A stretch of 64,000 bases of DNA. Origin: Desulfarculaceae bacterium. GTDB taxonomy: Bacteria; Desulfobacterota; Desulfarculia; Desulfarculales; Desulfarculaceae. The stretch's first letter is position 1; each line of letters starts with the position of its first letter. The translations under genes and the position numbers were made by a program. The notes under the pieces are model-generated. The model did no database searches. It was not told the DNA's origin and worked only from the letters and a program-made list of their open reading frames with translations. The stretch spans positions 62,001 through 126,000 of the forward strand of contig JAIPDO010000002.1 of NCBI GenBank assembly GCA_021737645.1. The letters are read 5' to 3'. Shown piece by piece: positions 1 to 64,000 of the stretch.

Positions 1-458
1 GAACCGCCTTGATGGCCCTATTCCTGGTGGCCTCCAACCGTTTTTACCCCGACTGGTACATGTACAAATACATTTGGAGCCGCCTTTTCTTCTCCCTGCG
101 CATGGCCTCTCTGGCCGTATTCCTCTACGCCGCCTTCGCCGCCCTGGCTTCCCTGGGCATGCGGCCCGAGGGGCGCACCACCTTGCTGCGCTGGTCGCGC
201 AACTTTCTCTTGCTCGGCACTGCGGTGTTTTTGGCCGGTGAGTTCAGCGGCTTCACCTGGCGCATGCAGTGGATGGGCGACTACTGGTGCTGGAACGCCA
301 ACTTCCTGGAGGCCACCCTGTTTTTCCTGTTGGTCACCGCAGCAGCCCACCTGCCCCCCTCCTGGGCGGCCAGGCCCCGCCTCCGGGCTACGGCCCAGGC
401 GGTGCCCGGCCTGCTGATGATCTGCCTGTTCATGACCTTCATGCTTTTGGAGCCGTGA
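1..458 (+). CDS. CcsA-like cytochrome c assembly membrane protein, C-terminal part
   Basis: The reading frame is open to the left edge (codons are readable from base 3), so the N-terminus lies outside the window. The visible 152 residues contain at least three hydrophobic segments and the tryptophan-rich stretch WMGDYWCWN, followed by a conserved histidine in AHLPPSWAARP. A full-length paralogue with the same layout lies at 4395-5144. CcsA/CcmC-type proteins handle haem for cytochrome c maturation; the canonical WGxxWxWD motif is altered here (N for D, no PKE). The stop codon overlaps the next start (TGATG), so it is translationally coupled to the ResB-like gene. The family call is fairly sure; the exact role of this divergent branch is not. 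Confidence 0.75.
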   Translation, partial: TALMALFLVASNRFYPDWYMYKYIWSRLFFSLRMASLAVFLYAAFAALASLGMRPEGRTTLLRWSRNFLLLGTAVFLAGEFSGFTWRMQWMGDYWCWNANFLEATLFFLLVTAAAHLPPSWAARPRLRATAQAVPGLLMICLFMTFMLLEP

Positions 459-1288
459 TGGAGCGTCTATCATCGCTGAAATTCACCCTGGGCAGCTTGA
501 GCGCGCTAATGATCTGGCTGGGCCTGGGGGTGTTCATGGGCCAGCCCAAGCTGCTGGCCGCCTCTTTCTTCGACATGAACCGCATGCTCATCCTGGACTG
601 GCTCCTGGGCCCGGCCTGGGCCCAGCCCATGGCCCCCTTGTGGTTCCTGGGCCTGTGCCTGGGGGTGGGGGTGATGCTTGTTAATCTAGGTTTTTGCACC
701 TTCACCCGCCTGCTGCCCCGCCTCAGGGCGGGCAACGCCCTCAAGGGCTGGCTGCTCACCCTGGTGCATTTGGTGATGCTGGTGGTGCTTTTGGGCCACG
801 GCGCGGAGATGGCCATGGGCCACAAGCAGGAAGAGCTGCGCATGCTCCCCGGCCAGACGGTGGCCCTGCCCGAAGGGCTCACCCTGGGCCTGGAGTCGGT
901 GCGTTTCGTCAGCGACCCCTCGGTGATCAACCTGCCCTACCGCAAGGCCCGCTGGACCTGGACCAGCACCAACTTCAAACCCAGGCAAAACTGGGCCAAA
1001 GTGGTTATCCGGCGCGGGGATGCGGTGGTGGCCCAGGGCGATCTGCGTATCCTGGAGCCCATGAAAATCGAGGGGCTGCGCCTTACCCTGGCCGGGTTCT
1101 ACTCGCCGAAAAACGAAAAACCGGCCCGGGTGGGGGTGCGCCTGGCCTTGGTGAAAAACCCTATGACCGCCTTGTTCTTCGTGGCCTACGGGCTGTGGGT
1201 GGTGCTTTACGCCGCCCTGGCCGTGGTCACCTGGCGCGGCGGCCCCAGCAACGGCTCGGCCCGCCCGGCCCAGGCCGTGGCCGTTTGA
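458..1288 (+). CDS. ResB/CcsB-like cytochrome c biogenesis protein
   Basis: The 276-residue membrane protein has hydrophobic segments near residues 10-30, 60-80 and 95-120, a soluble central part (about 120-235) and a C-terminal membrane helix (about 238-260). This is the ResB layout in shortened form: classic ResB is 400 residues or more. In system II cytochrome c biogenesis ResB partners CcsA to move haem across the membrane and attach it to CxxCH apocytochromes. The start ATG overlaps the stop of the CcsA-like gene and only 28 bases separate it from modA, so an operon ccsA-resB-modABC is likely. A paralogue lies at 3604-4398. Confidence 0.75.
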   Translation: MERLSSLKFTLGSLSALMIWLGLGVFMGQPKLLAASFFDMNRMLILDWLLGPAWAQPMAPLWFLGLCLGVGVMLVNLGFCTFTRLLPRLRAGNALKGWLLTLVHLVMLVVLLGHGAEMAMGHKQEELRMLPGQTVALPEGLTLGLESVRFVSDPSVINLPYRKARWTWTSTNFKPRQNWAKVVIRRGDAVVAQGDLRILEPMKIEGLRLTLAGFYSPKNEKPARVGVRLALVKNPMTALFFVAYGLWVVLYAALAVVTWRGGPSNGSARPAQAVAV

Positions 1289-1316
1289 ACAAACTTTAAT
1301 CCCGCGAGGAAGGCAC

Positions 1317-2096
1317 ATGCCGCTTAACAAATACTTCCGTTTTTTGGCCGCCCTGGCCCTGGCCTGCTGCCTGAGCTTGGTTTCTTCCCTGGCCCTGGCC
1401 GCCAAACCGGTCATGGTATTCGCCGCCGCCTCCACCACCAACGCGGTGAGCGATGCAATCAAGGCCTATCAAGCCGCCGGCAAGGGCAAGGCGGTGGCAT
1501 CCTTTGCCTCCAGCTCCACCCTGGCCAAGCAGATCGCCCACGGCGCTCCGGCCCAGGTGTATCTGTCAGCCAATGAAAAGTGGATGAACTATTTGGCCGA
1601 AAAAAAGCTTCTGGAGCCGGGGACCAGGGTGAACTTGCTGGGCAACCGCTTGGTGCTCATCGCCCCGGCGGGGAGCAAGGAGCGCGGCCCCATCAAGGCG
1701 GGCATGCCCCTGATGCAGTGGCTGGGCGATGGCCGCCTGGCGGTGGGCGACCCTGACCACGTGCCCGCCGGCATGTACGCCAAGCAGGCGCTTAAGTCCC
1801 TGGGCCTGTGGGAAAAGGCGGAGCCCCGCCTGGCCCGCGCGGCCAACGTGCGCGCCGCCCTGGCCCTGGTGGAGCGCGGCGAGGCCCCCCTTGGCATCGT
1901 CTATTCCACCGACGCAGCCATCACCCCCAAGGTGACGGTGGTGGGCGTCTTCCCCGAAAGCAGCCACAAGCCCATCGTTTATCCCCTGGCTTTGCTCAAG
2001 GGACAGGCTAGGCCCCCTGCAAAGGCCTTCTGGCAGTTTATGCAGGGCGATGAGGCCAAGAGTGTGTTTAAAAAATACGGCTTCAGCGTACGTTGA
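1317..2096 (+). CDS. modA: Molybdate/tungstate ABC transporter substrate-binding protein ModA
   Basis: The 259-residue periplasmic binding protein has a signal peptide (about residues 1-28) followed by VFAAASTTNAVSDAI, the oxyanion-binding ASxT-type motif of ModA. Later YLSANEKWMNYL and the DPDHVPAGMYA motif are also typical. It captures molybdate or tungstate for ModBC; the sequence alone does not tell which anion. A strong ribosome site (GAGGAAGG) precedes the ATG. It is the first gene of modABC and is separated from modB by a hairpin-containing gap. Confidence 0.93.
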   Translation: MPLNKYFRFLAALALACCLSLVSSLALAAKPVMVFAAASTTNAVSDAIKAYQAAGKGKAVASFASSSTLAKQIAHGAPAQVYLSANEKWMNYLAEKKLLEPGTRVNLLGNRLVLIAPAGSKERGPIKAGMPLMQWLGDGRLAVGDPDHVPAGMYAKQALKSLGLWEKAEPRLARAANVRAALALVERGEAPLGIVYSTDAAITPKVTVVGVFPESSHKPIVYPLALLKGQARPPAKAFWQFMQGDEAKSVFKKYGFSVR

Positions 2097-2126
2097 GCGC
2101 CGAAGTCAAAACCGTAAACAAACCCC

Positions 2127-2144
2127 TCCCCACGCTCGTGGGGA
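2127..2144 (+). other. Intercistronic hairpin between modA and modB
   Basis: TCCCCACG and CGTGGGGA form a perfect 8-bp stem with a CT centre, 31 bases after the modA stop. There is no T-tract after it, so it is not a normal intrinsic terminator. A stem here could stabilise the modA message and favour binding-protein excess over permease, a common arrangement for ABC operons (inference). Confidence 0.45.
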
Positions 2145-2170
2145 AGGTCTTGGCATTTTAGGAAAGCGCC

Positions 2171-2881
2171 GTGGACAGCATCTTGGCCGCATTCAGCCTG
2201 ACTCCCCTTGAGAGCGAGGCGCTACGCCTGAGCCTTTGGGTCAGCCTGTGGGCCATGCTCGCGAGCCTGCCCCTGGCCGTCGGCGCGGCCTGGCTCTTGG
2301 CCAGGCACCGCTTCCCCGGCAAGACCCTTTTCGACGGCCTGCTGCACTTGCCCCTGGTGGTGCCGCCGGTGGTCACCGGCTATCTGCTCTTGGTGGTTTT
2401 CGGCCGCCGGGGCCTGGTGGGGGCCTGGCTGCACGACCAGTTGGGCATCACCTTTGCCTTCGACTGGAAGGGCGCGGCCCTGGCGGCGGCGGTGATGGCC
2501 TTCCCGCTCATGGTGCGGGCCATCCGCCTTAGCCTGGAGGCGGTGGACCGGGGCCTGGAGCAGGCGGCGCACACCCTGGGAGCAGGTCACTGGCGGGTGT
2601 TTTTCACTATCACCATGCCGCTGACCCTGCCGGGCATCCTGAGCGGCATGGTCCTGGCCTTTGCCAGGGGCCTGGGCGAGTTCGGGGCCACCATCACCTT
2701 TGTCTCCAACATTCCCGGCCAGACCCGCACCCTACCCCTGGCCCTGTACAGCGTGTTGCAGTCGCCCGGCGGCGAGGCCGCCGCCCAGCGCCTGTGCGTC
2801 ATCTCCATCATTCTGGCGCTCATCGCCCTGCTGGTCTCCGAGCTACTGGCCCGCCGGGTGCAGAAGCGGCTGAGGGGGTGA
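2171..2881 (+). CDS. modB: Molybdate ABC transporter permease ModB
   Basis: The 236-residue integral membrane permease has about five to six hydrophobic segments and the cytoplasmic EAA loop (EQAAHTLGAGHWRVFFTITMPL region, about residues 124-145) that docks onto the ATPase. The LVVPPVVTGYLLL segment is characteristic of ModB. It starts with GTG, preceded by an AGGAAAG ribosome site. It lies 4 bases before modC. Confidence 0.93.
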   Translation: MDSILAAFSLTPLESEALRLSLWVSLWAMLASLPLAVGAAWLLARHRFPGKTLFDGLLHLPLVVPPVVTGYLLLVVFGRRGLVGAWLHDQLGITFAFDWKGAALAAAVMAFPLMVRAIRLSLEAVDRGLEQAAHTLGAGHWRVFFTITMPLTLPGILSGMVLAFARGLGEFGATITFVSNIPGQTRTLPLALYSVLQSPGGEAAAQRLCVISIILALIALLVSELLARRVQKRLRG

Positions 2882-2885
2882 GGTC

Positions 2886-3593
2886 ATGCTGTCGGTGAGC
2901 TTGAAAAAGCGCCTGGGCGAGTTGGACGTGGAGGCCTCCTTCGGCCGGACCGGGCCGGGGGTCACCGCCCTGTTCGGCCCCTCGGGGGCGGGCAAGACCT
3001 CGCTGGTGAACATGCTGGCCGGGCTGCTCACCCCGGATTACGGGCGCGTGATCTTGGAAGGCCGGGTGCTCTTCGACTCCCAGGCCAAGATCAACCTGCC
3101 GCCCCAGCGCCGCCGGGTGGGCTACGTGTTTCAAGAGGGCCGCCTGTTCCCTCACCTGTCGGTGAAAGGCAACCTGGACTATGGCCGCCGCTTGGCTCCC
3201 AAGGGTAGCGCCTGGGCCTCCTGGGATCAGGTGGTGGATCTGCTGGGACTGGAGGAGCTATTGGAGCGACGGCCCGCCAAGCTCTCGGGCGGCGAGAAGC
3301 AGCGGGTGGCCATTGGCCGGGCCCTGTTGGCCAGCCCCCGCCTGCTGTTGTTGGACGAGCCGCTGGCCTCTTTGGACGCCCAGCGCAAGGACGAGGTGCT
3401 GGGCTACTTGAGCAAGCTCACCGGGCACCTGGCCATCCCGGTGATCTACGTTAGCCACCAGCCCGGCGAGATCCTGCGCCTGGCCGACAGCGTGGTGCGG
3501 GTGGAGCGGGGCCGGGTGCGGGGCATAGACGATCTGGAAGGCTTCCGCCGCCTGCTGGACTCCTGGCCCAAGGAGCGCCTTTGGCTGAGCTAA
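2886..3593 (+). CDS. modC: Molybdate ABC transporter ATP-binding protein ModC, lacking the TOBE domain
   Basis: The 235-residue ATPase has Walker A GPSGAGKTS (about residues 31-39), a Q-loop (VFQEGRLFPHLSV), the signature LSGGEKQR, Walker B LLLLDEP and the switch histidine (VSHQ). It powers molybdate uptake through ModB. Typical ModC is about 350 residues with a C-terminal molybdate-binding TOBE/MOP domain; here the protein ends soon after the nucleotide-binding domain, so TOBE-based feedback by molybdate should be absent. It converges with the ResB-like gene on the minus strand with a 10-base gap and no obvious terminator. Confidence 0.92.
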   Translation: MLSVSLKKRLGELDVEASFGRTGPGVTALFGPSGAGKTSLVNMLAGLLTPDYGRVILEGRVLFDSQAKINLPPQRRRVGYVFQEGRLFPHLSVKGNLDYGRRLAPKGSAWASWDQVVDLLGLEELLERRPAKLSGGEKQRVAIGRALLASPRLLLLDEPLASLDAQRKDEVLGYLSKLTGHLAIPVIYVSHQPGEILRLADSVVRVERGRVRGIDDLEGFRRLLDSWPKERLWLS

Positions 3594-3603
3594 GGCCCCA
3601 GCG

Positions 3604-4398
3604 CTAGTCCAGGGCCGGGCCGCCGCGCTTGCGGCGCAGGTCCAGTATGAGCAGGAGCAGCCAGCAGGCCATGGCCGCGCCGTAGGCCGCGAAAAATGGC
3701 TTGGCCAGGGGGCGGCGGCTCACGTTGACCACCGCGCCCACCACCGGCTGCGGACCGGGGCGGCAGAAGTAGCCCACCAGGTTGATGCGCAGACCGTCGG
3801 CCTCCCAGGGCTGCATGAAGGCCACCCTGCCCTGGCCCAACTCCAGCCCGTCGCGGCTCAGGGCCACCTCGGCCCAGCCCGGTCCACGGGGGAAGCGGGG
3901 CCTGCGGCGGGTCTGCTTTTGGGCTGCCTGGCGCAGGCAGTCGGCCATGGGCTGGGGCTCCAGATGGGCTTGGCGAAGGCTCAGCGCCGCGCCGTCGGGC
4001 AGGGTCAGGCTCCGGCCGGGCAGCAGGCGCTGATGCTGGCGCTGATAGCCCACCACCAGGGTGGCCCCGTGGGCCAGCATGACCAACAGCACCGCAAGGT
4101 GCAGGGCCAGGAGCAGGGCGTTGCGCCAGGACCAGTTGCGCACCAGCTTGCTCAGGCTGCAACAGAGCAGGTTGAGGGCCAAAAGGCCGCTGAGGGCCAA
4201 TAGGCCCAGCACCCAGAACATGCCCAGGGCCGGGGCCTGGCCCCACTGGGAGGGGTGCACCAGCAAGTGGCCCTCGGCCAGGGCGCGCAGCAAGGGAGCC
4301 AGGGAGGGGCTGAAGGCCATCTGCACGCCCCAGGCGGTCCACAGCACCAGGGCGGCCATGGCCGCCACGGCCAGGCGCAGGCTGGATAGGGCCTTCAT
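3604..4398 (-). CDS. ResB/CcsB-like cytochrome c biogenesis protein, second copy
   Basis: This 264-residue protein is a paralogue of the ResB-like protein at 458-1288: hydrophobic segments at the N-terminus (about 8-30, 60-80, 95-115), a soluble middle, and a C-terminal helix ending in RRKRGG. The start ATG overlaps the TGA of the upstream CcsA-like gene (ATGA), which fixes this start over a longer in-frame extension. It would form a CcsA/ResB-type haem delivery pair. Sequence divergence from the first copy suggests different client proteins (inference). Confidence 0.72.
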   Translation of the reverse strand: MKALSSLRLAVAAMAALVLWTAWGVQMAFSPSLAPLLRALAEGHLLVHPSQWGQAPALGMFWVLGLLALSGLLALNLLCCSLSKLVRNWSWRNALLLALHLAVLLVMLAHGATLVVGYQRQHQRLLPGRSLTLPDGAALSLRQAHLEPQPMADCLRQAAQKQTRRRPRFPRGPGWAEVALSRDGLELGQGRVAFMQPWEADGLRINLVGYFCRPGPQPVVGAVVNVSRRPLAKPFFAAYGAAMACWLLLLILDLRRKRGGPALD

Positions 4399-5144
4399 CT
4401 TCCCATTCCCATCTGGTGGTTGAGCACCACCAGGTTCAGGGCCACCCCAGGGGCGGCCCCCACCATCAGACGCAACCAGGGCCGGGCGGCCCAACGGGGG
4501 GGCAGGTGCAATCCAAGACCCATGAGCAGCAGCAGCGCGGTGGAGGAAAGAAAGCCAGCGTTCCACTGCCAGAAATCGCCCAGCCAGCCGTAGCTCCACC
4601 AAGCACCCACCAGCTCACCGGCCATGAAGGCGCCCCAGCCGCTCAACAGGGCCAAACGCCCCCGGGCCGCCACGCCGTTTATCCCGCCCCGCCAGGCGGC
4701 CAGATGGCAGGCCGCCGCATACAGCAGCAGGGCCTGGGCGGCCAGGCGCAGTTCAAAGAATATGGGCATCCACACATATCCGGGAATGAGGTTGATAGGC
4801 GCCGCGCCCAACTTGGCGAAGAACAGCCACAGCATCAGGGCCGCGCCCAGGCCCCAGCTCCAGGCGGCCACGGCGGCGCGGCCCTGGAACAGGTCCCACA
4901 TGGCCAGAAGCCCCAGCCACAGGCCCACCACCATGAGGCTCTCGTAGGGGCCGTAAAAGGCGATGCGCCCCGTGGACCAGGACACCACGCCCACCCCCAG
5001 CAGGCAACCGGCCAAGCCCAGCCCCCCCGCCCCGGCGGCCACACGTTGCCAACCCCTAGCCCCGGCCAAGGCGGCCAGGCAGAACCCGCCCAGGGCGCAG
5101 GCAAAGGCCACCGCGCACAACATTCCCACTACTTCAGCCGCCAA
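4395..5144 (-). CDS. CcsA-like cytochrome c assembly membrane protein, second copy
   Basis: The 249-residue protein has about seven to eight predicted membrane segments and the tryptophan-rich WLGDFWQWNAGF motif with a following histidine (LGLHLPPRWAARP), collinear with the fragment at 1-458. CcsA/CcmC-family proteins bind and hand over haem. The start is a TTG 3 bases after the permease stop, chosen because AGGAGAGG lies about 9 bases upstream; a later in-frame ATG (residue 8) is the alternative. It overlaps the ResB-like gene and probably shares a transcript with the upstream permease. Confidence 0.75.
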   Translation of the reverse strand: MAAEVVGMLCAVAFACALGGFCLAALAGARGWQRVAAGAGGLGLAGCLLGVGVVSWSTGRIAFYGPYESLMVVGLWLGLLAMWDLFQGRAAVAAWSWGLGAALMLWLFFAKLGAAPINLIPGYVWMPIFFELRLAAQALLLYAAACHLAAWRGGINGVAARGRLALLSGWGAFMAGELVGAWWSYGWLGDFWQWNAGFLSSTALLLLMGLGLHLPPRWAARPWLRLMVGAAPGVALNLVVLNHQMGMGR

Positions 5145-5147
5145 TGG

Positions 5148-6512
5148 CTAGCCCCTCTCCTGCTCCCGTTGGTTGCGGCGGCGAAACACCAGATACAGCG
5201 CCACGCCGACGGCCAGGGTGAGAGCCCCCGGCAGGGCCCGCCAAGGGTCCCCGGCCAGGGAAAAAATGATGATCCATGCGTTGGACCCTATGAACAACAG
5301 CGGCACCCAGGGGTAGAGGGGAACCCGAAAGGTGTCCGGCGGGCCCAGGCGGCGGCGCAGCACCAAAAGCCCCGCCACGCTCAGGGCCGCGAAAAGCGAC
5401 AAGGTGAAACCGATATAGAACAACAGCGCCTCAAAGGAGGCCGAAAGCACCAGCAGGGCGGCGATGGCCGCTTGCAGCCACACCGAATTGGCCGGCACCC
5501 CGGAGCCGGGGCGCACCCGGCCCAGAGCCGGAAAAAACACCCGGTCCTGGGCCATGGCGTAGTAGATACGCGGCCCGGTGAGGGTCATGGCCCCCAGGCT
5601 GGAGAGCAGGCACAGAGCCACCAGCAGGCTGAACACCCGCCCACCCACGGGCCCCAGCAGGGCCTGGGCGGTGAGGGAGCCTATCTCCTTGACCCCGGCC
5701 ATCTGCTCCGGGGGCACGGCGGCCAAATAGGACAGGTTGATCAAAAGGTACAGGGCCGTGACCAGGCCGGTGCCGGTGAGCAGGGCCAGGGGCAGGTTGC
5801 GCTGGGGGTTTTTGATCTCCCCGCCCAGGTAGGCGGCGGCGTTGAAACCACTGTAGGCAAAGGACACGAACACCAGGGCCGTGGCCACCCTGGCGGCGGC
5901 CGGGCCCGGCGCGGCCAGGGCCTGGCTCAAAAAGCCCTGGCCGTCCCAGGCTCCCAGGCCCGCCGCGATGAGCCCCACCAGCACCAGCAGCTTGAAGCCG
6001 GTGAGCAGATTTTGCACCCGCACCCCCACCCGCAGGCTGGTAGCGTGCAACAGGGTGAAGCCCAGCAGAATGGCCAGGGCCAGCAGGGACTCCCCGGACA
6101 ACGACAAGCCACCCAGGGACAGGGACCAGCCCGCCGCATGGGGCCAGGCCCTGAGGAGATAGCCCGCCCCGGCCACCGCCGCCGCGGCGATGGGGGCGGA
6201 AAACCCCACCACCAACGATATCCAGCCGGAGAGAAAGCCCCACAGGGGACCGAAGCTCTGGCGCAAAAAGACGTATTCCCCGCCCGCCTGGGGATAGCGG
6301 GCTCCCAGTTCGGCGTAGCTCAAGGCCCCGGCCAGGGCGATGATTCCCCCGGCCAGCCAGCAGAGCATGAACAGGGAAGGGCTTCCCGCCTGGGCCAAAA
6401 TAAAGCCCCCGGCGGTGAAAATGCCCGTGCCCACCATGTTGGCCACTATGACCATGGCCGCGCTGTAGGGCCCCAGGCTGCGCCTCAACGCGTCTTGCTT
6501 GGCGTTTGCCAC
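5148..6512 (-). CDS. APC-superfamily amino acid permease
   Basis: The 454-residue polytopic protein has about 12 membrane helices. ANMVGTGIFTAGGF (about residues 24-37) is the unwound helix-1 substrate site of APC transporters, and YAELGARYPQAGGEYVFLR is the conserved helix-2/3 loop. It resembles LAT-type/YjeH-like amino acid permeases; the substrate cannot be told. It is divergent from the SUOX-haem fusion gene and reads directly into the second CcsA/ResB pair, an odd association that may be only transcriptional. Confidence 0.88.
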   Translation of the reverse strand: MANAKQDALRRSLGPYSAAMVIVANMVGTGIFTAGGFILAQAGSPSLFMLCWLAGGIIALAGALSYAELGARYPQAGGEYVFLRQSFGPLWGFLSGWISLVVGFSAPIAAAAVAGAGYLLRAWPHAAGWSLSLGGLSLSGESLLALAILLGFTLLHATSLRVGVRVQNLLTGFKLLVLVGLIAAGLGAWDGQGFLSQALAAPGPAAARVATALVFVSFAYSGFNAAAYLGGEIKNPQRNLPLALLTGTGLVTALYLLINLSYLAAVPPEQMAGVKEIGSLTAQALLGPVGGRVFSLLVALCLLSSLGAMTLTGPRIYYAMAQDRVFFPALGRVRPGSGVPANSVWLQAAIAALLVLSASFEALLFYIGFTLSLFAALSVAGLLVLRRRLGPPDTFRVPLYPWVPLLFIGSNAWIIIFSLAGDPWRALPGALTLAVGVALYLVFRRRNQREQERG

Positions 6513-6554
6513 CCCAAATCCCCTCTATATTCCGCCGCCACTGCCTGTTTTGGC

Positions 6555-6648
6555 TTGACACAAAAACATACCTATGTTTTTTATAACATCGTTGCCAAAA
6601 TTGACATATGTCATTTATGATCAAAGCATTTCGCCCATAGATAACTAG
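6555..6648 (+). promoter_or_regulatory. AT-rich divergent control region with a perfect 12-bp palindrome
   Basis: The 146-bp region between the divergent permease and SUOX-haem genes is much more AT-rich than its surroundings. It holds TTGACA at 6555-6560 and 6601-6606. The second TTGACA is embedded in TGACATATGTCA (6602-6612 plus flanking base), a perfect palindrome; read as TTGAC-N4-GTCAT it resembles the Crp/Fnr half-site layout TTGAT-N4-ATCAA. The ribosome site TAGGA (6646-6650) sits 8 bases before the ATG at 6659. No clear -10 box with standard spacing follows either TTGACA, so the promoter assignment is tentative. Confidence 0.45.
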
Positions 6649-6658
6649 GATGATCATC

Positions 6659-8416
6659 ATGCGCAAGTTATTAATTTTGGCTACGATTTTGGTATTGATT
6701 TCCGCCGCCGCCGCCATGGCCCTGGCGGCCCACAAACAGATGGGCCCCATGCTCACAGTGAGCGGGCTGGTTAAGCAGCCGCTGCGCCTGAGCATGGCCG
6801 ACCTGGGGCGCCTTTCCTGGGCGCGGGTCAAATGCAACGACATCAAAAGCGACGGCTCCTTCCACGGCTGCTTCTGGCTGCAAGGGGTGCCGCTGCGCGA
6901 CATCCTGGAGTTGGCCCAGATCGGCAAGGATGGTCACGGCTTCAACAAGGCGGTGGACCTGGCGGTGGTGGTTAAAAACGCCCAAGGCCAGCAGGTCACC
7001 GTCTCCTGGGGCGAGATATTCCACCGCAACCCAGGCGAGGCCATCCTGGCCCTGTCCTCCACGCCGGTGCGCCCCAAGAAAAACTGCAAGGCCTGCCACG
7101 AGCCGGACGTCTATGAAGACCTGATAAAGCAGCTCGACCGCAAGTTGGGCCTGCCTAAGCTGGTAATGACCAGCGACTTCGCCAGCGACCGGGCTCTGGA
7201 AGACGTGGTCTCCCTGCGGGTGGTGGAGCCGGTCAAGGTGCCCCAAGGCCCCCGGCCCAAGACGCTCTACTCTCCCACGATCACCGTGGTGGGCTCGGAC
7301 GGCAAAGAGCACAAGCTGGACAAGCTGCCCGCCCTGCACCGGCGCACCATCCTGGCCAACCAGGTGGGCGAGGGCAAAGGCTTTCACGGGCGTCCCCACT
7401 TCAGCGGGGTGGCCCTGGCCGACCTATTGAAGCACTTCAAGATCAGCGGCGACGACCAGAGCGCGGTGGTGATCAGCGCGCCGGACGGTTACGCCTCCCT
7501 GGTTTCCTGGGCCGAGCTGTTCCGGGGGCCGTTGGGCGGGCGCATCATCGTGGCCGACCAGATGGACGGCAAGCCCATTAAGACCAACGGGCGCTTCGCC
7601 CTGATCCTGCCCGATGACCTGTGGGCCGACCGCTGGGTCAAATCCGCCGGCAAGATCCAGACGGTGCGCATCGCCAACCAACCCCGGCTCACCGTGATCG
7701 GCATGGGCTGCGGCGACAGCGACCTGCTCACCCTGGAGGCCCTGGACGCCCTGGCCCAGGCCGACGTGCTGGTGGCCCCCAAGGACCTTCAAAAGCGCTT
7801 CGCCGCTTTCCTGGCGGGCAAGCCGGTGATTTTCGACCCCATGGCCGCCGCCCACAAAAAGCCCCTCAAAAAGCAGATGGACGCCCACAAGGACGCCAAG
7901 GCCCGGCACATGGATAAACAGCAGAGCGCCGACTCGGCCGAGCTTATCAAGGCCCAATTGGCCAAGGGCAAGAGCGTGGCCGTGCTGGACTGGGGCGATC
8001 CCATGGTCTACGGCTCCTGGCGCTGGCTCAAGGACGTGTTCCCCAAAGGACAGATCCGCTTCGTCTCCGGGCTTAGCGCCTTCAACGCGGGCTCGGCGGC
8101 CGTGGGGCGGGACATAGCCTGCAACGGAGCCATCGCCATCACCGACCCCTTCACCCTGTTCAAGCAGCCCGAGGTTCTAAAGTCCCTGGCCGCCAAGGGC
8201 GCGACGGTGGCGATCTTCATGGCCATGCCCAAATTCTCCCAGGTAATCCAGGCGGTGCAGGCCGCCTACCCCCCCGACACCCCCACGGCGGTGGTCTACC
8301 GGGCGGGCATGCAAACCCAACAGGTGGTCAAAAGCCGCCTGGATCAAGTCTTAGAGAAAAACAAGGACCGTGAACGCTGGCTAGGCGTTGTTTACGTGGG
8401 GCCTTGTTTGCGATAA
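6659..8416 (+). CDS. Exported fusion: two SUOX-like domains, c-type haem site, tetrapyrrole methylase-like domain
   Basis: The start at 6659 is preferred over ATG 6650 because TAGGA precedes it by 8 bases; this gives 585 residues beginning with a signal peptide (1-24). Residues about 27-190 and 200-340 resemble the sulfite-oxidase/molybdopterin-binding (oxidoreductase) fold, with repeated GVxLxDxL patterns. A CKACH motif at 143-147 is a canonical c-type haem attachment site. Residues about 344-585 match the tetrapyrrole (corrin/porphyrin) methylase family: VIGMGCGDSDLLTLEALDAL and GDPMVYG (446-452). That family uses SAM in the cytoplasm, so its presence on an exported protein is unexpected; it may bind a tetrapyrrole instead. 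A TonB-dependent receptor follows after 43 bases. The function is unknown. Confidence 0.8.
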   Translation: MRKLLILATILVLISAAAAMALAAHKQMGPMLTVSGLVKQPLRLSMADLGRLSWARVKCNDIKSDGSFHGCFWLQGVPLRDILELAQIGKDGHGFNKAVDLAVVVKNAQGQQVTVSWGEIFHRNPGEAILALSSTPVRPKKNCKACHEPDVYEDLIKQLDRKLGLPKLVMTSDFASDRALEDVVSLRVVEPVKVPQGPRPKTLYSPTITVVGSDGKEHKLDKLPALHRRTILANQVGEGKGFHGRPHFSGVALADLLKHFKISGDDQSAVVISAPDGYASLVSWAELFRGPLGGRIIVADQMDGKPIKTNGRFALILPDDLWADRWVKSAGKIQTVRIANQPRLTVIGMGCGDSDLLTLEALDALAQADVLVAPKDLQKRFAAFLAGKPVIFDPMAAAHKKPLKKQMDAHKDAKARHMDKQQSADSAELIKAQLAKGKSVAVLDWGDPMVYGSWRWLKDVFPKGQIRFVSGLSAFNAGSAAVGRDIACNGAIAITDPFTLFKQPEVLKSLAAKGATVAIFMAMPKFSQVIQAVQAAYPPDTPTAVVYRAGMQTQQVVKSRLDQVLEKNKDRERWLGVVYVGPCLR

Positions 8417-8459
8417 CCCCCAAACGAGCAAACCGAGAAAAAGAGAGGCTGATTTAGAC

Positions 8460-10538
8460 ATGAAGCTGGTTAAATTACTACTTACGGTTCTTGTGACACT
8501 GGCCATGGTCTGCCCCGCCCTGGCCCAAGAGGCCAAGACTGAAACGGCTGGTAAAAACTACCAGGTATACGAACTCGGCGAGATCGTGGTATCGGGCCAG
8601 AACGACGCGGTGAACAAGGTGACCGACACCTACTCCATCACCGCCGAGGACATCACCGACAACCACGCCCTCACCGTGCCCGAGGCCCTTTCCTACGCTC
8701 CGGGCATCACCGTGACCACCGGGCGCAAAAACGAGCCCGAAATCCGCATCCGGGGCTTCAACCAGGAAGAAGCCCTGATCCTCATCGATGGCGTGCCTTA
8801 CTATGAAACCAACTACGGCAAGCTGAACCTCAATCAGCTTCCCACCGAGATGATCGCCCGAATCGACATCGTCAAGGGCGCGGCCTCGGTGCTCTACGGC
8901 TCCAACGCCATGGCCGGCGTCATCAACATCATCACCAAAAAGCAGGGCATCAAGCCGTCACTGAGCGCCACGGCCGAAGTGGGCGAGGACGGCGCCTATC
9001 GCCTTAGCGCCTCCCACGGCAACAGCCTGGGCAAGTTCAAGTACTGGTTCAACGTGAACCGGCGCGAGGCCGACGGCTGGTACATGTCCGACGACTATTC
9101 TCCCAAAGTGGGCAGCACCGTGCGCAAGCCCGGCGGCACCACCAAGGAGGTGATCCAGGGCGAGGGCGAGCGCCTCAACTCCGGTTATGCCCAGACCAGC
9201 GTATGGTTCAAGGCCGGGGTGGACGTGGCCAAGGACTCCGCCTATTACCTGAGCGCCTACCTGCTGGACTCCAGGTGGGGCATGCCTCCCTCCACCACCT
9301 CCAACAACGTATTCCCCAGCCGCCCCGCCTTCTCCCAGTACGGAACCATGTCCAAATATCAGGACTGGGGCCTGGACCTGAGCGGCGAGCAGGCCATCAC
9401 CAGCAGCTTCAAGATGCGCGGCAAGCTGTTCTACCACAACCATGTGGACGACTACGTGTCCTATTCCGACAAGAGCTACAGCGATGTCATCTCCACCAGC
9501 CGCTTCAAGGACTATCTGGCCGGCGGCTCGTTGTTCGGAGACTGGGAAATTGTTCCCGAGGACACCCTGCGCTTCTCGGCCCACTATCGGGGCGACAGCC
9601 ACAAAGAGCGCAACGACGAATATCTGCCCTTTGCCGAGAGCTTCTCCTACACCGGCTCCCTGGGCGTGCAAAACGACTGGACACCCTTGGAAAACTTCGT
9701 GATCATCGCGGGTGTGAGCTACGACTGGTTCGACGTGACCAAGGCCGAGGCCGTGGAAACCGACAAGAGAGGCAACTACGACGGCACCGAAAGCCTGGAC
9801 ACCCCCAGCACCACCGACAGCTTCAACCCCATGGTCGGCGCCACCTACACCTTCGTGGACCAGACCCGGCTGTTCGGTTCGGTGGCCCGCAAGACCCGCT
9901 TCCCCACCCTGCAGCAGCTTTTCAGTTCCAAGAGCGGCAACTCGGAGTTGGACCCCCAAAAGAGCACCAACTACACCCTGGGCGTTAGCCGTCCCTTCGG
10001 CAAGATGTTCTACGGCGAGTTCTCGGTGTTTTACAACGACATCGAGGACCGCATCTCCCGGGACGGCCCGTACGTAGACTCCATTTACCGCAACTACAGC
10101 AAGGTCAAGACCTACGGCTTCGAAATTATCGGCGAGCTGACTCCCCTGGAGGGCTTGCTCCTCAGGGTGGGCTACACCTACATGAAGGCCAAGGATGATA
10201 GTGACGGCCGGGTGACCGACGACGTGCTCGGCGCGCCGGAAAACAAGGTGGACATCAAGGTGCAGTACATCATTCCCAAGGTGCGCACCAAGCTGGACTT
10301 CATCGGCGTGTACCTGGGCGCCCAGTACGACCAACTGCCCACCGCCTCCAGCCCGGACACGGATGTCTTGGAGACCAGCGGCTACTTCCTGGCCAACTTC
10401 AAGGTCACCCAGCCCATCTGGGACAAGTTCGAGGCCTTTGGCTATGTGAGCAACATCCTGGACCGCGATTATGAGTCCGAGAGCGGCTATCCCGGCCAGG
10501 GCCGGGCGTTTTGGGTCGGTGTAAGCGCCAAATTCTAA
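8460..10538 (+). CDS. TonB-dependent outer membrane receptor
   Basis: The 692-residue protein has a signal peptide (about 1-23), a TonB-box-like stretch (YELGEIVVSG), a plug domain (ALTVPEALSYAPGI, IRGFNQEEALILIDGVPYY, VKGAASVLYGSNAMAGVINIITKK) and a beta-barrel that ends in phenylalanine (WVGVSAKF), as outer membrane proteins do. The start at 8460 is chosen because the signal peptide begins there. Such receptors import siderophores, cobalamin, haem or metal chelates; the plug resembles the BtuB/CirA group but the ligand is not decidable. It lies 43 bases after the SUOX-haem-methylase gene and ends at a strong terminator, so the two likely form an operon. Confidence 0.92.
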   Translation: MKLVKLLLTVLVTLAMVCPALAQEAKTETAGKNYQVYELGEIVVSGQNDAVNKVTDTYSITAEDITDNHALTVPEALSYAPGITVTTGRKNEPEIRIRGFNQEEALILIDGVPYYETNYGKLNLNQLPTEMIARIDIVKGAASVLYGSNAMAGVINIITKKQGIKPSLSATAEVGEDGAYRLSASHGNSLGKFKYWFNVNRREADGWYMSDDYSPKVGSTVRKPGGTTKEVIQGEGERLNSGYAQTSVWFKAGVDVAKDSAYYLSAYLLDSRWGMPPSTTSNNVFPSRPAFSQYGTMSKYQDWGLDLSGEQAITSSFKMRGKLFYHNHVDDYVSYSDKSYSDVISTSRFKDYLAGGSLFGDWEIVPEDTLRFSAHYRGDSHKERNDEYLPFAESFSYTGSLGVQNDWTPLENFVIIAGVSYDWFDVTKAEAVETDKRGNYDGTESLDTPSTTDSFNPMVGATYTFVDQTRLFGSVARKTRFPTLQQLFSSKSGNSELDPQKSTNYTLGVSRPFGKMFYGEFSVFYNDIEDRISRDGPYVDSIYRNYSKVKTYGFEIIGELTPLEGLLLRVGYTYMKAKDDSDGRVTDDVLGAPENKVDIKVQYIIPKVRTKLDFIGVYLGAQYDQLPTASSPDTDVLETSGYFLANFKVTQPIWDKFEAFGYVSNILDRDYESESGYPGQGRAFWVGVSAKF

Positions 10539-10560
10539 ACGCAGGCCGGAAAAGCCACCA

Positions 10561-10588
10561 GGGCCGCCTTTCGGGGCGGCCCTTTTTT
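10561..10588 (+). terminator. Rho-independent terminator after the TonB receptor gene
   Basis: GGGCCGCC (10561-10568), a 6-base loop and GGCGGCCC (10575-10582) are followed by six T residues. It lies 22 bases after the receptor stop. Confidence 0.9.
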
Positions 10589-10699
10589 GTTGCGCTTAGG
10601 TAACAGGCGTCGCTTTCCCTTGTACCCGGCCACCGGCTTTGGCAGGATGAAAGTACAGCCGCAGCAGAGGCGGACCGTCATAAACCCACGGAGGCTATT

Positions 10700-11263
10700 A
10701 TGGCCGACAAACAAAAGAACTATTTCGAAGCCCTGTATCAGGTGGCCAAGGTGGTCAACTCGTCCCTGGACCCGGCCAAGGTGCTGGACAAGATCGTCAC
10801 CGGGGTGAGCCAAGCCCTGGATACCAAGGCCTGCGCCATTCGCCTGTTGGACCCCCGCCGCAAGGAACTGATCATGGGCGCATCCCACGGCCTGTCCGAG
10901 GGCTACCTGCGCAAGGGCAAGGTTTTGGTGGACAAGAGCGGCCTGGACAAGGACGCCCTGGGGGGCGGGCCGGTGTGCATCATGGACGCCCAGAACGACC
11001 CCAACTTCCAGTACGGCGACCGGGCCAAAACCGAGGGCATTAAGTCCATCTGCGTGGTGCCGCTCAAGGTGGGCAAGCGCGCCATCGGGGTGCTTCGGGT
11101 TTATTCTGACACCAAGCGCGAGTGGAGCGACGAGGAGGAGCGCTTCCTGGAGGCGGCGGCCAACTTGAGCGCCATCGCCCTGGACAACGCTCGGCTGCAC
11201 CGGGCCCTCAAGACCGATTACAACCTCCTGGTGGCTCACGAATACCGCCTGGACGATAACTAA
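10700..11263 (+). CDS. GAF-domain sensor protein
   Basis: The 187-residue soluble protein is a single GAF domain (about residues 15-170: [56 protein letters not shown]). GAF domains bind small ligands or redox cofactors. No output domain is attached. CGGAGG lies about 7 bases before the ATG. The GAPDH gene follows after 13 bases, so the two are probably cotranscribed; a stand-alone GAF protein may modulate GAPDH or report on its pathway, but nothing in the sequence proves this. Confidence 0.85.
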
Positions 11264-11276
11264 AGGGGTAATACTC

Positions 11277-12287
11277 ATGGTGCGTATCGGTATCAACGGC
11301 TTCGGCCGCATAGGACGCCAGGTGCTCAAAGCGGTCTTGGAGCGCCACCCCGACCAACTCCAGGTGGTGGCGGTCAACGACCTCTTCGACTCCGAAACCA
11401 ACGCCCACCTGTTCAAGTTCGACAGCAACTACGGCCGCTGGCCCGGCGAGGTCAAGGCCGAAGAAGACGCCATCGTCATCGACGGGCATAAGATCACCTG
11501 CTTCGCCCTGCGCGACCCGGCCCAGATCCCCTGGGACGAGATGGGGGTGGATCTGGTGGTGGAGGGCACCGGCCTGTTCCGCACCGGGCCCCAGGCCGAG
11601 GCCCACTTGGAGGCCGGGGCCAAACGGGTGATCATCACCGCGCCGGGCAAGGACATCGACCTCACCGTGGTCATGGGGGTTAACCACCAGGACTACAAGG
11701 CGGACGAGCACTATATCGTGTCCAACGCCTCCTGCACCACCAACTGCCTGGCCCCGCCGGCCATGGTGCTGCACCGGGCCTTCGGCATCGTCAAGGGCCT
11801 GATGACCACGATCCACTCCTACACCAACGACCAGCGCATCCTGGACCTGCCCCACAAGGACCTGCGGCGGGCGCGGGCGGCGGCCATCAACATGATCCCC
11901 ACCTCCACCGGCGCGGCCCGGGCCCTGGGCCTGGTCATCCCCGAGCTGGCCGGGCGCTTCGACGGCTGCTCGGTGCGGGTGCCCACCCCCACGGTGAGCC
12001 TGGTGGACTTCACCGCAGTGCTCAAAAAACCCACCGACACCGAGGGACTGCGCCAGGCACTCAAGGAGGCGGCCGAAGGGGACCTGGAGGGAATCATGGC
12101 CGTGGACCACGGGCATCTGGTGTCCATGGACCTCAAGGGTGATCCCCACTCCTCGGTGGTGGACCTGGAGTTCACTCAGGTGCTGGACGGCGATCTGGTC
12201 AAGGTGTTGGCTTGGTACGACAACGAGTGGGGTTATTCCTGCCGGGTCGCGGACCTGGCCGACTACATGGCCTCCAAGGGGCTCTAG
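11277..12287 (+). CDS. gap: Glyceraldehyde-3-phosphate dehydrogenase, type I
   Basis: The 336-residue enzyme converts glyceraldehyde 3-phosphate, NAD and phosphate to 1,3-bisphosphoglycerate (glycolysis/gluconeogenesis). It shows the N-terminal [10 protein letters not shown] dinucleotide motif, the catalytic [12 protein letters not shown] cysteine segment, a histidine in [10 protein letters not shown] and the C-terminal [14 protein letters not shown] after the second beta-strand suggests NAD preference. The length is normal for the family. It is followed by a terminator. Confidence 0.96.
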
Positions 12288-12376
12288 AGCCCACCAGCCA
12301 GGAGATAAACCGGGACATGGGGCCGCGGCCCTTTGCCCGGCAACCGCGACGGCAACAGGCTCTTGCAGTCGCAACA

Positions 12377-12407
12377 GGGCCCCGGCCATCCGGGGCCCAT
12401 TTTTTTT
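12377..12407 (+). terminator. Rho-independent terminator after gap
   Basis: GGGCCCCGG and CCGGGGCCC form a 9-bp stem with a CCAT loop (12377-12398), followed by A and eight T residues. Confidence 0.9.
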
Positions 12408-12435
12408 GGCCGGCTTGCGCCCGGGCTCCAGCTTC

Positions 12436-12777
12436 CTAGAAGCTCAGGGCCCGCACTGCCTGGCCGGTGTTGGGATAAACCTGAAACACCTTATCCAGGC
12501 GGGTGAGCTGGAAAAGAGTGGCCAGATCCGCCCCCACCCCGCTGAGCACCAGCCGCCCCCCCTGCTCTTTCAGGGCCTTGAGGGTGGATATGATCACGGT
12601 CAGGCCGCTGGAGTCCATGAACTCCACGCTATCCAAATCCAGCACCAGCTTGGTGCAACCGTTGCCGGTGTGCTCATGCAAGCGTTTTTTCAGGGGAGCG
12701 GCCACCGAAGCGTCCAGGCAGTTGTCCTTGAGCGTCACCACCAAGACGTTGCCGATCAGTTTTTCCTCAACCTGCAT
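12436..12777 (-). CDS. STAS-domain anti-sigma factor antagonist (SpoIIAA/RsbV-like)
   Basis: The 113-residue protein is a single STAS domain; EFMDSSGLTVIIS carries the serine that is phosphorylated in SpoIIAA/RsbV proteins. In partner switching the unphosphorylated antagonist binds a serine kinase/anti-sigma factor. The start at 12777 is preferred to a longer frame because AAGGGGGG lies just upstream. It is divergent from an RsbU-type phosphatase gene, its likely partner. No anti-sigma kinase is seen nearby. Confidence 0.88.
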   Translation of the reverse strand: MQVEEKLIGNVLVVTLKDNCLDASVAAPLKKRLHEHTGNGCTKLVLDLDSVEFMDSSGLTVIISTLKALKEQGGRLVLSGVGADLATLFQLTRLDKVFQVYPNTGQAVRALSF

Positions 12778-12921
12778 GGCCCCCCCTTGCCAGGGTATGG
12801 AGCCGCCCCGGCGAGACAAAAGGCTGTTTTCTGCCTTTCTGGTAGGTTAAGCTGTGCATGGTGAAATTCTAGCACAGTGAAAGAGCCTTATTCTAAGGAT
12901 ATAGGAGGAGACCCGGCTGCG

Positions 12922-15171
12922 ATGGCAATGGAACCTGATGCAGGCCTGAGCCGGCGGTTGCGGACCACTCTGTTTCGCTTTCTACTGTTGTATATTCCCG
13001 TCGCTCTGGTTCTAGCCCTTACCACCTACCTCTTTTACCTCCTCGAGGCCAATAACGAGCGGCGCCTGCTCAAGAGCGAGCAGCATCACCAGGTGCAGTT
13101 GGAAAAAGAAGCCGTGGCCGGGATACTGGAAGATATGGTTGTGGACGCCAGGGGGCAGGCCCAGCACGAGCTCTTTGAAAACCTGCAAGGGCCTCCCGGG
13201 CCTCGGCTCCTGAAAGATTTGGCCCATGAGCTGACCAAGGTTCTGGAAACCACCAACTCCTATCTGCGCATCTTATACATAGACCGCAACGGGCGGGTTC
13301 TGTTGCACCTGGCGCGCGAGGGCGGCCAGGCCCGCGTGGAACGCAAAGACATCCCCAGCGACCTGGCCGGCCAGCCATGGGTGAGCCCCTCCCTGAAGCT
13401 TCCGCCGGGCAAGGTCTACATCTTCCCCGTGCTAAAAAATGACGACAAGGGAGCGGTCGTCAGGGTGGCCGCCCCGGTCACCAACCGCTGGGGTGAGCCG
13501 GAGGGCCTGCTGGTAATGGACTACCGGGCCTCCCAAGCCATGCGCAAAATGGCCGGGCTGTATTTCAGCCAGGGGATGGTGCTCTTGCTGGACCAGCAAG
13601 GCCACATCCTGCTGGGCGGCCGCTATCAAGGCGCCCCTCAGATAAAACCCCAGGAGGACAGCGGATCCTTCGCCAAAATTTGGCCACGGATGTGGGATCA
13701 GGTGGCCCGGCAGGATCAGGGGCAGGTATTTGCCAAGGACGGCCTGTTCACCTGGGACACGGTGACCCCGCCCCAGCCCGCCCAGGATGGTCACTCCCAG
13801 CTGAAAATAGTCGCCCTGGTGCCCGAAGCTCTGGTGGACGCGGCGGTGGGCATCTACCTGATCCAGCTAACCCAACTGCTGACCATCGTACTTTTCGTGG
13901 CCGGGCTCATCTGCTGGTTTTTGGCCTGGTCCCAGGTGCGCCACCGCCTGGCCCAGCAGGCCCTGGCCCAGAGCGAGCAGCGCCTACAGGACATCATGAC
14001 CTTTTCCCCGGCGGTGATCTACCTGAAGGACCACGCCGGGCGCTACCAGTTTATCAACCGCCGGTTCGAGCAGCTGATGGGCATAAAGCAGGAACAGGCC
14101 CTGGGCATGACCGACCGGGAGATGTTTCCCGCCCAGACCGCCAAAGCCTTGCATCGCCACGACAAACAGGCCCTGGTTGGCAAGGGCCCCTTGCACAGTG
14201 AAGAGCAGATACGCCAAAAAGACGGGATGCATAGCTACCTCACCGCCAAATTCCCCCTGCGCGACCCAGATGGCCGCATCTACGGCGTCTGCGGCATCTC
14301 CACCGACATCACCGAGTTGAAAAACACTCAGGCCGAGCTTAAAAGGGCCATGGAAGCGGCCGAGACCGCCAACCAGTCGCTCATGGAAAAACAAGAACGC
14401 CTGGACGAGGACCTTCAGGCGGCCGCCGGTATTCAGCGCACCCTTTTGCCCTACAACCTGCCCCATATGCCTCAGGTGGAGTTGGCCTGGAAATTCGCGC
14501 CCAGCGAGTTCATCGGCGGCGACCTATTCCACGCCCAACCTCTGGGGCCGGGGCAACTGTGCCTTTACATGCTCGACATCAGCGGCCACGGCGTGCCAGC
14601 CTCGCTGATGACCGTTTCGGTGCACGAAACCCTGGACCCGGCCAGCGGACACGTGGCCAAGCGGGACCTCAACGGAGCGCTACAGGCCCTGCCCCCGGGC
14701 AAGGTTTTGAGCGATTTGGACCGCGAATATCCCCTGGAGCGCTTCGGCAAGAGCTTCAGCATCGTATATCTGCTGCTGCGGCTCACCGACGGCGAGTTGG
14801 TCTATTCCAGCGCCGGGCATCCCCATCCCATACTCTTCAGGGCCGGAGGCGAGTTGGAAGAACTGACCGCCGGAGGGACCCTGATCGGGCTGGACGGCGC
14901 GGTGCCTTTCGATGAAGGGCGGACGGTGATGCGCGTTGGGGACAGGTTGATCCTCTACACCGACGGGGTGGTGGAATACCGCAACCCCCAGGGCCATATG
15001 TTCGGGGTGGAGCGCCTGCACCGTCACGTGATTCAGGGGGCGTCCCTTCCCGTGGGCGAACTCATTGAAGTGCTTTGGCGAGAGCTCATGTCCTTTGGCC
15101 ACAACCGGCCCGTTGACGATGATGTGAGCATCATGGGCCTTGAGTACAAGGGTGCCGGCCTGGGTTTATAG
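12922..15171 (+). CDS. Membrane sensor PP2C phosphatase (RsbU-like) with extracytoplasmic and PAS domains
   Basis: About 749 residues from ATG 12922 (AGGAGG at 12903-12908); a GTG at 12877 would add 15. Order: membrane helix (about 20-45), extracytoplasmic Cache-like sensor (about 50-305), second membrane helix (about 310-335), PAS domain (about 350-470), coiled linker, then a SpoIIE/PP2C phosphatase domain (DLQAAAGIQRTLLP to VDDDVSIMGLEY) with the metal-binding IGGDL and DISGHG motifs. It would dephosphorylate the STAS antagonist encoded divergently, coupling an external signal to partner switching. Its 3' end overlaps the convergent thioredoxin gene by 6 bases. Confidence 0.88.
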   Translation: MAMEPDAGLSRRLRTTLFRFLLLYIPVALVLALTTYLFYLLEANNERRLLKSEQHHQVQLEKEAVAGILEDMVVDARGQAQHELFENLQGPPGPRLLKDLAHELTKVLETTNSYLRILYIDRNGRVLLHLAREGGQARVERKDIPSDLAGQPWVSPSLKLPPGKVYIFPVLKNDDKGAVVRVAAPVTNRWGEPEGLLVMDYRASQAMRKMAGLYFSQGMVLLLDQQGHILLGGRYQGAPQIKPQEDSGSFAKIWPRMWDQVARQDQGQVFAKDGLFTWDTVTPPQPAQDGHSQLKIVALVPEALVDAAVGIYLIQLTQLLTIVLFVAGLICWFLAWSQVRHRLAQQALAQSEQRLQDIMTFSPAVIYLKDHAGRYQFINRRFEQLMGIKQEQALGMTDREMFPAQTAKALHRHDKQALVGKGPLHSEEQIRQKDGMHSYLTAKFPLRDPDGRIYGVCGISTDITELKNTQAELKRAMEAAETANQSLMEKQERLDEDLQAAAGIQRTLLPYNLPHMPQVELAWKFAPSEFIGGDLFHAQPLGPGQLCLYMLDISGHGVPASLMTVSVHETLDPASGHVAKRDLNGALQALPPGKVLSDLDREYPLERFGKSFSIVYLLLRLTDGELVYSSAGHPHPILFRAGGELEELTAGGTLIGLDGAVPFDEGRTVMRVGDRLILYTDGVVEYRNPQGHMFGVERLHRHVIQGASLPVGELIEVLWRELMSFGHNRPVDDDVSIMGLEYKGAGLGL

Positions 15172-15600
15172 CCGGCCCTGGACCCACTGAACGATACCGG
15201 CCGCGGGCATGGCCCCGGAGGTGCGGGCCACTTCGCGCCCCCCCTGAAAGAGCACCATGGTGGGTATGGAAGATATGCCGAACTGGGAGGCCAGGGCCTG
15301 CTCCTGCTCGGTGTTCACCTTCACCAGGCGCACCCTGGGGTTCAACTCGGCCGCGGCCTGGGCGAACGCCGGAGCCATCATTTTGCAGGGGCCGCACCAG
15401 GAGGCCCAAAAATCCACCAACACCGGCAAGTCCTCGGAGGACATCAACTTGCCGAACAGGGCCGCATCAGCCTCCACCGGCCGGCCGGGGAGCAGGGCGG
15501 CCTTACAGCGGCCGCAGGTGGGATTCTCGCTCATACGCTGGGACGGCACCCGATTGGTGGCGGCGCAATCGGGGCACACAGTGTGAACATCGTTGGACAT
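15166..15600 (-). CDS. trxC: Thioredoxin 2 (TrxC-type)
   Basis: The 144-residue protein has an N-terminal zinc-binding module (C9, C12, C29, C32) and a thioredoxin fold with the WCGPC active site (C69, C72), the hallmark of TrxC. It reduces protein disulfides in the cytoplasm. GGGAGATAA precedes the ATG. An inverted repeat sits in its promoter region. Confidence 0.95.
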   Translation of the reverse strand: MSNDVHTVCPDCAATNRVPSQRMSENPTCGRCKAALLPGRPVEADAALFGKLMSSEDLPVLVDFWASWCGPCKMMAPAFAQAAAELNPRVRLVKVNTEQEQALASQFGISSIPTMVLFQGGREVARTSGAMPAAGIVQWVQGRL

Positions 15601-15626
15601 GAATTATCTCCCGCTTAATATCCAGC

Positions 15627-15654
15627 TAATCTCCACCTTTGGAGATTAATCTCC
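15627..15654. promoter_or_regulatory. Inverted and direct TAATCTCC repeats between trxC and the MocA-like gene
   Basis: TAATCTCCA (15627-15635) and TGGAGATTA (15640-15648) form a 9-bp inverted repeat around CCTT, and TAATCTCC recurs at 15647-15654. The divergent trxC start is 27 bases away and the other start 61 bases away. This could be an operator controlling one or both; a factor cannot be named. Confidence 0.45.
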
Positions 15655-15714
15655 GTATATGTTTTATGATAATGCCGCGAATGCCAACTTGCAGCCTCGG
15701 GATGTGACAAATTC

Positions 15715-16884
15715 ATGAATCATACGAATAACCCCACTGCCGCGTCCCCGGCCGGGCTGGTGTTGGCCGCCGGTTTGTCCTCGCGCATGAAGCAGTTCAA
15801 GCCCCTTCTCCCCCTAGGGGAGCAGAGCGTCCTGGCCCGCGTGGTGGGGCTGTTGCGAGAGGCTGGGACCGGCCCGGTGCTGGTGGTGCTGGGCCACCGG
15901 GCCACGGAGTTGGTTCCAATGGTGAGTTCCATGGGGGCCGTGCCGGTGCTAAACCCGGATTATGGGCAAGGCATGTTCAGCTCCCTCAGGGCCGGGCTGA
16001 CCGCTCTGCCTCCCGCCTGCCAGGCTTTTTTCCTGTTGCCCGTGGACATCCCCCTGGTGCGCCCCCAAACTCTGGCCCGCCTGCGCGCGGCCTGGGAGCA
16101 GGGGCGCGGCCCGGTGCTGCACCCCACCTTCCAGGGCCAGAGGGGCCACCCGCCTCTCATCGCCGCCGAGCTGGCCCCGGCCATCATGGCCTATGACGAG
16201 TCCGGCGGCCTGCGCGGCTTCTGGGAGCAACACCCGGAACTGGGCCGGGAGGTGCCGGTGGCCGATCGTTTCATCTTGCGCGACCAGGACCACCCCCAGG
16301 ACTACGAAGCGCTAAAGGCCGAGCTTCCCGGCTACGACACGCCGGACGAGGCTGAGTGCCTGGCGTTGCTGCAAGAGGTGCTGGAGCTAAGCCCGGATCT
16401 GGTGGCCCACAGCCGCATGGTGGGCCGGGTGGCTCAGGCCTTGGCCACCGCAGCCCAGAGCGCGGGCGCGTCGATAAACCCCGCCCTGGCCCTGGCCGGG
16501 GGCCTGCTGCACGACGTTGCCAAAGGGCGGCCCGACCATCCGGCGGCCGGGGCCGAATTACTGAACAGCCTCGGCTTTACGGCAGTGGCTCCCCTGGCCG
16601 CCCGGCACGTGGACATCGACATAACTCCCGGCACGCCGCTGAGCGAGGCAGAGCTGGTGCATCTGGCCGACAAGCTGGTGCAAGCCGACCGCCGGGTGGC
16701 CCTGGACCAGCGCTTCGAGGACAAGATGACGCGCAAGGGCCGCAGCCCCGAAGCCAAGGCGGCTATCCAGCGGCGCTGGGACCTGGCCCGGAGCATAGCC
16801 GGGCGGGTGGAGACGGTGCTGGGCATGGGCTTGGAAGACTGCCTGGGCCGGGCGGGCTTGACCATGGGAAGCGAGGCGTCATGA
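15715..16884 (+). CDS. MocA-like nucleotidyltransferase fused to an HD domain
   Basis: The 389-residue protein has an N-terminal MobA/MocA-type NTP-transferase domain (about 12-200) with LVLAAGLSSRMKQFKPLLPLG and DIPLVRP, and a C-terminal HD phosphohydrolase-like domain (about 215-375) with AHS, LLHDVAKG and LADKLVQADRR. MocA-type enzymes transfer CMP (or GMP) onto molybdopterin cofactor; the HD fusion partner is of unknown purpose. The stop overlaps the start of a histidine phosphatase gene, suggesting a nucleotide/phosphate-ester pathway. It could serve molybdenum cofactor maturation, but another nucleotidyl acceptor is possible. Confidence 0.82.
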   Translation: MNHTNNPTAASPAGLVLAAGLSSRMKQFKPLLPLGEQSVLARVVGLLREAGTGPVLVVLGHRATELVPMVSSMGAVPVLNPDYGQGMFSSLRAGLTALPPACQAFFLLPVDIPLVRPQTLARLRAAWEQGRGPVLHPTFQGQRGHPPLIAAELAPAIMAYDESGGLRGFWEQHPELGREVPVADRFILRDQDHPQDYEALKAELPGYDTPDEAECLALLQEVLELSPDLVAHSRMVGRVAQALATAAQSAGASINPALALAGGLLHDVAKGRPDHPAAGAELLNSLGFTAVAPLAARHVDIDITPGTPLSEAELVHLADKLVQADRRVALDQRFEDKMTRKGRSPEAKAAIQRRWDLARSIAGRVETVLGMGLEDCLGRAGLTMGSEAS

Positions 16885-17468
16885 TCTATCTTTTGCGCCA
16901 CGGCGAGATCACTCAGAGCAGCCCGCGCCGCTTCGTGGGCCGCCGCGATCTGCCGCTCACCGAGTTGGGCCGCACCCAGGCCGCAAGGTGGGGCGAGCGC
17001 CTGCGGGGCGTGGGCTTCCAGGTGGTCTACACCAGCCCCCTGTCCCGCTGCCAGGACACCGCCCGCCTGGCCGCGCCGGGCCGAAAAATCGTGGTGGAGC
17101 CGCATTGGCAGGAAATTTCCCTGGGCGCCTGGGAGGGCCTCAGCACCGAGGAGGTGCGTGAGCGCTTCCCCGGCCAGCACCAGGCCCGAGGTGAGGACCT
17201 GGCCGGGCACCGCCCACAGGGCGGCGAGAGCTTCGCCCAAGTGGCGGCGCGGGTTGCCCCCCTGCTGGAGGCCCTGGCCGACGGCCCGAGCCCGGTTTTG
17301 GTGGTGGCCCACTCCGGAGTGATCCGAGCCGGGCTCTGCCGGGTGCTGGGCCTGCCCCTAGGGCACCTGTTGCGCCTGGAGTTGGACTACGCCGGGATGT
17401 GCCTGGTGGAGCGGGGCCGCCAGGGCTGGAAGCTGCACGGCTTCAACCTGCGCCCCGAAGGCTTTTAG
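16881..17468 (+). CDS. Histidine phosphatase family protein (CobC/GpmB-like)
   Basis: The 195-residue protein begins with the catalytic LLRHGEI motif (phospho-histidine), and has SPLSRCQDTA, the acid E in LGAWEG and the second histidine in VVAHSGVIR. The family includes alpha-ribazole phosphatase (CobC) and phosphoglycerate mutases. It is translationally coupled (ATGA) to the MocA-like/HD gene, so a shared substrate chain is plausible; no cobalamin genes are adjacent. Its 3' end overlaps the convergent acyl-CoA dehydrogenase by 4 bases. Confidence 0.88.
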   Translation: MIYLLRHGEITQSSPRRFVGRRDLPLTELGRTQAARWGERLRGVGFQVVYTSPLSRCQDTARLAAPGRKIVVEPHWQEISLGAWEGLSTEEVRERFPGQHQARGEDLAGHRPQGGESFAQVAARVAPLLEALADGPSPVLVVAHSGVIRAGLCRVLGLPLGHLLRLELDYAGMCLVERGRQGWKLHGFNLRPEGF

Positions 17469-18607
17469 CCTAATAAGGAACCAGCCACAATGATCTTCTC
17501 CACCTCTTTTGTGCCCTCGTATATCTCCAAAATCTTGGCGTCGCGGTAGAGGCGCTGCACCTTGTACTCGTCGAAATAGCCGTACCCGCCGTGGATTTGC
17601 AGGGCCTCGTCGGCCGCCTCCACCGCGGTGCGGGCGCTGAACCACTTGGCCATGGCGATGAGCCCGTGGTCCACCTTGCCCCGATCCACGTTCCAGGCCG
17701 CCTCCCAGTACAGGTTGCGCGAGGCGCGAATCTTGGTGGCCATCTCGGCCACCTTGAATTGGTTGGCCTGGAATTTGGCCAGGACCTGACCGAACTGCAC
17801 CCGGCCCCTGAGATGCTTGACGCTCTCTTCCAAACAGCCCCGGGCCAGGCCCACCGCCTGGGCGCAGATGTGCAAACGGGTGCGGTTGAAAAAGGCCATG
17901 AGCTGGGTGAAGCCCTGGCCCAGCTCACCCACCAGGGCGTCTTCAGGCACCCGCAAGTTGCTCAGGGCCACCTCGGCGGTGTCCGAGGCCCGGATGCCCA
18001 GCTTGCCGTGAAGCTTGGTGGCCGCGAAGCCGGGCACGTCGGTGGGGGTGAGGAAAAAGCTGTGCCTGGCGTGGCGGTCGGGGTTGTCCGGGTCGGTGGC
18101 CGCGAATATCAGGGAATACTTGGCTGTGGTGCCGTTGGTGATGAACATCTTGGCCCCGTTGATGAGCCAGCCGTCGCCGTCCCTCACCGCCGTGGTGGCC
18201 GCCCGGCTGGGGTCGCTGCCCGCCTCGGGCTCGGTGATGCACGAGCACATGATGGCCTTACCCTCCACCAGCTCGGGCAGCACCATCTGCTTTTGCTCCT
18301 CGCTGCCAAAAAGCTGCAACAGCTCGGCCCCGAAGGTGACCGCCAAGACGCTCTGGCCGCAGCCGGGGTCCACGGCCCAGAACTCCTCGGTGATCAGGCT
18401 GTGCTCCAAAAAGCCCAGGCCCGCCCCGCCGTACTCCTCGGCCAGGAAAGTGCCCACGAAACCCAGCTCGCAGGCGTTGCGCCAGATGTCCAGGTCAAAG
18501 CTCTCGCTGCGGTCGAACTCCAGGGCCCGGCCGGGGAACTCGCCCTGGGCGAACTCCCGCGCCGCCCGCACGATGTCCCGTTGCTCTTTGCTCAGAGTAA
18601 AATCCAT
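17465..18607 (-). CDS. Acyl-CoA dehydrogenase
   Basis: The 380-residue flavoenzyme has the usual N-terminal helical domain, the FAD/substrate segment CSCITEPEAGSDPS, FITNGTTAKYSLI, and the C-terminal IYEGTKEVEK in which the glutamate is the usual catalytic base. It oxidises an acyl-CoA to the 2-enoyl-CoA, passing electrons to EtfAB encoded just upstream. The chain-length preference is not visible. It is the last gene of the tetR-EMO-etfBA-acd unit. Confidence 0.94.
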   Translation of the reverse strand: MDFTLSKEQRDIVRAAREFAQGEFPGRALEFDRSESFDLDIWRNACELGFVGTFLAEEYGGAGLGFLEHSLITEEFWAVDPGCGQSVLAVTFGAELLQLFGSEEQKQMVLPELVEGKAIMCSCITEPEAGSDPSRAATTAVRDGDGWLINGAKMFITNGTTAKYSLIFAATDPDNPDRHARHSFFLTPTDVPGFAATKLHGKLGIRASDTAEVALSNLRVPEDALVGELGQGFTQLMAFFNRTRLHICAQAVGLARGCLEESVKHLRGRVQFGQVLAKFQANQFKVAEMATKIRASRNLYWEAAWNVDRGKVDHGLIAMAKWFSARTAVEAADEALQIHGGYGYFDEYKVQRLYRDAKILEIYEGTKEVEKIIVAGSLLG

Positions 18608-18616
18608 GGCTCTTTC

Positions 18617-19585
18617 CTATCCCCCGAAACGCTCGGCCAGTTTGGGCAACACCTCGAACAAATCAGCCACGATGCCGTAATGGGCCACCTGGAAGATGGG
18701 TGCCCGAGAGTCGGAGTTGACCGCGATGATGGTGCCGCTGTTTTTCATGCCCGCCTGGTGCTGGAAGGCCCCGCTGATGCCCAGGGCCAGGTAGATCTTG
18801 GGGCGCACCGTCTTGCCGCTGGTGCCCACCTGGCGGCTCTTGGGCAGCCACCCGGCGTCGGCCACCGGGCGGGAGCAGGACAGGGTGGCTCCCAGGGCGT
18901 CGGCCAGGGCCTGAGCCTGGGGAATGTTGTCCGGCCCGCCGATGCCCCGGCCCACCGAGACCAGGATGTCGGCCTCGGCGATGTCCACGTCCTCCACTAC
19001 CCCGGCCAGGTATTCCAAAAAGCGCCGGGCGTGACGGGGAGACAAATCGGTGAGAGTGGTGCTCTCGGAGGCGGTCTCCACCGCGTTGGGCAACGGGGCT
19101 TGATAGGCTCCGGCCTGCAGGGTGGCCACCACCGTGGCCGTTGGTTTGAGGGCCAGCTCCTGCATGGCCTTGCCGCCGTACACCGCGCGCTGCACGGAGA
19201 GCGCGCCATCGGGCCAGGACAGGCCGGTGCAGTCGGTGACCAGGGGCAGGCCCAAGCGCCCGGCCAGGGCCGGGGCCAAGTCCATGCCTTGGCTGGAGTG
19301 AGGCATGAGCACCAGGGAGGGTTGCAGAGCGGCCACCGCATCGGCCAGCACCGGCAGATACAGCTCGGGGTTGAAGGCGGCCAAGTCGGGGTGGACGTAG
19401 AGTTTGAGTCCGTGGGTGCGGCCGGTCAGCTCGCCCGCCAGGGAACCAGGGGCATCGGCCAGCAATAGGGTGGTCACTTGGCCGCCCAGGGACGGGGCCA
19501 GTTCCAGGGCCGCGCCCAGGCACTCCAGAGTGGCCTCGCGCAGGGCTCCCTGGCGGTGTTCGGCTATAACCAATACGCCGCTCAT
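18617..19585 (-). CDS. etfA: Electron transfer flavoprotein alpha subunit
   Basis: The 322-residue subunit has a C-terminal FAD domain (GTSGKTVRPKIYLALGISGAFQH, IIAVNSDSRAPIFQVAHYGIVAD) typical of EtfA. With EtfB it accepts electrons from the acyl-CoA dehydrogenase and delivers them to the membrane FeS oxidoreductase. The start overlaps the etfB stop (ATGA). No ferredoxin extension is present. Confidence 0.95.
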   Translation of the reverse strand: MSGVLVIAEHRQGALREATLECLGAALELAPSLGGQVTTLLLADAPGSLAGELTGRTHGLKLYVHPDLAAFNPELYLPVLADAVAALQPSLVLMPHSSQGMDLAPALAGRLGLPLVTDCTGLSWPDGALSVQRAVYGGKAMQELALKPTATVVATLQAGAYQAPLPNAVETASESTTLTDLSPRHARRFLEYLAGVVEDVDIAEADILVSVGRGIGGPDNIPQAQALADALGATLSCSRPVADAGWLPKSRQVGTSGKTVRPKIYLALGISGAFQHQAGMKNSGTIIAVNSDSRAPIFQVAHYGIVADLFEVLPKLAERFGG

Positions 19586-20367
19586 GCCAGGCCTCCCTTC
19601 TCCCGCAGGATGGCCGCCGCCTGGTCGCACACGCTGTCCAGGCCGCCTTCGAGCATCTGGGCCCCATCGCCCATGGGCGGCAGGACCAGGGATTGCGAAG
19701 CCACCATAGAGGCAGCCGCGCCCAGAGCATCCTCGGCTAGGCTCAGGTCGTCGGCCTCGATCTGCTCGATGGTCATCTTGCGCACCTTGCGGATGCCCAT
19801 GATGGACACGTAGCGGGGCTGGTTGATGCCCGACTGCACCGTAACCACCGCGGGCAGGGGCAGAGCCACCTTCTCGCTGGTGTTGTTTTCCAACTCCCGA
19901 GTAACCACCACCTCCCCCGCGCTTGGCTCCAGGGCGATGGCCATGGTGGCGTGAGGCAGTCCCAACTCCTGGGCCAAAAGCACCCCAATAGAGGCCTGTC
20001 CCAGATCGGCGCTCTGCACCCCGGTGAGGATCAGGTCGTAGCCACCGCCCTTCACCGCTGCGGCGAAGATACGGGCCACGGTGGCCGGGTCCGATCCCTC
20101 GAAAGCCTCGTCGCACAGGTGGGAGGCCGCGTGGGCCCCCATGGCCAGGCCGCGCCGCAGCACGTCCTCATCGTCCTCGCCTCCCAGGGTCATCAGGTGG
20201 ACCTCGCCGCCGGAGGCCTCGGTGATGCGCACCGCCTCCTCCACCGCGTAGTTGTCCCACTCGTTGACCACCATCTCCAGGTCTTCCAAATCCAAGGCTC
20301 CCTGGTCTATCTCCAGCTCCGCCTCGGCCACTTCGGGCACGTTTTTAACCAGCACCAAGATTTTCAT
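19582..20367 (-). CDS. etfB: Electron transfer flavoprotein beta subunit
   Basis: The 261-residue subunit carries the EtfB landmarks NEWDNYAVEEAVRI, LTGVQSADLGQASIGVLLAQEL and the recognition-loop region LPLPAVVTVQSGINQPRY. It overlaps the end of the EMO gene by 4 bases and couples to etfA. Whether this Etf is bifurcating cannot be decided here, but partnership with a quinone-linked oxidoreductase argues for the non-bifurcating type. Confidence 0.95.
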   Translation of the reverse strand: MKILVLVKNVPEVAEAELEIDQGALDLEDLEMVVNEWDNYAVEEAVRITEASGGEVHLMTLGGEDDEDVLRRGLAMGAHAASHLCDEAFEGSDPATVARIFAAAVKGGGYDLILTGVQSADLGQASIGVLLAQELGLPHATMAIALEPSAGEVVVTRELENNTSEKVALPLPAVVTVQSGINQPRYVSIMGIRKVRKMTIEQIEADDLSLAEDALGAAASMVASQSLVLPPMGDGAQMLEGGLDSVCDQAAAILREKGGLA

Positions 20368-22373
20368 GGGTTTACTGCGGCCTCCCGGTCCGTGGCGGCC
20401 AGCCCCAGGGCCCTGGCCGCCAGCTCGCTAAGGTCGATGATGGCGAATTTATCCTCGAACCCGCCGGTCTTGCGGGCGTCTTCCAGCATGATCAAACACA
20501 GGGGGCAGGCGGTGACCACCAGCTCGGCCCCGGTGGACGCGGCCTGCTCCAAACGGCGCACCGCCAGGTTGGCCTGGCCGGGTATCTCGTGCCACATGCG
20601 CCCTCCCCCGCCGCCGCAGCACAGGGAGTTCAATCCGTGGTCGGCCATCTCCACCAGCTCCAGCCCTGGCATGGCCCGCAGCAGATCGCGGGGTTCATCC
20701 ACCAGGCGGTTGTGCCGGGCCAGAAAGCAGGGATCGTGATAGGTGACTTTAATTGGCAAGGGATGGTCGAAGATCAGGCGGCCCTGCTGCCACAAGCGGT
20801 GCAGCATCTGGCTGTAGTGCAGCACCTGCAAGGGCAGGCCCTCTTCCGAAAAGAGCGGATGCACCTTTTTGATGGTGTCGAAGCAGTGGGGCGAGGTGCA
20901 GATGATGCGGGTGAGTCCTTGCTTGTTGAGTAGGGCCTGGGTGGCCTCGATCTGCTCTTCCATGAGCCCCTGCTCGCCCAGGCGGCGGGCAATGTCCCCG
21001 CAGCAGGGCTCCTTCTTGCCCAGGGTGCCGAAGGACACCCCGCAGTGGATGAATACGTCGCTAAGGGCGCGGGCAATGCCCTGGGCCCTGGTGTCGATGG
21101 CCGTGGTGCAGCCCACGAAGTAGAGCCAGTCCGCCTCGGCGCCTTTTTTGTTCAGGTCCGGAATTTCGCGCCCCTGGGCCCAGCCAGCCTTGGCCCCCTT
21201 TTTGGCCACCCAGGGATTGCCGTAGCGAAAGAGCTTTTCCATGGTGTCCATGAGCTGGGGGGGCACGGCGGAGCCTTGCTCCACCAGACCGGCCCTGAGC
21301 TTACGGATCATCTCGATGGGCGCGGCCTGCACCGGGCACACCTCCAGGCAGGCCCGGCAGGTGGTGCAGTACCAGGCCGCCTCCCAGTCGGCGGCGCGAT
21401 CACGTTCCAGCAGGGCCTGGCGGCGGCCCCGCAGCCAGGGCAGACGGTACAGGGGGCTGTATTTCAGGCGGGCCTGGCGGCGGGCCCGGCGCAGCAGATC
21501 CCGGGGGGAGAAAGGCTCGCCCGCCTGGGCCGCGGGACAGACCTCCACGCAGCGGCCGCAGCGGGTGCAGGCGTCCAGGTGCAAAAGATGCCGCAGCCCC
21601 AGGGCGGCCAGGTCGCCCTCCTCGGCGGCCACGGCCAACACCGCCAGAGGCTGGCCCTGAAGATAGAGGCTGGCCGGCGCGGCTATGGCGTGGGCCAGCT
21701 TGGACCAGGGCAGCCAGGCGATGAATCCCAGGCTGATAAGGGCATGAGACCACCACAGCCAAGGGAAGGCTTCTCGCGCCGCCACCGCGCTAGGGAACAG
21801 GCCCGAGAGGCCGTAGCCCACAAAGGACCAGGCCTCCCAGGGCGGGCGAGTGGCGGCCAGGCGGGCCGCCTCCACCATAAAGCCGCCGCAGGCCACGGCC
21901 AACAGCCACAGGGGCAGCAGGGTGTCATCGGGCCGACGCTCCAGGCGGGGCACCGGCAAGAGCCAACGCCGGGCCAGAGCCAGCATCAGGCCCAGCACCA
22001 ACAGCAGGCCGCAGGCCTCCAGCCCGGCCGAGAACCACAGATACACTCGCCCTTGCAGGAAGGAGATCAGGTAGTGGTCCACGGCCACGGCGCAGGTACC
22101 CACGAACAGGCCCAGGAAACCCCACAGCAGCATGAGGTGCATCAGCCCTGCCGTGCGGCCGCCTTGCCAGATGCGCCGCCCCAAGAACACGTCGGCCAGG
22201 ACCGCTCCCAGGGGATGGGAATGGCTGGCCACCGGAGCGGCGCGACGTCCTTGGGCCCACAGGGCGATCTTTTCCCACAACCCCAGGGCCAGCACGGCCA
22301 GGGCCAGGGTGGCCAGGAGATAGAAAAGCCAGGCCCACTCCACCCCCCAGAAAGGCATGCGCAGGGGGTTCAT
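20364..22373 (-). CDS. Membrane FeS oxidoreductase, EtfAB:quinone oxidoreductase (EMO-like)
   Basis: The 669-residue protein has an N-terminal NarI-like cytochrome b membrane part with about six helices (1-225), two 4Fe-4S clusters (CTRCGRCVEVCP from residue 269; CTTCRACLEVCP), and two CCG domains typical of HdrD/GlpC (EPCCGD, and SLCCGGGGGRMW). This is the architecture of the EMO or DUF224 proteins that link EtfAB to menaquinone in syntrophs and sulfate reducers. The start is the ATG 2 bases beyond the tetR stop; longer in-frame extensions run into tetR. It sits between tetR and etfB in one operon. Confidence 0.9.
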   Translation of the reverse strand: MNPLRMPFWGVEWAWLFYLLATLALAVLALGLWEKIALWAQGRRAAPVASHSHPLGAVLADVFLGRRIWQGGRTAGLMHLMLLWGFLGLFVGTCAVAVDHYLISFLQGRVYLWFSAGLEACGLLLVLGLMLALARRWLLPVPRLERRPDDTLLPLWLLAVACGGFMVEAARLAATRPPWEAWSFVGYGLSGLFPSAVAAREAFPWLWWSHALISLGFIAWLPWSKLAHAIAAPASLYLQGQPLAVLAVAAEEGDLAALGLRHLLHLDACTRCGRCVEVCPAAQAGEPFSPRDLLRRARRQARLKYSPLYRLPWLRGRRQALLERDRAADWEAAWYCTTCRACLEVCPVQAAPIEMIRKLRAGLVEQGSAVPPQLMDTMEKLFRYGNPWVAKKGAKAGWAQGREIPDLNKKGAEADWLYFVGCTTAIDTRAQGIARALSDVFIHCGVSFGTLGKKEPCCGDIARRLGEQGLMEEQIEATQALLNKQGLTRIICTSPHCFDTIKKVHPLFSEEGLPLQVLHYSQMLHRLWQQGRLIFDHPLPIKVTYHDPCFLARHNRLVDEPRDLLRAMPGLELVEMADHGLNSLCCGGGGGRMWHEIPGQANLAVRRLEQAASTGAELVVTACPLCLIMLEDARKTGGFEDKFAIIDLSELAARALGLAATDREAAVNP

Positions 22374-22375
22374 GG

Positions 22376-22975
22376 CTATGCTCCCTCCCGGGGACGCAGC
22401 ACCCCGCGCCCGAAGATTTCCCAGAACATATCGGAAAGCTCCTCCGGGCTCACCTTGCCCTTGGGGCGGTACCACTTGAAGGTGTAGTGCACCATGCCGA
22501 AAAAGGCGAAGGCGGCCACGGTGGAGGGCACCTGTTTGAGGCGTCCCTGACCGCGCAGCTGTTCGAAGATGTCGGTGAGCGCGGCCAAATAGCGGCGCTC
22601 CTTTTTCTCCAAGACCTTGCGGAAGCGAGGCTCCAAGCTGTCCACTTCGTTGACCAACAGGGCCAGGCGGTCCAGGTCGCGGGCGTAAAACCGGGTGTAG
22701 TAGCGCATGAAGGCAGCCAGCTTTTCCTCGGGGGCCTGACCATCGCCGCACAGCGCCTGGATCCCCTCCAGGGCCTCGGAGATGTAGTCGTCCAGAAGTT
22801 GGTAGAGGAGTTCCTGCTTGGAGTCGAAGTAGTGGTAGAGCGAGCTTTTGTTGAGCCCCAGGGCCTCGGCCAGCTCACGCAGGCTGGTGGCATGGTAGCC
22901 CTGGGCCGCGAACAAGCGGGCGGCGGCGTCGTAGAGCTGTTTTTGGCGTTGGCGGCCTTTGGGCAGCGATGGCAT
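22376..22975 (-). CDS. TetR-family transcriptional regulator
   Basis: The 199-residue repressor has the N-terminal helix-turn-helix (YHATSLRELAEALGLNKSSLYHYFDSKQELL, residues about 27-57) and a ligand-binding C-terminal domain of the kind often controlled by acyl-CoA. It is the first gene of the EMO-etfBA-acd operon, and its promoter contains a palindrome at the transcription start, consistent with autoregulation of the operon. Confidence 0.92.
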   Translation of the reverse strand: MPSLPKGRQRQKQLYDAAARLFAAQGYHATSLRELAEALGLNKSSLYHYFDSKQELLYQLLDDYISEALEGIQALCGDGQAPEEKLAAFMRYYTRFYARDLDRLALLVNEVDSLEPRFRKVLEKKERRYLAALTDIFEQLRGQGRLKQVPSTVAAFAFFGMVHYTFKWYRPKGKVSPEELSDMFWEIFGRGVLRPREGA

Positions 22976-22982
22976 AAAATCT

Positions 22983-23036
22983 ACCGTCCGGTCGGTTTGT
23001 TTTGTGCAGATTACCCGGCCCGGCGAAAGCTGTCAA
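22983..23036 (-). promoter_or_regulatory. Promoter and TetR operator for the tetR-EMO-etfBA-acd operon
   Basis: On the minus strand TTGACA (23036-23031), a 17-base spacer and TAATCT (23013-23008) form a near-consensus sigma70 promoter. Just downstream, at 22996-22983, ACCGACCGGACGGT is a 12/14 palindrome overlapping the expected start region, the usual place for autorepression by TetR proteins. Confidence 0.75.
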
Positions 23037-23077
23037 GTCAAACCAGCTCACGCCAGGCCGGGCCGGGGATCTAGGGT

Positions 23078-24715
23078 TTAACCCGCGCGGCGGGAGGCTT
23101 CCTCGCCGCGCACTTCGCGCCTGAGCAGCTTGCCCACCTTGGACTTGGGCAGCATGTCGCGGAACTCGATGTATTGGGGAACCTTGTAGCCCGCCAAACG
23201 CTGGCGGCAGAAGGCTATGAGGTCGTAGCCGGTGATGCCCTTGATGTCTTTCTTGAGCACCACGTAGGCCTTGACCCGCTCTCCCACCTTTTCGTCGGGG
23301 ATGCCCACCACGCACGAGGCCACCACCGCTTGGTGGTCTTGCAACACGCACTCGATCTCCGAGGCGCTGACCCGGTAGCCCTTGTGCTTGATGGTGTCCA
23401 CGGTGCGGTCCACGAAGTACAAGTAGCCCTGTTCGTCCTGGCGCACCACGTCCGCCGTGCGGTAGAAGAGCTTGCCGTCGATCTCCACGAAGGCCTCTTG
23501 GGTCTCCTTGGGCTTGTTCCAATAGGCGCTGACCATGGGGTCCGAATGCACCAGCAGTTCGCCGGGCTCGCCGGGCTCCACCGGGGTGAGGAAGGCGGGA
23601 TCTATGATGCGCACGTCCTTGGAGGGCAGGATCAGTCCCATGGAATTCGGCGGGTTCTCGCGGTCCGCCGGGCTCATGCACACCCCGCCCACCGTCTCGC
23701 TGGCTCCGTAGCCGATGTAGATGGGCCAGCCGAAGCGCTCCAGCCAGCGGTTGGCCACGTCCTGAGGCAGCACGTCGCCGCCGCAGAAACAGTACTTCAG
23801 CGAGCTGAGGTCGTACTGATCCAAACGGTCGTGCTCCAGGATCATGCGGTAAAGGGCGGGCACCCCGATGAAGGTGGTGGCCTTGTGGGTGGTCACCGCG
23901 TGCATCATGGCGTCCAGGTTCACCTTGGGTTGCAGGATGATGGTGCCGCCGTGTACCAGAATGGTGCCTAGGGCGGTGGTTTGCCCCAGGATATGGAACA
24001 AGGGCGCCGAGCCCAGCACCATATTGTCTTGCACCTCGAACAACGCCGCGCTGGTGGATATCTGCTCGTCGGCGCACTCAAGAAGCAGACGGTGGCTTAT
24101 GGGCACGCCCTTGGGGTGGCGGGTGGTGCCGCCGGTGTAGATGATCTCCGCCGTGGAGTCCGGATCGGCGTTTGCCGCCGGGGGCTTGCCCGGCTCCTTG
24201 ATAAGGTCGGCGAGCATCACCGTGCCCTTGGCCCCCCGGCCCACCCGGCCCTTGGGAACTTTGTCAAAGGCCCAGCCGAAGAAGCGCTTGTAGCCGGGCA
24301 GCACGTCGGTCATGCCGGTGACCACCACGGTCTTGAAGGGATGTTCCTTGCGCACCTTTTTCACGTAGCCGTAGTTGCGGTCGGTGCACACGATGGCCTC
24401 GGCCTCGGTGTCCCCGGCGATGTAGGCCACGTCAAAGGGAGTGTAGATCGGGGTGATGGGCACGGCCACCGCCCCGGCCTTTTGGATGCCCAGCCAGGCG
24501 ATGAGCCACTGTACGCCATTGGGTAGGTAGAGCATGACCCGTGAGCCGGGTTCGACACCGTTGCGCAGGAGCCCGGCGGCGAAACTCTCAGCCATGCCCT
24601 TGAGGCGGGCGTAGGTGTAGGCGGTTCCCAGGTACCAGGCGGCGGGCTTGTCCGGATTAAGGGCCGCCACCCGGTCGAAGGTTTGGGGGATGTTGGTCAG
24701 CTCCACCGGCTGCAT
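23078..24715 (-). CDS. AMP-forming acyl-CoA synthetase/ligase
   Basis: The 545-residue ligase shows the ANL-family motifs IIYTGGTTRHPKG (ATP loop), YIGYGASETVGG, LFYRTADVVRQDEQGYLYFVDR and HKGYRVSASEIE, plus a C-terminal GKLLRR lysine region. It activates a carboxylic acid (fatty or aromatic acid) with ATP and CoA. It is encoded directly behind livF of an ABC importer and ahead of the tetR-acd unit, which suggests it activates the imported acid. Confidence 0.92.
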   Translation of the reverse strand: MQPVELTNIPQTFDRVAALNPDKPAAWYLGTAYTYARLKGMAESFAAGLLRNGVEPGSRVMLYLPNGVQWLIAWLGIQKAGAVAVPITPIYTPFDVAYIAGDTEAEAIVCTDRNYGYVKKVRKEHPFKTVVVTGMTDVLPGYKRFFGWAFDKVPKGRVGRGAKGTVMLADLIKEPGKPPAANADPDSTAEIIYTGGTTRHPKGVPISHRLLLECADEQISTSAALFEVQDNMVLGSAPLFHILGQTTALGTILVHGGTIILQPKVNLDAMMHAVTTHKATTFIGVPALYRMILEHDRLDQYDLSSLKYCFCGGDVLPQDVANRWLERFGWPIYIGYGASETVGGVCMSPADRENPPNSMGLILPSKDVRIIDPAFLTPVEPGEPGELLVHSDPMVSAYWNKPKETQEAFVEIDGKLFYRTADVVRQDEQGYLYFVDRTVDTIKHKGYRVSASEIECVLQDHQAVVASCVVGIPDEKVGERVKAYVVLKKDIKGITGYDLIAFCRQRLAGYKVPQYIEFRDMLPKSKVGKLLRREVRGEEASRRAG

Positions 24716-24728
24716 AAGGCTCTCCCTG

Positions 24729-25475
24729 CTAGACGCCGAAGTAGGCGCTTTTGATCTCGGGGTTGTCCATCAACTCGGGCCCTGGCCCGGTGAGGGTGAG
24801 CATCCCGTTCTCGATGACATAGGTGAAGTCAAGCCAGGGCAGCAGAGGCCTGGCGAACTGCTCGGCGATGACCAGGGTGACCCCGGTGTGACGCCGCACG
24901 TCCTTGATGGCCTTCACCACCTGGTTTTGCATGGCCGGGCTAAGCCCCAGCAGGGGCTCGTCAAGCAAGAGCAGCTTGGGCCCCACCATCATGGCCATGC
25001 CGATGGCCAGCATCTGCTGCTCGCCGCCGGAGAGGAACCCGGCCTTGCGGCTCCGGTGACGGGCCAGGTTGGGGAACAGATCGAAGCTGAGCTCGATCCC
25101 CTGGCGCACCTCGGGCCAGGAGCGCAAATAACCCGCTATTTTTAAATTTTCCACCACCGTGGAGTCGGGGAAGATGGGGTGACGCTCTCGGCAAAGCACG
25201 ATGCCCGCCCTGGCCCGGCGATAGGCCGGCAGATTGCTGATGTCCTCGCCGAAAAACGACACCTCGCCCATAACGGTGATGCGCTCGCCGCCCCGGCGTT
25301 TCTCTTTGATGAGCATGTCCCAAATCAGGCCGCTCAGGGTGTTCATGAGGGTGGTCTTGCCCGCGCTGTTGGAGCCGATGACCCCCACTATCTGGCCTTC
25401 GCGCACCTCCATGGACAGGTCGTTGACCGCGATGGCGTTTTCGTAGAAGACGATTAGGTCCTTGACCGTAAGCAC
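24729..25475 (-). CDS. livF: Branched-chain-type ABC transporter ATP-binding protein LivF
   Basis: The 248-residue ATPase has Walker A GSNSAGKTT, signature LSGGEQQMLAIG and Walker B LLLLDEP. Compared with usual LivF it has an insertion after Walker A (around KEKRRGGERITVMGE) and lacks the common TEG after Walker B (LLGLSP instead). It starts with GTG behind GGAGGAG. It energises the importer of the livKHMGF set 1. The transported ligand is unknown. Confidence 0.9.
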   Translation of the reverse strand: MLTVKDLIVFYENAIAVNDLSMEVREGQIVGVIGSNSAGKTTLMNTLSGLIWDMLIKEKRRGGERITVMGEVSFFGEDISNLPAYRRARAGIVLCRERHPIFPDSTVVENLKIAGYLRSWPEVRQGIELSFDLFPNLARHRSRKAGFLSGGEQQMLAIGMAMMVGPKLLLLDEPLLGLSPAMQNQVVKAIKDVRRHTGVTLVIAEQFARPLLPWLDFTYVIENGMLTLTGPGPELMDNPEIKSAYFGV

Positions 25476-25477
25476 GT

Positions 25478-26236
25478 TTACTCCTCCGCCTCGCTGCCCA
25501 GATAGGCGCCTTTGACCTGGGGGTCCTCCATCACCTGGGCGGGCTCGCCCTCGGCGATCTTTTGGCCGAAATTGAGCACCAGCACCCGGTCGGCGATGCG
25601 GAACAGCTCCCTGAGCCGGTGTTCGATCATCACCAGGGTCTTGCCCTGATGCACCAGCTTTTCGATCACCGGCACCAGGGAGGCCACCTCGGCCAACGAC
25701 AGGCCCGAGAACAGCTCGTCCAAAACGATCACCTCCGGCTGCAGGGCCATGCACTTGGCCAACTCCAGACGCTTGAGGTAACCGTGGGGCAGGCTGGCCG
25801 CCTGGTGGGAGATAACCCAGGAGTCCCGCTCAAAGCCAACCTCCTCCAACAGATCCTTGGCCATGGCGTCGCGGTCGCCGTAGCGCCCTCCGGCCAGGCG
25901 GCGCACCCTAGGCGAAAGCAGGGCCACGTTTAGGTTCTTGAAGGCGGGCAGTTGGTAAAAAGGCTTGACCATCTGGAAGGAGCGAGCTATGCCCCGGTCG
26001 GCCACCTTGTAGGGTGGCAAGTTGGTTATGTCGTGGCCCTCGAAGATGACCTTGCCCTTGCTGGGCTTTACAAAGCCGGTGAGAAGGTTGGCCAGGGTGG
26101 TCTTGCCCGAGCCGTTGGGCCCGATGACCCCCAGCACCTCGTTGCGCCGAAGGCTGAAGCTCACCCCGTCCACCGCCTTGACCCCGCCGAAGTAGCGCGA
26201 GAGGTTCTCCGCCTGCAAAATCACTTCGCCTTTCAT
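25478..26236 (-). CDS. livG: Branched-chain-type ABC transporter ATP-binding protein LivG
   Basis: The 252-residue ATPase has Walker A GPNGSGKTT (about residues 38-46) and the LivG-type C-terminus (AEGEPAQVMEDPQVKGAYLG). The signature region reads LPHGYLKRLELAK rather than LSxGxxxRxEIAR and Walker B is followed by ELFSG instead of EP, so this NBD site is atypical. A switch histidine (MIEHRL) is present. It overlaps livM by 4 bases. Confidence 0.88.
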   Translation of the reverse strand: MKGEVILQAENLSRYFGGVKAVDGVSFSLRRNEVLGVIGPNGSGKTTLANLLTGFVKPSKGKVIFEGHDITNLPPYKVADRGIARSFQMVKPFYQLPAFKNLNVALLSPRVRRLAGGRYGDRDAMAKDLLEEVGFERDSWVISHQAASLPHGYLKRLELAKCMALQPEVIVLDELFSGLSLAEVASLVPVIEKLVHQGKTLVMIEHRLRELFRIADRVLVLNFGQKIAEGEPAQVMEDPQVKGAYLGSEAEE

Positions 26237-27237
26237 CGCTCCACCCCCACCCAGCGCTCAAACTGGTTGTACTTGCGCGACAGGTAGTGGAAGATTCCCT
26301 CTGGGAGTCCCACCGTGAACACCACCAGTATCACTGCGTAGATCACCACCCGTAGCCCGCCCAGGCCCCGGAGGAGCTCGGACAGGGGCACCAGGATGAA
26401 GCTGCCCAACATGGGCCCGGCCAAAGTGCCCATTCCGCCCACGGCCACCGAGGCGATGGGGATCATGGAATAGTCCAGGGCGAACACCGGCATGCCCACG
26501 AACTGGTAGGCGTGGGTCATGAAGGCCCCGGCGAAGGCCCCCACCGCGGAGGCCATGAACAGGGCCTGGGCCTTGTAGAAGTAGATGTTCATGCCCGCGC
26601 TCATCACCGCCCGGTCGTTGTCGTTGATGCCTTTGAGCAGCAGGCCGTAGTCGGCGCCCATCATGCGCCTAAAGCCGAACAGGGCCACGAACACCACCAC
26701 CGCGGCCAGCCAAAACTCCAGGTGCTCGTTGCCCAGGGTGGACAGGCCGCTGATGCCCTCGGTGCCCCCGAAGATCTTGGTGGCCTCGATGACCCGCTCG
26801 ATCATCATGGGCAGGATCAGGGTGACCATGGCGAAGTAGATGCCCCTGAGGCGCAGCACCGGCAAAAGGGCCAGAGTGCACAACAGCCCTCCGCCAATGG
26901 TGGCGATGGGTATGGTGAGCCCCGGCGGCAGGCCCAGGTAGTGGTTCAGGGTTCCGGCGATGTAGGCCCCCACCCCGAAGAACAGGGCCTGGCCCAGAGA
27001 GACCATGCCCGCAGAGTTAAGAAGGTCCCAGCTTATGGCCAGCAGGGCGAACATGCAGGTGGAAATGAGCACCCGTTCCCAATAAGGCCCGGCCACCAGC
27101 CCCAGCACGAACAGGGCCACCACCGGCACCACCCTTGGGGCGGCCAGGTAGAGCATCTCCCGCCAGGAGGTCAGGACGAACACGTCGTCGCTGCGAACCT
27201 TGATTCCCCGGTCTATGCGCTCTTTGCGTTGTGCCAT
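26233..27237 (-). CDS. livM: Branched-chain-type ABC transporter permease LivM
   Basis: The 334-residue membrane protein has about eight to nine helices and the LivM landmarks ISWDLLNSAGMVSLGQALFFGVGAYIAG and the coupling-loop region SAGMNIYFYKAQALFMASAVGAFAGAF. The N-terminal 25 residues are polar and cytoplasmic. It sits between livH and livG with overlapping ends. Confidence 0.92.
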   Translation of the reverse strand: MAQRKERIDRGIKVRSDDVFVLTSWREMLYLAAPRVVPVVALFVLGLVAGPYWERVLISTCMFALLAISWDLLNSAGMVSLGQALFFGVGAYIAGTLNHYLGLPPGLTIPIATIGGGLLCTLALLPVLRLRGIYFAMVTLILPMMIERVIEATKIFGGTEGISGLSTLGNEHLEFWLAAVVVFVALFGFRRMMGADYGLLLKGINDNDRAVMSAGMNIYFYKAQALFMASAVGAFAGAFMTHAYQFVGMPVFALDYSMIPIASVAVGGMGTLAGPMLGSFILVPLSELLRGLGGLRVVIYAVILVVFTVGLPEGIFHYLSRKYNQFERWVGVER

Positions 27238-28109
27238 CAGATGCGCTCCTCAAGCTGCTTTTGGTGCCCAAAGAGCCCCGAAGGCTTGATCACCAAAATC
27301 GCCAGGATGGCCACCAAGCTGACCAGCATCATCCAGCTCGTCTCCAGGTAGGTGGCGGTGAGTATCTGGGCGAAGCCGATCAGGAAGCTGGCCACGATGA
27401 TCCCCACGGTGCTACCCAACCCGCCCACGATGCACACCGCCAGGGCATTGACCAGCACGTTGTAGCCTTCGTTGACCGCGATGGTGCCCAGGGGAAGGAT
27501 GACCAGGGCGGCCAAGGCCCCGTAACCGGCCCCAAAGGCCACGGACAAGGCCGCAACCTTGTCGCCGTTTATGCCCAGGGTAAGCGCGGTGCGCTCGTCC
27601 TGGGCAATGCCCCTAAAGGCCAGGCCGGTCTTGGTGTAGTGGGTGAAGAACCACAGGAAGGCGGCCAGCAGAATCCCGGTGGCCACGATGCACAGCCGCT
27701 GGGCATCCACGTAGGTGTCGCCGATCATTACCGAGGCGTCGATGATGGGCGGCAGGGTGTACTCGAAGCCGATGAAACCCAAGTAGCGGAAAAGCTCCAA
27801 GATGGCCAGACCCACGCCGAAGGTGGCGATGACCTCGCTGACCACCAGGCCGCGCACCCTGAGCAGGATGAACCAGTAGATCAGCGCCGCCACCGCCGCG
27901 GTGATGACCACCGCCGCCGGGGCCGCGATCCAGTAAGGCAAGCCCAGGGCGTTGAGCCCCAGCCAGGAAAGAAAGCCGGTCATCACGTATAACGCGCCAT
28001 AGGCGAAGTTGGCCACTCCACTGATGCCAAAGGTGACCGAGAAGCCCAGGGCCACCAGCATCAGGATGACGCTGTTGATAAATCCATAGATCAGGGTGCC
28101 TTCAAGCAT
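27237..28109 (-). CDS. livH: Branched-chain-type ABC transporter permease LivH
   Basis: The 290-residue permease has about eight membrane helices, the N-terminal LVALGFSVTFGISGVANFAYGALYVMTGFLSW and the coupling helix RGIAQDERTALTLGINGDKVAALSVAFGAG typical of LivH. It is the second gene of liv set 1, 120 bases after livK; that gap contains GC-rich inverted repeats that may reduce downstream expression. Confidence 0.93.
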   Translation of the reverse strand: MLEGTLIYGFINSVILMLVALGFSVTFGISGVANFAYGALYVMTGFLSWLGLNALGLPYWIAAPAAVVITAAVAALIYWFILLRVRGLVVSEVIATFGVGLAILELFRYLGFIGFEYTLPPIIDASVMIGDTYVDAQRLCIVATGILLAAFLWFFTHYTKTGLAFRGIAQDERTALTLGINGDKVAALSVAFGAGYGALAALVILPLGTIAVNEGYNVLVNALAVCIVGGLGSTVGIIVASFLIGFAQILTATYLETSWMMLVSLVAILAILVIKPSGLFGHQKQLEERI

Positions 28110-28229
28110 GGTTCGCCCGTGCCTCGCCGGCGGGAGAGCCCGCCGCCCGCTTGGGGTTATGGGAAAGGGGCCGGGGGGGCGCCCTGGGTTGGCAGGGCCA
28201 TCCCCCCGGCTACGGGATCACATGGGTGG

Positions 28230-29501
28230 CTACTTGGCCGACTTCATGCCGGCGGGCAGCTTGATCTTGCCCTCGGCGATGGCCGAGGGATAGACGATGA
28301 GCCGCTTGCCGTCGTCGGTCCACTGGAAGAAGCAGCCCAGGGCCTGCTTGTTCGGGTCCTTGCCGTAGATCACCTGGTTGCCCTTGGTGAACTTGATGCG
28401 ACCCATCACGCTCTGCACGTCGGTGGCCCGAAGGGCGTCCACGATGGCATCGGGGTCCAGGGAGTTAGCCTTTTCGATGGCGTCCTTGAGCAGGTACACC
28501 GAGGCGTAGGCCGGGGCCGGGCCATGACCCGCTTCCAGGGGCTTGCCGTACTTGGCCAGGTAGGCGTCGTAGAAGGTCTTGGAGGGGGGGTACTTGGCGC
28601 TGGGGATGCTGCCCAGTTCGAACACCGCGTTGAGCACTCCACCGATCTTGCCGTCAAAGGTCTTCCAGGCGCCAGGGCCGGTCAGCGGGCTGATGAAACC
28701 GGCCATGACCGCCGGAATCCTCATGCCCTTCCACTGCTTGACCAAGATGCCGCTCTGGGGCATGTCGAACACCGGCATGATCACCTGGGCGCCCTTCATC
28801 TTGGCCTTCATCAGGGCCGGGGCGAAGTCGCTGGCGCCGGTGGGGAAGGTCTCGTGTCCCACCACTTCCCACTTCAGCTTGCCCTTGAGGATCTTGGTCA
28901 TGATGCCCGCGGTGGCCCGGGCCCAGGCCACGTCCTGGTTCATGATGAAGACCTTGTTGAAGCCGAACTCTTTGCCCAAAAAGCCCATGACGCCCGCGAT
29001 GTAGCCCACGAAGTACTTGGCGTCCAGCGATACCCGGAACACGTACTTATACTTGGGGTCCTTGGCCACCTTGGCCTCGGTCTTGGGGCTCATGGCGATG
29101 GTGCCCAGCAGAGGCACCTTGTGCTTGGAAAGCATGTCCATGCCCGCCAAGAGAGCCTCGGAACGGAAGGGGCCCACCACCAGGGCGTGGGGCTTTTTCT
29201 CCAGAATCAGTTTTTCCATGCCCAGCAGGGCTTCGGGCACCGGCACGCCCGGCGCCGCGTCGCGTATGTCGATGGACTCCACCGCGAAAGGCAGCATCTT
29301 GCCGCCCACCTTGACCCCGCCCTTGGCGTTGATTTCCTCCACGGCCATCTTGACCGCGTTGTTGGCCTCCTTGCCTTCCAAGAAGTTCAAGGAGGTGGTT
29401 ACCCCGATTACGATTTTGTCCGCCGCCACTGCCCCGGTGGGAACCAGGAACAAGGCGGTAAGTAGCAGGGCAATAGCGGTTAAGCAGGTAAACTTCCTCA
29501 T
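28230..29501 (-). CDS. livK: Branched-chain-type ABC transporter substrate-binding protein LivK
   Basis: The 423-residue periplasmic protein has a signal peptide (about 1-26) and the type I binding fold (VIGVTTSLNFLEGKEANNAVKMAVEEINAKGG). It is the first gene of liv set 1. It is closely paralogous to the protein at 30103-31386 (shared ALVVGPFRSE, PLLGTIAM, NQDVAWAR, SGHGPAP-like stretches), which instead belongs to a two-component cassette. A sigma54-like promoter lies about 110 bases upstream. Confidence 0.93.
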   Translation of the reverse strand: MRKFTCLTAIALLLTALFLVPTGAVAADKIVIGVTTSLNFLEGKEANNAVKMAVEEINAKGGVKVGGKMLPFAVESIDIRDAAPGVPVPEALLGMEKLILEKKPHALVVGPFRSEALLAGMDMLSKHKVPLLGTIAMSPKTEAKVAKDPKYKYVFRVSLDAKYFVGYIAGVMGFLGKEFGFNKVFIMNQDVAWARATAGIMTKILKGKLKWEVVGHETFPTGASDFAPALMKAKMKGAQVIMPVFDMPQSGILVKQWKGMRIPAVMAGFISPLTGPGAWKTFDGKIGGVLNAVFELGSIPSAKYPPSKTFYDAYLAKYGKPLEAGHGPAPAYASVYLLKDAIEKANSLDPDAIVDALRATDVQSVMGRIKFTKGNQVIYGKDPNKQALGCFFQWTDDGKRLIVYPSAIAEGKIKLPAGMKSAK

Positions 29502-29614
29502 CTAAAGTCCTCCCCGTTAAGGTGGGGGGCGATGTGCCCCATACCTAAAAAAGTGCGCCCACCCCCTGTCCCCTGCTGCCGCTGCTAGTTGCGCGGGGTG
29601 ATGCTGGGCATTAA

Positions 29615-29630
29615 TGCAAGTAGCGGTCCA
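29615..29630 (-). promoter_or_regulatory. Candidate sigma54 (-24/-12) promoter for livK set 1
   Basis: On the minus strand the sequence TGGACCG-CTAC-TTGCA matches the layout TGGCACG-N4-TTGCA: the -12 box is perfect and the -24 box matches at 5 of 7 positions including the essential GG. It points toward livK, whose start is about 115 bases downstream. A sigma54-dependent response regulator is encoded 1.7 kb upstream. Confidence 0.6.
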
Positions 29631-29703
29631 CCCGAGGCTATTTAGGGCAACATGCTGTTTTATTTATACTTTTCTGCATGAAGCCAAGCAGGTGGTTTTA
29701 CAA

Positions 29704-29754
29704 GGTGTCACCATGGGTAACACCAAACGGTGCTCCGGTGGGGCCCCCACCGGA
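29704..29754. promoter_or_regulatory. Two adjacent palindromes, possible enhancer-binding sites
   Basis: GGTGTCACC and GGTAACACC around ATG form an imperfect palindrome at 29704-29724. TCCGGTGGGG and CCCCACCGGA flank a single C in a perfect interrupted palindrome at 29734-29754. They lie about 90-130 bp upstream of the sigma54-like promoter, a usual distance for NtrC-type activator sites. Assignment to the nearby regulator is inference. Confidence 0.5.
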
Positions 29755-29848
29755 TAAATAGCTATTTAGCAGCAATTACCGAGGGGTTAAGTGGGCAAGT
29801 AACTTTTGGTAACGGATCAGGGGCCGTTGTGTGCAAAGGTAACACTCT

Positions 29849-30102
29849 GCCCGGATATTTCATGAAGGCTGGGCGGCAAACTAACAACGAATTAATCTGC
29901 GGTACTTGTGAAAAAAGCTTTCGTCCTAATTTAGATGCAATTCGCACCCGGCCCGGCACAGCCAGCCACCGGCAGACAAGGCGTCTGGCAAGCGAGGGCC
30001 GCAGGCGTAGCCAAGGCTACGTCGAGGCCCGAGCGCAGCCGGCAACGAGGTATGCCAGGGGCTGGCGCAGCCGGACGTCCAACCTTCATGAAATATCCGG
30101 GC
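29849..30102. mobile_element. MITE-like repeat, copy A
   Basis: The element is 254 bp with perfect 20-bp terminal inverted repeats (left 29849-29868, right 30083-30102; core ATATTTCATGAAGG). It has no coding capacity. Inside is a hairpin: GGGCC, CGTAGCC-AA-GGCTACG, GGCCC (29996-30030). A diverged copy of the same size and orientation lies at 34651-34903. The right end abuts the stop codon of the minus-strand binding-protein gene. Confidence 0.7.
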
Positions 30103-31386
30103 TCAGGGGCGAGGCACAAAGGCGGGCAGTTCTATATCCCCTTCGGAGATGGCCGGGGGAAAGACAATGCGCCGCTGCCCCTGGGGGGTCCACTGGATCA
30201 CCGCGGCCAGGGCCTCGCGCTTGGGGTCCTGGCCGAAAAAAGCCTGGTGGTCGGGGTGAAAGCGCACCCGGCCCATGCAGCCCGCGCGGTCGGTGGCCTC
30301 CAGGGCCTTGACCAGGGCAGAGGGCTCCAGGGTGCCGGCCCGCTCCATGGCCTGGGCCAGGATGTACACCGCCTCATAAGAGGGCGCCGGGCCGTGGCCC
30401 GACTGCACCGGCATGCCCCAGCGGCGCTGGAAGGCCTGGTAAAAGGCGGCCGCCGGGGGGTAGCGGCGGCTGGGCAGGTTGCCCAGCCCAAAGATCACGT
30501 TGAGGCTGCCCGCCACCTGGCCCTCGAACTTCCGCCAGGCCTCGGAGCCCACCAGGGGGGAAACGAAGCCGCAGAGCAGGGCCGGGACCTTTAGCCGCCT
30601 CCACTGGCGGGCCAGGCGGCCGCTGTGGGGCGAGTCGAAGATGCACAGTAGCACCTGGGCCCCCTGGGCTCTGGCCTCCTCCAGAGCCTGGGAAAAATCA
30701 GCCGCCCCGCTGGGAAAGCTTTTTTGCCCCAACACGTGCCAGCCCGCCCGGCGGAAGAAAAGGCGGATCATCTTGGAGGCGGTGGTGCGGGCCCAGGCCA
30801 CGTCCTGGTTGAGGATGTAGACCCGCTTGAATCCGAAGCGCTGCTCCAGAAAACGCATGCTGCTGATGAGGTAATCCACCAGATAGCGGGTGTTGAGCCC
30901 CACCCGGAAGATGTTGCCATAGGCTGGGTTCTTGAGCACCATGGCCTCGGAGGCCGGGGTCATGGCGATGGTGCCCAGCAGGGGGATGCGCCGCTTGGCC
31001 AGCAGGTCCATGGAGTTGAGCAGCACCTCGGAGCGGAAGGGACCCACCACCAGGGCGTTGAGGCCGGGGTTTTGCAGGAATCGGCCCAGGGAGGCCACCG
31101 CGTCTTCCACCGCCACCCCCAGGGCCGCGCCCCTCAGGTCGTGGGACACCACCTTCAGTGGCAGGCGCTTTTTGCCGATGCGCACCCCGCCCGCCGCGTT
31201 TATCTCCTCCACGGCCAGGCGCACCGCCATAAGGCTCTCGCGCCCCTCCAGCAGGGTGAGGCTGGTGGGCACCCCCAGCACGATGGCCCGGGGCTGGGAC
31301 TCGGCGGCCCACCCCGGCCCGGCCAGCAGCACAAGCCCGGCCAGCAGCAGGGCCGCGGCCCTAATCGTTGCCGTCGGCCACGCCAT
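30103..31386 (-). CDS. LivK-like periplasmic binding protein linked to a two-component system
   Basis: From ATG 31386 (GGAG four bases upstream) the protein has 427 residues: a signal peptide (about 1-28, GPGWAAES) and a type I periplasmic binding fold. It is paralogous to LivK at 28230-29501 over its whole length. Its 5' end overlaps the sigma54 regulator gene by 26 bases and no permease genes follow, so it more likely feeds the sensor kinase than a transporter, although it could share the neighbouring Liv permease. The stop codon touches repeat copy A. Confidence 0.88.
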   Translation of the reverse strand: MAWPTATIRAAALLLAGLVLLAGPGWAAESQPRAIVLGVPTSLTLLEGRESLMAVRLAVEEINAAGGVRIGKKRLPLKVVSHDLRGAALGVAVEDAVASLGRFLQNPGLNALVVGPFRSEVLLNSMDLLAKRRIPLLGTIAMTPASEAMVLKNPAYGNIFRVGLNTRYLVDYLISSMRFLEQRFGFKRVYILNQDVAWARTTASKMIRLFFRRAGWHVLGQKSFPSGAADFSQALEEARAQGAQVLLCIFDSPHSGRLARQWRRLKVPALLCGFVSPLVGSEAWRKFEGQVAGSLNVIFGLGNLPSRRYPPAAAFYQAFQRRWGMPVQSGHGPAPSYEAVYILAQAMERAGTLEPSALVKALEATDRAGCMGRVRFHPDHQAFFGQDPKREALAAVIQWTPQGQRRIVFPPAISEGDIELPAFVPRP

Positions 31387-32749
31387 AGCGCTCCAACTTT
31401 TCATAGAGCCCCTTGCGGGAGATGCCCAGGCGTTTGGCTGCCTGACTTTTGTTGCCCCCGCACTGGGCCAGGGTTTTTTCGATGAGTTCCCGCTCCATGT
31501 CCTTGATGGTGGCCCCTTCCTCGGGCAGGCCGCTGATGATGCCGCCGATGGTCGGCCCAGCGGGCTCCTCCTCCCCGATGAGGTCGGAAAAATCCTCCAA
31601 GCCCAGGCGCTGGCCCTTGGACAAGATCACCGCCCTGGCGATGACGTTTTCCAGCTGGCGTACGTTGCCCGGCCAGGCATGCTCCATCAGGGCCTGGATG
31701 GCCCGGGGGCTGACTCCCAAGACCGGCTTGGAATAGCGTTGGGACATGCGGTCCACGAAGTACTCCACCAATAGGGGGATGTCTTCGCCGCGCCGGCGAA
31801 GGGGGGGCAGATCCAGGCCGATAACCTCGATTCGGTAAACCAGGTCGCCCAGGAACTTGCCCTTTTCGATGAGCCGTTCCAAGTCTTGGTTAGTGGCGGC
31901 CAGCAGGCGCACGTCCACCCGGCGGGGGGTGTTGCCGCCCACCGGCTCGAAGGTGCGCTCCTGCAGAAAGCGCAGCAGCTTGGCCTGAAGCGACAGGCTC
32001 ATGTGGCCGATCTCATCCAGGAACAGGGTGCCCCCGTCGGCCAACTCCAGGCGGCCCTTCTTGTCGCCGCCCGCCCCGGTGAAGGCCCCCTTGACGTAAC
32101 CGAACAGCTCGGCCTCCAACAGGGATTCGGTGAGGGCGGCGCAGTTGATGCACACCAGGGGCCCGGCGGTGCGGGGGCTTTCGGCGTGCAGGGCCCGGGC
32201 CAGAAGCTCCTTGCCGGTGCCGGTTTCGCCGTGGATGAGAACCGAGGCGTCGGTGGGCCCCACGGTGCGCACCAGATCGAACACCTCGGTCATCACCGGG
32301 CTGGTGCCTATGATGCCGTGGAAGGAGCCCTCTGCCTCCACCCGGCGGCGCAGGCTGGCCAACTCCCGGGACATGCGCCGTTGGCGGATGGCCTTATCCA
32401 AAACAATGGACAGTTCCTCGTAGTCCAGAGGCTTGAACAGATAGTCGGCCACTCCCTGCTTGAGGGCCTCCACCGCCGAGCGGGCCGTGGCGTGGGCGGT
32501 CATGATCACGAAAGGCGGGGCGTCGCTCTCATAGCTCATGCGCCGAAACAGGTCCAGGCCGTTCATGGCCGGCATCTTAAGATCAGCCAGCACCACGTCC
32601 AGGTCCGGGTGGGCATGGTACTGGGCCAGGGCCTCTTCCCCGCTGGTGGCCGTGAGCACCTCATAACCCTCGTCGGCCAGGATGGCCATGAGCACCTTGA
32701 GGGCGTTGATGCGGTCATCCACCACCAATATCTTGCGGGGGCTATCCAA
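31361..32749 (-). CDS. Sigma54-dependent response regulator (NtrC family)
   Basis: The 462-residue regulator has a receiver domain (phospho-acceptor D56 in VVLADLKMP), an AAA+ domain with Walker A GETGTGKE, the sigma54-contact loop GAFTGA and Walker B TLFLDEIG, and a Fis-type HTH at the end (NKSQAAKRLGISRKGLYEKL). It activates sigma54 promoters when phosphorylated, presumably by the kinase whose gene overlaps its start by 8 bases. A sigma54-like promoter in front of livK is the obvious candidate target. Confidence 0.95.
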   Translation of the reverse strand: MDSPRKILVVDDRINALKVLMAILADEGYEVLTATSGEEALAQYHAHPDLDVVLADLKMPAMNGLDLFRRMSYESDAPPFVIMTAHATARSAVEALKQGVADYLFKPLDYEELSIVLDKAIRQRRMSRELASLRRRVEAEGSFHGIIGTSPVMTEVFDLVRTVGPTDASVLIHGETGTGKELLARALHAESPRTAGPLVCINCAALTESLLEAELFGYVKGAFTGAGGDKKGRLELADGGTLFLDEIGHMSLSLQAKLLRFLQERTFEPVGGNTPRRVDVRLLAATNQDLERLIEKGKFLGDLVYRIEVIGLDLPPLRRRGEDIPLLVEYFVDRMSQRYSKPVLGVSPRAIQALMEHAWPGNVRQLENVIARAVILSKGQRLGLEDFSDLIGEEEPAGPTIGGIISGLPEEGATIKDMERELIEKTLAQCGGNKSQAAKRLGISRKGLYEKLERYGVADGND

Positions 32750-34589
32750 TTGGCTCCTCCTGGCCGGCCTGGGGGGCGGGTCTATAGGGTAATTTTATTA
32801 TAACCGTGGTTCCATGCCCCGGACGGCTCTGCACCTCCAGCTCACCGCCGTGGCCCTGCACGATACCCAGGCTCAGAGTGAGCCCCAGGCCGGTGCCCGC
32901 GTCCTTGGTGGTGAAGAAGGGATCGAAGATGTTGGCCTGTTGCTCGGGGGTGATGCCCGAGCCGTTGTCCTCCACGGCCAGGCGCACCTGGCCCTCCACG
33001 CCGGTAGCCGGGCGCTGCCAGGTGGTGGAAAAGGTGACGTAGCCGCCCTCCGCGGGCATGGCGTCCATGGCGTTGATCAGCAGGTTAACCAGGACCTGCT
33101 CCATCTGGTGGAGGTCCAGCATCACCAGGGGCAGGGTGTCGTCCAGCAGGTCGTGAAATCGTATCTCGCGCTTGGCCGCCTCGGCATGGAAAAGGGTCTG
33201 CACCGATTTGACCAGGGCGTTGAGGTCCGCGGCCATCGGTTTGGGCGGGGCCTGGCGGGCGAAGTAAAGGAACTCGGTGACAAAGCGGTTGAGGCGTTCG
33301 ATCTCCTCGCAGACGATCTTGCCGTACTCGTTTATCAGGGGATCTTCGGGCCGCCGCCGCTGCAGGTGGACCATGGCCCCTTGCATGGCGCTCAGCGGGT
33401 TTCTTATCTCGTGGGCCACTCCGGCGCTGAGCCGCCCCAGGGACACCAGCTTTTCGCTACGCACCAACTCGGCCTGGGTGCGCTCCAGGTTGCGGCTCAT
33501 GCGGTTGAAGGCCCGGGTCAGCTCGCCCAATTCGTCGCGCGAGGTGACCGGCAGCTCACGGGCCGATTGCCCGGCGGCCAGGCGTTCGGTGGCCGCGGCC
33601 AGGCTGCGCACCGGCTTGAGCAGGTTGTAGGAGAGGATGCTCACTCCGGTGACCGCCAGGATGAGGGCGATGATCATCACCTGGATCACGCGGTTCTGGA
33701 TGGCGTCGGCTTCCTGGCGGAACTCCTTCACCGGAATGGTGGCGGCCACGGACCAGTGCAGGGTGGGGATCGGGGCGAAGGCGGCCACCTTCTCCTCGCC
33801 CTGGAAGCGATAGGTGCGCCAGCCGGTGCCTCCGGCCATCATGTCGACCAATAGGCGGCGCAGGCTGTCCGGGCCTATATCCGGCCCCAGCTCATAGGGC
33901 TGGGCGTAGGGGTGGGCAATGTTGCGCCCGCTTTGGTCCACCAAAAAGGCGTAGCCCCGTTGGCCCACCTTGATGCCCCGCACCATTTCCGTGACGCGCG
34001 CGAAGTCCAGGTCGATGACCACCAGGCCGGTGAAGCGGTCCCAGGGGCTGTCCGTGGGCCGGGCGCAGTGCATCACCAAACCGCCCAACTCCGGCGCATC
34101 GACCAGGGAGGAAAAGTAGGCCCCATCCGGGACCAGACGGCGGGCGGCGGCCAGCAACGAAGCGGCCACCTGCCCCAAGGGCGGGTCGCTTTGGCCCCGG
34201 CGCACCTTGATGAGCTCCCGGCCCGAGGCGTCTATATAGCGCAGCTGCCAGTAGTAAGGGGTGCGGGCCAAAAAGTCCTGGAACAGGCGAACGATGTTGT
34301 CGCGGTTAAAACCTGCCTCGGCCTTGAGCCTAAAGGAACGGGCCAGGTTGTACTCCTCGATGAGCGGCAAGCCGGTGATGGTGACCAGGTCGATGCGGCA
34401 GGAGTTGAGCACGTCGTCTATCTTCTTGGCCGCCGCCTGCACCTGCACCATTTGCTCCTGGCGCACCAGGCGGTTCACCCGCTCCACCGAGGCCTGGATG
34501 GAAAAATAGCCCACCACCGCCGTGGGCAGGCACACCAAGGGCAAGATAAACAAAAGCAGCTTATAGAAAATGGAGGACTTTAGTTTCAT
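32742..34589 (-). CDS. Membrane sensor histidine kinase (Cache-HAMP-HisKA)
   Basis: The 615-residue kinase has a first membrane helix (about 9-30), an extracytoplasmic double-Cache-like domain (about 35-290), a second helix (about 300-320), HAMP, HisKA (VAHEIRNPLSAMQ) and a complete HATPase domain (NLLINAMDAMP, DNGSGI, GTGLGL). NtrB/DctB-like kinases of this build sense organic or amino acids. It is first in the kinase-regulator-binding protein operon, starting 62 bases beyond repeat copy B. Confidence 0.94.
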   Translation of the reverse strand: MKLKSSIFYKLLLFILPLVCLPTAVVGYFSIQASVERVNRLVRQEQMVQVQAAAKKIDDVLNSCRIDLVTITGLPLIEEYNLARSFRLKAEAGFNRDNIVRLFQDFLARTPYYWQLRYIDASGRELIKVRRGQSDPPLGQVAASLLAAARRLVPDGAYFSSLVDAPELGGLVMHCARPTDSPWDRFTGLVVIDLDFARVTEMVRGIKVGQRGYAFLVDQSGRNIAHPYAQPYELGPDIGPDSLRRLLVDMMAGGTGWRTYRFQGEEKVAAFAPIPTLHWSVAATIPVKEFRQEADAIQNRVIQVMIIALILAVTGVSILSYNLLKPVRSLAAATERLAAGQSARELPVTSRDELGELTRAFNRMSRNLERTQAELVRSEKLVSLGRLSAGVAHEIRNPLSAMQGAMVHLQRRRPEDPLINEYGKIVCEEIERLNRFVTEFLYFARQAPPKPMAADLNALVKSVQTLFHAEAAKREIRFHDLLDDTLPLVMLDLHQMEQVLVNLLINAMDAMPAEGGYVTFSTTWQRPATGVEGQVRLAVEDNGSGITPEQQANIFDPFFTTKDAGTGLGLTLSLGIVQGHGGELEVQSRPGHGTTVIIKLPYRPAPQAGQEEPIG

Positions 34590-34650
34590 CGCCGCCGGTC
34601 TGGACTAATAGGTTTGGTCAAATACGCCCAGGCGGCCGACTGTTGGCTCG

Positions 34651-34903
34651 GCCCTCATATTTCATGGGGCCGGGTGATACCAGGTCACGAACCAGCGTTT
34701 GGGTCAATTAGGCAAACAGCGCTCGCATTATCAAAGTTGAGTTTGCACCCATTACCGGCACAGCCAGGCAGTGTCAGGCAAGGCGGCGGAGAGCGTGGGC
34801 CGCGGGCGTATTATTACATACGTCAAGGCCCACGCGATCCCGCCAACGCAGCATGGCGCTTCCTGGCGCAGCCGGACGCCCGACCCTCATGAAATATTGG
34901 GGC
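34651..34903. mobile_element. MITE-like repeat, copy B
   Basis: The element is 253 bp and aligns over its length with copy A (29849-30102) in the same orientation. Terminal repeats are imperfect (16 of 20, core ATATTTCATG; 34651-34670 and 34884-34903). The internal hairpin is kept with different bases: GCGTGGGCC / GGCCCACGC and CGTAT / ATACG (34793-34835), i.e. compensatory change against copy A. The right end meets the stop codon of livF. The 313-base gap 34590-34902 contains nothing else I can identify. Confidence 0.65.
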
Positions 34904-35601
34904 TAGACCATGAGATAGCGCTTGCGCACCTCTTCATCGGCTCTAAGATCCTCGATGGTGCCGGAGTAGCGAATCACTCCGTTGTCAATGATGTAGCCTC
35001 GGTCAGCCAGCCCCAGGGCCACGTCCTGGTTCTGTTCGGCCAACAGCACGGTCAACCCGGTCTGTTTAAGGCTCTGTATCTGCTGGGCCAGCAAGCGCAC
35101 CACCAGCGGGGCCAGGCCCTCGGTGGGCTCGTCCAGCAGCAAAAAATCGGGATTGGTCATCAGGGCCCGGCCGATGGTGAGCATCTGCTGCTCCCCGCCG
35201 CTGAGGAACCCTGCCTGACGGCCGTCGATTTCGGCCAGGGGCGGGAAGAAGCTGTAGACTTTCTCCTTGGTCCACTGGTCGGAGCCGGGGCCGGGACGGG
35301 CCACAATCTCCAGGTTTTCCCCCACGGTGAGGTCGGCGAAGACCCGGCGGTCATCGGGCACGTAGCCCAGGCCCAGGCGGGCCCTGAGATGGGGCTTCAG
35401 GGTGGTGATGTCCTGGCCCTTGTATACTATGCTCCCGCGTTTGGGCGGGGTGAGGCCCATGATGGAGCGCATGGTGGTGCTCTTGCCCGCGCCGTTGCGG
35501 CCCAGGAGGGCCACCACCTCGCCGCTGCCCACCTTCAGGCTCACGTCGAAGAGGATATGGCTCAGGCCGTAGTAGGTGTGCACGCCTTTTAGCTCAAGCA
35601 T
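34903..35601 (-). CDS. livF: Branched-chain-type ABC transporter ATP-binding protein LivF (set 2)
   Basis: From ATG 35601 (GGGAGG 8 bases upstream) the protein has 232 residues with Walker A GRNGAGKST, LSGGEQQMLTIGRAL, LLLDEPTEGLAP and LLAEQN, all standard for LivF. A longer frame to 35655 reads back through livG and is not supported by a ribosome site. Its stop codon adjoins repeat copy B. It overlaps the end of livG by 8 bases. Confidence 0.93.
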   Translation of the reverse strand: MLELKGVHTYYGLSHILFDVSLKVGSGEVVALLGRNGAGKSTTMRSIMGLTPPKRGSIVYKGQDITTLKPHLRARLGLGYVPDDRRVFADLTVGENLEIVARPGPGSDQWTKEKVYSFFPPLAEIDGRQAGFLSGGEQQMLTIGRALMTNPDFLLLDEPTEGLAPLVVRLLAQQIQSLKQTGLTVLLAEQNQDVALGLADRGYIIDNGVIRYSGTIEDLRADEEVRKRYLMV

Positions 35602-36337
35602 CGCCATGGCCTCCCAGGTAGGCCTGCTGCACGTTCTCGTCGCAGCGGACCTCATCGCAGGTGCCCTGGGCGATGGTCTTGCCCTGGCGCATGACCATGA
35701 TGCGCTGGGCCAGGTTGAACACCAGCTCCATGTCGTGCTCGCAAAACAGTATGGTGATGCCCATGTCGCCGTTGAGGCGCTGGATCAGGCCCATGGCGGC
35801 CCTGGTCTCCTCGGGGCTCATGCCCGCGGTGGGCTCGTCCATGATCAGAAGCTCGGGCCGGTTACCCAGGGCGATGGCCATTTCCAGCACCTTGCTGTCC
35901 CCGTGGGACAGGGTGCCGCTGATCAGCCCCGCCTTATCGGCAAGGCCCACGTTGTTGAGAATTTCCCAGGTCTCCTCGCCGGCCAGGCGCACCGCCGGGG
36001 TGAACAGGCGCAAAACCTGACGCCGCCGGGCCAACACCGCCACCCGTACGTTCTCGAACACGCTCATGCGCGGGAACACGCTCACCACCTGGTAGGAGAG
36101 GCTCAACCCCCGGCGGCACACCCGGTGGGGGCTCAGCCCGGCGATGTCCTGGCCCTTGAATACCACCTGCCCCCGGTTGGGCTTTAGCTGGCCGGTGACC
36201 AGCTTGAACAGGGTGGTCTTACCCGCGCCGTTGGGGCCTATCACCGCCACGATCTCCCCTTGCTCCACAATCAGGTTGGCGTCGGACACGGCCAGGAAGG
36301 GGCCGAAAGACTTGCGCAGATGCTGCACGGATAGCAT
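35594..36337 (-). CDS. livG: Branched-chain-type ABC transporter ATP-binding protein LivG (set 2)
   Basis: The 247-residue ATPase has Walker A GPNGAGKTT, Walker B LLIMDEPTAGMSPEE and the switch histidine CEHDM. The signature region is LSHGDSKVLEMA in place of LSxGxQRxLEIA. It follows livM after 1 base. It drives liv set 2 together with LivF. Confidence 0.92.
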   Translation of the reverse strand: MLSVQHLRKSFGPFLAVSDANLIVEQGEIVAVIGPNGAGKTTLFKLVTGQLKPNRGQVVFKGQDIAGLSPHRVCRRGLSLSYQVVSVFPRMSVFENVRVAVLARRRQVLRLFTPAVRLAGEETWEILNNVGLADKAGLISGTLSHGDSKVLEMAIALGNRPELLIMDEPTAGMSPEETRAAMGLIQRLNGDMGITILFCEHDMELVFNLAQRIMVMRQGKTIAQGTCDEVRCDENVQQAYLGGHGDA

Positions 36338-36338
36338 G

Positions 36339-37295
36339 CTAGTCCCCTTCCCTTACGGCCCGGCCGCGTCCCAGGCGGGCGGTGAAAAAGCCCAACACCC
36401 CCTCGGGCAGGAAGAAAATCAAAAGCATGAGGATGATGCCCAGCACCATGGTCCAGTAGTCGGTGTAGATGCCCACCACAGCCCTGAGCGCCACTACCAT
36501 GCCCCCGCCCAGCATGGGCCCCAGGAAGGTGAACCACCCACCCAAAAGGCACATGATGATGATCTCCAGCGACAGGGTCCAGAAGAGCATGTCCGGGAAG
36601 ACGCTGCCCTCCACGGTAACGAACAAGGTGCCCGCCACTCCGCCGAAGAACCCGGCGATAACCAGGCCCACGAGCTGGTGCTGGCGCACGTTCACCCCGA
36701 TGGCTTCGGCTCGCTCCGGGTTGTCGCGTATGCTCTGGAACACCCGGCCAAAGGGCGAGTTGACGATGAGGTACATCACCGCCAGGCAGACCACGGTAAC
36801 GATGAGCACGAAATAGTAGGCCCCGTCAATGGAGCCGATGAGCCTGGGCACCGGCACTCCGTGCATACCGTCGTCGCCGCCGGTGAAGGAATACCATCGG
36901 AACACCACTGCCCACACCAGGCTGCCCAGGGAAATTTGCAGCATGCCGAAGTATAGCTTGCTCAGACGCACGCAGATCAGGCCCATGAGCAGGCTTAGCG
37001 CCGCAGCCACCACCGGCCCCAGCAGATAGCCCCACCAGGGGTTCACCCCACCGCGCACCGTTAGCAGGGCGGCGGCATAGGCCCCCACCCCGTAGAACAC
37101 CGCGTGGTTGAATTGGTACATGCCCCCATAGCCCAACACCAGGTTCAGGCTGGTAGCCAACAGGCCGGTGACCATCATCAGGGCCACCAAGTAGATGTAG
37201 TAGCGGCTGGCCATGCTGGGAAACAGCGCCAGCGCGGCCAACAGGAGCGCCACCAGAATCAGGCTGCGGGAGCCGAGCAGTTTTTGCTTTTGCAA
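36339..37295 (-). CDS. livM: Branched-chain-type ABC transporter permease LivM (set 2)
   Basis: The 318-residue permease has about nine helices with LLATSLNLVLGYGGMYQFNHAVFYGVGAYAAALL near the N-terminus and the coupling loop SIRDNPERAEAIGVNVRQHQLVGLVIAGFFGG. It forms the translocation pore with LivH, whose gene ends 13 bases upstream. Confidence 0.93.
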   Translation of the reverse strand: MQKQKLLGSRSLILVALLLAALALFPSMASRYYIYLVALMMVTGLLATSLNLVLGYGGMYQFNHAVFYGVGAYAAALLTVRGGVNPWWGYLLGPVVAAALSLLMGLICVRLSKLYFGMLQISLGSLVWAVVFRWYSFTGGDDGMHGVPVPRLIGSIDGAYYFVLIVTVVCLAVMYLIVNSPFGRVFQSIRDNPERAEAIGVNVRQHQLVGLVIAGFFGGVAGTLFVTVEGSVFPDMLFWTLSLEIIIMCLLGGWFTFLGPMLGGGMVVALRAVVGIYTDYWTMVLGIILMLLIFFLPEGVLGFFTARLGRGRAVREGD

Positions 37296-37308
37296 GATCG
37301 CCCTCCCC

Positions 37309-38202
37309 TTACCAAGTGCTCTTGAGCAGACCCTTGGGCCTGAACACGAGCACTATGGTCACCGCCACGTAGGGAAAGACGATGGCGAACTGGGGCCACA
37401 CCAGAATGCCGATGGAGTCGGTGATCCCGAAGATGGCCGCGCCCAACAGAGCGCCCCACATATTGCCCAGGCCGCCGATTATCACGATGAGGAAGGCCTC
37501 CATGATTATGGCGTGGTCCATGCCCTGGGTGATGTTCTGGGTGGGGGCCACCAAGGCTCCGCCCAGGCCGGCCATGAGGCAGCCCAGACAGAAGACAAAG
37601 GCGAACACCCAGCTCACGTTGATGCCCATTGCCGCCACCATCTCCCGGTCCACCGCCGCCGCCCGGGCTATCTTGCCGATCTTGGTCTTGTTGGTCAGCG
37701 CCCACAGGCCCACGGCCACCAAAGGCCCCATGATCAGCAAAAACAGGTTGTAGCGGGGGAAGGGCATGCCGCCCAGGGAGAAGGAGCCCTGCATCATGGG
37801 CGGGGCCGCCAGGGATCGGTAGTCCGAGCCCCAGATCAGCTTGACCACGTCGCCCAACACCAGCATGAGCGAAAAGGTGAACAGCAGGAGCATGAGGTGC
37901 TCGCGCTCGTAGAGGTGGCAGAAGATGCCCCGCTCCACGGCCAAGGCCAAAAAGCCCACCGCCACCGGAGCCACGGCCAGGGCCACCCAGAATCCGGTCT
38001 GGCCACCGATGAAGGTGGCCACCGAATAGGTGACGAAAGCCCCGATCATGTACAGGGAGCCGTGGGACACGTTGGGGATCCTGAGCACCCCCAGGATAAG
38101 GCTGAGGCCGGAGCTGACGATGAACAGAATGGTGGTGCGGCTGAGCCCCACCAGCAACTGTTGCCCCAAGGCAGCCAGGGTTATGTGGCTTGCCGAATCC
38201 AT
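37309..38202 (-). CDS. livH: Branched-chain-type ABC transporter permease LivH (set 2)
   Basis: The 297-residue permease has about eight helices, the LivH N-terminal signature SSGLSLILGVLRIPNVSHGSLYMIGAFV and the coupling helix ARAAAVDREMVAAMGINVSWVFAFVFCLGCLMAGLGG. It lies 101 bases downstream of livK of the same set. Confidence 0.93.
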   Translation of the reverse strand: MDSASHITLAALGQQLLVGLSRTTILFIVSSGLSLILGVLRIPNVSHGSLYMIGAFVTYSVATFIGGQTGFWVALAVAPVAVGFLALAVERGIFCHLYEREHLMLLLFTFSLMLVLGDVVKLIWGSDYRSLAAPPMMQGSFSLGGMPFPRYNLFLLIMGPLVAVGLWALTNKTKIGKIARAAAVDREMVAAMGINVSWVFAFVFCLGCLMAGLGGALVAPTQNITQGMDHAIIMEAFLIVIIGGLGNMWGALLGAAIFGITDSIGILVWPQFAIVFPYVAVTIVLVFRPKGLLKSTW

Positions 38203-38303
38203 GGACCCCTCTTGGCGCGCGGGAGCTAAAAAAACGGTTTGGCCTGACGGGCGGAGCCTGCTCGCTCCACCCGCCGGGCGTTGCTTGCGATGCCTGGCCG
38301 GAG

Positions 38304-39518
38304 CTACTTGCCTCGGGCCTTCTTGATCTCTTCCAGGTCGGGCGCGGCCTCTTCGGGGGAGATGGTCACGATGCCGTCAGCCACCAGGAAGTCGTACTTG
38401 GGCGACTTCTTGGTGACGCCCATGTACATGGGCAGCAGCGCCTGATGGTCTTCGGGCCGCAGCTTAACCGGGCCGACCGGAGTCTGCACAGTCAGGCCCT
38501 CCACCGCGTCGATGAACTTCTCGGTGTCCAGGCTCTTGGTCTTTTGATAGCCCTGGATAACCAACTGGGCGGTGATGTAGCCATAGAGCGCGCCCACGGT
38601 GGGCAGGCGCTTATAGGCGTCTTGGAATTCCTTGACAAAGGCGATGTTGGCCGCGCTTTGGGGGTGATAGAAAAAGTAGTTGCTGGTGCCCAGCACGCCC
38701 TCGGGGGCGTTCTTGCCCACCGGGCGCAGGGTGGCCAGCTCGGCGGCGGTGTGCATGAAGAAGGGAACCTTCTTGTTAAAGCCGGTGGCCTGGGCCGCCT
38801 TGAGGAAGGGCACGCAGTCGCGGCCGCCGGTGGCCACGATCACCGCGTCGGGCTTGGCGGCCAGGATGGCGGTGATGTAGGGGGTGAAGTCGGGTTCGCC
38901 CACCTTCCACCAGCTCTGCCCCAGAAGCTTGACCTCGGGCTTGAGTTTCTTGAGGTGGTTCCATACGCCCATGCCCACGGCGTGGCCGTACTCATAGTCG
39001 TCGCCCGCGATCCAGTACTTGATGTAGGGCTTCTTGGCCAGGCCCGCCGCGGCGGCCTTGCCGATCATGGCCGTGTTCTCGGTAATCTGGAACACGTAGC
39101 GGTTGCCCTTTTCGCCGCTGATCTTGGCGCTCTTGCTGAAGGTGGCGAAGAAAGGAATCTTTTCGCGCTGGCAAAGGTCGGCCAGGGCCAGGGCCAGGGC
39201 GCTGTTGATGGTGCCCACCAGCATGGACACCTCTTCACGCATTATCAGCTCTTTGGCCTGGCTGAGCCCCAGGTCCACCTTGAATTTGGTGTCCCGGGTC
39301 ACGATTTTGAACTTGTTGCCCCAGATGCCGCCTTTGGCGTTCACCTTGTCCATCTGCATTATAAAGGCGTCGCGCACGTCGTTGGTATAGGTGCTGGGCG
39401 GGCCGCTGTAGCAGTCGATAAGGCCAATTTTGATGGTTTTGGCCATGGCCGGTCCGGCTCCCAGAGCCAGTCCCAGCGCGGCGGTCAAGGCCAGCAGCAG
39501 CCAAAGTTTACTCTTCAT
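38304..39518 (-). CDS. livK: Branched-chain-type ABC transporter substrate-binding protein LivK (set 2)
   Basis: The 404-residue protein has a signal peptide (about 1-26, AGPAMA) and a type I binding fold beginning KIGLIDCYSGPPSTYTNDVRDAFIMQMDKVNAKGG. It is only distantly related to the set 1 protein and resembles the amide/urea/organic-acid branch of LivK proteins. It is the first gene of set 2; the divergent LarA-like gene starts 214 bases away. Confidence 0.92.
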   Translation of the reverse strand: MKSKLWLLLALTAALGLALGAGPAMAKTIKIGLIDCYSGPPSTYTNDVRDAFIMQMDKVNAKGGIWGNKFKIVTRDTKFKVDLGLSQAKELIMREEVSMLVGTINSALALALADLCQREKIPFFATFSKSAKISGEKGNRYVFQITENTAMIGKAAAAGLAKKPYIKYWIAGDDYEYGHAVGMGVWNHLKKLKPEVKLLGQSWWKVGEPDFTPYITAILAAKPDAVIVATGGRDCVPFLKAAQATGFNKKVPFFMHTAAELATLRPVGKNAPEGVLGTSNYFFYHPQSAANIAFVKEFQDAYKRLPTVGALYGYITAQLVIQGYQKTKSLDTEKFIDAVEGLTVQTPVGPVKLRPEDHQALLPMYMGVTKKSPKYDFLVADGIVTISPEEAAPDLEEIKKARGK

Positions 39519-39732
39519 GAGTCTCCTCCCGTTCCCTTTGTAATTTTTTGGCTGCGACCGGCAGCGTCCTCATCCTGTCGCGGCTAAGGCTCCATCCGCG
39601 GCCCAAGGCGGAAAGCCTACCGAGCAACCGGCCCCAGCATAACTCTTTTGAGTCTTATGTTCCAGTGTTGTGCTTCCCTGGCCTGTGGCCGGGCAAATGG
39701 TTATAGTAGTCCCATAGTTATCGGGAGGTGCC

Positions 39733-40995
39733 ATGCCCAGCGTAAAAATGCCCTGCGGTCATAAGGAAATTAGCCTGAATCTGCCCCAAGACGCGGCCTT
39801 GCTGCAGAGCCGGGAGCTGCCTCCCCTGCCAGACCCCGCCGCCGCCGTTGCCCAGTCCTTGGCCCGGCCCCTGGGAGGGCCTCCCCTGGCCGAGCTTGCC
39901 AGGGGCAAGGCCAGCGCCTGCATCGTGGTCAGCGACATCACCCGGCCGGTGCCCAACCAACTGCTGCTGCCGCCGTTGCTGGACACCCTGATGGGCGCCG
40001 GAGTGCCCCGTGAGGACATCACCATACTTATCGCCACGGGCATGCACCGGCCCAACCTGGGTTCCGAATTAAATGAACTGCTCGGGGCCGAGATTGCCGC
40101 CCAGTGGCGGGTGATAAACCACGACTGTCGGGACGCAGCCTCCCTGGAGGTGGTGGACACCATAGAGGGCACGCCCATAGCGGTGAACCGGAACTACCTG
40201 GAGGCGGAGCTCAAGATCGTCACCGGGCTAATCGAGCCCCACCCCTTTGCCGGTTTCTCCGGGGGCGGCAAATCCATTTTGCCCGGCATCTCCGCCCTGG
40301 AGACCATGCACTTCATGCACTCATACAAGATGATCGAGCACCCCGGCCTAAGGGCCGGCGGCCTCACCGGCAACCCCTTTCAGGAGCAGGTGGCCCGGGT
40401 GGCCCGCTCCGCGGGGCTGGATTTCATGCTCAACGTGGTCATAGACCGCGACCGACGCCTTTTGGGCGTGTTCGCCGGGGCTTTTCCCAGCGCTTTTGAG
40501 CAGGGCTGCGCCTTGGCCTCCCGCCAGACGGTTGTTCCGGTGGCCGAGCCATTCGACCTGGTGATAACCAGCGGCGGCGGCCATCCCCTGGACGACACCC
40601 TGTACCAGTCTTCCAAGGGCCTGCTGGCGGCCAAGGGCGTCACCCGCCCCGGCGGCACGGTGCTGTGGATCACCAAGTGCACCCAGGGCCTGGGCAGCGA
40701 GGAATATTGCCGCATGGTGCGCCTGTGCGCCACGCCCCAGGGCTTCCGCGAGCGCCACGCCGACCCGGCCAATTTTGTGATCGACCAGTGGGGTGCCCAG
40801 GCCTACTTCCAGTGCCTGGATCATCTGGGCCGGGTGCTCATTTACGCTCCCGACCTAGAGGCCGAGGCCGCCCGCTCTTTCGGCCTGGAATGGGTGGAGG
40901 ACCTGCCCGCCACCGTGGCCGAACTCTGCGCCACTCACCAACGGGTGGCGGTGATGCCTGAGGGCCCCTATTTGAGCCCCTTGTTGGGCGAGTAG
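39733..40995 (+). CDS. LarA-like nickel-pincer-dependent racemase/epimerase family protein
   Basis: The 420-residue protein matches the LarA (DUF2088) family: VVSDITRPVPNQLLLPPLL, ATGMHRP with the catalytic-type histidine, PHPFAGFSGGGKSILPG with the lysine that anchors the pincer cofactor, and SGGGHPLDDTLYQSSKG. LarA racemises lactate; homologues act on other 2-hydroxy acids. LarB/C/E maturation genes are not in the window. It is divergent from liv set 2, so it may process an imported hydroxy acid (inference). GGGAGG precedes the ATG. Confidence 0.88.
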   Translation: MPSVKMPCGHKEISLNLPQDAALLQSRELPPLPDPAAAVAQSLARPLGGPPLAELARGKASACIVVSDITRPVPNQLLLPPLLDTLMGAGVPREDITILIATGMHRPNLGSELNELLGAEIAAQWRVINHDCRDAASLEVVDTIEGTPIAVNRNYLEAELKIVTGLIEPHPFAGFSGGGKSILPGISALETMHFMHSYKMIEHPGLRAGGLTGNPFQEQVARVARSAGLDFMLNVVIDRDRRLLGVFAGAFPSAFEQGCALASRQTVVPVAEPFDLVITSGGGHPLDDTLYQSSKGLLAAKGVTRPGGTVLWITKCTQGLGSEEYCRMVRLCATPQGFRERHADPANFVIDQWGAQAYFQCLDHLGRVLIYAPDLEAEAARSFGLEWVEDLPATVAELCATHQRVAVMPEGPYLSPLLGE

Positions 40996-41080
40996 GCCCG
41001 GCGGGATTGCCTACCCACCTGCCTTTGAACTTGCTATGCTGGTGCCGGTATTGGCGGGAAAACCCTGGAGAGGCGCAGAC

Positions 41081-41815
41081 ATGGCTCATCAGACACCGCA
41101 ACCAGACTCCGAGCATCCGCTGTTGCCCCAGCACGTGCATGGTTGGAGGTCCTGGCTAAAGGCGGCCGTCATTCCCGCCTTACTGCTGGCCTTGTGCGCT
41201 TTTTGGCGGTGGGGCCCCCTCAACGGCCTGCTGGACGAACACAGCCTTGACCGCCTGGCCGCCACGGTCCAGGGCATGCCCCTGGCCCCCCTGGCCGCTT
41301 TGGGCGGTTTTCTGGTGGGCGGTCTGGTCATGCTGCCGGTGGTTTTGCTCATCGGGGCCACGGGAATGATCTTTGGCCCCTGGCTGGGCGCGGCCTATGC
41401 CTTGGCCGGGGCCCTGATAAGCGCCCTGGCCCTATACGGCCTGGGCTTCGCGGCCGGGCACAAAACCCTGGCCAAATTCTCCGGCGGCAAAATCGGCAAG
41501 GTGAGCCAAAAAATGGCCGACCACGGGGTGACCACCATCATCATCCTGCGGGTGCTGCCCGTGGCTCCCTTCACCCTTATAAACTTGGCCGCGGGCGCTT
41601 CCCGAGTCAGGATTCTTTCCTTTGCGGTGGGCACCCTCCTGGGAATGATCCCGGTCACCCTGGCCATCACCGTGTTCGCCGACCGCTTGCGCCGCATTTG
41701 GCAAGACCCCCACTGGGAGGACTTGGCCGTGGCCGCCGGGGTGCTCATCGCTTTGGGCCTGTTCACCTGGCTGCTCAAGCGTTGGCTCAAGCGCCGTCAT
41801 CACCCAGGCGTTTAG
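41081..41815 (+). CDS. TVP38/TMEM64-family (DedA superfamily) membrane protein
   Basis: The 244-residue protein has about six hydrophobic segments and the SNARE-associated/VTT core: GATGMIFGPWLGAAYALAGALISALALYGLGF and LRVLPVAPFTLINLAAGASRVRILSFAVGTLLGM. The start at 41081 follows GGAGAGG by 7 bases. Members are membrane transport or lipid-scrambling proteins of uncertain substrate. It is not clearly linked to its neighbours. Confidence 0.88.
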   Translation: MAHQTPQPDSEHPLLPQHVHGWRSWLKAAVIPALLLALCAFWRWGPLNGLLDEHSLDRLAATVQGMPLAPLAALGGFLVGGLVMLPVVLLIGATGMIFGPWLGAAYALAGALISALALYGLGFAAGHKTLAKFSGGKIGKVSQKMADHGVTTIIILRVLPVAPFTLINLAAGASRVRILSFAVGTLLGMIPVTLAITVFADRLRRIWQDPHWEDLAVAAGVLIALGLFTWLLKRWLKRRHHPGV

Positions 41816-41901
41816 GTCTACTTATCCTTGCGGCCCGGCGCTGACCGTGCCATAAAAAAGAAATCCGCGCTAATTCCGGCCTGGCCCGAAAGGAAGCCCT
41901 G

Positions 41902-42567
41902 GTGAGTCACAACCAAAGCCAAGCTCCCGACCTCACTGCCTGGCAGGTCCTGGCCAGCCTGGGTGACTCCCTGATGATCGTGGACCGCAACTACCGGGTG
42001 ATCTGGTCCAAGGAGCCGCTCATGGAGGACGACCAAAGCGTGGTGGGCCGGCGCTGCTACCGGGTCTTCGCCGGCCGCGACACCCCCTGCCCCGACTCCT
42101 GCCCGGTGCGCCCCATGTTTGCCGATGGGCGGCCCCACTCGGCGGAGCGTCACTTCGTCACCTCCTCGGGCGAGGAGGTCTGGCGCGAGGCCAAGGCCTA
42201 TCCCATCGTGGACCGCCGGGGCGTGGTGGCCTTTGCCGCCCGCATCAGCTTCGACATCACCCACCGAAAAAAGCGCCAGTCCCGCCTGGAGGGTGAGCTG
42301 ATGACCCTGGAGCGCTCCCTGGATGAGATGAACCGCTTCCAGTTGGGCGAGATGCCCTTTCAGCCCCAGGGAGGCAACCCTCTGACCAAGCGGGAGCTGG
42401 AGGTGCTGCGGCTCACCGCCCAGGGGCTTTCCAAGCCGCGCATCGCCCATGTGCTGGGCATCAGCCAGAACACGGTGAAACGCCACGTGGTGAACATCTT
42501 CAACAAGCTGGGGGTCAACGACCGGGCGCAGGCGGCGGTGTGGGCCGCCAGGCAGGGGTTGGTTTAG
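41902..42567 (+). CDS. PAS-LuxR transcriptional regulator with a cysteine cluster
   Basis: The 221-residue protein starts at a GTG behind AGGAAG. Residues about 12-130 form a PAS domain containing C52, C63 and C67 (CYRVFAGRDTPCPDSCPV), which may bind metal or sense redox state. The C-terminus (about 155-220) is a LuxR/GerE HTH (LTKRELEVLRLTAQGLSKPRIAHVLGISQNTVKRHVVNI). It lacks a receiver domain, so the PAS domain is likely the direct sensor. Targets are unknown. Confidence 0.9.
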   Translation: MSHNQSQAPDLTAWQVLASLGDSLMIVDRNYRVIWSKEPLMEDDQSVVGRRCYRVFAGRDTPCPDSCPVRPMFADGRPHSAERHFVTSSGEEVWREAKAYPIVDRRGVVAFAARISFDITHRKKRQSRLEGELMTLERSLDEMNRFQLGEMPFQPQGGNPLTKRELEVLRLTAQGLSKPRIAHVLGISQNTVKRHVVNIFNKLGVNDRAQAAVWAARQGLV

Positions 42568-42778
42568 ACTGGCCGGCTGTGCCGAAGGTAAGCCAACCGA
42601 TTTCTGCGGTAACCAACCTCTTTCTCCAGAATCACTCGCGTACTATCAGATTGTCTTGCCCCCCTCACCTCAGTAAAACAGGCAAAAGAGAATATGACCC
42701 TTTCGGGTGATTCGCGGGCCAAAACCAGGGGCTAAACTTTTATACAATACTGCGGCATCGCTAAAGGAGCATTGCGCC
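42568..42778. other. 211-bp non-coding gap upstream of the DUF3786 gene
   Basis: No gene is supported here. The last 60 bases are AT-rich and include TATACAAT (about 42740-42747), a possible -10 box for the DUF3786 gene. I could not place a convincing -35 box. Confidence 0.3.
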
Positions 42779-43582
42779 ATGGCCCCCCTCAAGAGCTACC
42801 TAGATCTATACAAGCTGCTTCCTCAGACCAACTGCAAGAAATGCGGCATGAACGCCTGCCTGGCCTTTGCCGCCGCGGCCATACGGGGGCAAAAGCCGCT
42901 CAGCGCCTGCAAGGACATGGACCCCGAGGTGCGCGAGGAGCTGGCCCAGGAACTGGGCCAAGCCACCACCCCCAATGAGGACTTGACGCGGGCCATGGCT
43001 CCCCTGAAGGCCAGGGTGGCGGAAGTGGACCTGGCCGCCAAGGCCGAGCAGTTGGGCTGCTCCCATAACGGAAAACACCTGATTCTAAAGTGCCTGGGCA
43101 AGGACTTCACCGTGGCCCCCGACGGCACCCTGGCCTCCCAGTGCCATGTAAACGTCTGGCTGGCCGAGCCCATGCTCAACTATGTGAGTATGGGCCAGGG
43201 AAAGGACCCGGCGGGGCGCTGGGTATTGCTCAGGGAGTTACGGGGGGGCGAAGACTGGCACCGGCTGTTTGCCCAGCGCTGTGAAAAACCGCTGCAAAGA
43301 GTGATCGACGAGCACCGCGATCTGATGGAGTGGGTGATAGACATTTTCGGGGCCCAGGAGGTGGAGGAGGAAGGCTCCGCCGAACTGGGGGTGATCCTCA
43401 GGCCTCTGCCCAAGCTGCCCCTGCTGATCCGCTACTGGCCCCCGGAAGACGGCATGGACTCAACCCTGAACCTGTGCTTCGACGCCACGGCCACCGACAA
43501 CCTGCCCATCGAGTCCATCTACACTCTGGGGGCGGGCCTGGCGACCATGTTGGAGAAGATCGCGCTTACGCATGATACATAG
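42779..43582 (+). CDS. FeS-cluster/DUF3786 protein
   Basis: The start at 42779 follows AAGGAG by 9 bases, giving 267 residues. The N-terminus carries the four-cysteine motif C19, C22, C27, C44 (NCKKCGMNACLAF), the same spacing as the 4Fe-4S domain of corrinoid iron-sulfur protein subunits and related C1 enzymes. The remainder (about 90-267) is a DUF3786-type domain of unknown function. It lies beside the C1 gene cluster on the opposite strand, which hints at a role in one-carbon or corrinoid metabolism. Confidence 0.82.
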   Translation: MAPLKSYLDLYKLLPQTNCKKCGMNACLAFAAAAIRGQKPLSACKDMDPEVREELAQELGQATTPNEDLTRAMAPLKARVAEVDLAAKAEQLGCSHNGKHLILKCLGKDFTVAPDGTLASQCHVNVWLAEPMLNYVSMGQGKDPAGRWVLLRELRGGEDWHRLFAQRCEKPLQRVIDEHRDLMEWVIDIFGAQEVEEEGSAELGVILRPLPKLPLLIRYWPPEDGMDSTLNLCFDATATDNLPIESIYTLGAGLATMLEKIALTHDT

Positions 43583-43609
43583 GCGGCTTTTCTGGTAATA
43601 CCCGCCGGG

Positions 43610-45064
43610 CTACTCCGGCGCGGTGGGCAGATGCAGGGTGAAGGTGCTGCCTTGGCCCGCCTGGCTGGTTAGCTCCAGCCTGCCGCCGTGGCTCTCCACC
43701 ACCCGCTTGACGATGGCCAACCCCAGCCCGGTGCCGGGGATGTGGCGGGTGTCGGCGTTTTTCACCCTATGGAAGCGCTGGAAGATGGCCTCCTGCTCCT
43801 CCGCCGGAATGCCCAAGCCGTTGTCGCGGACCTCCAGGGTCACCTCGCCGTCCCGGCCCTGGGCGCGCACGGCTATTTGGCCGCCGTCCGGGGTGTACTT
43901 GACCGCGTTGCTGATCAGGTTCACCGCCACCCTGAGCAGTTCCTCGCCCACTCCCATCACCTCGGGCAGTGCCTCGGGCAGCTCCAGCTCCAGGCTCTGG
44001 CCCTTGTCCTGGGCCCGGCCCTTAAGCTGGTCCACCGCCTCGTGCAGCAGGGGGGTCAGATCCACCCGGCTCACCTGGCCCATGACCCCGGCCTCGATCT
44101 TGGACAAATCCAGCAGGTCCTTGCTCAGGTTGGCGATGGATTCCAAACGCTCCCGGGCCCGGCCCAGAAGCTCCTTTTGAGGCTCTTCCAGAGGACCCAG
44201 CAGGCCCTTGCCCAGATTTTGCAACTGGCCCAGTACGGCGGAGAGCGGGCTGACGATCTCGTGGGCCACGGTGGATACGAACTCGTTCTTGTACTGGTCC
44301 AGGCGGCGCCAGGCGGTGATGTCATCGAACACCGCCACCGCGCCCACCGGCTGGCGGCGGGCATCGTAAAAGGGAGCGCAGGTCACCTGAAAATAAATCG
44401 CGTCGTCGCCCTGGCCCAGGCTCACCTGGCCCCGGCAGTCGTCGCTGGTCAGTTCCTCCCGGCGGCGGCCCATGGCCTGGGTCAGGCACTCGCACACTTC
44501 GGGCCAGGGCAGGGTCTCGGCGCAGGGGCGGCCCTGCATCTGTTCGGGAGTGACGCCCAAAAGCTTGGCTAGCACGGGGTTGACCAACGCGGTTTCGCCG
44601 GCGGCGTCGACCACCAAGACTCCGTTGCGCATGGAGGCCACCAGGGCACGGGTGCGGCTTTTCTCGATGGAGATGTTTTGCAGGGTGGCCGCCCGGCGAA
44701 AAGCCCTCTCCACCACCATGCGCAGATCTTGGGGCTTGAAGGGCTTGGCCAAGAAGTCGTCCGCCCCCTGCTTCATGGCCTCCACCGCCTTCTCCAGGGT
44801 GGCGAAGCCGGTGATCACCACGGAGGTCAGGTCCGGATAGCGGCGGCGGGCTTGGTCCAAGAACTCCATGCCGTCCATGACCGGCATCATCAAATCCACC
44901 AAGACCAGATCCGGGGCGTGCTCCTCAACCATGGCCAGGCCCTCGGCCCCGTCGGCGGCCAAAAATATCTCGTAACCGGCTTCGGTGAGCACCCGCTCCA
45001 CCGCCAGGCGCACCCTCTCTTCGTCGTCTACCACCAAAATTCGGCGTGTTGGTTGAATACTCAC
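43610..45064 (-). CDS. Receiver-PAS-histidine kinase hybrid
   Basis: The 484-residue soluble protein has an N-terminal receiver (D57 in LVLVDLMMP), a PAS domain (about 140-255), HisKA (STVAHEIVSPLSAVLG) and a full HATPase domain (NLISNAVKYTPDGG, DNGLGIP, GTGLGLAIV). No membrane segment or DNA-binding domain is present. It is the last gene of the long C1/signalling operon and overlaps the preceding kinase gene by 4 bases, so the two probably form a phosphorelay with the small receiver at 47652-48035. Confidence 0.93.
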   Translation of the reverse strand: MSIQPTRRILVVDDEERVRLAVERVLTEAGYEIFLAADGAEGLAMVEEHAPDLVLVDLMMPVMDGMEFLDQARRRYPDLTSVVITGFATLEKAVEAMKQGADDFLAKPFKPQDLRMVVERAFRRAATLQNISIEKSRTRALVASMRNGVLVVDAAGETALVNPVLAKLLGVTPEQMQGRPCAETLPWPEVCECLTQAMGRRREELTSDDCRGQVSLGQGDDAIYFQVTCAPFYDARRQPVGAVAVFDDITAWRRLDQYKNEFVSTVAHEIVSPLSAVLGQLQNLGKGLLGPLEEPQKELLGRARERLESIANLSKDLLDLSKIEAGVMGQVSRVDLTPLLHEAVDQLKGRAQDKGQSLELELPEALPEVMGVGEELLRVAVNLISNAVKYTPDGGQIAVRAQGRDGEVTLEVRDNGLGIPAEEQEAIFQRFHRVKNADTRHIPGTGLGLAIVKRVVESHGGRLELTSQAGQGSTFTLHLPTAPE

Positions 45065-46614
45065 CCGATCTCCTCTTCCTCAGGGTCGCTGCGCATCGAA
45101 CTTGCAAAATCCAGCAAGGTCTTCGGAGCCTGGGCCGGTAGTTGGACCAAAAAAGTGGTGCCCTGGGGCCCGCTTTGCTTCACCATAATTTTACCTTCGT
45201 GCCGCGAAATCACTCCGAAAACGACGCTGAGCCCCAAACCGGTTCCCTGCCCCGGCGGCTTGGTGGTGAAAAAGGGATCGAACACCTTGTTCAGATATTC
45301 CGGGGAAATGCCGCTGCCGGTGTCGCTGATCTCCGCACAGCGCATGCCGCCCTCGTCCAGGTAGGTGCGCACCGTGAGCTTGCCCCGGCCTTCCATGGCG
45401 TCGTAGGCGTTGGAGATGAGGTTGATGAACACCTGACGCAACAATTGGCGGTCGCCCTGAATAATCAAGGGATCGGTTGCCCAGTCGGTCTTCACCTGCA
45501 CCCGCCAGCCCTGGCTGTCGGCGTGGGTGAGCGAGAGCGCCTCCTCCACCAACTGGCTCAGGTCCAGCGACTCAAGTTGGATGCTGCCCTGGCGGCTATA
45601 GTCCAGCAGATCGCGCACGATGTCCCGGCAGCGTTCCGCGTCCTCGATTATGCGTTGCAGGTCCGGCTGCACCGGGTGCTCCGGCGGTAGCTGGTCGCGC
45701 ACCAGTTCGCCGTAGATGGTGATGCCGGTGAGCGGGTTGTTCAGCTCATGGGCCACGCCGGCGGCCATGCGCCCCAGCATGGCCAGTTTGTCCGACTGCA
45801 CCACCTGCATGCGGGCCGAGCTGAGGTGGCGCTCCATCTTGGCCCGCTCCCGCTGGTCTCTGATGATGCCCAAGGTGCCTATGGGCTTGCCTTCGCGGTA
45901 GATGTAGTTCAGGTTCACCACCACCGGGCCCACCTCGCCGTCCTTTTTGGTGAGTTGGGTGCGCACCCCGCGCACCGGCCCGTCGCTGGCGTCCAGGATG
46001 CCCCTGAGGCGCTTGAGCTCCTCGTGGGGGCTCAGGTCCCACAGGGTCTTGCCCACCAGCTCCTCGGGAGTGTAGCCCATCACCGGCAGTGAGTTGCGGT
46101 TCACGAACAGGATGCGGCCCTCCAGGTCGGCGGCCACCACCACCCCCAGCATGGAGTTGAGTAGCCCTCCCAACAGCTCGTTGGTCTCGGTCAGGCTGAC
46201 CTCCAGGCGCTTGGCCTCGGAGGTGTCGCGCACCGACTCGATGACCCCCAGCACCTTGCCGTCCTCATCGGTGAAGGGGCTTAGATGCACCTCCTCCACC
46301 ACCCTGTACCCCCGGGAGTCCTTGTACTCGTGCAGGTTGAAAAGGTCCTGCTGCCCCTGCATGGCCGCGGGAAAACGGCAGACGCTGGCCGGGCAGGGCT
46401 GGTTTCCCCGGCGGTAGACCTCGTAGCATAGGTGCCCCAGCACCTGGTCTTGGGTCAGGCCGTAGCGTTTTAAAAAGCTTGTGCTGACCGCCAGGACTCT
46501 TTTGTCCTGACCGAGCAAAATGGTGGGGATGGGCAGGTACTGAAAAATGCGCCGGTAGTTGCGATCGCTCAGCTCGATCCTGGGCGGCGCGGCCATGGGC
46601 AGGCGCTCAGCCAT
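45061..46614 (-). CDS. PAS-PAS histidine kinase with a cysteine-rich PAS domain
   Basis: The 517-residue cytoplasmic kinase has two PAS domains (about 20-140 and 150-265), HisKA (VAHELNNPLTGITIYGELV) and HATPase (NLISNAYDAME, DTGSGI, GTGLGLSVV). PAS1 contains C63, C74 and C79 (LCYEVYRRGNQPCPASVC), similar to the cluster in the PAS-LuxR regulator at 41902, suggesting redox or metal sensing. Its start overlaps the ACT-like gene by 8 bases, so it is translated as part of the C1 operon. Confidence 0.93.
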   Translation of the reverse strand: MAERLPMAAPPRIELSDRNYRRIFQYLPIPTILLGQDKRVLAVSTSFLKRYGLTQDQVLGHLCYEVYRRGNQPCPASVCRFPAAMQGQQDLFNLHEYKDSRGYRVVEEVHLSPFTDEDGKVLGVIESVRDTSEAKRLEVSLTETNELLGGLLNSMLGVVVAADLEGRILFVNRNSLPVMGYTPEELVGKTLWDLSPHEELKRLRGILDASDGPVRGVRTQLTKKDGEVGPVVVNLNYIYREGKPIGTLGIIRDQRERAKMERHLSSARMQVVQSDKLAMLGRMAAGVAHELNNPLTGITIYGELVRDQLPPEHPVQPDLQRIIEDAERCRDIVRDLLDYSRQGSIQLESLDLSQLVEEALSLTHADSQGWRVQVKTDWATDPLIIQGDRQLLRQVFINLISNAYDAMEGRGKLTVRTYLDEGGMRCAEISDTGSGISPEYLNKVFDPFFTTKPPGQGTGLGLSVVFGVISRHEGKIMVKQSGPQGTTFLVQLPAQAPKTLLDFASSMRSDPEEEEIG

Positions 46615-47098
46615 TGTCGCCTCCCGGAGCGCAGAAGCCCCGCCCCAGGCCCTCCAGGGCAGCCTGGTTGTTCTCCGGAGCCATGGTCACTTGCAGGGTG
46701 TGGGTAACCCCCAAGACGCAAAACGGATCGATCCCGGCCGACTCCAGGCCGCGCAGGGCCTCGGAGGCCAGGCCCCAGCGATCGCCGAAGTGGGGGCCTT
46801 GCAGATTGATCACATCCGCCGGGCTGCACCCGGCGATCCGGGCCTCGGCCTGGGCCGCCGCCTCTTCCAGGCGCCGGGCCTGGTCCTGGGGCAGGCAAAC
46901 CTGCAAAAGGGCCAGGTCGCCCTCCCACATCAGGCTGCAAGAAACAAGCTGTAGGGGTGGTTCCAAGGCGGCCAGGGCGTCGGTTAGCCCGGTCAGCCCA
47001 GCGGCGGTGCATTCCAGGCTCAGCGCGACGTTGCCCAGCCGGGCCTTGAGCCCGTAGGTGCGCACCGGCTTTTCAAAATACACCGCCACGGTTTCCAT
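46607..47098 (-). CDS. ACT-like tandem domain protein, function unknown
   Basis: The 163-residue soluble protein seems to consist of two ACT-like halves: about 1-85, and 85-160 with GLASEALRGLESAGIDPFCVLGVTHTLQVTMAPENNQAALEGL, the beta-alpha-beta pattern of aspartokinase-type ACT domains. No catalytic domain is attached. ACT domains bind amino acids or other small ligands. It lies 3 bases after a similar protein and overlaps the kinase gene, so a sensor or adaptor role for the kinases is plausible. Confidence 0.65.
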   Translation of the reverse strand: METVAVYFEKPVRTYGLKARLGNVALSLECTAAGLTGLTDALAALEPPLQLVSCSLMWEGDLALLQVCLPQDQARRLEEAAAQAEARIAGCSPADVINLQGPHFGDRWGLASEALRGLESAGIDPFCVLGVTHTLQVTMAPENNQAALEGLGRGFCAPGGDNG

Positions 47099-47101
47099 GC
47101 G

Positions 47102-47632
47102 TCAGCCCTCCCTCTTCACCGGGCTTTGCACCACGCTCACCCGTTCTTCAGGCGGCGAGGAGCCCGGCGGCAGATCGAAACGGCTGCCCAGGGCCTGCAC
47201 GGCGGCGGGAAGCATTTCCTCGGGCAAGATCACGGTCATGGCCGCCAAGGAGGTGCCCAGGGCCAAGGGATGCAAGCCCGCCCCGGCCAGGCAGGCCAGG
47301 GCTTCGGCGGGCAGGGTCATGCCCCCTGCCAGTGGGTAAAAAGTCAAGGCGATTACCGGTTCGCTTATCAGAGGGGGCTCCCAGCCATGGTCCTGGGCCA
47401 ACTCGGCGGCCAGCGCCTGGGCCTGGGGGCGTTTCCCCTGCTCCAAGCACAAACGAACCCACACCCCGCCTTTTCCTGTTTGCATCAGGAGAAAAGGGAG
47501 GTTGATGTGGGCCTGGGCCAGAGCCCCGGCCAGGGAGTTAACCCCAGCCCAGGGCCAATCCTTCAGGGCCAGCAGGCTAAGCTCCCGGCGGTGTTTCCAG
47601 CCGGTTATGCGCAGCCGCGTCATGGCCGGCAC
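47102..47632 (-). CDS. ACT-like tandem domain protein, function unknown
   Basis: The 176-residue protein starts with GTG (an ATG nine bases later is possible). Two ACT-like halves are visible: LKDWPWAGVNSLAGALAQAHINLPFLLMQT (about 23-52) and LPAEALACLAGAGLHPLALGTSLAAMTVILPEEMLPAAVQALGSRF (about 107-152). It is related in layout to the next gene (46607-47098). It follows the receiver gene by 19 bases within the C1 operon. No function can be given; ligand-binding is the best guess. Confidence 0.65.
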   Translation of the reverse strand: MPAMTRLRITGWKHRRELSLLALKDWPWAGVNSLAGALAQAHINLPFLLMQTGKGGVWVRLCLEQGKRPQAQALAAELAQDHGWEPPLISEPVIALTFYPLAGGMTLPAEALACLAGAGLHPLALGTSLAAMTVILPEEMLPAAVQALGSRFDLPPGSSPPEERVSVVQSPVKREG

Positions 47633-47651
47633 CGGCTCACCGGACGGCCGC

Positions 47652-48035
47652 CTAGGCCAGCTCCGCCACCAGCTCGGCGAGCTTGTCCAAGTCCACGGGC
47701 TTGGCGATGTACTCGTCGGCTTCGGTGGTCATTCCGTCACGGTGAGTATAGGAGGTGGAGTTCACCGCCGAACCCACCGCGGTGAGCAGAATCACCGGAA
47801 TGTCGCTGGAGGCGCTGTCGCTCTTGAGAGCGGCGCAAACCTCGTAGCCGTCCTTGCGGGGCATCATCACGTCCAGCACGACCACGTCGGGCCGCCGGCT
47901 CTTGATGCTCTCCAGGCCCTCCACTCCGTCGTAGGCCTTGCCAACCTCGAAGCCCTTGGCCTCCAGGTTCATGGCTACGGATTCAACCAGATCCGGGTCG
48001 TCATCCACTACCAAAACGTATTTACCGTCGGCCAT
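47652..48035 (-). CDS. Stand-alone response regulator receiver protein
   Basis: The 127-residue protein is a single receiver domain with the acidic pair DDD (11-13), phospho-acceptor D55 (VVVLDVMMP), T (LLTAVG) and K (YIAKPVD). A strong AAGGAGGAGG site fixes the start at 48035. Compared with CheY it has an insertion (SAVNSTSYTHRDGMTTEADE region). It lies between metF1 and the ACT-like genes and may relay phosphate between the two kinases of the operon. Confidence 0.92.
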   Translation of the reverse strand: MADGKYVLVVDDDPDLVESVAMNLEAKGFEVGKAYDGVEGLESIKSRRPDVVVLDVMMPRKDGYEVCAALKSDSASSDIPVILLTAVGSAVNSTSYTHRDGMTTEADEYIAKPVDLDKLAELVAELA

Positions 48036-48079
48036 AACGGCCTCCTCCTTGCTGTCCGGCCCGGGGGGGCGCGGAGCCT

Positions 48080-49003
48080 TTACACCTGTGGCCGGGGAAG
48101 CAGGCCGGCCCGCTCCACGATCTCCGGTACCCGATGCTCCCATTCAATGGCCATCAGGTGGATACCAGCCACTCCGGGCATTTCGCGTAGTTGCTCTATC
48201 TGTTCACAGAGCAGCTTGATGCCTTCCTCTGCCTGCTTTTCCTTGGGCTGGTCGGCGATGCGCTTGACCACCTCGTCGGGCACATCCATGCCCGGCACCT
48301 TCTTGGCCATGTAGCGGGCCATGCCCGCGCTCTTGAGCGGGGTCACGCCGGCCAGCAACTTGGTCTTCTCGGTCAGGCCCATGTCGACCGCCTGACGCAT
48401 ATATTCCGCGAAACGCTCCATATTGTAAATACATTGTGTCTGAATAAAATCGGCCCCGGCCGCGACCTTCTTGCCCAGGCGCAAAACCCGAAGCTCAAAT
48501 GGGTCGCCAAAGGGGTTGGCAGCCGCGCCCACGAACATGCGCGGAGGGGTGTCGATCTCGGCTCCGCCCATGAAGCGGCCTTGGTCGCGCATGGTGGTGA
48601 CCATCTGGAGCTGCTGGATGGAATCGATGTCATGCACGTTGGCGGCCTGGGGGTGGTCGCCAAAGCTGGGATGGTCGCCGGACAGGCAAAGCATGGTGTT
48701 GATGCCCAGGGCGGCGGCGCCCAGGATGTCCGACTGCATGGCCAGACGGTTGCGGTCGCGGCAGACCATCTGATAGTTGGGCTCCATGCCCATTTCCCGG
48801 AGCACCAGGCTCACGGCCCAGGAGGCCATGCGCACCACGGCGGTCTGGTTGTCGGTCACGTTGACCGCGTCGACCATGCCCTTGAGGTGGGCGGCCTTAT
48901 CCTTGATGGCCTGAAGGTTGGCCCCACGGGGCGGGCCCAATTCGCCGGTTACCGCGAAGTGGCCCGCTGCCAGGACTTTCTCCAGATTGCTGTCGCTTTT
49001 CAT
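48080..49003 (-). CDS. metF: Methylenetetrahydrofolate reductase, catalytic subunit
   Basis: The 307-residue flavoprotein shows the TIM-barrel MetF motifs: TGELGPPRG (glutamate 21 at the catalytic position), NVTDNQ, CRDRNRLAMQSD, LCLSGDHP with the flavin-contacting aspartate, and GADFIQTQ. It reduces methylene-THF to methyl-THF. It overlaps metV by 4 bases; MetF with MetV is the acetogen/sulfate-reducer type of the enzyme, which draws electrons from FeS partners instead of NADH alone. A paralogue lies at 53190-54041. Confidence 0.94.
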   Translation of the reverse strand: MKSDSNLEKVLAAGHFAVTGELGPPRGANLQAIKDKAAHLKGMVDAVNVTDNQTAVVRMASWAVSLVLREMGMEPNYQMVCRDRNRLAMQSDILGAAALGINTMLCLSGDHPSFGDHPQAANVHDIDSIQQLQMVTTMRDQGRFMGGAEIDTPPRMFVGAAANPFGDPFELRVLRLGKKVAAGADFIQTQCIYNMERFAEYMRQAVDMGLTEKTKLLAGVTPLKSAGMARYMAKKVPGMDVPDEVVKRIADQPKEKQAEEGIKLLCEQIEQLREMPGVAGIHLMAIEWEHRVPEIVERAGLLPRPQV

Positions 49004-49668
49004 ATCGCCATGTCCTCTCTGACGATGCGGCGCGGGCCGCCGTCACGGGCGCTACGCCAATCCTTGGGAGCCATGATCTGGCTGTAAAGCTCGGTCTGGC
49101 CCAGTTGTTTCAGGCGGTCCCAAATAAGTTGCCAGGCGCAGTCCACATCCGGGCTGATCTCGCACTTGCCCTTGCTGGAGCCGCCGCAGGGGCCGTTGAA
49201 GATGCGCTTGGAGCAGCGGGCGATGGGGCAGATGCCACCGGTCAGGCCCAGCACGCAGTTGCCGCACCCGGCGCAGCGCTCGGCCCACACGCCGTTCTTC
49301 TCGCTGGAACCCATGAACTCGGTGTTGACCATGGGCAGCACCGGCAGCCCCTGGTAACGCTCGGCCACGGTCTGCACGCCGCAACCACAGGCCATGGAGC
49401 AGACGGCGTCGTACTGATCCACCACCAGGGCCAGTTCCTCGGCGTATTCCGGGTCGCACTGGCGTTCCAGGGTCATTTCGTCCACGGTCAGCGGAGCGCC
49501 CTGCTTCAGCCGGCCCATCCTGAGGGCCGAGGCCAGCATGGCCACCTCTTTACGGCCGCCGGCGTGGCATACCGTGACGCACTCGTTGCAGCCCACCAGC
49601 AGGATCTTGCCGTAAGGCTCCACGCTGTGGAAAATCTCTTCCATGGGCTTGCGTTCTGCGGTGATCAT
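49000..49668 (-). CDS. metV: MetV, FeS/zinc partner of methylenetetrahydrofolate reductase
   Basis: The 222-residue protein has an N-terminal CNECVTVCHAGG segment and the characteristic C-terminal cysteine block CAGCGNCVLGLTGGICPIARC followed by NGPCGG, GKCEI and DCAW (about residues 130-185). MetV forms a complex with MetF in the Wood-Ljungdahl pathway of Moorella and relatives. It lies 11 bases after mvhD, within metF2-hdrA-mvhD-metV-metF. Confidence 0.93.
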   Translation of the reverse strand: MITAERKPMEEIFHSVEPYGKILLVGCNECVTVCHAGGRKEVAMLASALRMGRLKQGAPLTVDEMTLERQCDPEYAEELALVVDQYDAVCSMACGCGVQTVAERYQGLPVLPMVNTEFMGSSEKNGVWAERCAGCGNCVLGLTGGICPIARCSKRIFNGPCGGSSKGKCEISPDVDCAWQLIWDRLKQLGQTELYSQIMAPKDWRSARDGGPRRIVREDMAI

Positions 49669-49679
49669 GATCTTTCCCT

Positions 49680-50108
49680 TCAGGCCGCCGCTTTGGCGCC
49701 TTGCTTGATGGGGTTGGGCCCCATTTCACCTATCTTGTTGCTGAACTCGGTGGCGATTTCAGCGAATTTGGCTCCCTGGCCCGCGCTTACGTTGACCATG
49801 GCCACCCGCTGGCCGTCGATGCCGATATCATCCAAGAGGGTCTGCACCCTCTTCACCCGGGCCGCGGCCCTTAGGTTGCCGTTTTTGAAATGGCAGTCGC
49901 CCACCAGGCATCCGGCCACCAATACGCCGTCAGCCCCTTTTTGCAGGGCCTGCATGATGTAAAGCGGCTCCACCTTGCCGGTGCAGGGCACCCTAAGAAT
50001 CCTCACTCCGCTGGGGTAGCTCAGATTCATGCGGCCGGCCACGTCGGCGGCGGTGTAGGCGCAGTAGTCGCAGGCGAACACCACCACGACCGGTTCGAAA
50101 TCACTCAT
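49680..50108 (-). CDS. mvhD: MvhD-type [2Fe-2S] electron transfer protein
   Basis: The 142-residue protein has the MvhD/HdrA-partner cysteine pattern: FACDYCAYTAADVAG, RVPCTGKVEP and AGCLVGDCHFKNGN. It transfers electrons between HdrA and a hydrogenase or, as in the MetFV complexes, other redox partners. Its start shares the A of the hdrA stop codon. No hydrogenase subunits are encoded in the window, pointing to the MetFV use. Confidence 0.94.
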   Translation of the reverse strand: MSDFEPVVVVFACDYCAYTAADVAGRMNLSYPSGVRILRVPCTGKVEPLYIMQALQKGADGVLVAGCLVGDCHFKNGNLRAAARVKRVQTLLDDIGIDGQRVAMVNVSAGQGAKFAEIATEFSNKIGEMGPNPIKQGAKAAA

Positions 50109-53100
50109 TACAACACCCCTTCCAGCAGGGCCTCGGTGCGGCTGAGCATGCGATCATCCTCGTAGCCCGGCAACTGGATGGCCTGGGCCGGGCACTCGGC
50201 GGCGCAGACCCCGCAGCCCAGACACTGGGCCGGGTCTATCTCCGAGTAGCCATCGGCGTTGATATAAGGAATACCATAGGGGCAGGTGCGCACGCATATC
50301 AAGCACGCGGCGCAGCGGTCGCCGTTTACCTTGGCCACCGGGGTATCGAGCACCAAGCTCATCTGGGATACCATGGTCAGGGCGCGGCCGGCGGCGGCCA
50401 GACCCTGGGTGCGGGCCTCGGCCAGAGAGGCCGGAGCCAGCACCGAACCCGCCGCGAACACTCCGGGGGCCGGGGTGTCGATGGGCTTGACCTTGGGATG
50501 GTCCTCCAACAGGAAGCCGCCCGGCCCCTGCTGCAAACGGAAGATCTCGCAAAGCTCCTCGGTGTCCTCGTCGGCGGCGATCTGGGGCGTGGACAGCACC
50601 AGGGCGCTGGGTTCCACGGCCAGTTCGCGGTCCAGGATGTGATCTTTGAAGATCACCTCCATGGTGTCGCCGTCCTTGCTCACCCTGGGAGGCGCGTCCG
50701 GGCTGTAGCGCACGAAAAGCACTCCCTCTTCGCGGGCCTGGCGATAGGCGTCCTCGGAGGTGAAGGGCATGCGCATGTCCCGGTAGAGCACGAACACCTG
50801 GGCGTCGGGCTTTTGCTCCTTGATCCACAGGGCGTTCTTCACCGCGCTGCGGCAGCAGATGCGCCCGCAGGTGGGGTTGTCGTCGTTGCGGCTGCCCACG
50901 CACTGGATCATCACCACGGTGTCCAGGGCGTCGCCGCCCTCACCGGAGGCCAGAAGCTTTTCCATCTCCAGTTGGGTCATGACCTTGGGGTCCTGGCCGT
51001 AGAGATATTCGGTGGGCTCGTAGCGCCGGGCGCCGGTGGCCAGGATGGTCACGCCGTGGTTGATCTGGCGGTAGAACATGCCCGGGCCGGTCTGCACGCC
51101 GGTGATGAAGCTGCCCACCTGGCCTTTGTGGTCCACCACCAGGGTGTCGGTGAGTATTTCTATGTTGGAGTTGGCCTTGACCATCTGAACCATCTCGGCC
51201 AGCTCCGGGGCCACCGGGCGGCCGTCCAGGGTGCGGGCCAGCTCATTGGCCAGGCCGCCCAACTCGCGGCCGCGCTCCACCAGATAGACCTTGCCGCCTT
51301 GACCGGCCAGGCCCAGGGCCGCGCTCATGCCGGCCACGCCACCGCCCACCACCATGGCGTCGGGGTTGAAGGGCAGGGTCAGGCTGGGGGTGGGCTTGGC
51401 CTGGCGCACTCCGGCCACCGCCGTGCGCACCAGGGTTATGGCCTTGGCCGTGGCCGCCACCGGATCGCCGTGGTGAACCAGGGCGTCCTGCTCGCGGATA
51501 TTGGCCATCTCCAGGTAGGCCCGGTTGAGCCCAGCCTTGCGGATGGCCTCGGCGAAGATGCGGCCATGGGTGCGGGGGCTGTATCCGGCCACCACCACCC
51601 GGTTGATCTGATGCTCGCTGATGGCCTTTTCCAGGGCGCTCAGGCCATCCTGGCCATAGGAAAGCTCCAGTTTTTCCACATGGACCACGCCGCCCAGCTT
51701 GGCCGCGGCCTCTTCCACCGCCGTGGGGTCCACCACTTCCTGAACCACCCGGCCCCAGTCCACGAAGAAGACTCCGATGCGCGGCTCCTGGCCGCTGAAG
51801 TCCTGCTCCTTGGGCAGATCGTCCTCCCGGCGCAGGGCCCGGGGGGCGGCCAGGTTGGCGCTGGCCATGCAGCCGGCGGCCGAGGCCTGGGTGAGCGATC
51901 CGGGGATGTCCTGGGGGCCCAGGGCCATGCCGCAGGCGTACACGCCGGGGCGCGTGGTGTTGACCGGGGCGAACTCGTCGGCCTTTACAAAGCGGTATGA
52001 ACTCAGCTCGATGCCCAGGGCCGCGGCCTGCTCCTGGGCGTCGCCGGCGGCGCAGAAGCCGGTGCCCAAGACCACCAGGTCCAGGTCCACCTCGCCCATG
52101 GTGCCGTGGTCGTCCACGTAGCTCATCCGGAGGTCGCCGGTATCTTCCTTGTAGTCCACGGTATGGGGGCGGCAACGAACAAAGTTGACCCCCAGCTCTT
52201 TCTTGGCCCGCTGGTAGTAAAGCTCGTAATCCTTGCCCATGGGCCGCATGTCCATGAAAAACACCGTGGCCTCAAGGTCGGCCTCGAAGTGCTCCATGGC
52301 CCAGATGGCCTCTTTCATGGAGATCATGCAGCAGATGGAGGAGCAGTAGGAGTTGCCACCCTCTTTGGTGGTGCGGCTGCCCGCACACTGAATCCAGCCG
52401 ATGCGCTTGGGATGGCGGCCGTCGCTGGGCCGCTGGAACTTGCCGCCCGTGGGTCCGGCGGCGCTCATGAGCTGCTCGAACTCCAGGTTGGTGAGCACGT
52501 CCGGGAAGCGGGTGTGGCCGTACCACTCCTCCATGGGAGCGGGGTCCCAGGCCTCGGCGCCGCTGGCCAGCACCACCGAACCCACCTCCAGGCTCTGCTC
52601 GACCTCTTCTTGGTCCAGGTCGATGGCCTCGGGCGCGCACACCTTGATGCACTCGCCGCAGCGGTCGCACTTGCTCATGTCGATGGCAAAGGCCTGGGGA
52701 GTGGCTTGGGGGTAGCGCAGGCAGGTGGGCGAGCTGGTGTCCAGGCCCGGCGTAAAGCTGATGGCTCCCTGGGGACAGGCGGCCAAACAGGCTCCGCAGG
52801 CGTTGCAGCGGTCCACATCTATGAAGCGGGGGCTGGTGAGCACCTTGGCGTTGAATTCCCCGGCCTGGCCCTCCAGGGTCACCAACTTGGTCAGGGGCAT
52901 GGCCTGCACGGTGCGGGCGCCGCCCGCCTTGTCGGCATCGGGGGACAGATAACAGATGTTGCAGTCATTGGTGGGGAATTGCCGGTCCAGCAAGGGGAGA
53001 AAACCGCCCAAGGCCGGTTTTTTCTCCAGCAAATACACCTGCCTACCTGCCTCGGCCAGATCGTAGGAGGCTTTTATTCCGGCTATGCCGCCGCCCAGAA

Positions 53101-53143
53101 CCAGCACCGAGTTGCTCGTACGCTGGCTGTTGTCTTGGTTCAT
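50108..53143 (-). CDS. hdrA: Double-module HdrA-like FAD/FeS protein
   Basis: This 1011-residue protein is two HdrA-type units in one chain. The first has GGGIAG (17-22), C61/C64 in NDCNIC, and two ferredoxin motifs (C113-C123, C159-C169). The second has GGGVAG near 600-605 and two C-terminal ferredoxin motifs (from C944 and C974). HdrA is the FAD-containing, potentially electron-bifurcating subunit of heterodisulfide-reductase-like complexes. Usual HdrA has about 650 residues with one FAD unit; no hdrB or hdrC is adjacent. With MvhD, MetV and MetF it likely forms a complex that couples methylene-THF reduction to ferredoxin/NADH chemistry (inference from Moorella-type gene clusters). Confidence 0.93.
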   Translation of the reverse strand: MNQDNSQRTSNSVLVLGGGIAGIKASYDLAEAGRQVYLLEKKPALGGFLPLLDRQFPTNDCNICYLSPDADKAGGARTVQAMPLTKLVTLEGQAGEFNAKVLTSPRFIDVDRCNACGACLAACPQGAISFTPGLDTSSPTCLRYPQATPQAFAIDMSKCDRCGECIKVCAPEAIDLDQEEVEQSLEVGSVVLASGAEAWDPAPMEEWYGHTRFPDVLTNLEFEQLMSAAGPTGGKFQRPSDGRHPKRIGWIQCAGSRTTKEGGNSYCSSICCMISMKEAIWAMEHFEADLEATVFFMDMRPMGKDYELYYQRAKKELGVNFVRCRPHTVDYKEDTGDLRMSYVDDHGTMGEVDLDLVVLGTGFCAAGDAQEQAAALGIELSSYRFVKADEFAPVNTTRPGVYACGMALGPQDIPGSLTQASAAGCMASANLAAPRALRREDDLPKEQDFSGQEPRIGVFFVDWGRVVQEVVDPTAVEEAAAKLGGVVHVEKLELSYGQDGLSALEKAISEHQINRVVVAGYSPRTHGRIFAEAIRKAGLNRAYLEMANIREQDALVHHGDPVAATAKAITLVRTAVAGVRQAKPTPSLTLPFNPDAMVVGGGVAGMSAALGLAGQGGKVYLVERGRELGGLANELARTLDGRPVAPELAEMVQMVKANSNIEILTDTLVVDHKGQVGSFITGVQTGPGMFYRQINHGVTILATGARRYEPTEYLYGQDPKVMTQLEMEKLLASGEGGDALDTVVMIQCVGSRNDDNPTCGRICCRSAVKNALWIKEQKPDAQVFVLYRDMRMPFTSEDAYRQAREEGVLFVRYSPDAPPRVSKDGDTMEVIFKDHILDRELAVEPSALVLSTPQIAADEDTEELCEIFRLQQGPGGFLLEDHPKVKPIDTPAPGVFAAGSVLAPASLAEARTQGLAAAGRALTMVSQMSLVLDTPVAKVNGDRCAACLICVRTCPYGIPYINADGYSEIDPAQCLGCGVCAAECPAQAIQLPGYEDDRMLSRTEALLEGVL

Positions 53144-53189
53144 TTGGCTAGGCCTTTCTGACGCGGGCCCCGCCGGGGGCCCATTAGCC

Positions 53190-54041
53190 CTACTGCGTAG
53201 CTAGGTCGAGAATTTGCGGCAAGCGGTCTTCCCAACCAGCGGTCATCAAAAGCGCCCCGCCGCAAAGCTCCTTGAGCCCTTGCACGGTTTCGGCGGCGAC
53301 TTTGACGCACTCGGCCGGCCGGTCGCTGGCCGAGCGGATACGCTTGATGGTTGCTTCACTGATGTTGACGCCTGGCACGTTTTGGTTCAGGTAGCGGGCC
53401 ATGCCCACCGACTTGAGCAAGAGCACGCTGGCGATGAGCGTAGCCCCGCAATCCTTTAGTTCGGCGGCCAGAGGGGCGAAGGCCTCCAGATCGAACACCG
53501 GGGGAGCTATAAGGAAGGATGCGCCTTGGTCCACCGCGGCCTTGGCCCCGGCGGCGTCCTGGAAGGAGGCCACGGAGGCTCCCATACAGAACTTGGGCTT
53601 GCCAACCAGCTCACGGCCTCCCATGTCCCGCCCCTGGGCCAACCCGGCGGCGGCTTCCAGGAACTCGGCCGGGCTCAGGTCGCCCACCGCCTTGGCTCCG
53701 GGCTGGTCGCCATGCTCGATGGGCTCGCCCGCGGTGGCCATGACATTGCTCAGGCCCAGGACGTGGGCGGCCAGCAGGTCTCCCTGCAAGGCCAGGCGGT
53801 TGCGGTCGCGGCAGGAGAACTGCACGATGACCTCCAACCCCAGATCCTTTAGCACCGAGGCCCCGGCCAAAGCGGCCAAACGCATCACCGCATGGCTCAG
53901 GTCCGGCACCAACACGGCGTCCACCCGGCCCTTCAGATGACGGCCGTTGTCCGCAAAGGCCGCCAGGTCCACGCCCTTGGGCGTTTCCATCTCGGCCAAG
54001 TATAAGAAACTCTTGCTCTTCAACTTGTCTGCGAAAGCCAT
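53190..54041 (-). CDS. Second methylenetetrahydrofolate reductase-like protein
   Basis: The 283-residue protein is a divergent MetF paralogue: LAEMETPKG aligns with the catalytic segment, CRDRNRLALQGD is conserved, but the SGDHP segment of MetF reads AGEPI, replacing the aspartate by glutamate, and the C-terminal region is shorter. It is the first gene of the operon metF2-hdrA-mvhD-metV-metF. It might be a regulatory or electron-transfer partner, or reduce a different folate/pterin (inference). A 430-bp AT-rich region lies upstream. Confidence 0.85.
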   Translation of the reverse strand: MAFADKLKSKSFLYLAEMETPKGVDLAAFADNGRHLKGRVDAVLVPDLSHAVMRLAALAGASVLKDLGLEVIVQFSCRDRNRLALQGDLLAAHVLGLSNVMATAGEPIEHGDQPGAKAVGDLSPAEFLEAAAGLAQGRDMGGRELVGKPKFCMGASVASFQDAAGAKAAVDQGASFLIAPPVFDLEAFAPLAAELKDCGATLIASVLLLKSVGMARYLNQNVPGVNISEATIKRIRSASDRPAECVKVAAETVQGLKELCGGALLMTAGWEDRLPQILDLATQ

Positions 54042-54471
54042 TTGCTTTCCTTCCCAAGTTTGGCGCGGAGCCTAGCCCCGGGTTATCACTTCATAGCCTA
54101 AGCAACTAACATAAACGAATTTTTGTTAAGCTTTGCTGAAAATTGGGCACGGCTCTATTTTACCACGTAGGGTGAAATCACCCTAAGTGGCCTCTTTTAA
54201 CTAGAAACCTTGCATACTCCTATCTAAATATCGTTTCAAGAATTAATTGTGAAAAATTTAGCATTATGTAAGTAGTTAAATATAGATTACCAAAGTACTA
54301 TTTATGGGTTATCTAGCCGGTTTAAATCATAAATACTTCACAGGCATTTTTGGTGAGCAGGTGGCCGTTGCCAAAGATGGCCTATTTTTATTTGAAACAT
54401 ATTACATTTACTTTCTTGCCTTAAGCCTGTTTTCCGGTTATAAACGAAATATATTTCAAAAGGGAAAAGCC
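54042..54471. promoter_or_regulatory. AT-rich divergent control region between the C1 operon and the DUF134 cluster
   Basis: This 430-bp stretch is strikingly AT-rich against GC-rich neighbours and holds no credible gene. It contains a palindrome at 54163-54190: CCAC-gt-AGGGTGA, AA centre, TCACCCT-aa-GTGG. Toward the plus-strand DUF134 gene lies a sigma70-like promoter: TTGCCT (54416-54421), 17-base spacer, TATAAA (54439-54444). GAAATATATTTC (54446-54457), a perfect 12-bp palindrome, covers the expected start site. Confidence 0.65.
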
Positions 54472-54789
54472 ATGCCCCGCAACAAAAAACCCCGTCTGGT
54501 CAGCGCCATCCCGCCGGTGTCGTTTTTTCGCCCTCAGGGGATTCCGGTGCAAGATCTCAAGGGCGTAGTTCTGCCCCTGGAAGGCCTGGAGGCCCTGCGC
54601 CTGGCCGACGCCGAGGGCCTGGACCAGAAAACCTCAGCGGCAAGGATGGGCGTCTCCACTGCGACGTTTTGCCGCATTTTGGGGGGTGCGCGCTTCGCGG
54701 TTGCGCGCGCTCTCACCAACGGATGGTCCATCCGCATCGAGGGGGGAGTCTACCAGATACTGCCGCCTCGCCCTGTCCGGCCCAGGTAA
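54472..54789 (+). CDS. DUF134-family helix-turn-helix protein
   Basis: The start at 54472 follows AAAGGG; the open frame continues upstream but looks non-coding. The 105-residue protein has the DUF134 pattern: basic N-terminus, PPVSFFRPQGIP, LPLEGLEALRLADAEGLDQKTSAARMGVSTATFCRILGGARFAVARAL, a sigma-region-4-like HTH. DUF134 proteins accompany NifX/MinD-type FeS genes in anaerobes and are presumed regulators. The palindrome over its own promoter suggests autoregulation. Confidence 0.85.
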   Translation: MPRNKKPRLVSAIPPVSFFRPQGIPVQDLKGVVLPLEGLEALRLADAEGLDQKTSAARMGVSTATFCRILGGARFAVARALTNGWSIRIEGGVYQILPPRPVRPR

Positions 54790-54886
54790 ATATCTATATT
54801 TTATATTGATTTTATCTGAATCCCCGCAAAGCCCCGCCAAGCGGCCCCTCCGTATTAGCCAAGCAAGCCAATGGGAATAGTATTGT

Positions 54887-54938
54887 AATGCTCATATGAG
54901 CATTTTCGAGTTGACAGCCTTTGCCGGGGGGGTATCAT
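54887..54938 (+). promoter_or_regulatory. Promoter with an upstream 18-bp perfect palindrome
   Basis: TTGACA (54911-54916), a 16-base spacer and TATCAT (54933-54938) form a good sigma70-like promoter 29-35 bases before the GTG at 54974. Six bases upstream of the -35 box lies AATGCTCATATGAGCATT (54887-54904), a perfect 18-bp palindrome, in a position suited to an activator. The remaining gap 54790-54886 shows nothing else. Confidence 0.75.
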
Positions 54939-54973
54939 TGTTTTGCACATAAGAGCAAATCAGGAGAGCGATT

Positions 54974-55705
54974 GTGCCGAGACCCCGCAAATGCCGTTGG
55001 GTGCAGAACGAGCCCCCCATAGCCTATTTCAAACCCAGGGGCGTACCCATGCGGGAGCTCACCGAGGTGAACCTGACCGTGGAGGGCTGCGAGGCCCTGC
55101 GCCTGGCCGACCTGGAGGGCCTGAGCCACCAGGAAGCGGCGGGGCGCATGAAGGTCTCGCGCCACACCTTCGGCCGGGTGTTGGCCGTGGCCCGCAGGGC
55201 CGTGGCCGAGGCGGTGGTCTTGGGCCAGGCGCTACGCATCGACGGCGGGGATTATGCCGTTCGCGGGCGCAAAAAGCAGCTCTCACCCCAGCCGGACGCC
55301 TGCGGCGCTCCGGCAACCAAACTGGAGAACCAAATGAGCAAGATCGCCATTAGCAGCGAAGGACCCACCCTGGAAGACCTGCTCGATCCCCGCTTCGGCC
55401 GGGCCGGCGGATTCGTGCTTTATGACCCTGAGACCAAAAAAATCGAATACATCAACAACGGCACCGCCCAGAGCATGAACCAGGGGGCCGGCATCCAGGC
55501 CGCCGAGACGGTGGCGGGGGCCGGGGCCAAGGTGCTGCTCACCGGTTACGTGGGTCCCAAGGCCTTCCGCGCTCTGGAAGCGGTGGGCATCAAGGTGGGC
55601 CAGGACCTCGAAGGCCTCACCGTGGGCCAAGCCATCGAGCGTTATGAAAGCGGTCAGGTGGAGATGGCCGACGGCCCCAACCGCGAGCAAGGGGGCCGCG
55701 CATGA
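54974..55705 (+). CDS. DUF134 HTH protein fused to a NifX/NifB-like domain
   Basis: The 243-residue protein starts with GTG behind AGGAGA. Residues 1-105 are a DUF134 domain (MPRPRKCRWV, IAYFKPRGVPM, LRLADLEGLSHQEAAGRMKVSRHTFGRVLAVARRAVA). Residues about 120-235 form a dinitrogenase-cofactor (NifX/NifB C-terminal) fold: MSKIAISSEGPTLEDLLDPRFGRAGGFVLYD and GYVGPKAFRALEAVGI. NifX-type domains bind FeMo-type or Mo-Cu-S clusters, so this could be a cluster-sensing regulator. Its stop overlaps the next start (ATGA). Confidence 0.88.
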   Translation: MPRPRKCRWVQNEPPIAYFKPRGVPMRELTEVNLTVEGCEALRLADLEGLSHQEAAGRMKVSRHTFGRVLAVARRAVAEAVVLGQALRIDGGDYAVRGRKKQLSPQPDACGAPATKLENQMSKIAISSEGPTLEDLLDPRFGRAGGFVLYDPETKKIEYINNGTAQSMNQGAGIQAAETVAGAGAKVLLTGYVGPKAFRALEAVGIKVGQDLEGLTVGQAIERYESGQVEMADGPNREQGGRA

Positions 55706-56580
55706 TACTGGCCGTTGCCAGCGGCAAGGGAGGCACCGGCAAGACCACGGTGTCGGCCTCCCTGGCCTCGGTGTGGCCCACCCCGGTGCTGGCCGTGGAC
55801 CTGGACGTGGAAGAGCCCAACCTGCACCTATTCCTTAACCCGGAGATCCAGGGAGCGGAAAAGGCCTACATGGAGGTGCCCCTGGCCGATGAGTCCAAGT
55901 GCACCGCCTGCGGGGCCTGCTCGGACATCTGCCAGTTCAAGGCCATCAGCCTGCTGGGCGACGTGCTTATCAGCTTCCCGGAGATGTGCCACGGCTGCGG
56001 GGCCTGCCTTGAGGTTTGCCCCGCCGGAGCCCTTACCCCGGACCGCCGGGAATTGGGTGAGGTTAGCTGGGGCCAAGCGGGCAAGATCGGCTTTCTCCAA
56101 GGCCGCCTCCGGGTGGGCGAGGCCATGAGCCCTCCGTTGATGCGCTTCGTGCGGGCCAAGGCGGCAGAGCTTGCCGCCAAGAGCGGGGCGGACATGATCG
56201 TGGACTGCCCGCCGGGGGTCAGCTGCCCGGCGGTGAACGCGGTGATGGACGCGGACACCATTCTGTTGGTTACCGAGCCCACTCCCTTCGGGCTCTACGA
56301 CTTCCGCCTGGCCCACCAGGCCTTCGCCCCCATGAACAAGCCCATGGCCGCGGTTATCAACCGGGCCGGGTTGGGCGACGACGAGGTGCGCCACTACTGC
56401 CAAAGGCACGACCTGCCCATCCTGGCCGAGATACCCTTTGACCGCGAGGTGGCCCAGGCCTATTCCCAGGGCCAGGTGGTGGCCCAGGCCTCCCCGGCCA
56501 TGCGGGTGGCTTTCGAGGACCTGGCCGCCCAGGTTCGTTGCGTGGGCCCCAATTCTCCCTGCGAGGCGGCCCATGCCTGA
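55702..56580 (+). CDS. MinD/Mrp-family ATPase with an inserted 2x[4Fe-4S] ferredoxin domain
   Basis: The 292-residue ATPase has the deviant Walker A GKGGTGKTT (8-16), two 4Fe-4S motifs (C67, C70, C73, C77 and C96, C99, C102, C106), and DMIVDCPPGVSCPAVNAV. Such proteins occur as tandem pairs in the Orp (orange protein) clusters of Desulfovibrio, where they associate with a Mo-Cu-S protein. It overlaps the next ATPase gene by 8 bases. The exact role (cluster assembly or cell-division positioning) is unsettled. Confidence 0.9.
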   Translation: MILAVASGKGGTGKTTVSASLASVWPTPVLAVDLDVEEPNLHLFLNPEIQGAEKAYMEVPLADESKCTACGACSDICQFKAISLLGDVLISFPEMCHGCGACLEVCPAGALTPDRRELGEVSWGQAGKIGFLQGRLRVGEAMSPPLMRFVRAKAAELAAKSGADMIVDCPPGVSCPAVNAVMDADTILLVTEPTPFGLYDFRLAHQAFAPMNKPMAAVINRAGLGDDEVRHYCQRHDLPILAEIPFDREVAQAYSQGQVVAQASPAMRVAFEDLAAQVRCVGPNSPCEAAHA

Positions 56581-57457
56581 AATATTGGTAATAAGCGGCA
56601 AGGGAGGCACGGGCAAGACCTCGGTCACCGGAGCCCTGGCCCATCTGGCCCATAATAAAATTATCTGCGACCTGGACGTGGACGCGCCGGATCTGCATCT
56701 GCTGCTCCAACCCCAAGCCCGCCAGGTCCATCAGTTCTACTCGGGCAACGAGGCGATCATCGACCCGGAACTGTGCACCTCATGCGGCCTGTGCCAGGAA
56801 AAATGCCGCTTCGAGGCCATTGTGGAGGGCGAGGACGCCTTCCGGGTGGACCCCCTGAAGTGCGAAGGCTGCAAGCTGTGCGTAACCCTGTGCCCGGAAG
56901 AGGCCATCGCCTTCCCTCAGCGCCACTGCGGCACCTGGCAGGTGTCCGACACCCGCATGGGGCCCATGGTCCACGCCCAGCTCTTCCCGGGCCAGGAAAA
57001 CTCGGGCCGCCTGGTGGCGCTCTTGCGCCAGCACGCCCGGGAACTGAGCCGGGAAAACGGCTATGAATTAATCCTGAGCGACGGCCCTCCGGGCATCGGC
57101 TGCCCGGTCATCAGTTCCATGTCGGGCACCGACCTGGCGGTGGTGGTCACCGAGCCCACCCCCTCGGGCCGCCACGACCTGGAGAGGGTGTTGGAGCTTT
57201 GCCGCCACTTCAAGGTCCCGGCCGGGGTCATCATCAACAAGTGCGACCTCAACTTGGACCAGAGCAAGGCCATAGCCGACTACTGCGCCCGAGAGGGCCT
57301 GGAGCTTTTAGCCGAGTTGCCCTTTGATCCGGCAATGGTCCGGGCCATGGTGCAGGGACAGGTGATCACCGAATATCAGCAGAACGGCCTGGCCGAGGAC
57401 TTGGCCCAGGCCTGGGAAAAAATAATAAAGATGGCCGACGCTAAAAAGGCGGCCTGA
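56573..57457 (+). CDS. MinD/Mrp-family ATPase with an inserted 2x[4Fe-4S] ferredoxin domain, second copy
   Basis: The 294-residue protein is a paralogue of the preceding one: Walker A GKGGTGKTS (9-17), C68, C71, C74, C78 and C97, C100, C103, C107, and ELILSDGPPGIGCPVISSMSGTDLAVVVTEPT. The start ATG lies inside the end of the upstream gene. The two ATPases probably form a heterodimer, as deviant-Walker ATPases dimerise across the nucleotide. Confidence 0.9.
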   Translation: MPEILVISGKGGTGKTSVTGALAHLAHNKIICDLDVDAPDLHLLLQPQARQVHQFYSGNEAIIDPELCTSCGLCQEKCRFEAIVEGEDAFRVDPLKCEGCKLCVTLCPEEAIAFPQRHCGTWQVSDTRMGPMVHAQLFPGQENSGRLVALLRQHARELSRENGYELILSDGPPGIGCPVISSMSGTDLAVVVTEPTPSGRHDLERVLELCRHFKVPAGVIINKCDLNLDQSKAIADYCAREGLELLAELPFDPAMVRAMVQGQVITEYQQNGLAEDLAQAWEKIIKMADAKKAA

Positions 57458-57513
57458 AGTAAACCAACGACGGCCGCCGAGGCCGCCAAGGCAAAACCTG
57501 AGGAGACAATACA

Positions 57514-57891
57514 ATGACTGGATTAGTAGCACTGCCCTCCAACGCTCCCGGCGGCATGGACGCGGGCCTGGGAGCCCACTTTGGCCACTGCGACCTGTAC
57601 ACCCTGGTCGAGGTGGAGGACGGCCAGATCAAAGACACCAAGGTGGTGCCCAACGTGCCCCACCAGCAGGGCGGCTGCATGGCTCCGGTGCAATACTTGG
57701 CCGGGCAAGGCGTCAAAGTGCTCATCGCCGGTGGCATGGGCATGCGTCCCTTGATGGGCTTCAACCAAGTGGGCATCGACGTGTACTTCGGCGGCGAATC
57801 CACCACGGTCAACGAGGCGGTCCAGGCCCTGCTGCAGGGCAACTTGCCCCGCTTCACCCAGCAGTTCACCTGTGGCGGCGGCGGGCAATAG
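57514..57891 (+). CDS. NifX/NifB-like dinitrogenase cofactor-binding family protein
   Basis: The 125-residue protein has the NifX-type core: VALPSNAPGGMDAGLGAHFGHCDLYTLVEVEDG and VLIAGGMGMRPLMGFNQVGIDVYFG, with a cysteine-containing glycine-rich tail (FTCGGGGQ). It corresponds to the small NifX-like/orange-protein component of Orp-type clusters. It likely binds a metal-sulfur cluster. The GAGGAG ribosome site is 12 bases upstream. Confidence 0.88.
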   Translation: MTGLVALPSNAPGGMDAGLGAHFGHCDLYTLVEVEDGQIKDTKVVPNVPHQQGGCMAPVQYLAGQGVKVLIAGGMGMRPLMGFNQVGIDVYFGGESTTVNEAVQALLQGNLPRFTQQFTCGGGGQ

Positions 57892-57935
57892 CCCCGGCCC
57901 TGTTGATAACACCAAAGTCAAACAGGGAGGCCCAG

Positions 57936-58334
57936 GTGTCCAGCCATGATATTCCCTTGCCAGGGCAGGTGGACCAGCGCTTTCTGGCCCACGCCCAGCT
58001 CCCCCGCAACCTGGGGAGCCTGAGCGACGCCACCGGCCAAGCCACCGAGGTGGGCCAGTGCGGGGACTCGATGGATGTATTCATCAAGGTGAACGGCGAT
58101 ACCATAACCGACATAAAGGCCATGCCCCACGGCTGCCTCTACACCGTGGTATGCGCCAGCGCCCTGGGCGATCTGGCCCAGGGCCGCAGTTTGGACGAAG
58201 CCCTTTTGCTGGAGCCCGAGGACATCGAAAAGGAACTGGGCGGCCTGCCCGAAGACCACAAGCACTGCGCCCGTTTGGCGGTGAACACCTTGGGTGAGGC
58301 CATCGCCGACCACTACCGCCGCAAGGGTGCATAG
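57936..58334 (+). CDS. IscU/NifU-like iron-sulfur cluster scaffold protein
   Basis: The start is a GTG behind GGGAGG, giving 132 residues. The three scaffold cysteines are present: C42 (GQCGDSMDVFI), C67 (HGCLYTVVCAS) and C111 (HKHCARLA), matching IscU/NifU N-terminal positions. It offers a site for transient cluster assembly and supports the view that the cluster builds or handles FeS or MoFeS centres. No IscS is encoded nearby. Confidence 0.88.
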   Translation: MSSHDIPLPGQVDQRFLAHAQLPRNLGSLSDATGQATEVGQCGDSMDVFIKVNGDTITDIKAMPHGCLYTVVCASALGDLAQGRSLDEALLLEPEDIEKELGGLPEDHKHCARLAVNTLGEAIADHYRRKGA

Positions 58335-58346
58335 GAGGAAGAACCC

Positions 58347-58595
58347 ATGCCCATCTTTGAGATAAGCTGCGCCGGATGTGGCTACAGCGGGGAGCTTTTG
58401 GTCATCAGCAGCGGGGACCAACTCATCTGCCCCCAGTGCGGGGGAGACCAGGTGGAAAAAATGATGTCCGCGCCCAGCGCCCTCACCGGCAGCGGGAAGC
58501 ATTCGTTCCCCGGTCCGGGGGACCATAGCTGCTGCGGCTCCACCCCCGGACACGCCGGATGCGCCGGTCCGGGCTCCTGCTGCGGCAAAGCCTAG
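58347..58595 (+). CDS. Small zinc-ribbon protein (FmdB-like) with a cysteine-rich tail
   Basis: The 82-residue protein begins MPIFEISCAGCGYSGE with C8, C11, C28 and C31 forming a zinc-ribbon like FmdB. The C-terminal part is rich in Cys, Gly and His (HSCCGSTPGHAGC, SCCGKA) and could bind metal. It follows the IscU-like gene by 12 bases. Confidence 0.82.
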   Translation: MPIFEISCAGCGYSGELLVISSGDQLICPQCGGDQVEKMMSAPSALTGSGKHSFPGPGDHSCCGSTPGHAGCAGPGSCCGKA

Positions 58596-58615
58596 GAGCT
58601 AGTTAAGGAGCTGAG

Positions 58616-58996
58616 ATGTATAAAGTGCTGTTGGCCGCCGCCCAGCCCGAAGCCCTGGCCAAACTGGCCGCCGGGATGGAAGAGGACGGCCGGGCCCTGC
58701 TCTACTGGGCCCAAAACGATCAGGAAGTTCTGACCCTGACCCAGGAGCTGGCCCCTCAGCTGGTGGTCATAGAGGGCCAGGGCCGCGAAAAAGAGGCTTT
58801 GGCCCTGGTGTCCAAACTGCTAATGGTCAACGCCATGGTCAACACCGCGGTGGTCAGCGCCATGGACGAGGAGGAGTTCCACGAGACCAGCGAAGGCCTG
58901 GGCATCCTCATGTCCCTGCCCCCCGACCCGGGGGAGGAGTTGGCCAAGGGCCTCTTGGACAAACTGATATCAGTGGCCGGGCCGCCCCCGGCCTAG
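58616..58996 (+). CDS. Receiver-like (pseudo-receiver) protein
   Basis: The 126-residue protein has a receiver-domain layout (VLLAAAQPEALAKLAAGM, APQLVVIEG, MVNTAVVSAMDEEEFHETSEGLGILMSLP) but the N-terminal acidic pair is missing and the phospho-acceptor position is glutamate (E53) or glycine, so normal phosphorylation is unlikely. Its function is unknown. It is the last gene of the DUF134/MinD cluster, ahead of a terminator. Confidence 0.75.
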   Translation: MYKVLLAAAQPEALAKLAAGMEEDGRALLYWAQNDQEVLTLTQELAPQLVVIEGQGREKEALALVSKLLMVNAMVNTAVVSAMDEEEFHETSEGLGILMSLPPDPGEELAKGLLDKLISVAGPPPA

Positions 58997-59015
58997 CCTT
59001 GACGGTAAGATAGAT

Positions 59016-59054
59016 CTCGGGGCCTGGAAATCTCTCCAGGCCCCGAGTTGTTTT
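59016..59054. terminator. Rho-independent terminator closing the DUF134/MinD cluster
   Basis: CTCGGGGCCTGGA (59016-59028) and TCCAGGCCCCGAG (59035-59047) form a perfect 13-bp stem with a 6-base loop, followed by TTGTTTT. It may also serve the convergent aminotransferase gene, for which the T-tract is less clear. Confidence 0.9.
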
Positions 59055-59070
59055 AGATGCTTGGTGCCGC

Positions 59071-60381
59071 CTACTTGGCGCTGACCAGAGCCAGGCCCTT
59101 TTCCAGGATGGCCAGGCCCTCGTCCAGCTGGTCATCGGTGATAACCAGGGGCATCAGGGTGCGGATGATGTTGCCGTAGCGGCCGCAGTTCAGGGCGATG
59201 AGCCCGTTGTTGTGGCAGTAGTCCACCAGCTTTTTGGCCTCGTCTCCGGCGGGCTCCTTGGTCTTGGGGTCGCGCACCAGCTCCAGGGCCAGCATGGCCC
59301 CCAGGCCGCGCACCTCGCCGATGAGGGGGTACTTCTCGGCCATGGCCTCGAAGCGCTGCCGGGCCATTTGGCCCACCCGGGCGGCCTTGGCGCACAGGTC
59401 CTCTTGTTTCACGTATTCCAGCACGGCCAGGGCCGCGGCGCAGGAAACCGGGTTGCCGCCGTAGGTGCCGCCCAGGCCGCCCACATGGGGCGCATCCATC
59501 ATCTCGGTCTTGCCCACCACCGCGCCCAGGGGCATGCCCGCACCCAGGGACTTGGCCACGGTGGTCAGGTCGGCGGCCACCCCGTAGTGCTCCATGGCGA
59601 ACATCTTGCCGGTGCGGCAAATGCCGGTCTGCACCTCGTCGGCCACCATGACGATGCCGTGCTTGTCGCAGATCTGGCGGATGATGCCGAAGTACTCCTT
59701 GGGGGGCACGATGAAGCCGCCCTCGCCCTGCACCGGCTCGGCCACCACGCAAGCGGTGTTTTCGGCCGCCACCTCCTTGAGGAAAAAGTCCTCCAGGGCG
59801 TGGGCGCACTTGAGGCCGCAGGAGGGGTAGCTCAGGCCGTAGGCGCAGCGGTAGCAATAGGCGAAAGGAATGCGGTGGACCTCCGGGGCGAAGGGCCCGA
59901 AGCCGAACTTGTAGGGCTTTACCTTGCTGGTCATGGTCATGGTCATCAAGGTGCGGCCGTGGAAGGCGTCGTCAAATACGATCACCGCCGGGCGCTTGGT
60001 GTAGTAACGGGCCACCTTGACCGCGTTTTCCACCGCCTCGGCCCCGGTGTTGACGAAAAAGGTCTTTTTGGCGAAATCGCCGGGAGTGAGCTGGTTGAGC
60101 TTCTCGGCCAGCTCCACGTAGCCCTCGTACATCAGGATGTTGAAACAGGTGTGGGTGAAGCGCTCAGCCTGCTCCTGGATGGCGGCCACCACCTTGGGGT
60201 TGGAGTGGCCCACGTTCATCACCCCGATGCCGCCGGCAAAGTCCAGGTAGCGTTTGCCCTCCAGGCTCCAGACCTCGGCGCCCTGGGCTTTTTGGGCAAA
60301 GTAGGGGTTGGCATTGGAAACGCCCTGGGCGACCGCCTGGGCCCTCCGCTCGGCTAGTTCCTGCATGTTTTGCTGTTTCAT
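59071..60381 (-). CDS. gabT: Class III aminotransferase, 4-aminobutyrate aminotransferase-like
   Basis: The 436-residue PLP enzyme matches GabT: VNTGAEAVENAVKVARYYTKRPAVIVFDDAFHGRT, EPVQGEGGFIVPP, VADEVQTGICRTG, and the PLP lysine in TTVAKSLGAGMPLGAV. It transfers the amino group of 4-aminobutyrate or a related omega-amino acid to 2-oxoglutarate. It has an unusual cysteine-rich stretch (YCYRCAYGLSYPSCGLKC) found in some anaerobe homologues. It sits 4 bases downstream of an M20 hydrolase and a third liv set, suggesting catabolism of an imported amino compound. Confidence 0.92.
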   Translation of the reverse strand: MKQQNMQELAERRAQAVAQGVSNANPYFAQKAQGAEVWSLEGKRYLDFAGGIGVMNVGHSNPKVVAAIQEQAERFTHTCFNILMYEGYVELAEKLNQLTPGDFAKKTFFVNTGAEAVENAVKVARYYTKRPAVIVFDDAFHGRTLMTMTMTSKVKPYKFGFGPFAPEVHRIPFAYCYRCAYGLSYPSCGLKCAHALEDFFLKEVAAENTACVVAEPVQGEGGFIVPPKEYFGIIRQICDKHGIVMVADEVQTGICRTGKMFAMEHYGVAADLTTVAKSLGAGMPLGAVVGKTEMMDAPHVGGLGGTYGGNPVSCAAALAVLEYVKQEDLCAKAARVGQMARQRFEAMAEKYPLIGEVRGLGAMLALELVRDPKTKEPAGDEAKKLVDYCHNNGLIALNCGRYGNIIRTLMPLVITDDQLDEGLAILEKGLALVSAK

Positions 60382-60385
60382 GGCT

Positions 60386-61564
60386 TTACTTCTCTAAATT
60401 GGGACCGCACAGATCCGCGATCAATGCGGTGTAAACCTGACAAGCGGTTATCACCTGGTCCACGGGCACCACATCCACCGGGGTGTGGGCCAAAAACTCG
60501 TTGCCCGGCCCGAAACCCACGCAGGGGATTCCGGCCTGGTTCAAAAAGGTGCCGTCCACTCCGAAGTACCAGTTGCCGGGATCCCCGGCCTGGCCCATCA
60601 CCGTTTCCCTGGCCCGCAGCATGGCCTGGGCCACCGGCTCGCCGGGCTCGGTGAGCATGGCCGGGAACCACTTAAGAGGCTCCAGGGTGGCCTTGAACTC
60701 CGGGTCCTGGGCCTTTATACCCTCAAGCAGGGCCTCAAAACCGGCCAACAGGCCGTCCTGGGTTTCATCGGGAAAGAAGCGGCGGTCCACGATGAGATTG
60801 CAACGGTCGGGCACGATGGGGCTCAGGGCGCCGGGGCTGGCGTTGATGTCCAGCACGGTCACCGTGGCCGGGCCCAGCACCGGGTGCTCGGGCAGCTCGT
60901 ATTCCTGTTGCAAGGCGTTCAGCAGCTTGTTCATCTTATAGATGGCGTTGACCCCCCCTTGGGGGAAGCCGCCATGGGTGGTGCGGCCCTGGGTGGTGAG
61001 ACGCATCTCGAACTTGCCCCGGTGGCCCAGGTAGACCTTCAGCCCGGTGGCCTCGCCGCTCACCGCGAAGTCGGCGGTGAGCCCGTTTTTCAGCAGGTGG
61101 CCGATGCCCTCGCCCTGGGCGATCTCCTCGCGGGACACGCAGGTGACCACCAGATCGCCCCGCTGGGGCAGCCCCAGGCCGCGGGCCGCGGCCCCGGCGT
61201 GCACCATGGCCGCCACGCCCGCCTTCATGTCGCTGGCCCCACGGCCGTAGATCACCTCGCGGTCGTAGCCGTAGGGCGCGCCATCGATAATGGCCCCGGA
61301 AAAGGCGTCGGGCATCTCGCCCACCCCGGCGTGGTCGATGTGGCCGTTGAACAAAAGGCGGGGGCCGGGGCTCTCGCCCTTCATGATCCCCACCACGTTG
61401 AACAGCTCGTCGGTGTAGACCTCGTCGTAGCCCAGGGCCTCCATCTCGGCCTGGATCACCTTGCTGATGGCCTCTTCCTCCCGGCTCAGGCTGGGGGTCT
61501 GGATGAGGCGGCGGGTGAACTGGGTCAGCCGGTCGGCGTCCACGGCTTTGTTGAAATCAGGCAT
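60386..61564 (-). CDS. M20-family metallohydrolase (YgeY/ArgE/DapE-like)
   Basis: The 392-residue hydrolase has the dinuclear-zinc motifs FNGHIDHAG, GRGASDMKAGVAAM and SREEIAQGEG, the dimerisation-domain histidine in TTHGGFPQGG, and a C-terminal EFLAHTPVDVV histidine. It resembles YgeY-type deacylases or deaminases of the ArgE/DapE group. It likely removes an acyl or carbamoyl group from an imported substrate before transamination by the next gene product (inference). Confidence 0.9.
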   Translation of the reverse strand: MPDFNKAVDADRLTQFTRRLIQTPSLSREEEAISKVIQAEMEALGYDEVYTDELFNVVGIMKGESPGPRLLFNGHIDHAGVGEMPDAFSGAIIDGAPYGYDREVIYGRGASDMKAGVAAMVHAGAAARGLGLPQRGDLVVTCVSREEIAQGEGIGHLLKNGLTADFAVSGEATGLKVYLGHRGKFEMRLTTQGRTTHGGFPQGGVNAIYKMNKLLNALQQEYELPEHPVLGPATVTVLDINASPGALSPIVPDRCNLIVDRRFFPDETQDGLLAGFEALLEGIKAQDPEFKATLEPLKWFPAMLTEPGEPVAQAMLRARETVMGQAGDPGNWYFGVDGTFLNQAGIPCVGFGPGNEFLAHTPVDVVPVDQVITACQVYTALIADLCGPNLEK

Positions 61565-61573
61565 GTCAGCGTC

Positions 61574-62281
61574 CTAATGGCCCAGGTAGGCCCGTTGCAC
61601 GTCCGGGTTGGCCGCCAGGGCCGCGCCGGTGTCTTCCATGGTCACCCGGCCGTTTTCCAGAATGTAGGCACGAGTGGCTACCTTCAGGGCCCAGCGGGCG
61701 TTCTGCTCCACCAAAAGAATGGTGATGCCCTTTTCCTGGTAGATCTGCTGGATCACGTGATAGATGGCCTCGCGCACCACCGGGGCCAGGCCCAGGCTGG
61801 GCTCGTCGAGCATCAGGAGCTTGGGCGCGGACAACAGGCCCCGGGCGATGGCCAGCATCTGGGCCTCGCCGCCGCTCAAGGTGCCGGCCAACTGGGTGCG
61901 CCGCTCCTTTAGGCGGGGGAACAGCTCGAACACCTCATTGAGGTCCTTGGCCACTCCGTCGTCGTCGCGGCGAGTGAAGGCGCCCATGCGCAGATTCTCG
62001 GCCACGCTCAGGTCAGGGAACACCGCCCGCCCCTCAGGCACCTGGATGATGCCGTGGTTCACGATGGTGTGGCTGGGCTGGTTCTGGATCTCCCGGCCTT
62101 CCCAGGTAATGCGGCCTTCCAGGGCCCGGTTGACCCCGGAGATGGTCTTGAGCAGGGTGGACTTGCCCGCGCCGTTGGAGCCCAGCAGGGTGACCAACTC
62201 GCCACGGTCCACCCGCATGCTTACGTCGTGCAGGGCCACGGCCTTGCCGTAGGCGACCTTGAGGTTCTCAATGTTGAGCAT
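61574..62281 (-). CDS. livF: Branched-chain-type ABC transporter ATP-binding protein LivF (set 3)
   Basis: The 235-residue ATPase has Walker A GSNGAGKST, LSGGEAQMLAIARGLL, LLMLDEPSLGLAP and LLVEQNARWAL, all standard for LivF. It overlaps the end of livG by 14 bases and is followed by the M20 hydrolase 9 bases later, which makes transporter and catabolic genes one transcription unit. Confidence 0.94.
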   Translation of the reverse strand: MLNIENLKVAYGKAVALHDVSMRVDRGELVTLLGSNGAGKSTLLKTISGVNRALEGRITWEGREIQNQPSHTIVNHGIIQVPEGRAVFPDLSVAENLRMGAFTRRDDDGVAKDLNEVFELFPRLKERRTQLAGTLSGGEAQMLAIARGLLSAPKLLMLDEPSLGLAPVVREAIYHVIQQIYQEKGITILLVEQNARWALKVATRAYILENGRVTMEDTGAALAANPDVQRAYLGH

Positions 62282-63056
62282 CGGAGTCTCCTCCCAGATA
62301 GGCCTCGACCACCAGGGGGTCGTTGTAGACCTTTTCCGGTTCGCCTTCGGCTATTTTTTCGCCGTAGTGCAGCACGATAAGACGGTGGGAAATGCCCATG
62401 ATCACCTTCATCACGTGCTCGATGATCAGGATGCTGGTGCCCTGGGCGTTGATCTTCTGGATCAGGTCGATCTGGCCGGTGAGCTCGGCCGGGTTCAGCC
62501 CGCTGCTGGGCTCGTCCAAAAGCAGCAGTTTGGGCTGAGTGGCCAAGGCCCTGGCTATCTCCAAACGCTTGGTAAGGGCGTAGGGCATGTTGCCCGCCTG
62601 CTCGTCGCGGTATTTGCTTATGCCCACGAAATCCAGCAGCGAGTCGGCCGTGGCGCAGGATTCCTTGTCTTCGGTCAGGGCGCAGGCCCGGCGGAAGAAG
62701 CTGTCCCACACCAGGGACCAGGGCCCCTTGCGCCGCCGGTCCACCATGGCCGCCAGCACGTTCTCCAGGGCGGTGAGGCGGCTGAAGATGCGCACCACCT
62801 GGAAGGTGCGGGCGATGCCCAGGGTGTTTACGGTGTGGGCCTTGTCCCGGGTGATGTTGCGCCCCTCAAAGGTGATGGTGCCTTTGCTGGGGGGGAAGGC
62901 CCCGGAGATCAGGTTGATCAGCGTGGTCTTGCCCGCCCCGTTGGGGCCGATGAGTCCCAATATCTCGCCCTGCTCCAGGCTGAAGCTCACGTCGTTGACC
63001 GCGGTGAGCCCGCCGAAGTTCTTGGTGAGCCGGTCGGTGGTCAATATGGCGCCCAT
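62268..63056 (-). CDS. livG: Branched-chain-type ABC transporter ATP-binding protein LivG (set 3)
   Basis: The 262-residue ATPase has Walker A GPNGAGKTT, the LivG insertion between Walker A and the signature, the signature region MPYALTKRLEIARALA, Walker B LLLLDEPSSGLNPAE and IEHVM. The LSYG residues of the usual signature read MPYA here. It shares one base with the end of livM. Confidence 0.93.
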   Translation of the reverse strand: MGAILTTDRLTKNFGGLTAVNDVSFSLEQGEILGLIGPNGAGKTTLINLISGAFPPSKGTITFEGRNITRDKAHTVNTLGIARTFQVVRIFSRLTALENVLAAMVDRRRKGPWSLVWDSFFRRACALTEDKESCATADSLLDFVGISKYRDEQAGNMPYALTKRLEIARALATQPKLLLLDEPSSGLNPAELTGQIDLIQKINAQGTSILIIEHVMKVIMGISHRLIVLHYGEKIAEGEPEKVYNDPLVVEAYLGGDSDAQH

Positions 63057-64000
63057 CAGCGGCCCCCTTTCACTCTGGCCCAGGTGTTCTTGATGACACC
63101 CACCAGGCCTTCACGCATGAACAGGATGGTGAGGATCAAAAGCAGGCCGTAGACGATCAGGCGGATGTCGATCTTCAGCACCTCCTCCATGGAGCGCAGG
63201 GCCTCGGAAAGGATGGTGAGGCTCACCGCGCCCAGGATGGGGCCGGCTATGGTGCCCAGCCCGCCGATCATGGCCATGGTCAGGATGTCGAAGGTGTTGT
63301 GCAGGGCCAGAAGCTCCGGGCTGACCAGGCGAGCGAAGTGGGCGAAGAGCCCGCCCGCGAAACCGGCAAAAAATGCGCTGATGGTGAACACCGCCAGTTT
63401 GTAGGAGCTGGGGTTGATGCCGATGCTCTGGGCCCCGGCCTCGTCGTCGCGCATGGCCTGGAGGGTCACCCCGAACTCCGAGCCGATGAGGCGGCGGATG
63501 CAGAAAAGGGTGAACAGCACCGCTGCCACCACTACATAGTAGTAGTCGCGCTCAAAGTAGAACTGCATGGTGAAGTCGCCGATCTTGATGGGCGTAAGCA
63601 GCGGAACGCCGCTGAGCCCCAGGGAGCCTCGGGTCAGCTCCACCCAGTTCATGGCCACCAGGCGCAGTATCTCGGCAAAGCCTATGGTGGTGATGGCCAG
63701 ATAGGGCCCGGAAAGCCTGAGCGCCGGAAAGCCCAGCATCAGGCCGAAGACGGCGGCCACCAGGCCTCCGGCGAACAGGCCCAGCCAGGGGCTCAGTCCG
63801 GTCTGCATGGCCAGGATGGCGCTGGTGTAGGCCCCGATGCCGTAGAAGGCGGCGTGGCCCAGGTTTAGCTGGCCGGTGTAGCCGGCCAACAGGTTCCAGC
63901 TCAGGGTGAGGATGGTGAAGATGCCCGCCATCACCACGATGTGCATGAAATAGCGGTCCTCGACCACGTAAGGGACCATGAACAGCGCCGCCAGGGTCAC
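63056..64000 (-). CDS. livM: Branched-chain-type ABC transporter permease LivM (set 3), N-terminus beyond the edge
   Basis: The visible 314 residues contain about eight helices with ILTLSWNLLAGYTGQLNLGHAAFYGIGAYTSAIL and the coupling loop AMRDDEAGAQSIGINPSSYKLAVFTISAFFAGFAGG. The frame is still open at the right edge, so the true start and livH/livK of this set should lie outside the window. Confidence 0.92.
   Translation of the reverse strand: MTLAALFMVPYVVEDRYFMHIVVMAGIFTILTLSWNLLAGYTGQLNLGHAAFYGIGAYTSAILAMQTGLSPWLGLFAGGLVAAVFGLMLGFPALRLSGPYLAITTIGFAEILRLVAMNWVELTRGSLGLSGVPLLTPIKIGDFTMQFYFERDYYYVVVAAVLFTLFCIRRLIGSEFGVTLQAMRDDEAGAQSIGINPSSYKLAVFTISAFFAGFAGGLFAHFARLVSPELLALHNTFDILTMAMIGGLGTIAGPILGAVSLTILSEALRSMEEVLKIDIRLIVYGLLLILTILFMREGLVGVIKNTWARVKGGR

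Follow-up and report, generated by a model that had tools for sequence, protein, structure and literature searches.

The window, a stretch of 64,000 nucleotides from a contig of Desulfarculaceae, bacteria of the sulfate-reducer type, encodes an exported protein in which two SUOX-like domains, a predicted haem c attachment site and a tetrapyrrole methylase (TP_methylase) domain are fused, next to a TonB-dependent receptor (Table 1). We give about an even chance to the reading that this fusion is a periplasmic processing component in the TonB-dependent uptake of a metal chelate or a metal-organic cofactor.

The open reading frame of the fusion (6650-8416, + strand) encodes 588 aa, or 585 aa when read from ATG 6659. 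The latter codon (MRKLLILATILVLISAAAAMALA) is a likelier start than ATG 6650, and the orthologs start there too. Counted from ATG 6659, the CKACH motif comprises residues 143-147 (146-150 in the 588-aa numbering), and its place behind the signal peptide is that of the CxxCH in a putative exported c-type cytochrome. The TP_methylase profile (Pfam PF00590) matched residues 346-567 with 139.8 bits (cut-off 27.8), over profile positions 1-211 of 212. Oxidored_molyb (Pfam PF00174) matched two stretches, more strongly the second, with 39 bits (cut-off 24). The architecture, haem motif, export signal and adjacent receptor described in an earlier note on this DNA were thus borne out, including the methylase-like nature of the C-terminal region. 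None of the NCBIfam equivalogs scored above its cut-off against the fusion, the best being cobI_cbiL with 85.2 bits (cut-off 163). A Cytochrome P460 match in the Pfam search (E=0.17) was dismissed. An AlphaFold2 model made with one relative had a mean pLDDT of 38.5; it was set aside and no fold search was run on it.

Table 1 Features of the window around the fusion gene, with positions counted from the first nucleotide of the window.
Feature	Position	Strand	Basis or remark
Second CcsA-like (12-458) and ResB-like (458-1288) pair	12..1288	+	Cytochrom_C_asm 20.9 bits, below cut-off
ModA molybdate-binding protein	1317..2096	+	306 bits, cut-off 253
ModB molybdate permease	2171..2881	+	371 bits, cut-off 262
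ModC molybdate ATPase	2886..3593	+	312.8 bits, cut-off 285
ResB-like membrane protein, weak assignment	3604..4398	-	
CcsA-like membrane protein	4395..5123	-	No Pfam match; groups with the CcsA-like proteins near other SUOX loci
APC amino-acid-type permease, methylase-associated clade	5148..6512	-	Pfam match; clade membership
Exported SUOX-SUOX-haem-TP_methylase fusion	6659..8416	+	585 aa from ATG 6659
Predicted Sec-type signal peptide MRKLLILATILVLISAAAAMALAA	6659..6730	+	Sequence; hydropathy test with canonical control
SUOX-like domain 1, haem segment near its C-terminal end, without conserved Mo-ligating Cys	6734..7234 (approximate boundaries)	+	
CKACH, predicted covalent haem c attachment motif	7085..7099	+	In 13/17 full-length fusions
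SUOX-like domain 2	7274..7684	+	D279-G280-Y281 invariant (17/17)
TP_methylase domain	7685..8413	+	GDP motif in 20/20 fused domains
TonB-dependent receptor	8460..10538	+	Pfam Plug 93.9 bits, barrel 130.1 bits

Orthologs with the same gene order occurred in five genomes of the window's genus, at 56-82% identity. Beyond the window, 16 more full-length fusions were found in about ten bacterial families (17 in all). Chance or a frame artefact is ruled out by these same-order orthologs and by the same fusion in many other families. All 17 full-length fusions had a signal peptide, in agreement with the export claimed earlier, while the CxxCH motif was absent from four. Their methylase domains formed one clade (97/90); the fusion arose once.

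The fusions are part of a larger group of exported TP_methylases that is apparently undescribed. In the hydropathy test, a signal peptide was present in 66 of the 78 members of this family, as compared to 0/23 canonical TP_methylases. All six members judged cytoplasmic had a FecBCD-type importer at their locus (FecCD was seen at five), which indicates that the location of the methylase tracks the import step. A DUF4198-TP_methylase fusion was also found. A plasmid search returned only CobM-type or unannotated partial matches. No prior description of the exported family or of the fusion was found in the open literature searched; two papers of Haft and co-workers on selenoprotein neighbourhoods may mention it.

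The link to TonB receptors, which the earlier note expected to recur, was strong. In ten genomes, a receptor was found within 7 kb of 20 of the 23 exported-methylase loci, with 1.04 expected (P=5.6e-26). Receptors adjoined 21/24 SUOX loci, some of which also had TonB, ExbB or ExbD genes. At G190, the CcsA/ResB-like, receptor, fusion, TonB, ExbB, ExbD, FmdE and TupA-like genes all lay on one strand. The window's own genome had three TonB plug genes only; two adjoined members of the methylase family, and the third adjoined two cobalamin riboswitches.

Next to SUOX-free exported methylases, the receptors had an in-frame TGA motif or matched NF049945 (FCYXU) or NF049947 (PCPU), the selenocysteine TonB receptors of PMC12013277, the available text of which does not mention a methylase neighbour. 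In contrast, the window receptor did not score as one of these: the PCPU model gave it 80.9 bits against a cut-off of 800, and the FCYXU model 49.1 bits against 825. The metal genes differed between the two branches. Ni/Co genes were present at 28/52 SUOX-free loci and at 0/24 SUOX loci. Some SUOX loci had Mo/W transporters, namely ModABC above cut-off in the window and TupA-like proteins elsewhere; this linkage is only suggestive, and it was not significant when collapsed by family (p=0.62). SUOX-free members, with a receptor and inner-membrane metal transport genes, resemble systems of TonB-dependent micronutrient uptake that employ Ni/Co ECF transporters (NikL/CbiM/DUF4198) or FecBCD. However, we know of no counterpart of the methylase-fold protein and its dedicated APC permease in the systems described so far.

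The fused methylase domains kept the residues on the SAM side of the pocket (NirE numbering): D105 in 20/20, T133 as S in 18/20, Y185 as F in 20/20 and M186 in 17/20, along with the GDP motif. Among the residues of NirE that bind uroporphyrinogen III, K102 was changed to D/E and R111 to S/G in all 20 domains, E114 was mostly aromatic and H161 was lost, so that by these four positions the fused domains do not resemble uroporphyrinogen III methyltransferases. The SAM side of the pocket is retained, and acidic, small or aromatic residues take the place of those that bind uroporphyrinogen. The earlier proposal of a domain recruited for binding a corrinoid or porphyrin, rather than for methylation, is not supported by these residues. 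In some of the single exported members GNP takes the place of GDP, so not every member has an intact pocket. Compared with the known family (PF00590: CbiF/CobM, CbiL/CobI, CobA/SUMT/NirE, CysG), the fusion has a full-length domain with SAM-side motifs, and CbiF/CobM was its best solved match, but it is exported, falls below every NCBIfam equivalog cut-off, differs on the uroporphyrinogen side and forms its own clade.

We regard as unlikely that the system scavenges tetrapyrroles or corrinoids, with a non-catalytic methylase domain binding a corrinoid, porphyrin or haem imported by the receptor, and with the CcsA/ResB-like proteins handling haem. The TP_methylase fold family does bind tetrapyrroles, and a cobalamin riboswitch was found upstream of a receptor and a tandem methylase. 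However, this was the case at two related loci only, both in the SUOX-free branch, and none was found at the window locus or the other scanned SUOX loci. Also in favour of this reading, CcsA/ResB-like genes were present at 14/24 SUOX loci, as compared to 1/52 SUOX-free loci. These labels were assigned by eye and are weak by Pfam: the window proteins scored below cut-off or had no match, while at a different SUOX locus one CcsA-like protein near the fusion gene passed Cytochrom_C_asm with 46.5 bits. The solved receptors scoring best against the window TonB protein were BtuB, but the match covered mostly the plug and was generic. Furthermore, conserved SAM-side residues would be needless in a protein that only binds tetrapyrroles, the residues for uroporphyrinogen are lost, and the dedicated APC permease would be left unexplained. 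The general idea of the earlier note, a system for the uptake of a metal or cofactor complex, is supported; a corrinoid link is limited to the two riboswitch loci, and the neighbours point to metals.

The APC permease was the neighbour that tracked the methylase best. The methylase-associated permeases formed one clade across the SUOX and SUOX-free branches. In the window's family, this clade was found in 12/12 genomes with an exported methylase and in 0/8 without, and it was missing from genomes having only a cytoplasmic methylase or the SUOX-haem protein alone. G011, for example, had a TonB receptor and a SUOX-haem protein, but neither methylase nor APC permease. At many SUOX-free loci, the permease was not nearby. 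Carriers of the APC type commonly exchange amino-acid-like molecules by antiport. The permease could thus be a SAM/SAH exchanger feeding the exported enzyme, and the chief role of the system would then be SAM-dependent methylation in the periplasm, an alternative that the SAM-side residues also favour but that we find rather improbable. The co-occurrence fits uptake of a released ligand equally well, GNP stands in for GDP in part of the family, and we know of no bacterial APC carrier of SAM. Methyltransferases of the TP_methylase family are taken as cytoplasmic because SAM is, and no periplasmic SAM supply is known to us.

An invariant Mo-ligating Cys was found in neither SUOX-like domain, in alignments of 9 and 17 sequences, and a sulfite-oxidase-type molybdoenzyme was therefore rejected. 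A SUOX-like fold without this Cys is known from PruR, which contacts its pterin by Tyr and Trp (PMC13259868). The fusion resembles PruR (PF00174 family) in having periplasmic SUOX-like domains without the Mo Cys, and D279-G280-Y281 of domain 2 gave a weak alignment to the N-D-Y with which PruR binds pterin (PDB 7KOS, E=0.95). The Trp of the PruR D-R-W was not invariant. The fusion also differs by its two tandem SUOX-like domains, predicted haem c and methylase, and no DcpA-type partner was seen. Haem redox cannot be essential, since four fusions lack the site. Joint loss of the haem site and the CcsA/ResB pair, as seen at G007, was rejected as a rule because haem-less L041, L111 and L133 retain CcsA/ResB-like genes. 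It is very improbable that the fusion is a redox enzyme or electron-transfer protein of the periplasm with no role in uptake, and that the receptor lies next to it by chance: SUOX fold and haem c resemble sulfite dehydrogenases and the CcsA/ResB-like genes suggest cytochrome maturation, but the Mo-ligating Cys is missing, the haem site is absent from four fusions and the receptor adjoins nearly all SUOX loci, with TonB/ExbB/ExbD genes at some.

For uptake of a metal complex, we infer that the receptor would carry the complex into the periplasm, where the exported fusion would take it over. The two SUOX-like domains could form a ligand- or pterin-binding scaffold, and haem c, where present, might alter the redox state of the imported complex. 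In its SAM-type pocket, the methylase domain would work on the organic moiety of the complex; in the simplest, speculative form, methylation of a donor atom would free the metal. The co-inherited APC permease may transport the small-molecule partner of the methylase, be it SAM/SAH or the ligand set free, through the inner membrane; the direction and cargo of this permease are as speculative as the identity of the metal. In the window's genus, freed molybdate could pass to ModABC next door. This uptake role is supported by the TonB linkage, the signal peptides, the APC co-occurrence, the metal neighbours, the DUF4198 fusion, the retained SAM-side pocket and the one-strand cluster at G190. It is weakened by the Mo/W statistics, the fusions without haem, the lack of a known periplasmic SAM supply and the many SUOX-free loci without the permease. 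APC-type permeases are, to our knowledge, not metal importers, which weakens it further.

As a tentative conjecture, more probably wrong than right, periplasmic SAM-dependent methyltransferases might methylate the chelator of metal complexes imported through TonB receptors and so release or remodel these complexes, with SAM fed by a dedicated APC-type SAM/SAH exchanger. If true, metal acquisition would include a methylation step outside the cytoplasm. That an exported branch recurs, linked to TonB receptors, metal transport genes and one permease clade, points to periplasmic SAM chemistry or to a fold turned periplasmic ligand handler, and both would be new. For the selenocysteine TonB receptors, to which the available text of PMC12013277 assigns no function, the family also hints at a partner protein and at a class of metal. 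It offers a testable approach to the acquisition of Mo, W, Ni, Co or corrinoids by anaerobes.

Behind a Sec-type signal peptide, the window protein has two SUOX-like stretches in its N-terminal half, a CKACH motif and a C-terminal TP_methylase domain. The Oxidored_molyb match in the N-terminal half scored 39 bits (cut-off 24), and the TP_methylase match at the C-terminus 139.8 bits, spanning profile positions 1-211 of 212. None of the curated NCBIfam biosynthetic methyltransferase models reached its cut-off on this protein. Orthologs from five other genomes of the genus showed the same gene order.

Features of the window and of related loci (L-numbers, loci in genomes of the phylum sample)
Feature	Location	Strand	Remarks
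Fusion ORF	window 6650-8416	+	588 residues; likely start ATG 6659
TonB-dependent receptor	window 8460-10538		next gene after the fusion
APC permease	window 5148-6512	-	upstream of the fusion
CcsA/ResB-like membrane proteins			window, upstream of the fusion
ModABC operon	window 1317-3593		upstream of the fusion; genuine, 3/3 proteins exceed an equivalog cut-off
MinD-like ATPases (two), small NifX-like or NifU-like proteins	window 55001-58334		in a run; seen by eye only
DUF4198-TP_methylase fusion	L118:2416-3978	-	genome G287
Cobalamin riboswitch	L045:5491-5678	-	upstream of receptor and tandem exported methylase
Cobalamin riboswitch	L049:12179-12369	-	upstream of receptor and tandem exported methylase
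FmdE-domain protein	L104:1730-2488	-	signal-peptide-like N-terminus
FmdE-domain protein	L064:2717-3727	+	signal-peptide-like N-terminus
FmdE-domain protein	L065:7358-8038	-	signal-peptide-like N-terminus
611-aa protein	L104:3672-5504	-	genome G190; signal-peptide-like N-terminus, no Pfam match
Receptors with in-frame TGA	L054, L055, L063, L064, L096, L098, L103, L117, L119, L121, L123

When 395 genomes of the phylum were searched with a profile built on the exported methylase domain (A3), a clean gap separated family members (>195 bits) from other TP_methylases (<150 bits). The search gave 17 full-length SUOX-SUOX-methylase fusions, including the window's, scattered across ~10 families by the labels of the genome sample. 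All 17 had a signal peptide, and 13 had CxxCH at about residue 136-156, the other four having lost it. At L035 (genome G007), an ortholog with 69% identity to the window protein has PEAWS in place of CKACH, a natural haem-less variant; this locus is without the CcsA/ResB pair beside the permease. Maximum-likelihood analysis placed the fused methylase domains in one clade among other exported members (97/90, 98% of bootstrap trees), a grouping most simply explained by a single origin of the fusion. Three canonical sequences sit on a long branch near the fused clade, which makes any rooting of the whole exported family tentative.

A simple hydropathy test assigned a signal-peptide-like N-terminus to 66 of the 78 family members and to 0 of 23 canonical domains; the 12 negatives include broken ORFs, members with another upstream domain and signal peptides missed by the test. 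Six members probably remain in the cytoplasm (L061, from the window's own genome, L115, L103, L121, and the minus-strand members of L051 and L052). FecCD-type ABC importer genes were present at five of these loci, and the sixth ends at a contig edge. Four of the six formed one nested clade, which the other two adjoin. The location of the methylase tracks that of the import step, an argument for its acting on imported material. L061, on contig C66, is a second locus of this kind in the window's genome; its methylase, without signal peptide, neighbours a TonB receptor, FecBCD-type genes, a class I methyltransferase and FmdE.

Linkage to TonB receptors was assessed in ten genomes with every TonB plug gene mapped. 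Of 23 family loci, 20 had a plug gene within 7 kb, against an expectation of 1.04 (P=5.6e-26, which overstates the significance because the loci are related). The window's genome has three plug genes in total: at the window, near the cytoplasmic member of L061, and beside two cobalamin riboswitches. TonB, ExbB or ExbD genes at some family loci make energised import likely. In G190, genes for CcsA/ResB-like protein, receptor, fusion, TonB, ExbB, ExbD, exported FmdE and a TupA-like protein are consecutive on one strand; the 611-aa protein lies between TonB and ExbB. At the tabulated loci, receptors adjoining SUOX-free members had an in-frame TGA in a common context, RLPCP-U-DYYWWARC, which probably encodes selenocysteine as in the NCBIfam PCPU type.

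Among the partners of the exported methylase, the APC permease follows it most closely. Permeases of SUOX and SUOX-free loci formed one clade, separate from most other APC proteins in the same genomes. In the window's family, the permease was found in 12/12 genomes with an exported methylase (G003 is included for a contig-edge fragment, L036) versus 0/8 without. G011 and G070, from different families, have the receptor and a SUOX-haem protein, and lack both methylase and permease; G001 and G006, with the non-fused member only, lack the permease too. Across the phylum sample, the counts were 31/38 versus 9/357 genomes (p ~3e-31; hand count).

Neighbouring genes divided the family into two branches. 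Ni/Co markers (DUF4198, NikL, CbiM) occurred at 28/52 SUOX-free versus 0/24 SUOX loci (p=1e-6; per family p=0.0024), and CcsA/ResB-like genes at 14/24 SUOX versus 1/52 SUOX-free loci (p=4e-8; per family 0.003). Mo/W transport genes were found at 6/24 SUOX and 3/52 SUOX-free loci (p=0.024; per family not significant). A second domain fusion, DUF4198-TP_methylase (136.7 and 144.8 bits, respectively), points at Ni/Co. Cobalamin riboswitches upstream of the receptor at two tandem-methylase loci (G008, G010) suggest B12 control of that branch. Near family loci, FmdE-domain proteins carried signal-peptide-like N-termini; exported FmdE is unexpected.

Methylase residues were mapped using the roles described for NirE, a uroporphyrinogen methyltransferase (PMC4731766). 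On the SAM side, the fused domains had D105 (20/20), T133 as S (18/20), Y185 as F (20/20) and M186 (17/20). On the substrate side, K102 was replaced by Asp/Glu and R111 by Ser/Gly, E114 was mostly aromatic and H161 was lost. The SAM side is thus kept and the uroporphyrinogen side rebuilt. The substrate residues mapped come from a single enzyme, and what their loss argues against is uroporphyrinogen, not all tetrapyrroles. No conserved Cys was found in the SUOX domains, which indicates no canonical Mo site. At the position of Asn-Asp-Tyr in the pterin-binding PruR proteins (PMC13259868), the second SUOX-like domain carries Asp-Gly-Tyr, which is invariant; the match to the PruR structure 7KOS was weak (E=0.95), and putative pterin binding is only a lead.

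We found no paper in the open-access literature that links a TonB receptor to a tetrapyrrole methylase in this way; an earlier mention elsewhere is possible. The analysis shows export signals, architecture, recurrence and co-occurrence, and from the TonB linkage we infer a role in uptake. On our best reading, the receptor would bring in a metal chelate or metal cofactor; Mo is a candidate metal in the window's genus, from the adjoining ModABC, and this is the weakest step. The exported fusion would receive the imported complex in the periplasm, where haem c and the SUOX-like domains would hold it and may alter its redox state. The permease would transport the small-molecule partner and may supply SAM, and the methylase domain, possibly by methylation, would work on the organic part of the complex.

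Follow-up and report, generated by a model that had tools for sequence, protein, structure and literature searches.

A covarying hairpin repeat lying mostly behind stop codons in a Desulfarculaceae genome

Introduction

Integron attC sites are long imperfect hairpins that directly follow a stop codon and fold better on the strand opposite the gene-sense one; their hallmarks are paired core sites and an integron integrase. YPAL, ERIC and NEMIS elements have terminal repeats, the potential to form hairpin RNA, and positions near genes. All three are named as MITEs in passages of PMC3733652, which also state that the termini of GTAG-REPs are known to supply TAG stop codons. For IS200/IS605 elements the lagging-strand template is the target and orientation is tied to replication (passages of PMC6006769).

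A further group has been described in Geobacter, where legends and passages of PMC2700814 give 24 short RNA elements in G. metallireducens (Gmet_R1005) that are multicopy, intergenic and marked by a central palindrome, GRCGTAGCGCTGCTACGCC. The same elements are also given for G. sulfurreducens, G. uraniireducens and Desulfotalea, and they are called predicted short RNA elements (PMC2700814).

Here we analyse a repeat found in a stretch of 64,000 nucleotides from a Desulfarculaceae bacterium (contig JAIPDO010000002.1, positions 62,001 to 126,000), referred to below as the window, and its relatives in this genome (G000) and in others. The reading that we favour, at a probability of roughly 0.4, is a family of short, non-coding, non-autonomous mobile hairpins of about 122 nt, which insert at stop codons into single-stranded DNA of the lagging strand and are maintained there.

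Results

Two shelled copies in the window

The preliminary description of this DNA had proposed a pair of repeat copies, A and B, with common ends; the pair is real, and A has exactly the limits proposed for it (Table 1). The stems that had been pointed out are also present, CGTAGCC/GGCTACG in A (30005-30023), and CGTAT/ATACG and GCGTGGGCC/GGCCCACGC in B. In both copies a hairpin core sits within a shell of terminal inverted repeats, nearer to the right end than to the left. Compared with dinucleotide shuffles, the folds of the A and B cores have z-scores of -6.9 and -7.4, and none of 200 shuffles folded as well. Three similar transporter gene clusters lie on the - strand of the window (24729-28109, 34903-38157 and 61574-64000; repeat families D1-D3, D7 and D9), the second of them directly behind copy B.

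Table 1. Features of copies A and B and of the genes next to them (window coordinates)
Feature	Position	Strand	Basis or remark
Copy A, core in terminal-inverted-repeat shell, 254 bp	29849..30102	+	BLAST, end pattern, cross-genome site comparison
Left terminal inverted repeat of A	29849..29875	+	93% match to complement of 30076-30102; end pattern, 0 mismatches
Hairpin core of A, 122 nt	29953..30074	+ (structured strand = window +)	fold, covariance model
Apical stem-loop of A, GGCGTAG / CTACGTC	30004..30023	+	fold; helix 7 of alignments, 97.6-97.7% of cells paired
Right terminal inverted repeat of A, 27 nt	30076..30102	-	outer end touches next gene's stop codon
Gene pointing into A, periplasmic binding protein, PF13458	30103..31332	-	stop codon starts at first base past A
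Copy B, core in terminal-inverted-repeat shell, 253 bp	34651..34903	+	repeat scan, end pattern
Hairpin core of B, 121 nt	34755..34875	+	fold, alignment
ABC transporter ATPase gene, PF00005	34903..35607	-	TAG stop overlaps outer end of B

The core is the unit of the family

In its own genome the repeat gave 46 match rows by BLAST and 131 rows with a covariance model (E<=0.001), some of the latter being the opposite strand of a place already listed. Removal of 6 opposite-strand rows and 8 weak rows left 117 places. A right-hand terminal repeat accompanies the core at 20 of these and no shell is present at the other 97, the shell being called by a loose pattern on the 3' side only (6 mismatches in 18). 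The proposed 254-bp family therefore stands as a real repeat with many copies, but the 254-bp element is not its unit; terminal inverted repeats belong to the 254-bp form and are absent from 97 of the 117 copies by the loose 3'-side scan, and the unit is the core of 122 nt. A model-based search of this genome and its relatives, as the preliminary description had suggested, found many further copies, about a hundred per chromosome.

Several shell copies have the ends TA-GCCC...GGGC-TA, and GCCC after TA restores a TAG. These ends, together with the shell in 20 of 117 copies, favour an ordinary MITE, in which all copies go back to elements with terminal inverted repeats that a TA-targeting transposase, presumably IS630-like, moved in double-stranded form, and shell-less cores are decayed forms that have lost one or both ends. 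Consistent with such decay, site 1 of locus L092 has one end only, holding a core, a leader and one end in G000 where G004 has a bare stop codon, and terminal repeats adjoin truncated cores in L048 and L052, which are internal-deletion derivatives. However, across the phylum the core is full length at both ends without a shell, insertion of double-stranded DNA does not give the replichore bias described below, and no transposase with these ends was seen around 9 end-like sites or between one end pair on contig C62; we regard an ordinary MITE as quite unlikely. An origin of all copies from the shell form was considered because deletion between two CCGG motifs would yield TAGC-CCGG junctions, and was rejected as a general account since GCGG-type cores lack that junction.

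Other repeats recur on the 5' side of the core. A second repeat, TGTTGGGTTTCGCTTCGCTCTACCCAACCTAC, which resembles a GTAG-tagged REP, lies about 200 nt or less 5' of the core in 22 of the 97 shell-less copies of G000 (e.g. L101:5690-5921), and a CGTC-like REP (GATTGCTTCGTCGC...) is also recurrent 5' of G000 cores. The same order of modules is seen again at orthologous sites. The first arm of the core is itself partly repeated directly (GTAAAAAGTC) about 16-22 nt upstream in L222, L228, L230, L233 and similar distant loci, which would give the 3' arm a choice of two pairing partners.

One strand of the core is kept foldable

Helices that covary around fixed internal loops preserve the fold of the core on one of its strands. 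The fixed parts are mostly AAGGCG in the left arm, CAAC in the right arm and GGCGTA/TACG at the tip, the helices being free to vary, and the covariance model spans 122 positions with 41 pairs. A MAFFT alignment of 37 copies made without structure, and so free of the model (A1), has changes on both sides in 21 of 41 pairs compared with 9.5 in shuffles, and 92.0% of its cells pair compared with 86.0% in shuffles; its covariation score is 0.212 for the true pairing and 0.024-0.048 for slid controls. Among 114 copies of the own genome both-side changes are seen in 33 of 41 pairs (double-change cells, 531 versus 168), and among 49 copies, 11 of them from the own genome and 38 from distant members of the phylum, in 37 of 41 (covariation score, 0.649 versus 0.170), although pair counts lean towards the model in the alignments fitted to it (A2-A4). 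The covariation claimed from A and B is thus strongly borne out, both within the genome and across the phylum, and so is the suggestion that a structure is maintained beyond what a dead transposon would show, in that further copies exist and covary strongly.

That the structured strand of the core is the window + strand, either as RNA or as single-stranded DNA, is indicated by three results. G-U is found more often than A-C (303 versus 135), although 48 of the 135 A-C cells come from two doubtful pairs, columns 33/119 and 38/114, and part of the excess could come from a mild excess of C-to-T change that is also seen in unpaired columns (14.8% versus 9.5%). The + strand has the better fold in 106 of 117 copies when folded as RNA and in 111 of 117 when folded as DNA. 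Two adjacent pairs change in concert to G.A and A.G, with both altered in 23 copies and only one of them in 5; read on the other strand, the switched pairs are C opposite T.

At one pair across the phylum G-U is commoner than G-C (25 versus 18 copies), which leans towards RNA. With the strand specificity of the covariation, and with the report of a family of predicted short RNA elements in Geobacter (passages of PMC2700814), this supports the main rival to a mobile hairpin, that the core is a functional RNA or 3'-end signal whose + strand RNA, for example terminator-like or antisense, stops head-on transcription into genes that are co-directional with replication and is kept by selection. By eye, however, no conserved promoter or leader was seen in the shell-less copies, and we consider an RNA role possible if rather unlikely, with further points on both sides given below.

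Most copies lie directly behind stop codons

Most copies lie directly behind stop codons, with the 3' end of the core towards the stop, and this junction at the core's 3' end in shell-less copies is what is new here. A gene points into the 3' end of 91 of the 97 shell-less copies in the own genome, and in 68 its stop codon is no more than 13 nt from the core, often 0-3 nt. Of the 61 genes that point into the 5' end, none has its stop within 13 nt. The same junction is found in the complete relative G005, where 83 of 90 genes on the 3' side point in and 56 are within 13 nt, compared with 1 on the 5' side. Genes were called, here and in other genomes, with a codon model trained on the window rather than with a standard caller. 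The abutting stops are TAG or TAA in 62 of 68 cases, compared with 251 of the 358 genes called across the stretches analysed (p 1.5e-4). The junction is inexact, with a gap of 0-13 nt and TGA at 6 of the 68 stops. It recurs in some distant copies (e.g. L224, L225, L227, L232, L235 and L240) and is absent from many, the gene calls there being weak. Shell copies are placed otherwise; 14 of the 20 lie between two genes read in the direction of the core, and the stop of the left gene is at the left end in 10 of the 20.

The arrangement of neighbouring genes bears on an RNA role in both directions. An RNA that stops head-on transcription is in keeping with the 56 of 97 shell-less copies that lie between convergent genes, but 32 of the 97 lie between genes of the same direction, without a known + strand transcript. 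A tight junction that is always at the core's 3' end, together with RNA-like pairing, also calls to mind retrotransposition, in which a reverse transcriptase would start at a DNA 3' end at the stop codon and use the folded + strand RNA as its template, bringing the RNA's 3' end to the target; the 5' ends of the cores are not ragged, which argues against it, and we consider retrotransposition very improbable.

Core orientation follows replication

The genome G005 is a single contig of 4.48 Mb with dnaA and dnaN at its start. Of 105 rows found there, 97 cores were kept, the 8 others being opposite-strand rows. Replichore predicts the orientation of 84 of the 97, the - strand prevailing in the first half of the contig and the + strand in the second, and 13 face the opposite way. 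To allow for the dependence between nearby copies, neighbours on one strand were merged into clusters when no more than 2 kb apart; the best two-arc split accommodates 70 of 82 clusters, and 0 of 2000 permutations were as good. This is not a by-product of gene direction, because only 98 of 211 sampled genes are on the leading strand, compared with 73 of 83 genes abutted by shell-less cores. With this orientation, the lagging-strand template carries the gene-sense strand of the core, the one that folds less well. Core density in G005 is highest near the origin, with 47 of the 97 cores within a quarter of the chromosome. Density near the origin is twice that expected, and the presumed terminus (C1:1823115-2454149) is without copies.

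Two distant complete genomes, G234 and G315, have a similar two-arc pattern, in 50 of 64 clusters (3 of 2000 permutations as good) and 52 of 66 clusters (2 of 2000) respectively, the tests using, among the matches listed, 65 of 67 in G234 and 72 of 75 in G315. GC skew is in rough agreement with these arcs, being positive inside the minus arc in 4 of 4 samples of G234 and 4 of 5 of G315, and negative outside it in 5 of 6 and 4 of 5. Genes are also strand-biased in both genomes, so that G005 alone separates replichore from gene direction. In searches of open-licence papers we found no report of a replichore rule for such elements.

Sites are filled or empty between genomes, with probable exchange of core sequence

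Copy A has no counterpart in G004, G005 or G007, where the site is empty. At site B, G004 has a diverged copy and G006 a shell-less core, and G005 and G007 have nothing. When the sites were checked for a target-site duplication, TA was found at both ends of site B in G004, and site A was not clear. At site 3 of L092, G004 has a 13-nt remnant (L195, about 3350-3375, G004:C131) beside the same stop codon, with the outer arms fused and the interior gone, as would be expected from deletion of a palindrome.

G000 and G005 have 34 core positions in common, one pair being chosen per location from 98 flank matches. In only 8 of these does the shared core rank first or second when all G005 cores are compared as matches, and most of the 34 are no closer than random pairs (mean 0.686). 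Some are mosaic-like, with arms alike and centres unlike, or the reverse. Because cores at shared positions are mostly no closer than random pairs, the positions appear to have been inherited or refilled while the sequence was exchanged or replaced. Some of the covariation may thus reflect whole hairpin segments passing from copy to copy, and not compensatory mutations arising one by one. For an RNA role these comparisons are again divided; positions are kept between species while the sequence changes, as such a role would allow, but sites are often empty in close relatives.

The core is widespread, and three tested carriers have no detectable Y1 transposase

The core is present in all 8 genomes of the genus, including G000, and in one genome of another genus in the family, with many copies in each; of the remaining 51 of the 60 genomes searched, one has the core, in 3 copies. 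In a sample of the phylum it was found in at least 56 of 297 genomes and at least 41 of 199 genera, which are lower bounds as 12 candidates were scored per genome under strict filters. A broader model, R3, raised the count from 2 to 75 copies in G315 and from 3 to 67 in G234. No Rfam match at E<=1 was found in the window at 28000-36000, nor any on the cores of 20 distant loci, and WsnRNA46-like and MIR1515-like Rfam matches in L252 were set aside because they lie on another repeat and not on the core. The former is a sub-threshold match to the Wolbachia sRNA WsnRNA46 at L252:1591-1735, on a palindromic repeat of the GTCATTCCCGC type. Searches with two queries in a phage collection, and with three cores in a plasmid collection, gave no match. 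A pattern search of genome contigs gave a single hit, on a Burkholderiales contig, which was taken as chance because it is not matched by the covariance model.

The preliminary description had also raised the prospect of a transposase with the same ends, and here the search came back empty. Among 32 end-like sites, one widely spaced convergent pair, on contig C62, was examined and encloses only housekeeping genes; no transposase was seen around 9 end-like sites.

REP or REPIN sequences moved by a RAYT (TnpA-REP) would share with the core a palindromic form and an intergenic location near the 3' ends of genes, and GTAG-REP termini supply TAG stops (passages of PMC3733652). However, no Y1_Tnp was found in the three carriers tested, G001, G005 and G010, and the own genome has a single weak match, over 42 of 121 positions (L061:1501-1626; G000:C11:7147-7272), which resembles the remains of an IS200-type gene. 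Y1_Tnp is also not enriched in carriers, occurring in 43 of 56 compared with 168 of 241 other genomes of the phylum sample. The core is 122 nt rather than 20-40, no GTAG tag is conserved beside it, and the base before the TAG stop varies. We therefore rejected membership of the RAYT/REP group, on the missing Y1_Tnp in the tested carriers and the missing tag, and movement by a RAYT is barely plausible.

Discussion

We favour a mobile hairpin, in which copies would enter the single-stranded DNA of the lagging-strand template at the TA-containing stops of genes running with the fork. Insertion behind a stop codon would break no gene, opposite-facing copies would be rare either because they are not inserted there or because they are deleted, and resident copies would swap segments with one another. 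The 254-bp form would be a core inside a TA-targeting terminal-inverted-repeat element, and the mobiliser would be something other than a Y1 (IS200/RAYT-type) transposase detectable in the three tested carriers. Single-strand entry at a TA stop, with loss of opposite copies, is the simplest account to cover the orientation, the stop junction and the empty sites. Against it, the better-folding strand is on the leading-strand template and not on the lagging-strand template where IS200/IS605 elements act, no mobiliser was found, the junction is inexact, 13 of the 97 G005 copies are reversed, and many positions are common to species (34 counted).

A fuller proposal, which we put forward only tentatively, is that of a phylum-wide mobile hairpin with a non-Y1 mobiliser that homes to lagging-template stop codons of co-directional genes, the copies keeping their positions but trading sequence in the form of paired segments. 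If so, it would be a new way in which a short DNA or RNA can spread through a chromosome and leave its genes unharmed, and would join a deeply conserved hairpin, a stop-codon insertion rule and the direction of replication, which are usually seen apart. The spread of short palindromes without a gene of their own and without a RAYT would become testable. The copies would also allow paired-segment exchange to be studied in a naturally occurring set of hairpins, and would warn that covariation need not result from point-by-point compensation. With the covariance model, about a hundred intergenic features per genome could be annotated in several genera.

The core is likely to belong to the family of Geobacter short RNA elements, as judged from legends and passages of PMC2700814; the complement of their central palindrome, GRCGTAG...CTACGCC, fits the core's apical stem. 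Those passages do not mention the stop-codon junction, the replichore rule or the exchange (PMC2700814).

Other systems resemble the core in one respect or another. Like REPs and REPINs, it is a dispersed intergenic palindrome near the 3' ends of genes, and REPs too end at TAG stops (passages of PMC3733652), but it is five times longer, its junction is one-sided and the tested carriers have no RAYT; the passages on REPs in PMC3733652 give no replichore rule, one-sided junction or exchange at fixed positions. In contrast to YPAL, ERIC and NEMIS, most copies of the core are without terminal repeats, and the hairpin itself is the unit conserved across the phylum. It shares with IS200/IS605 an orientation that follows replication (84 of 97 cores in G005), but has no Y1 enzyme in tested carriers and no coding sequence, and folds better on the opposite strand. 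Like attC, it is a hairpin at a stop codon with the better fold opposite the gene-sense strand, but the core is dispersed singly behind ordinary chromosomal genes.
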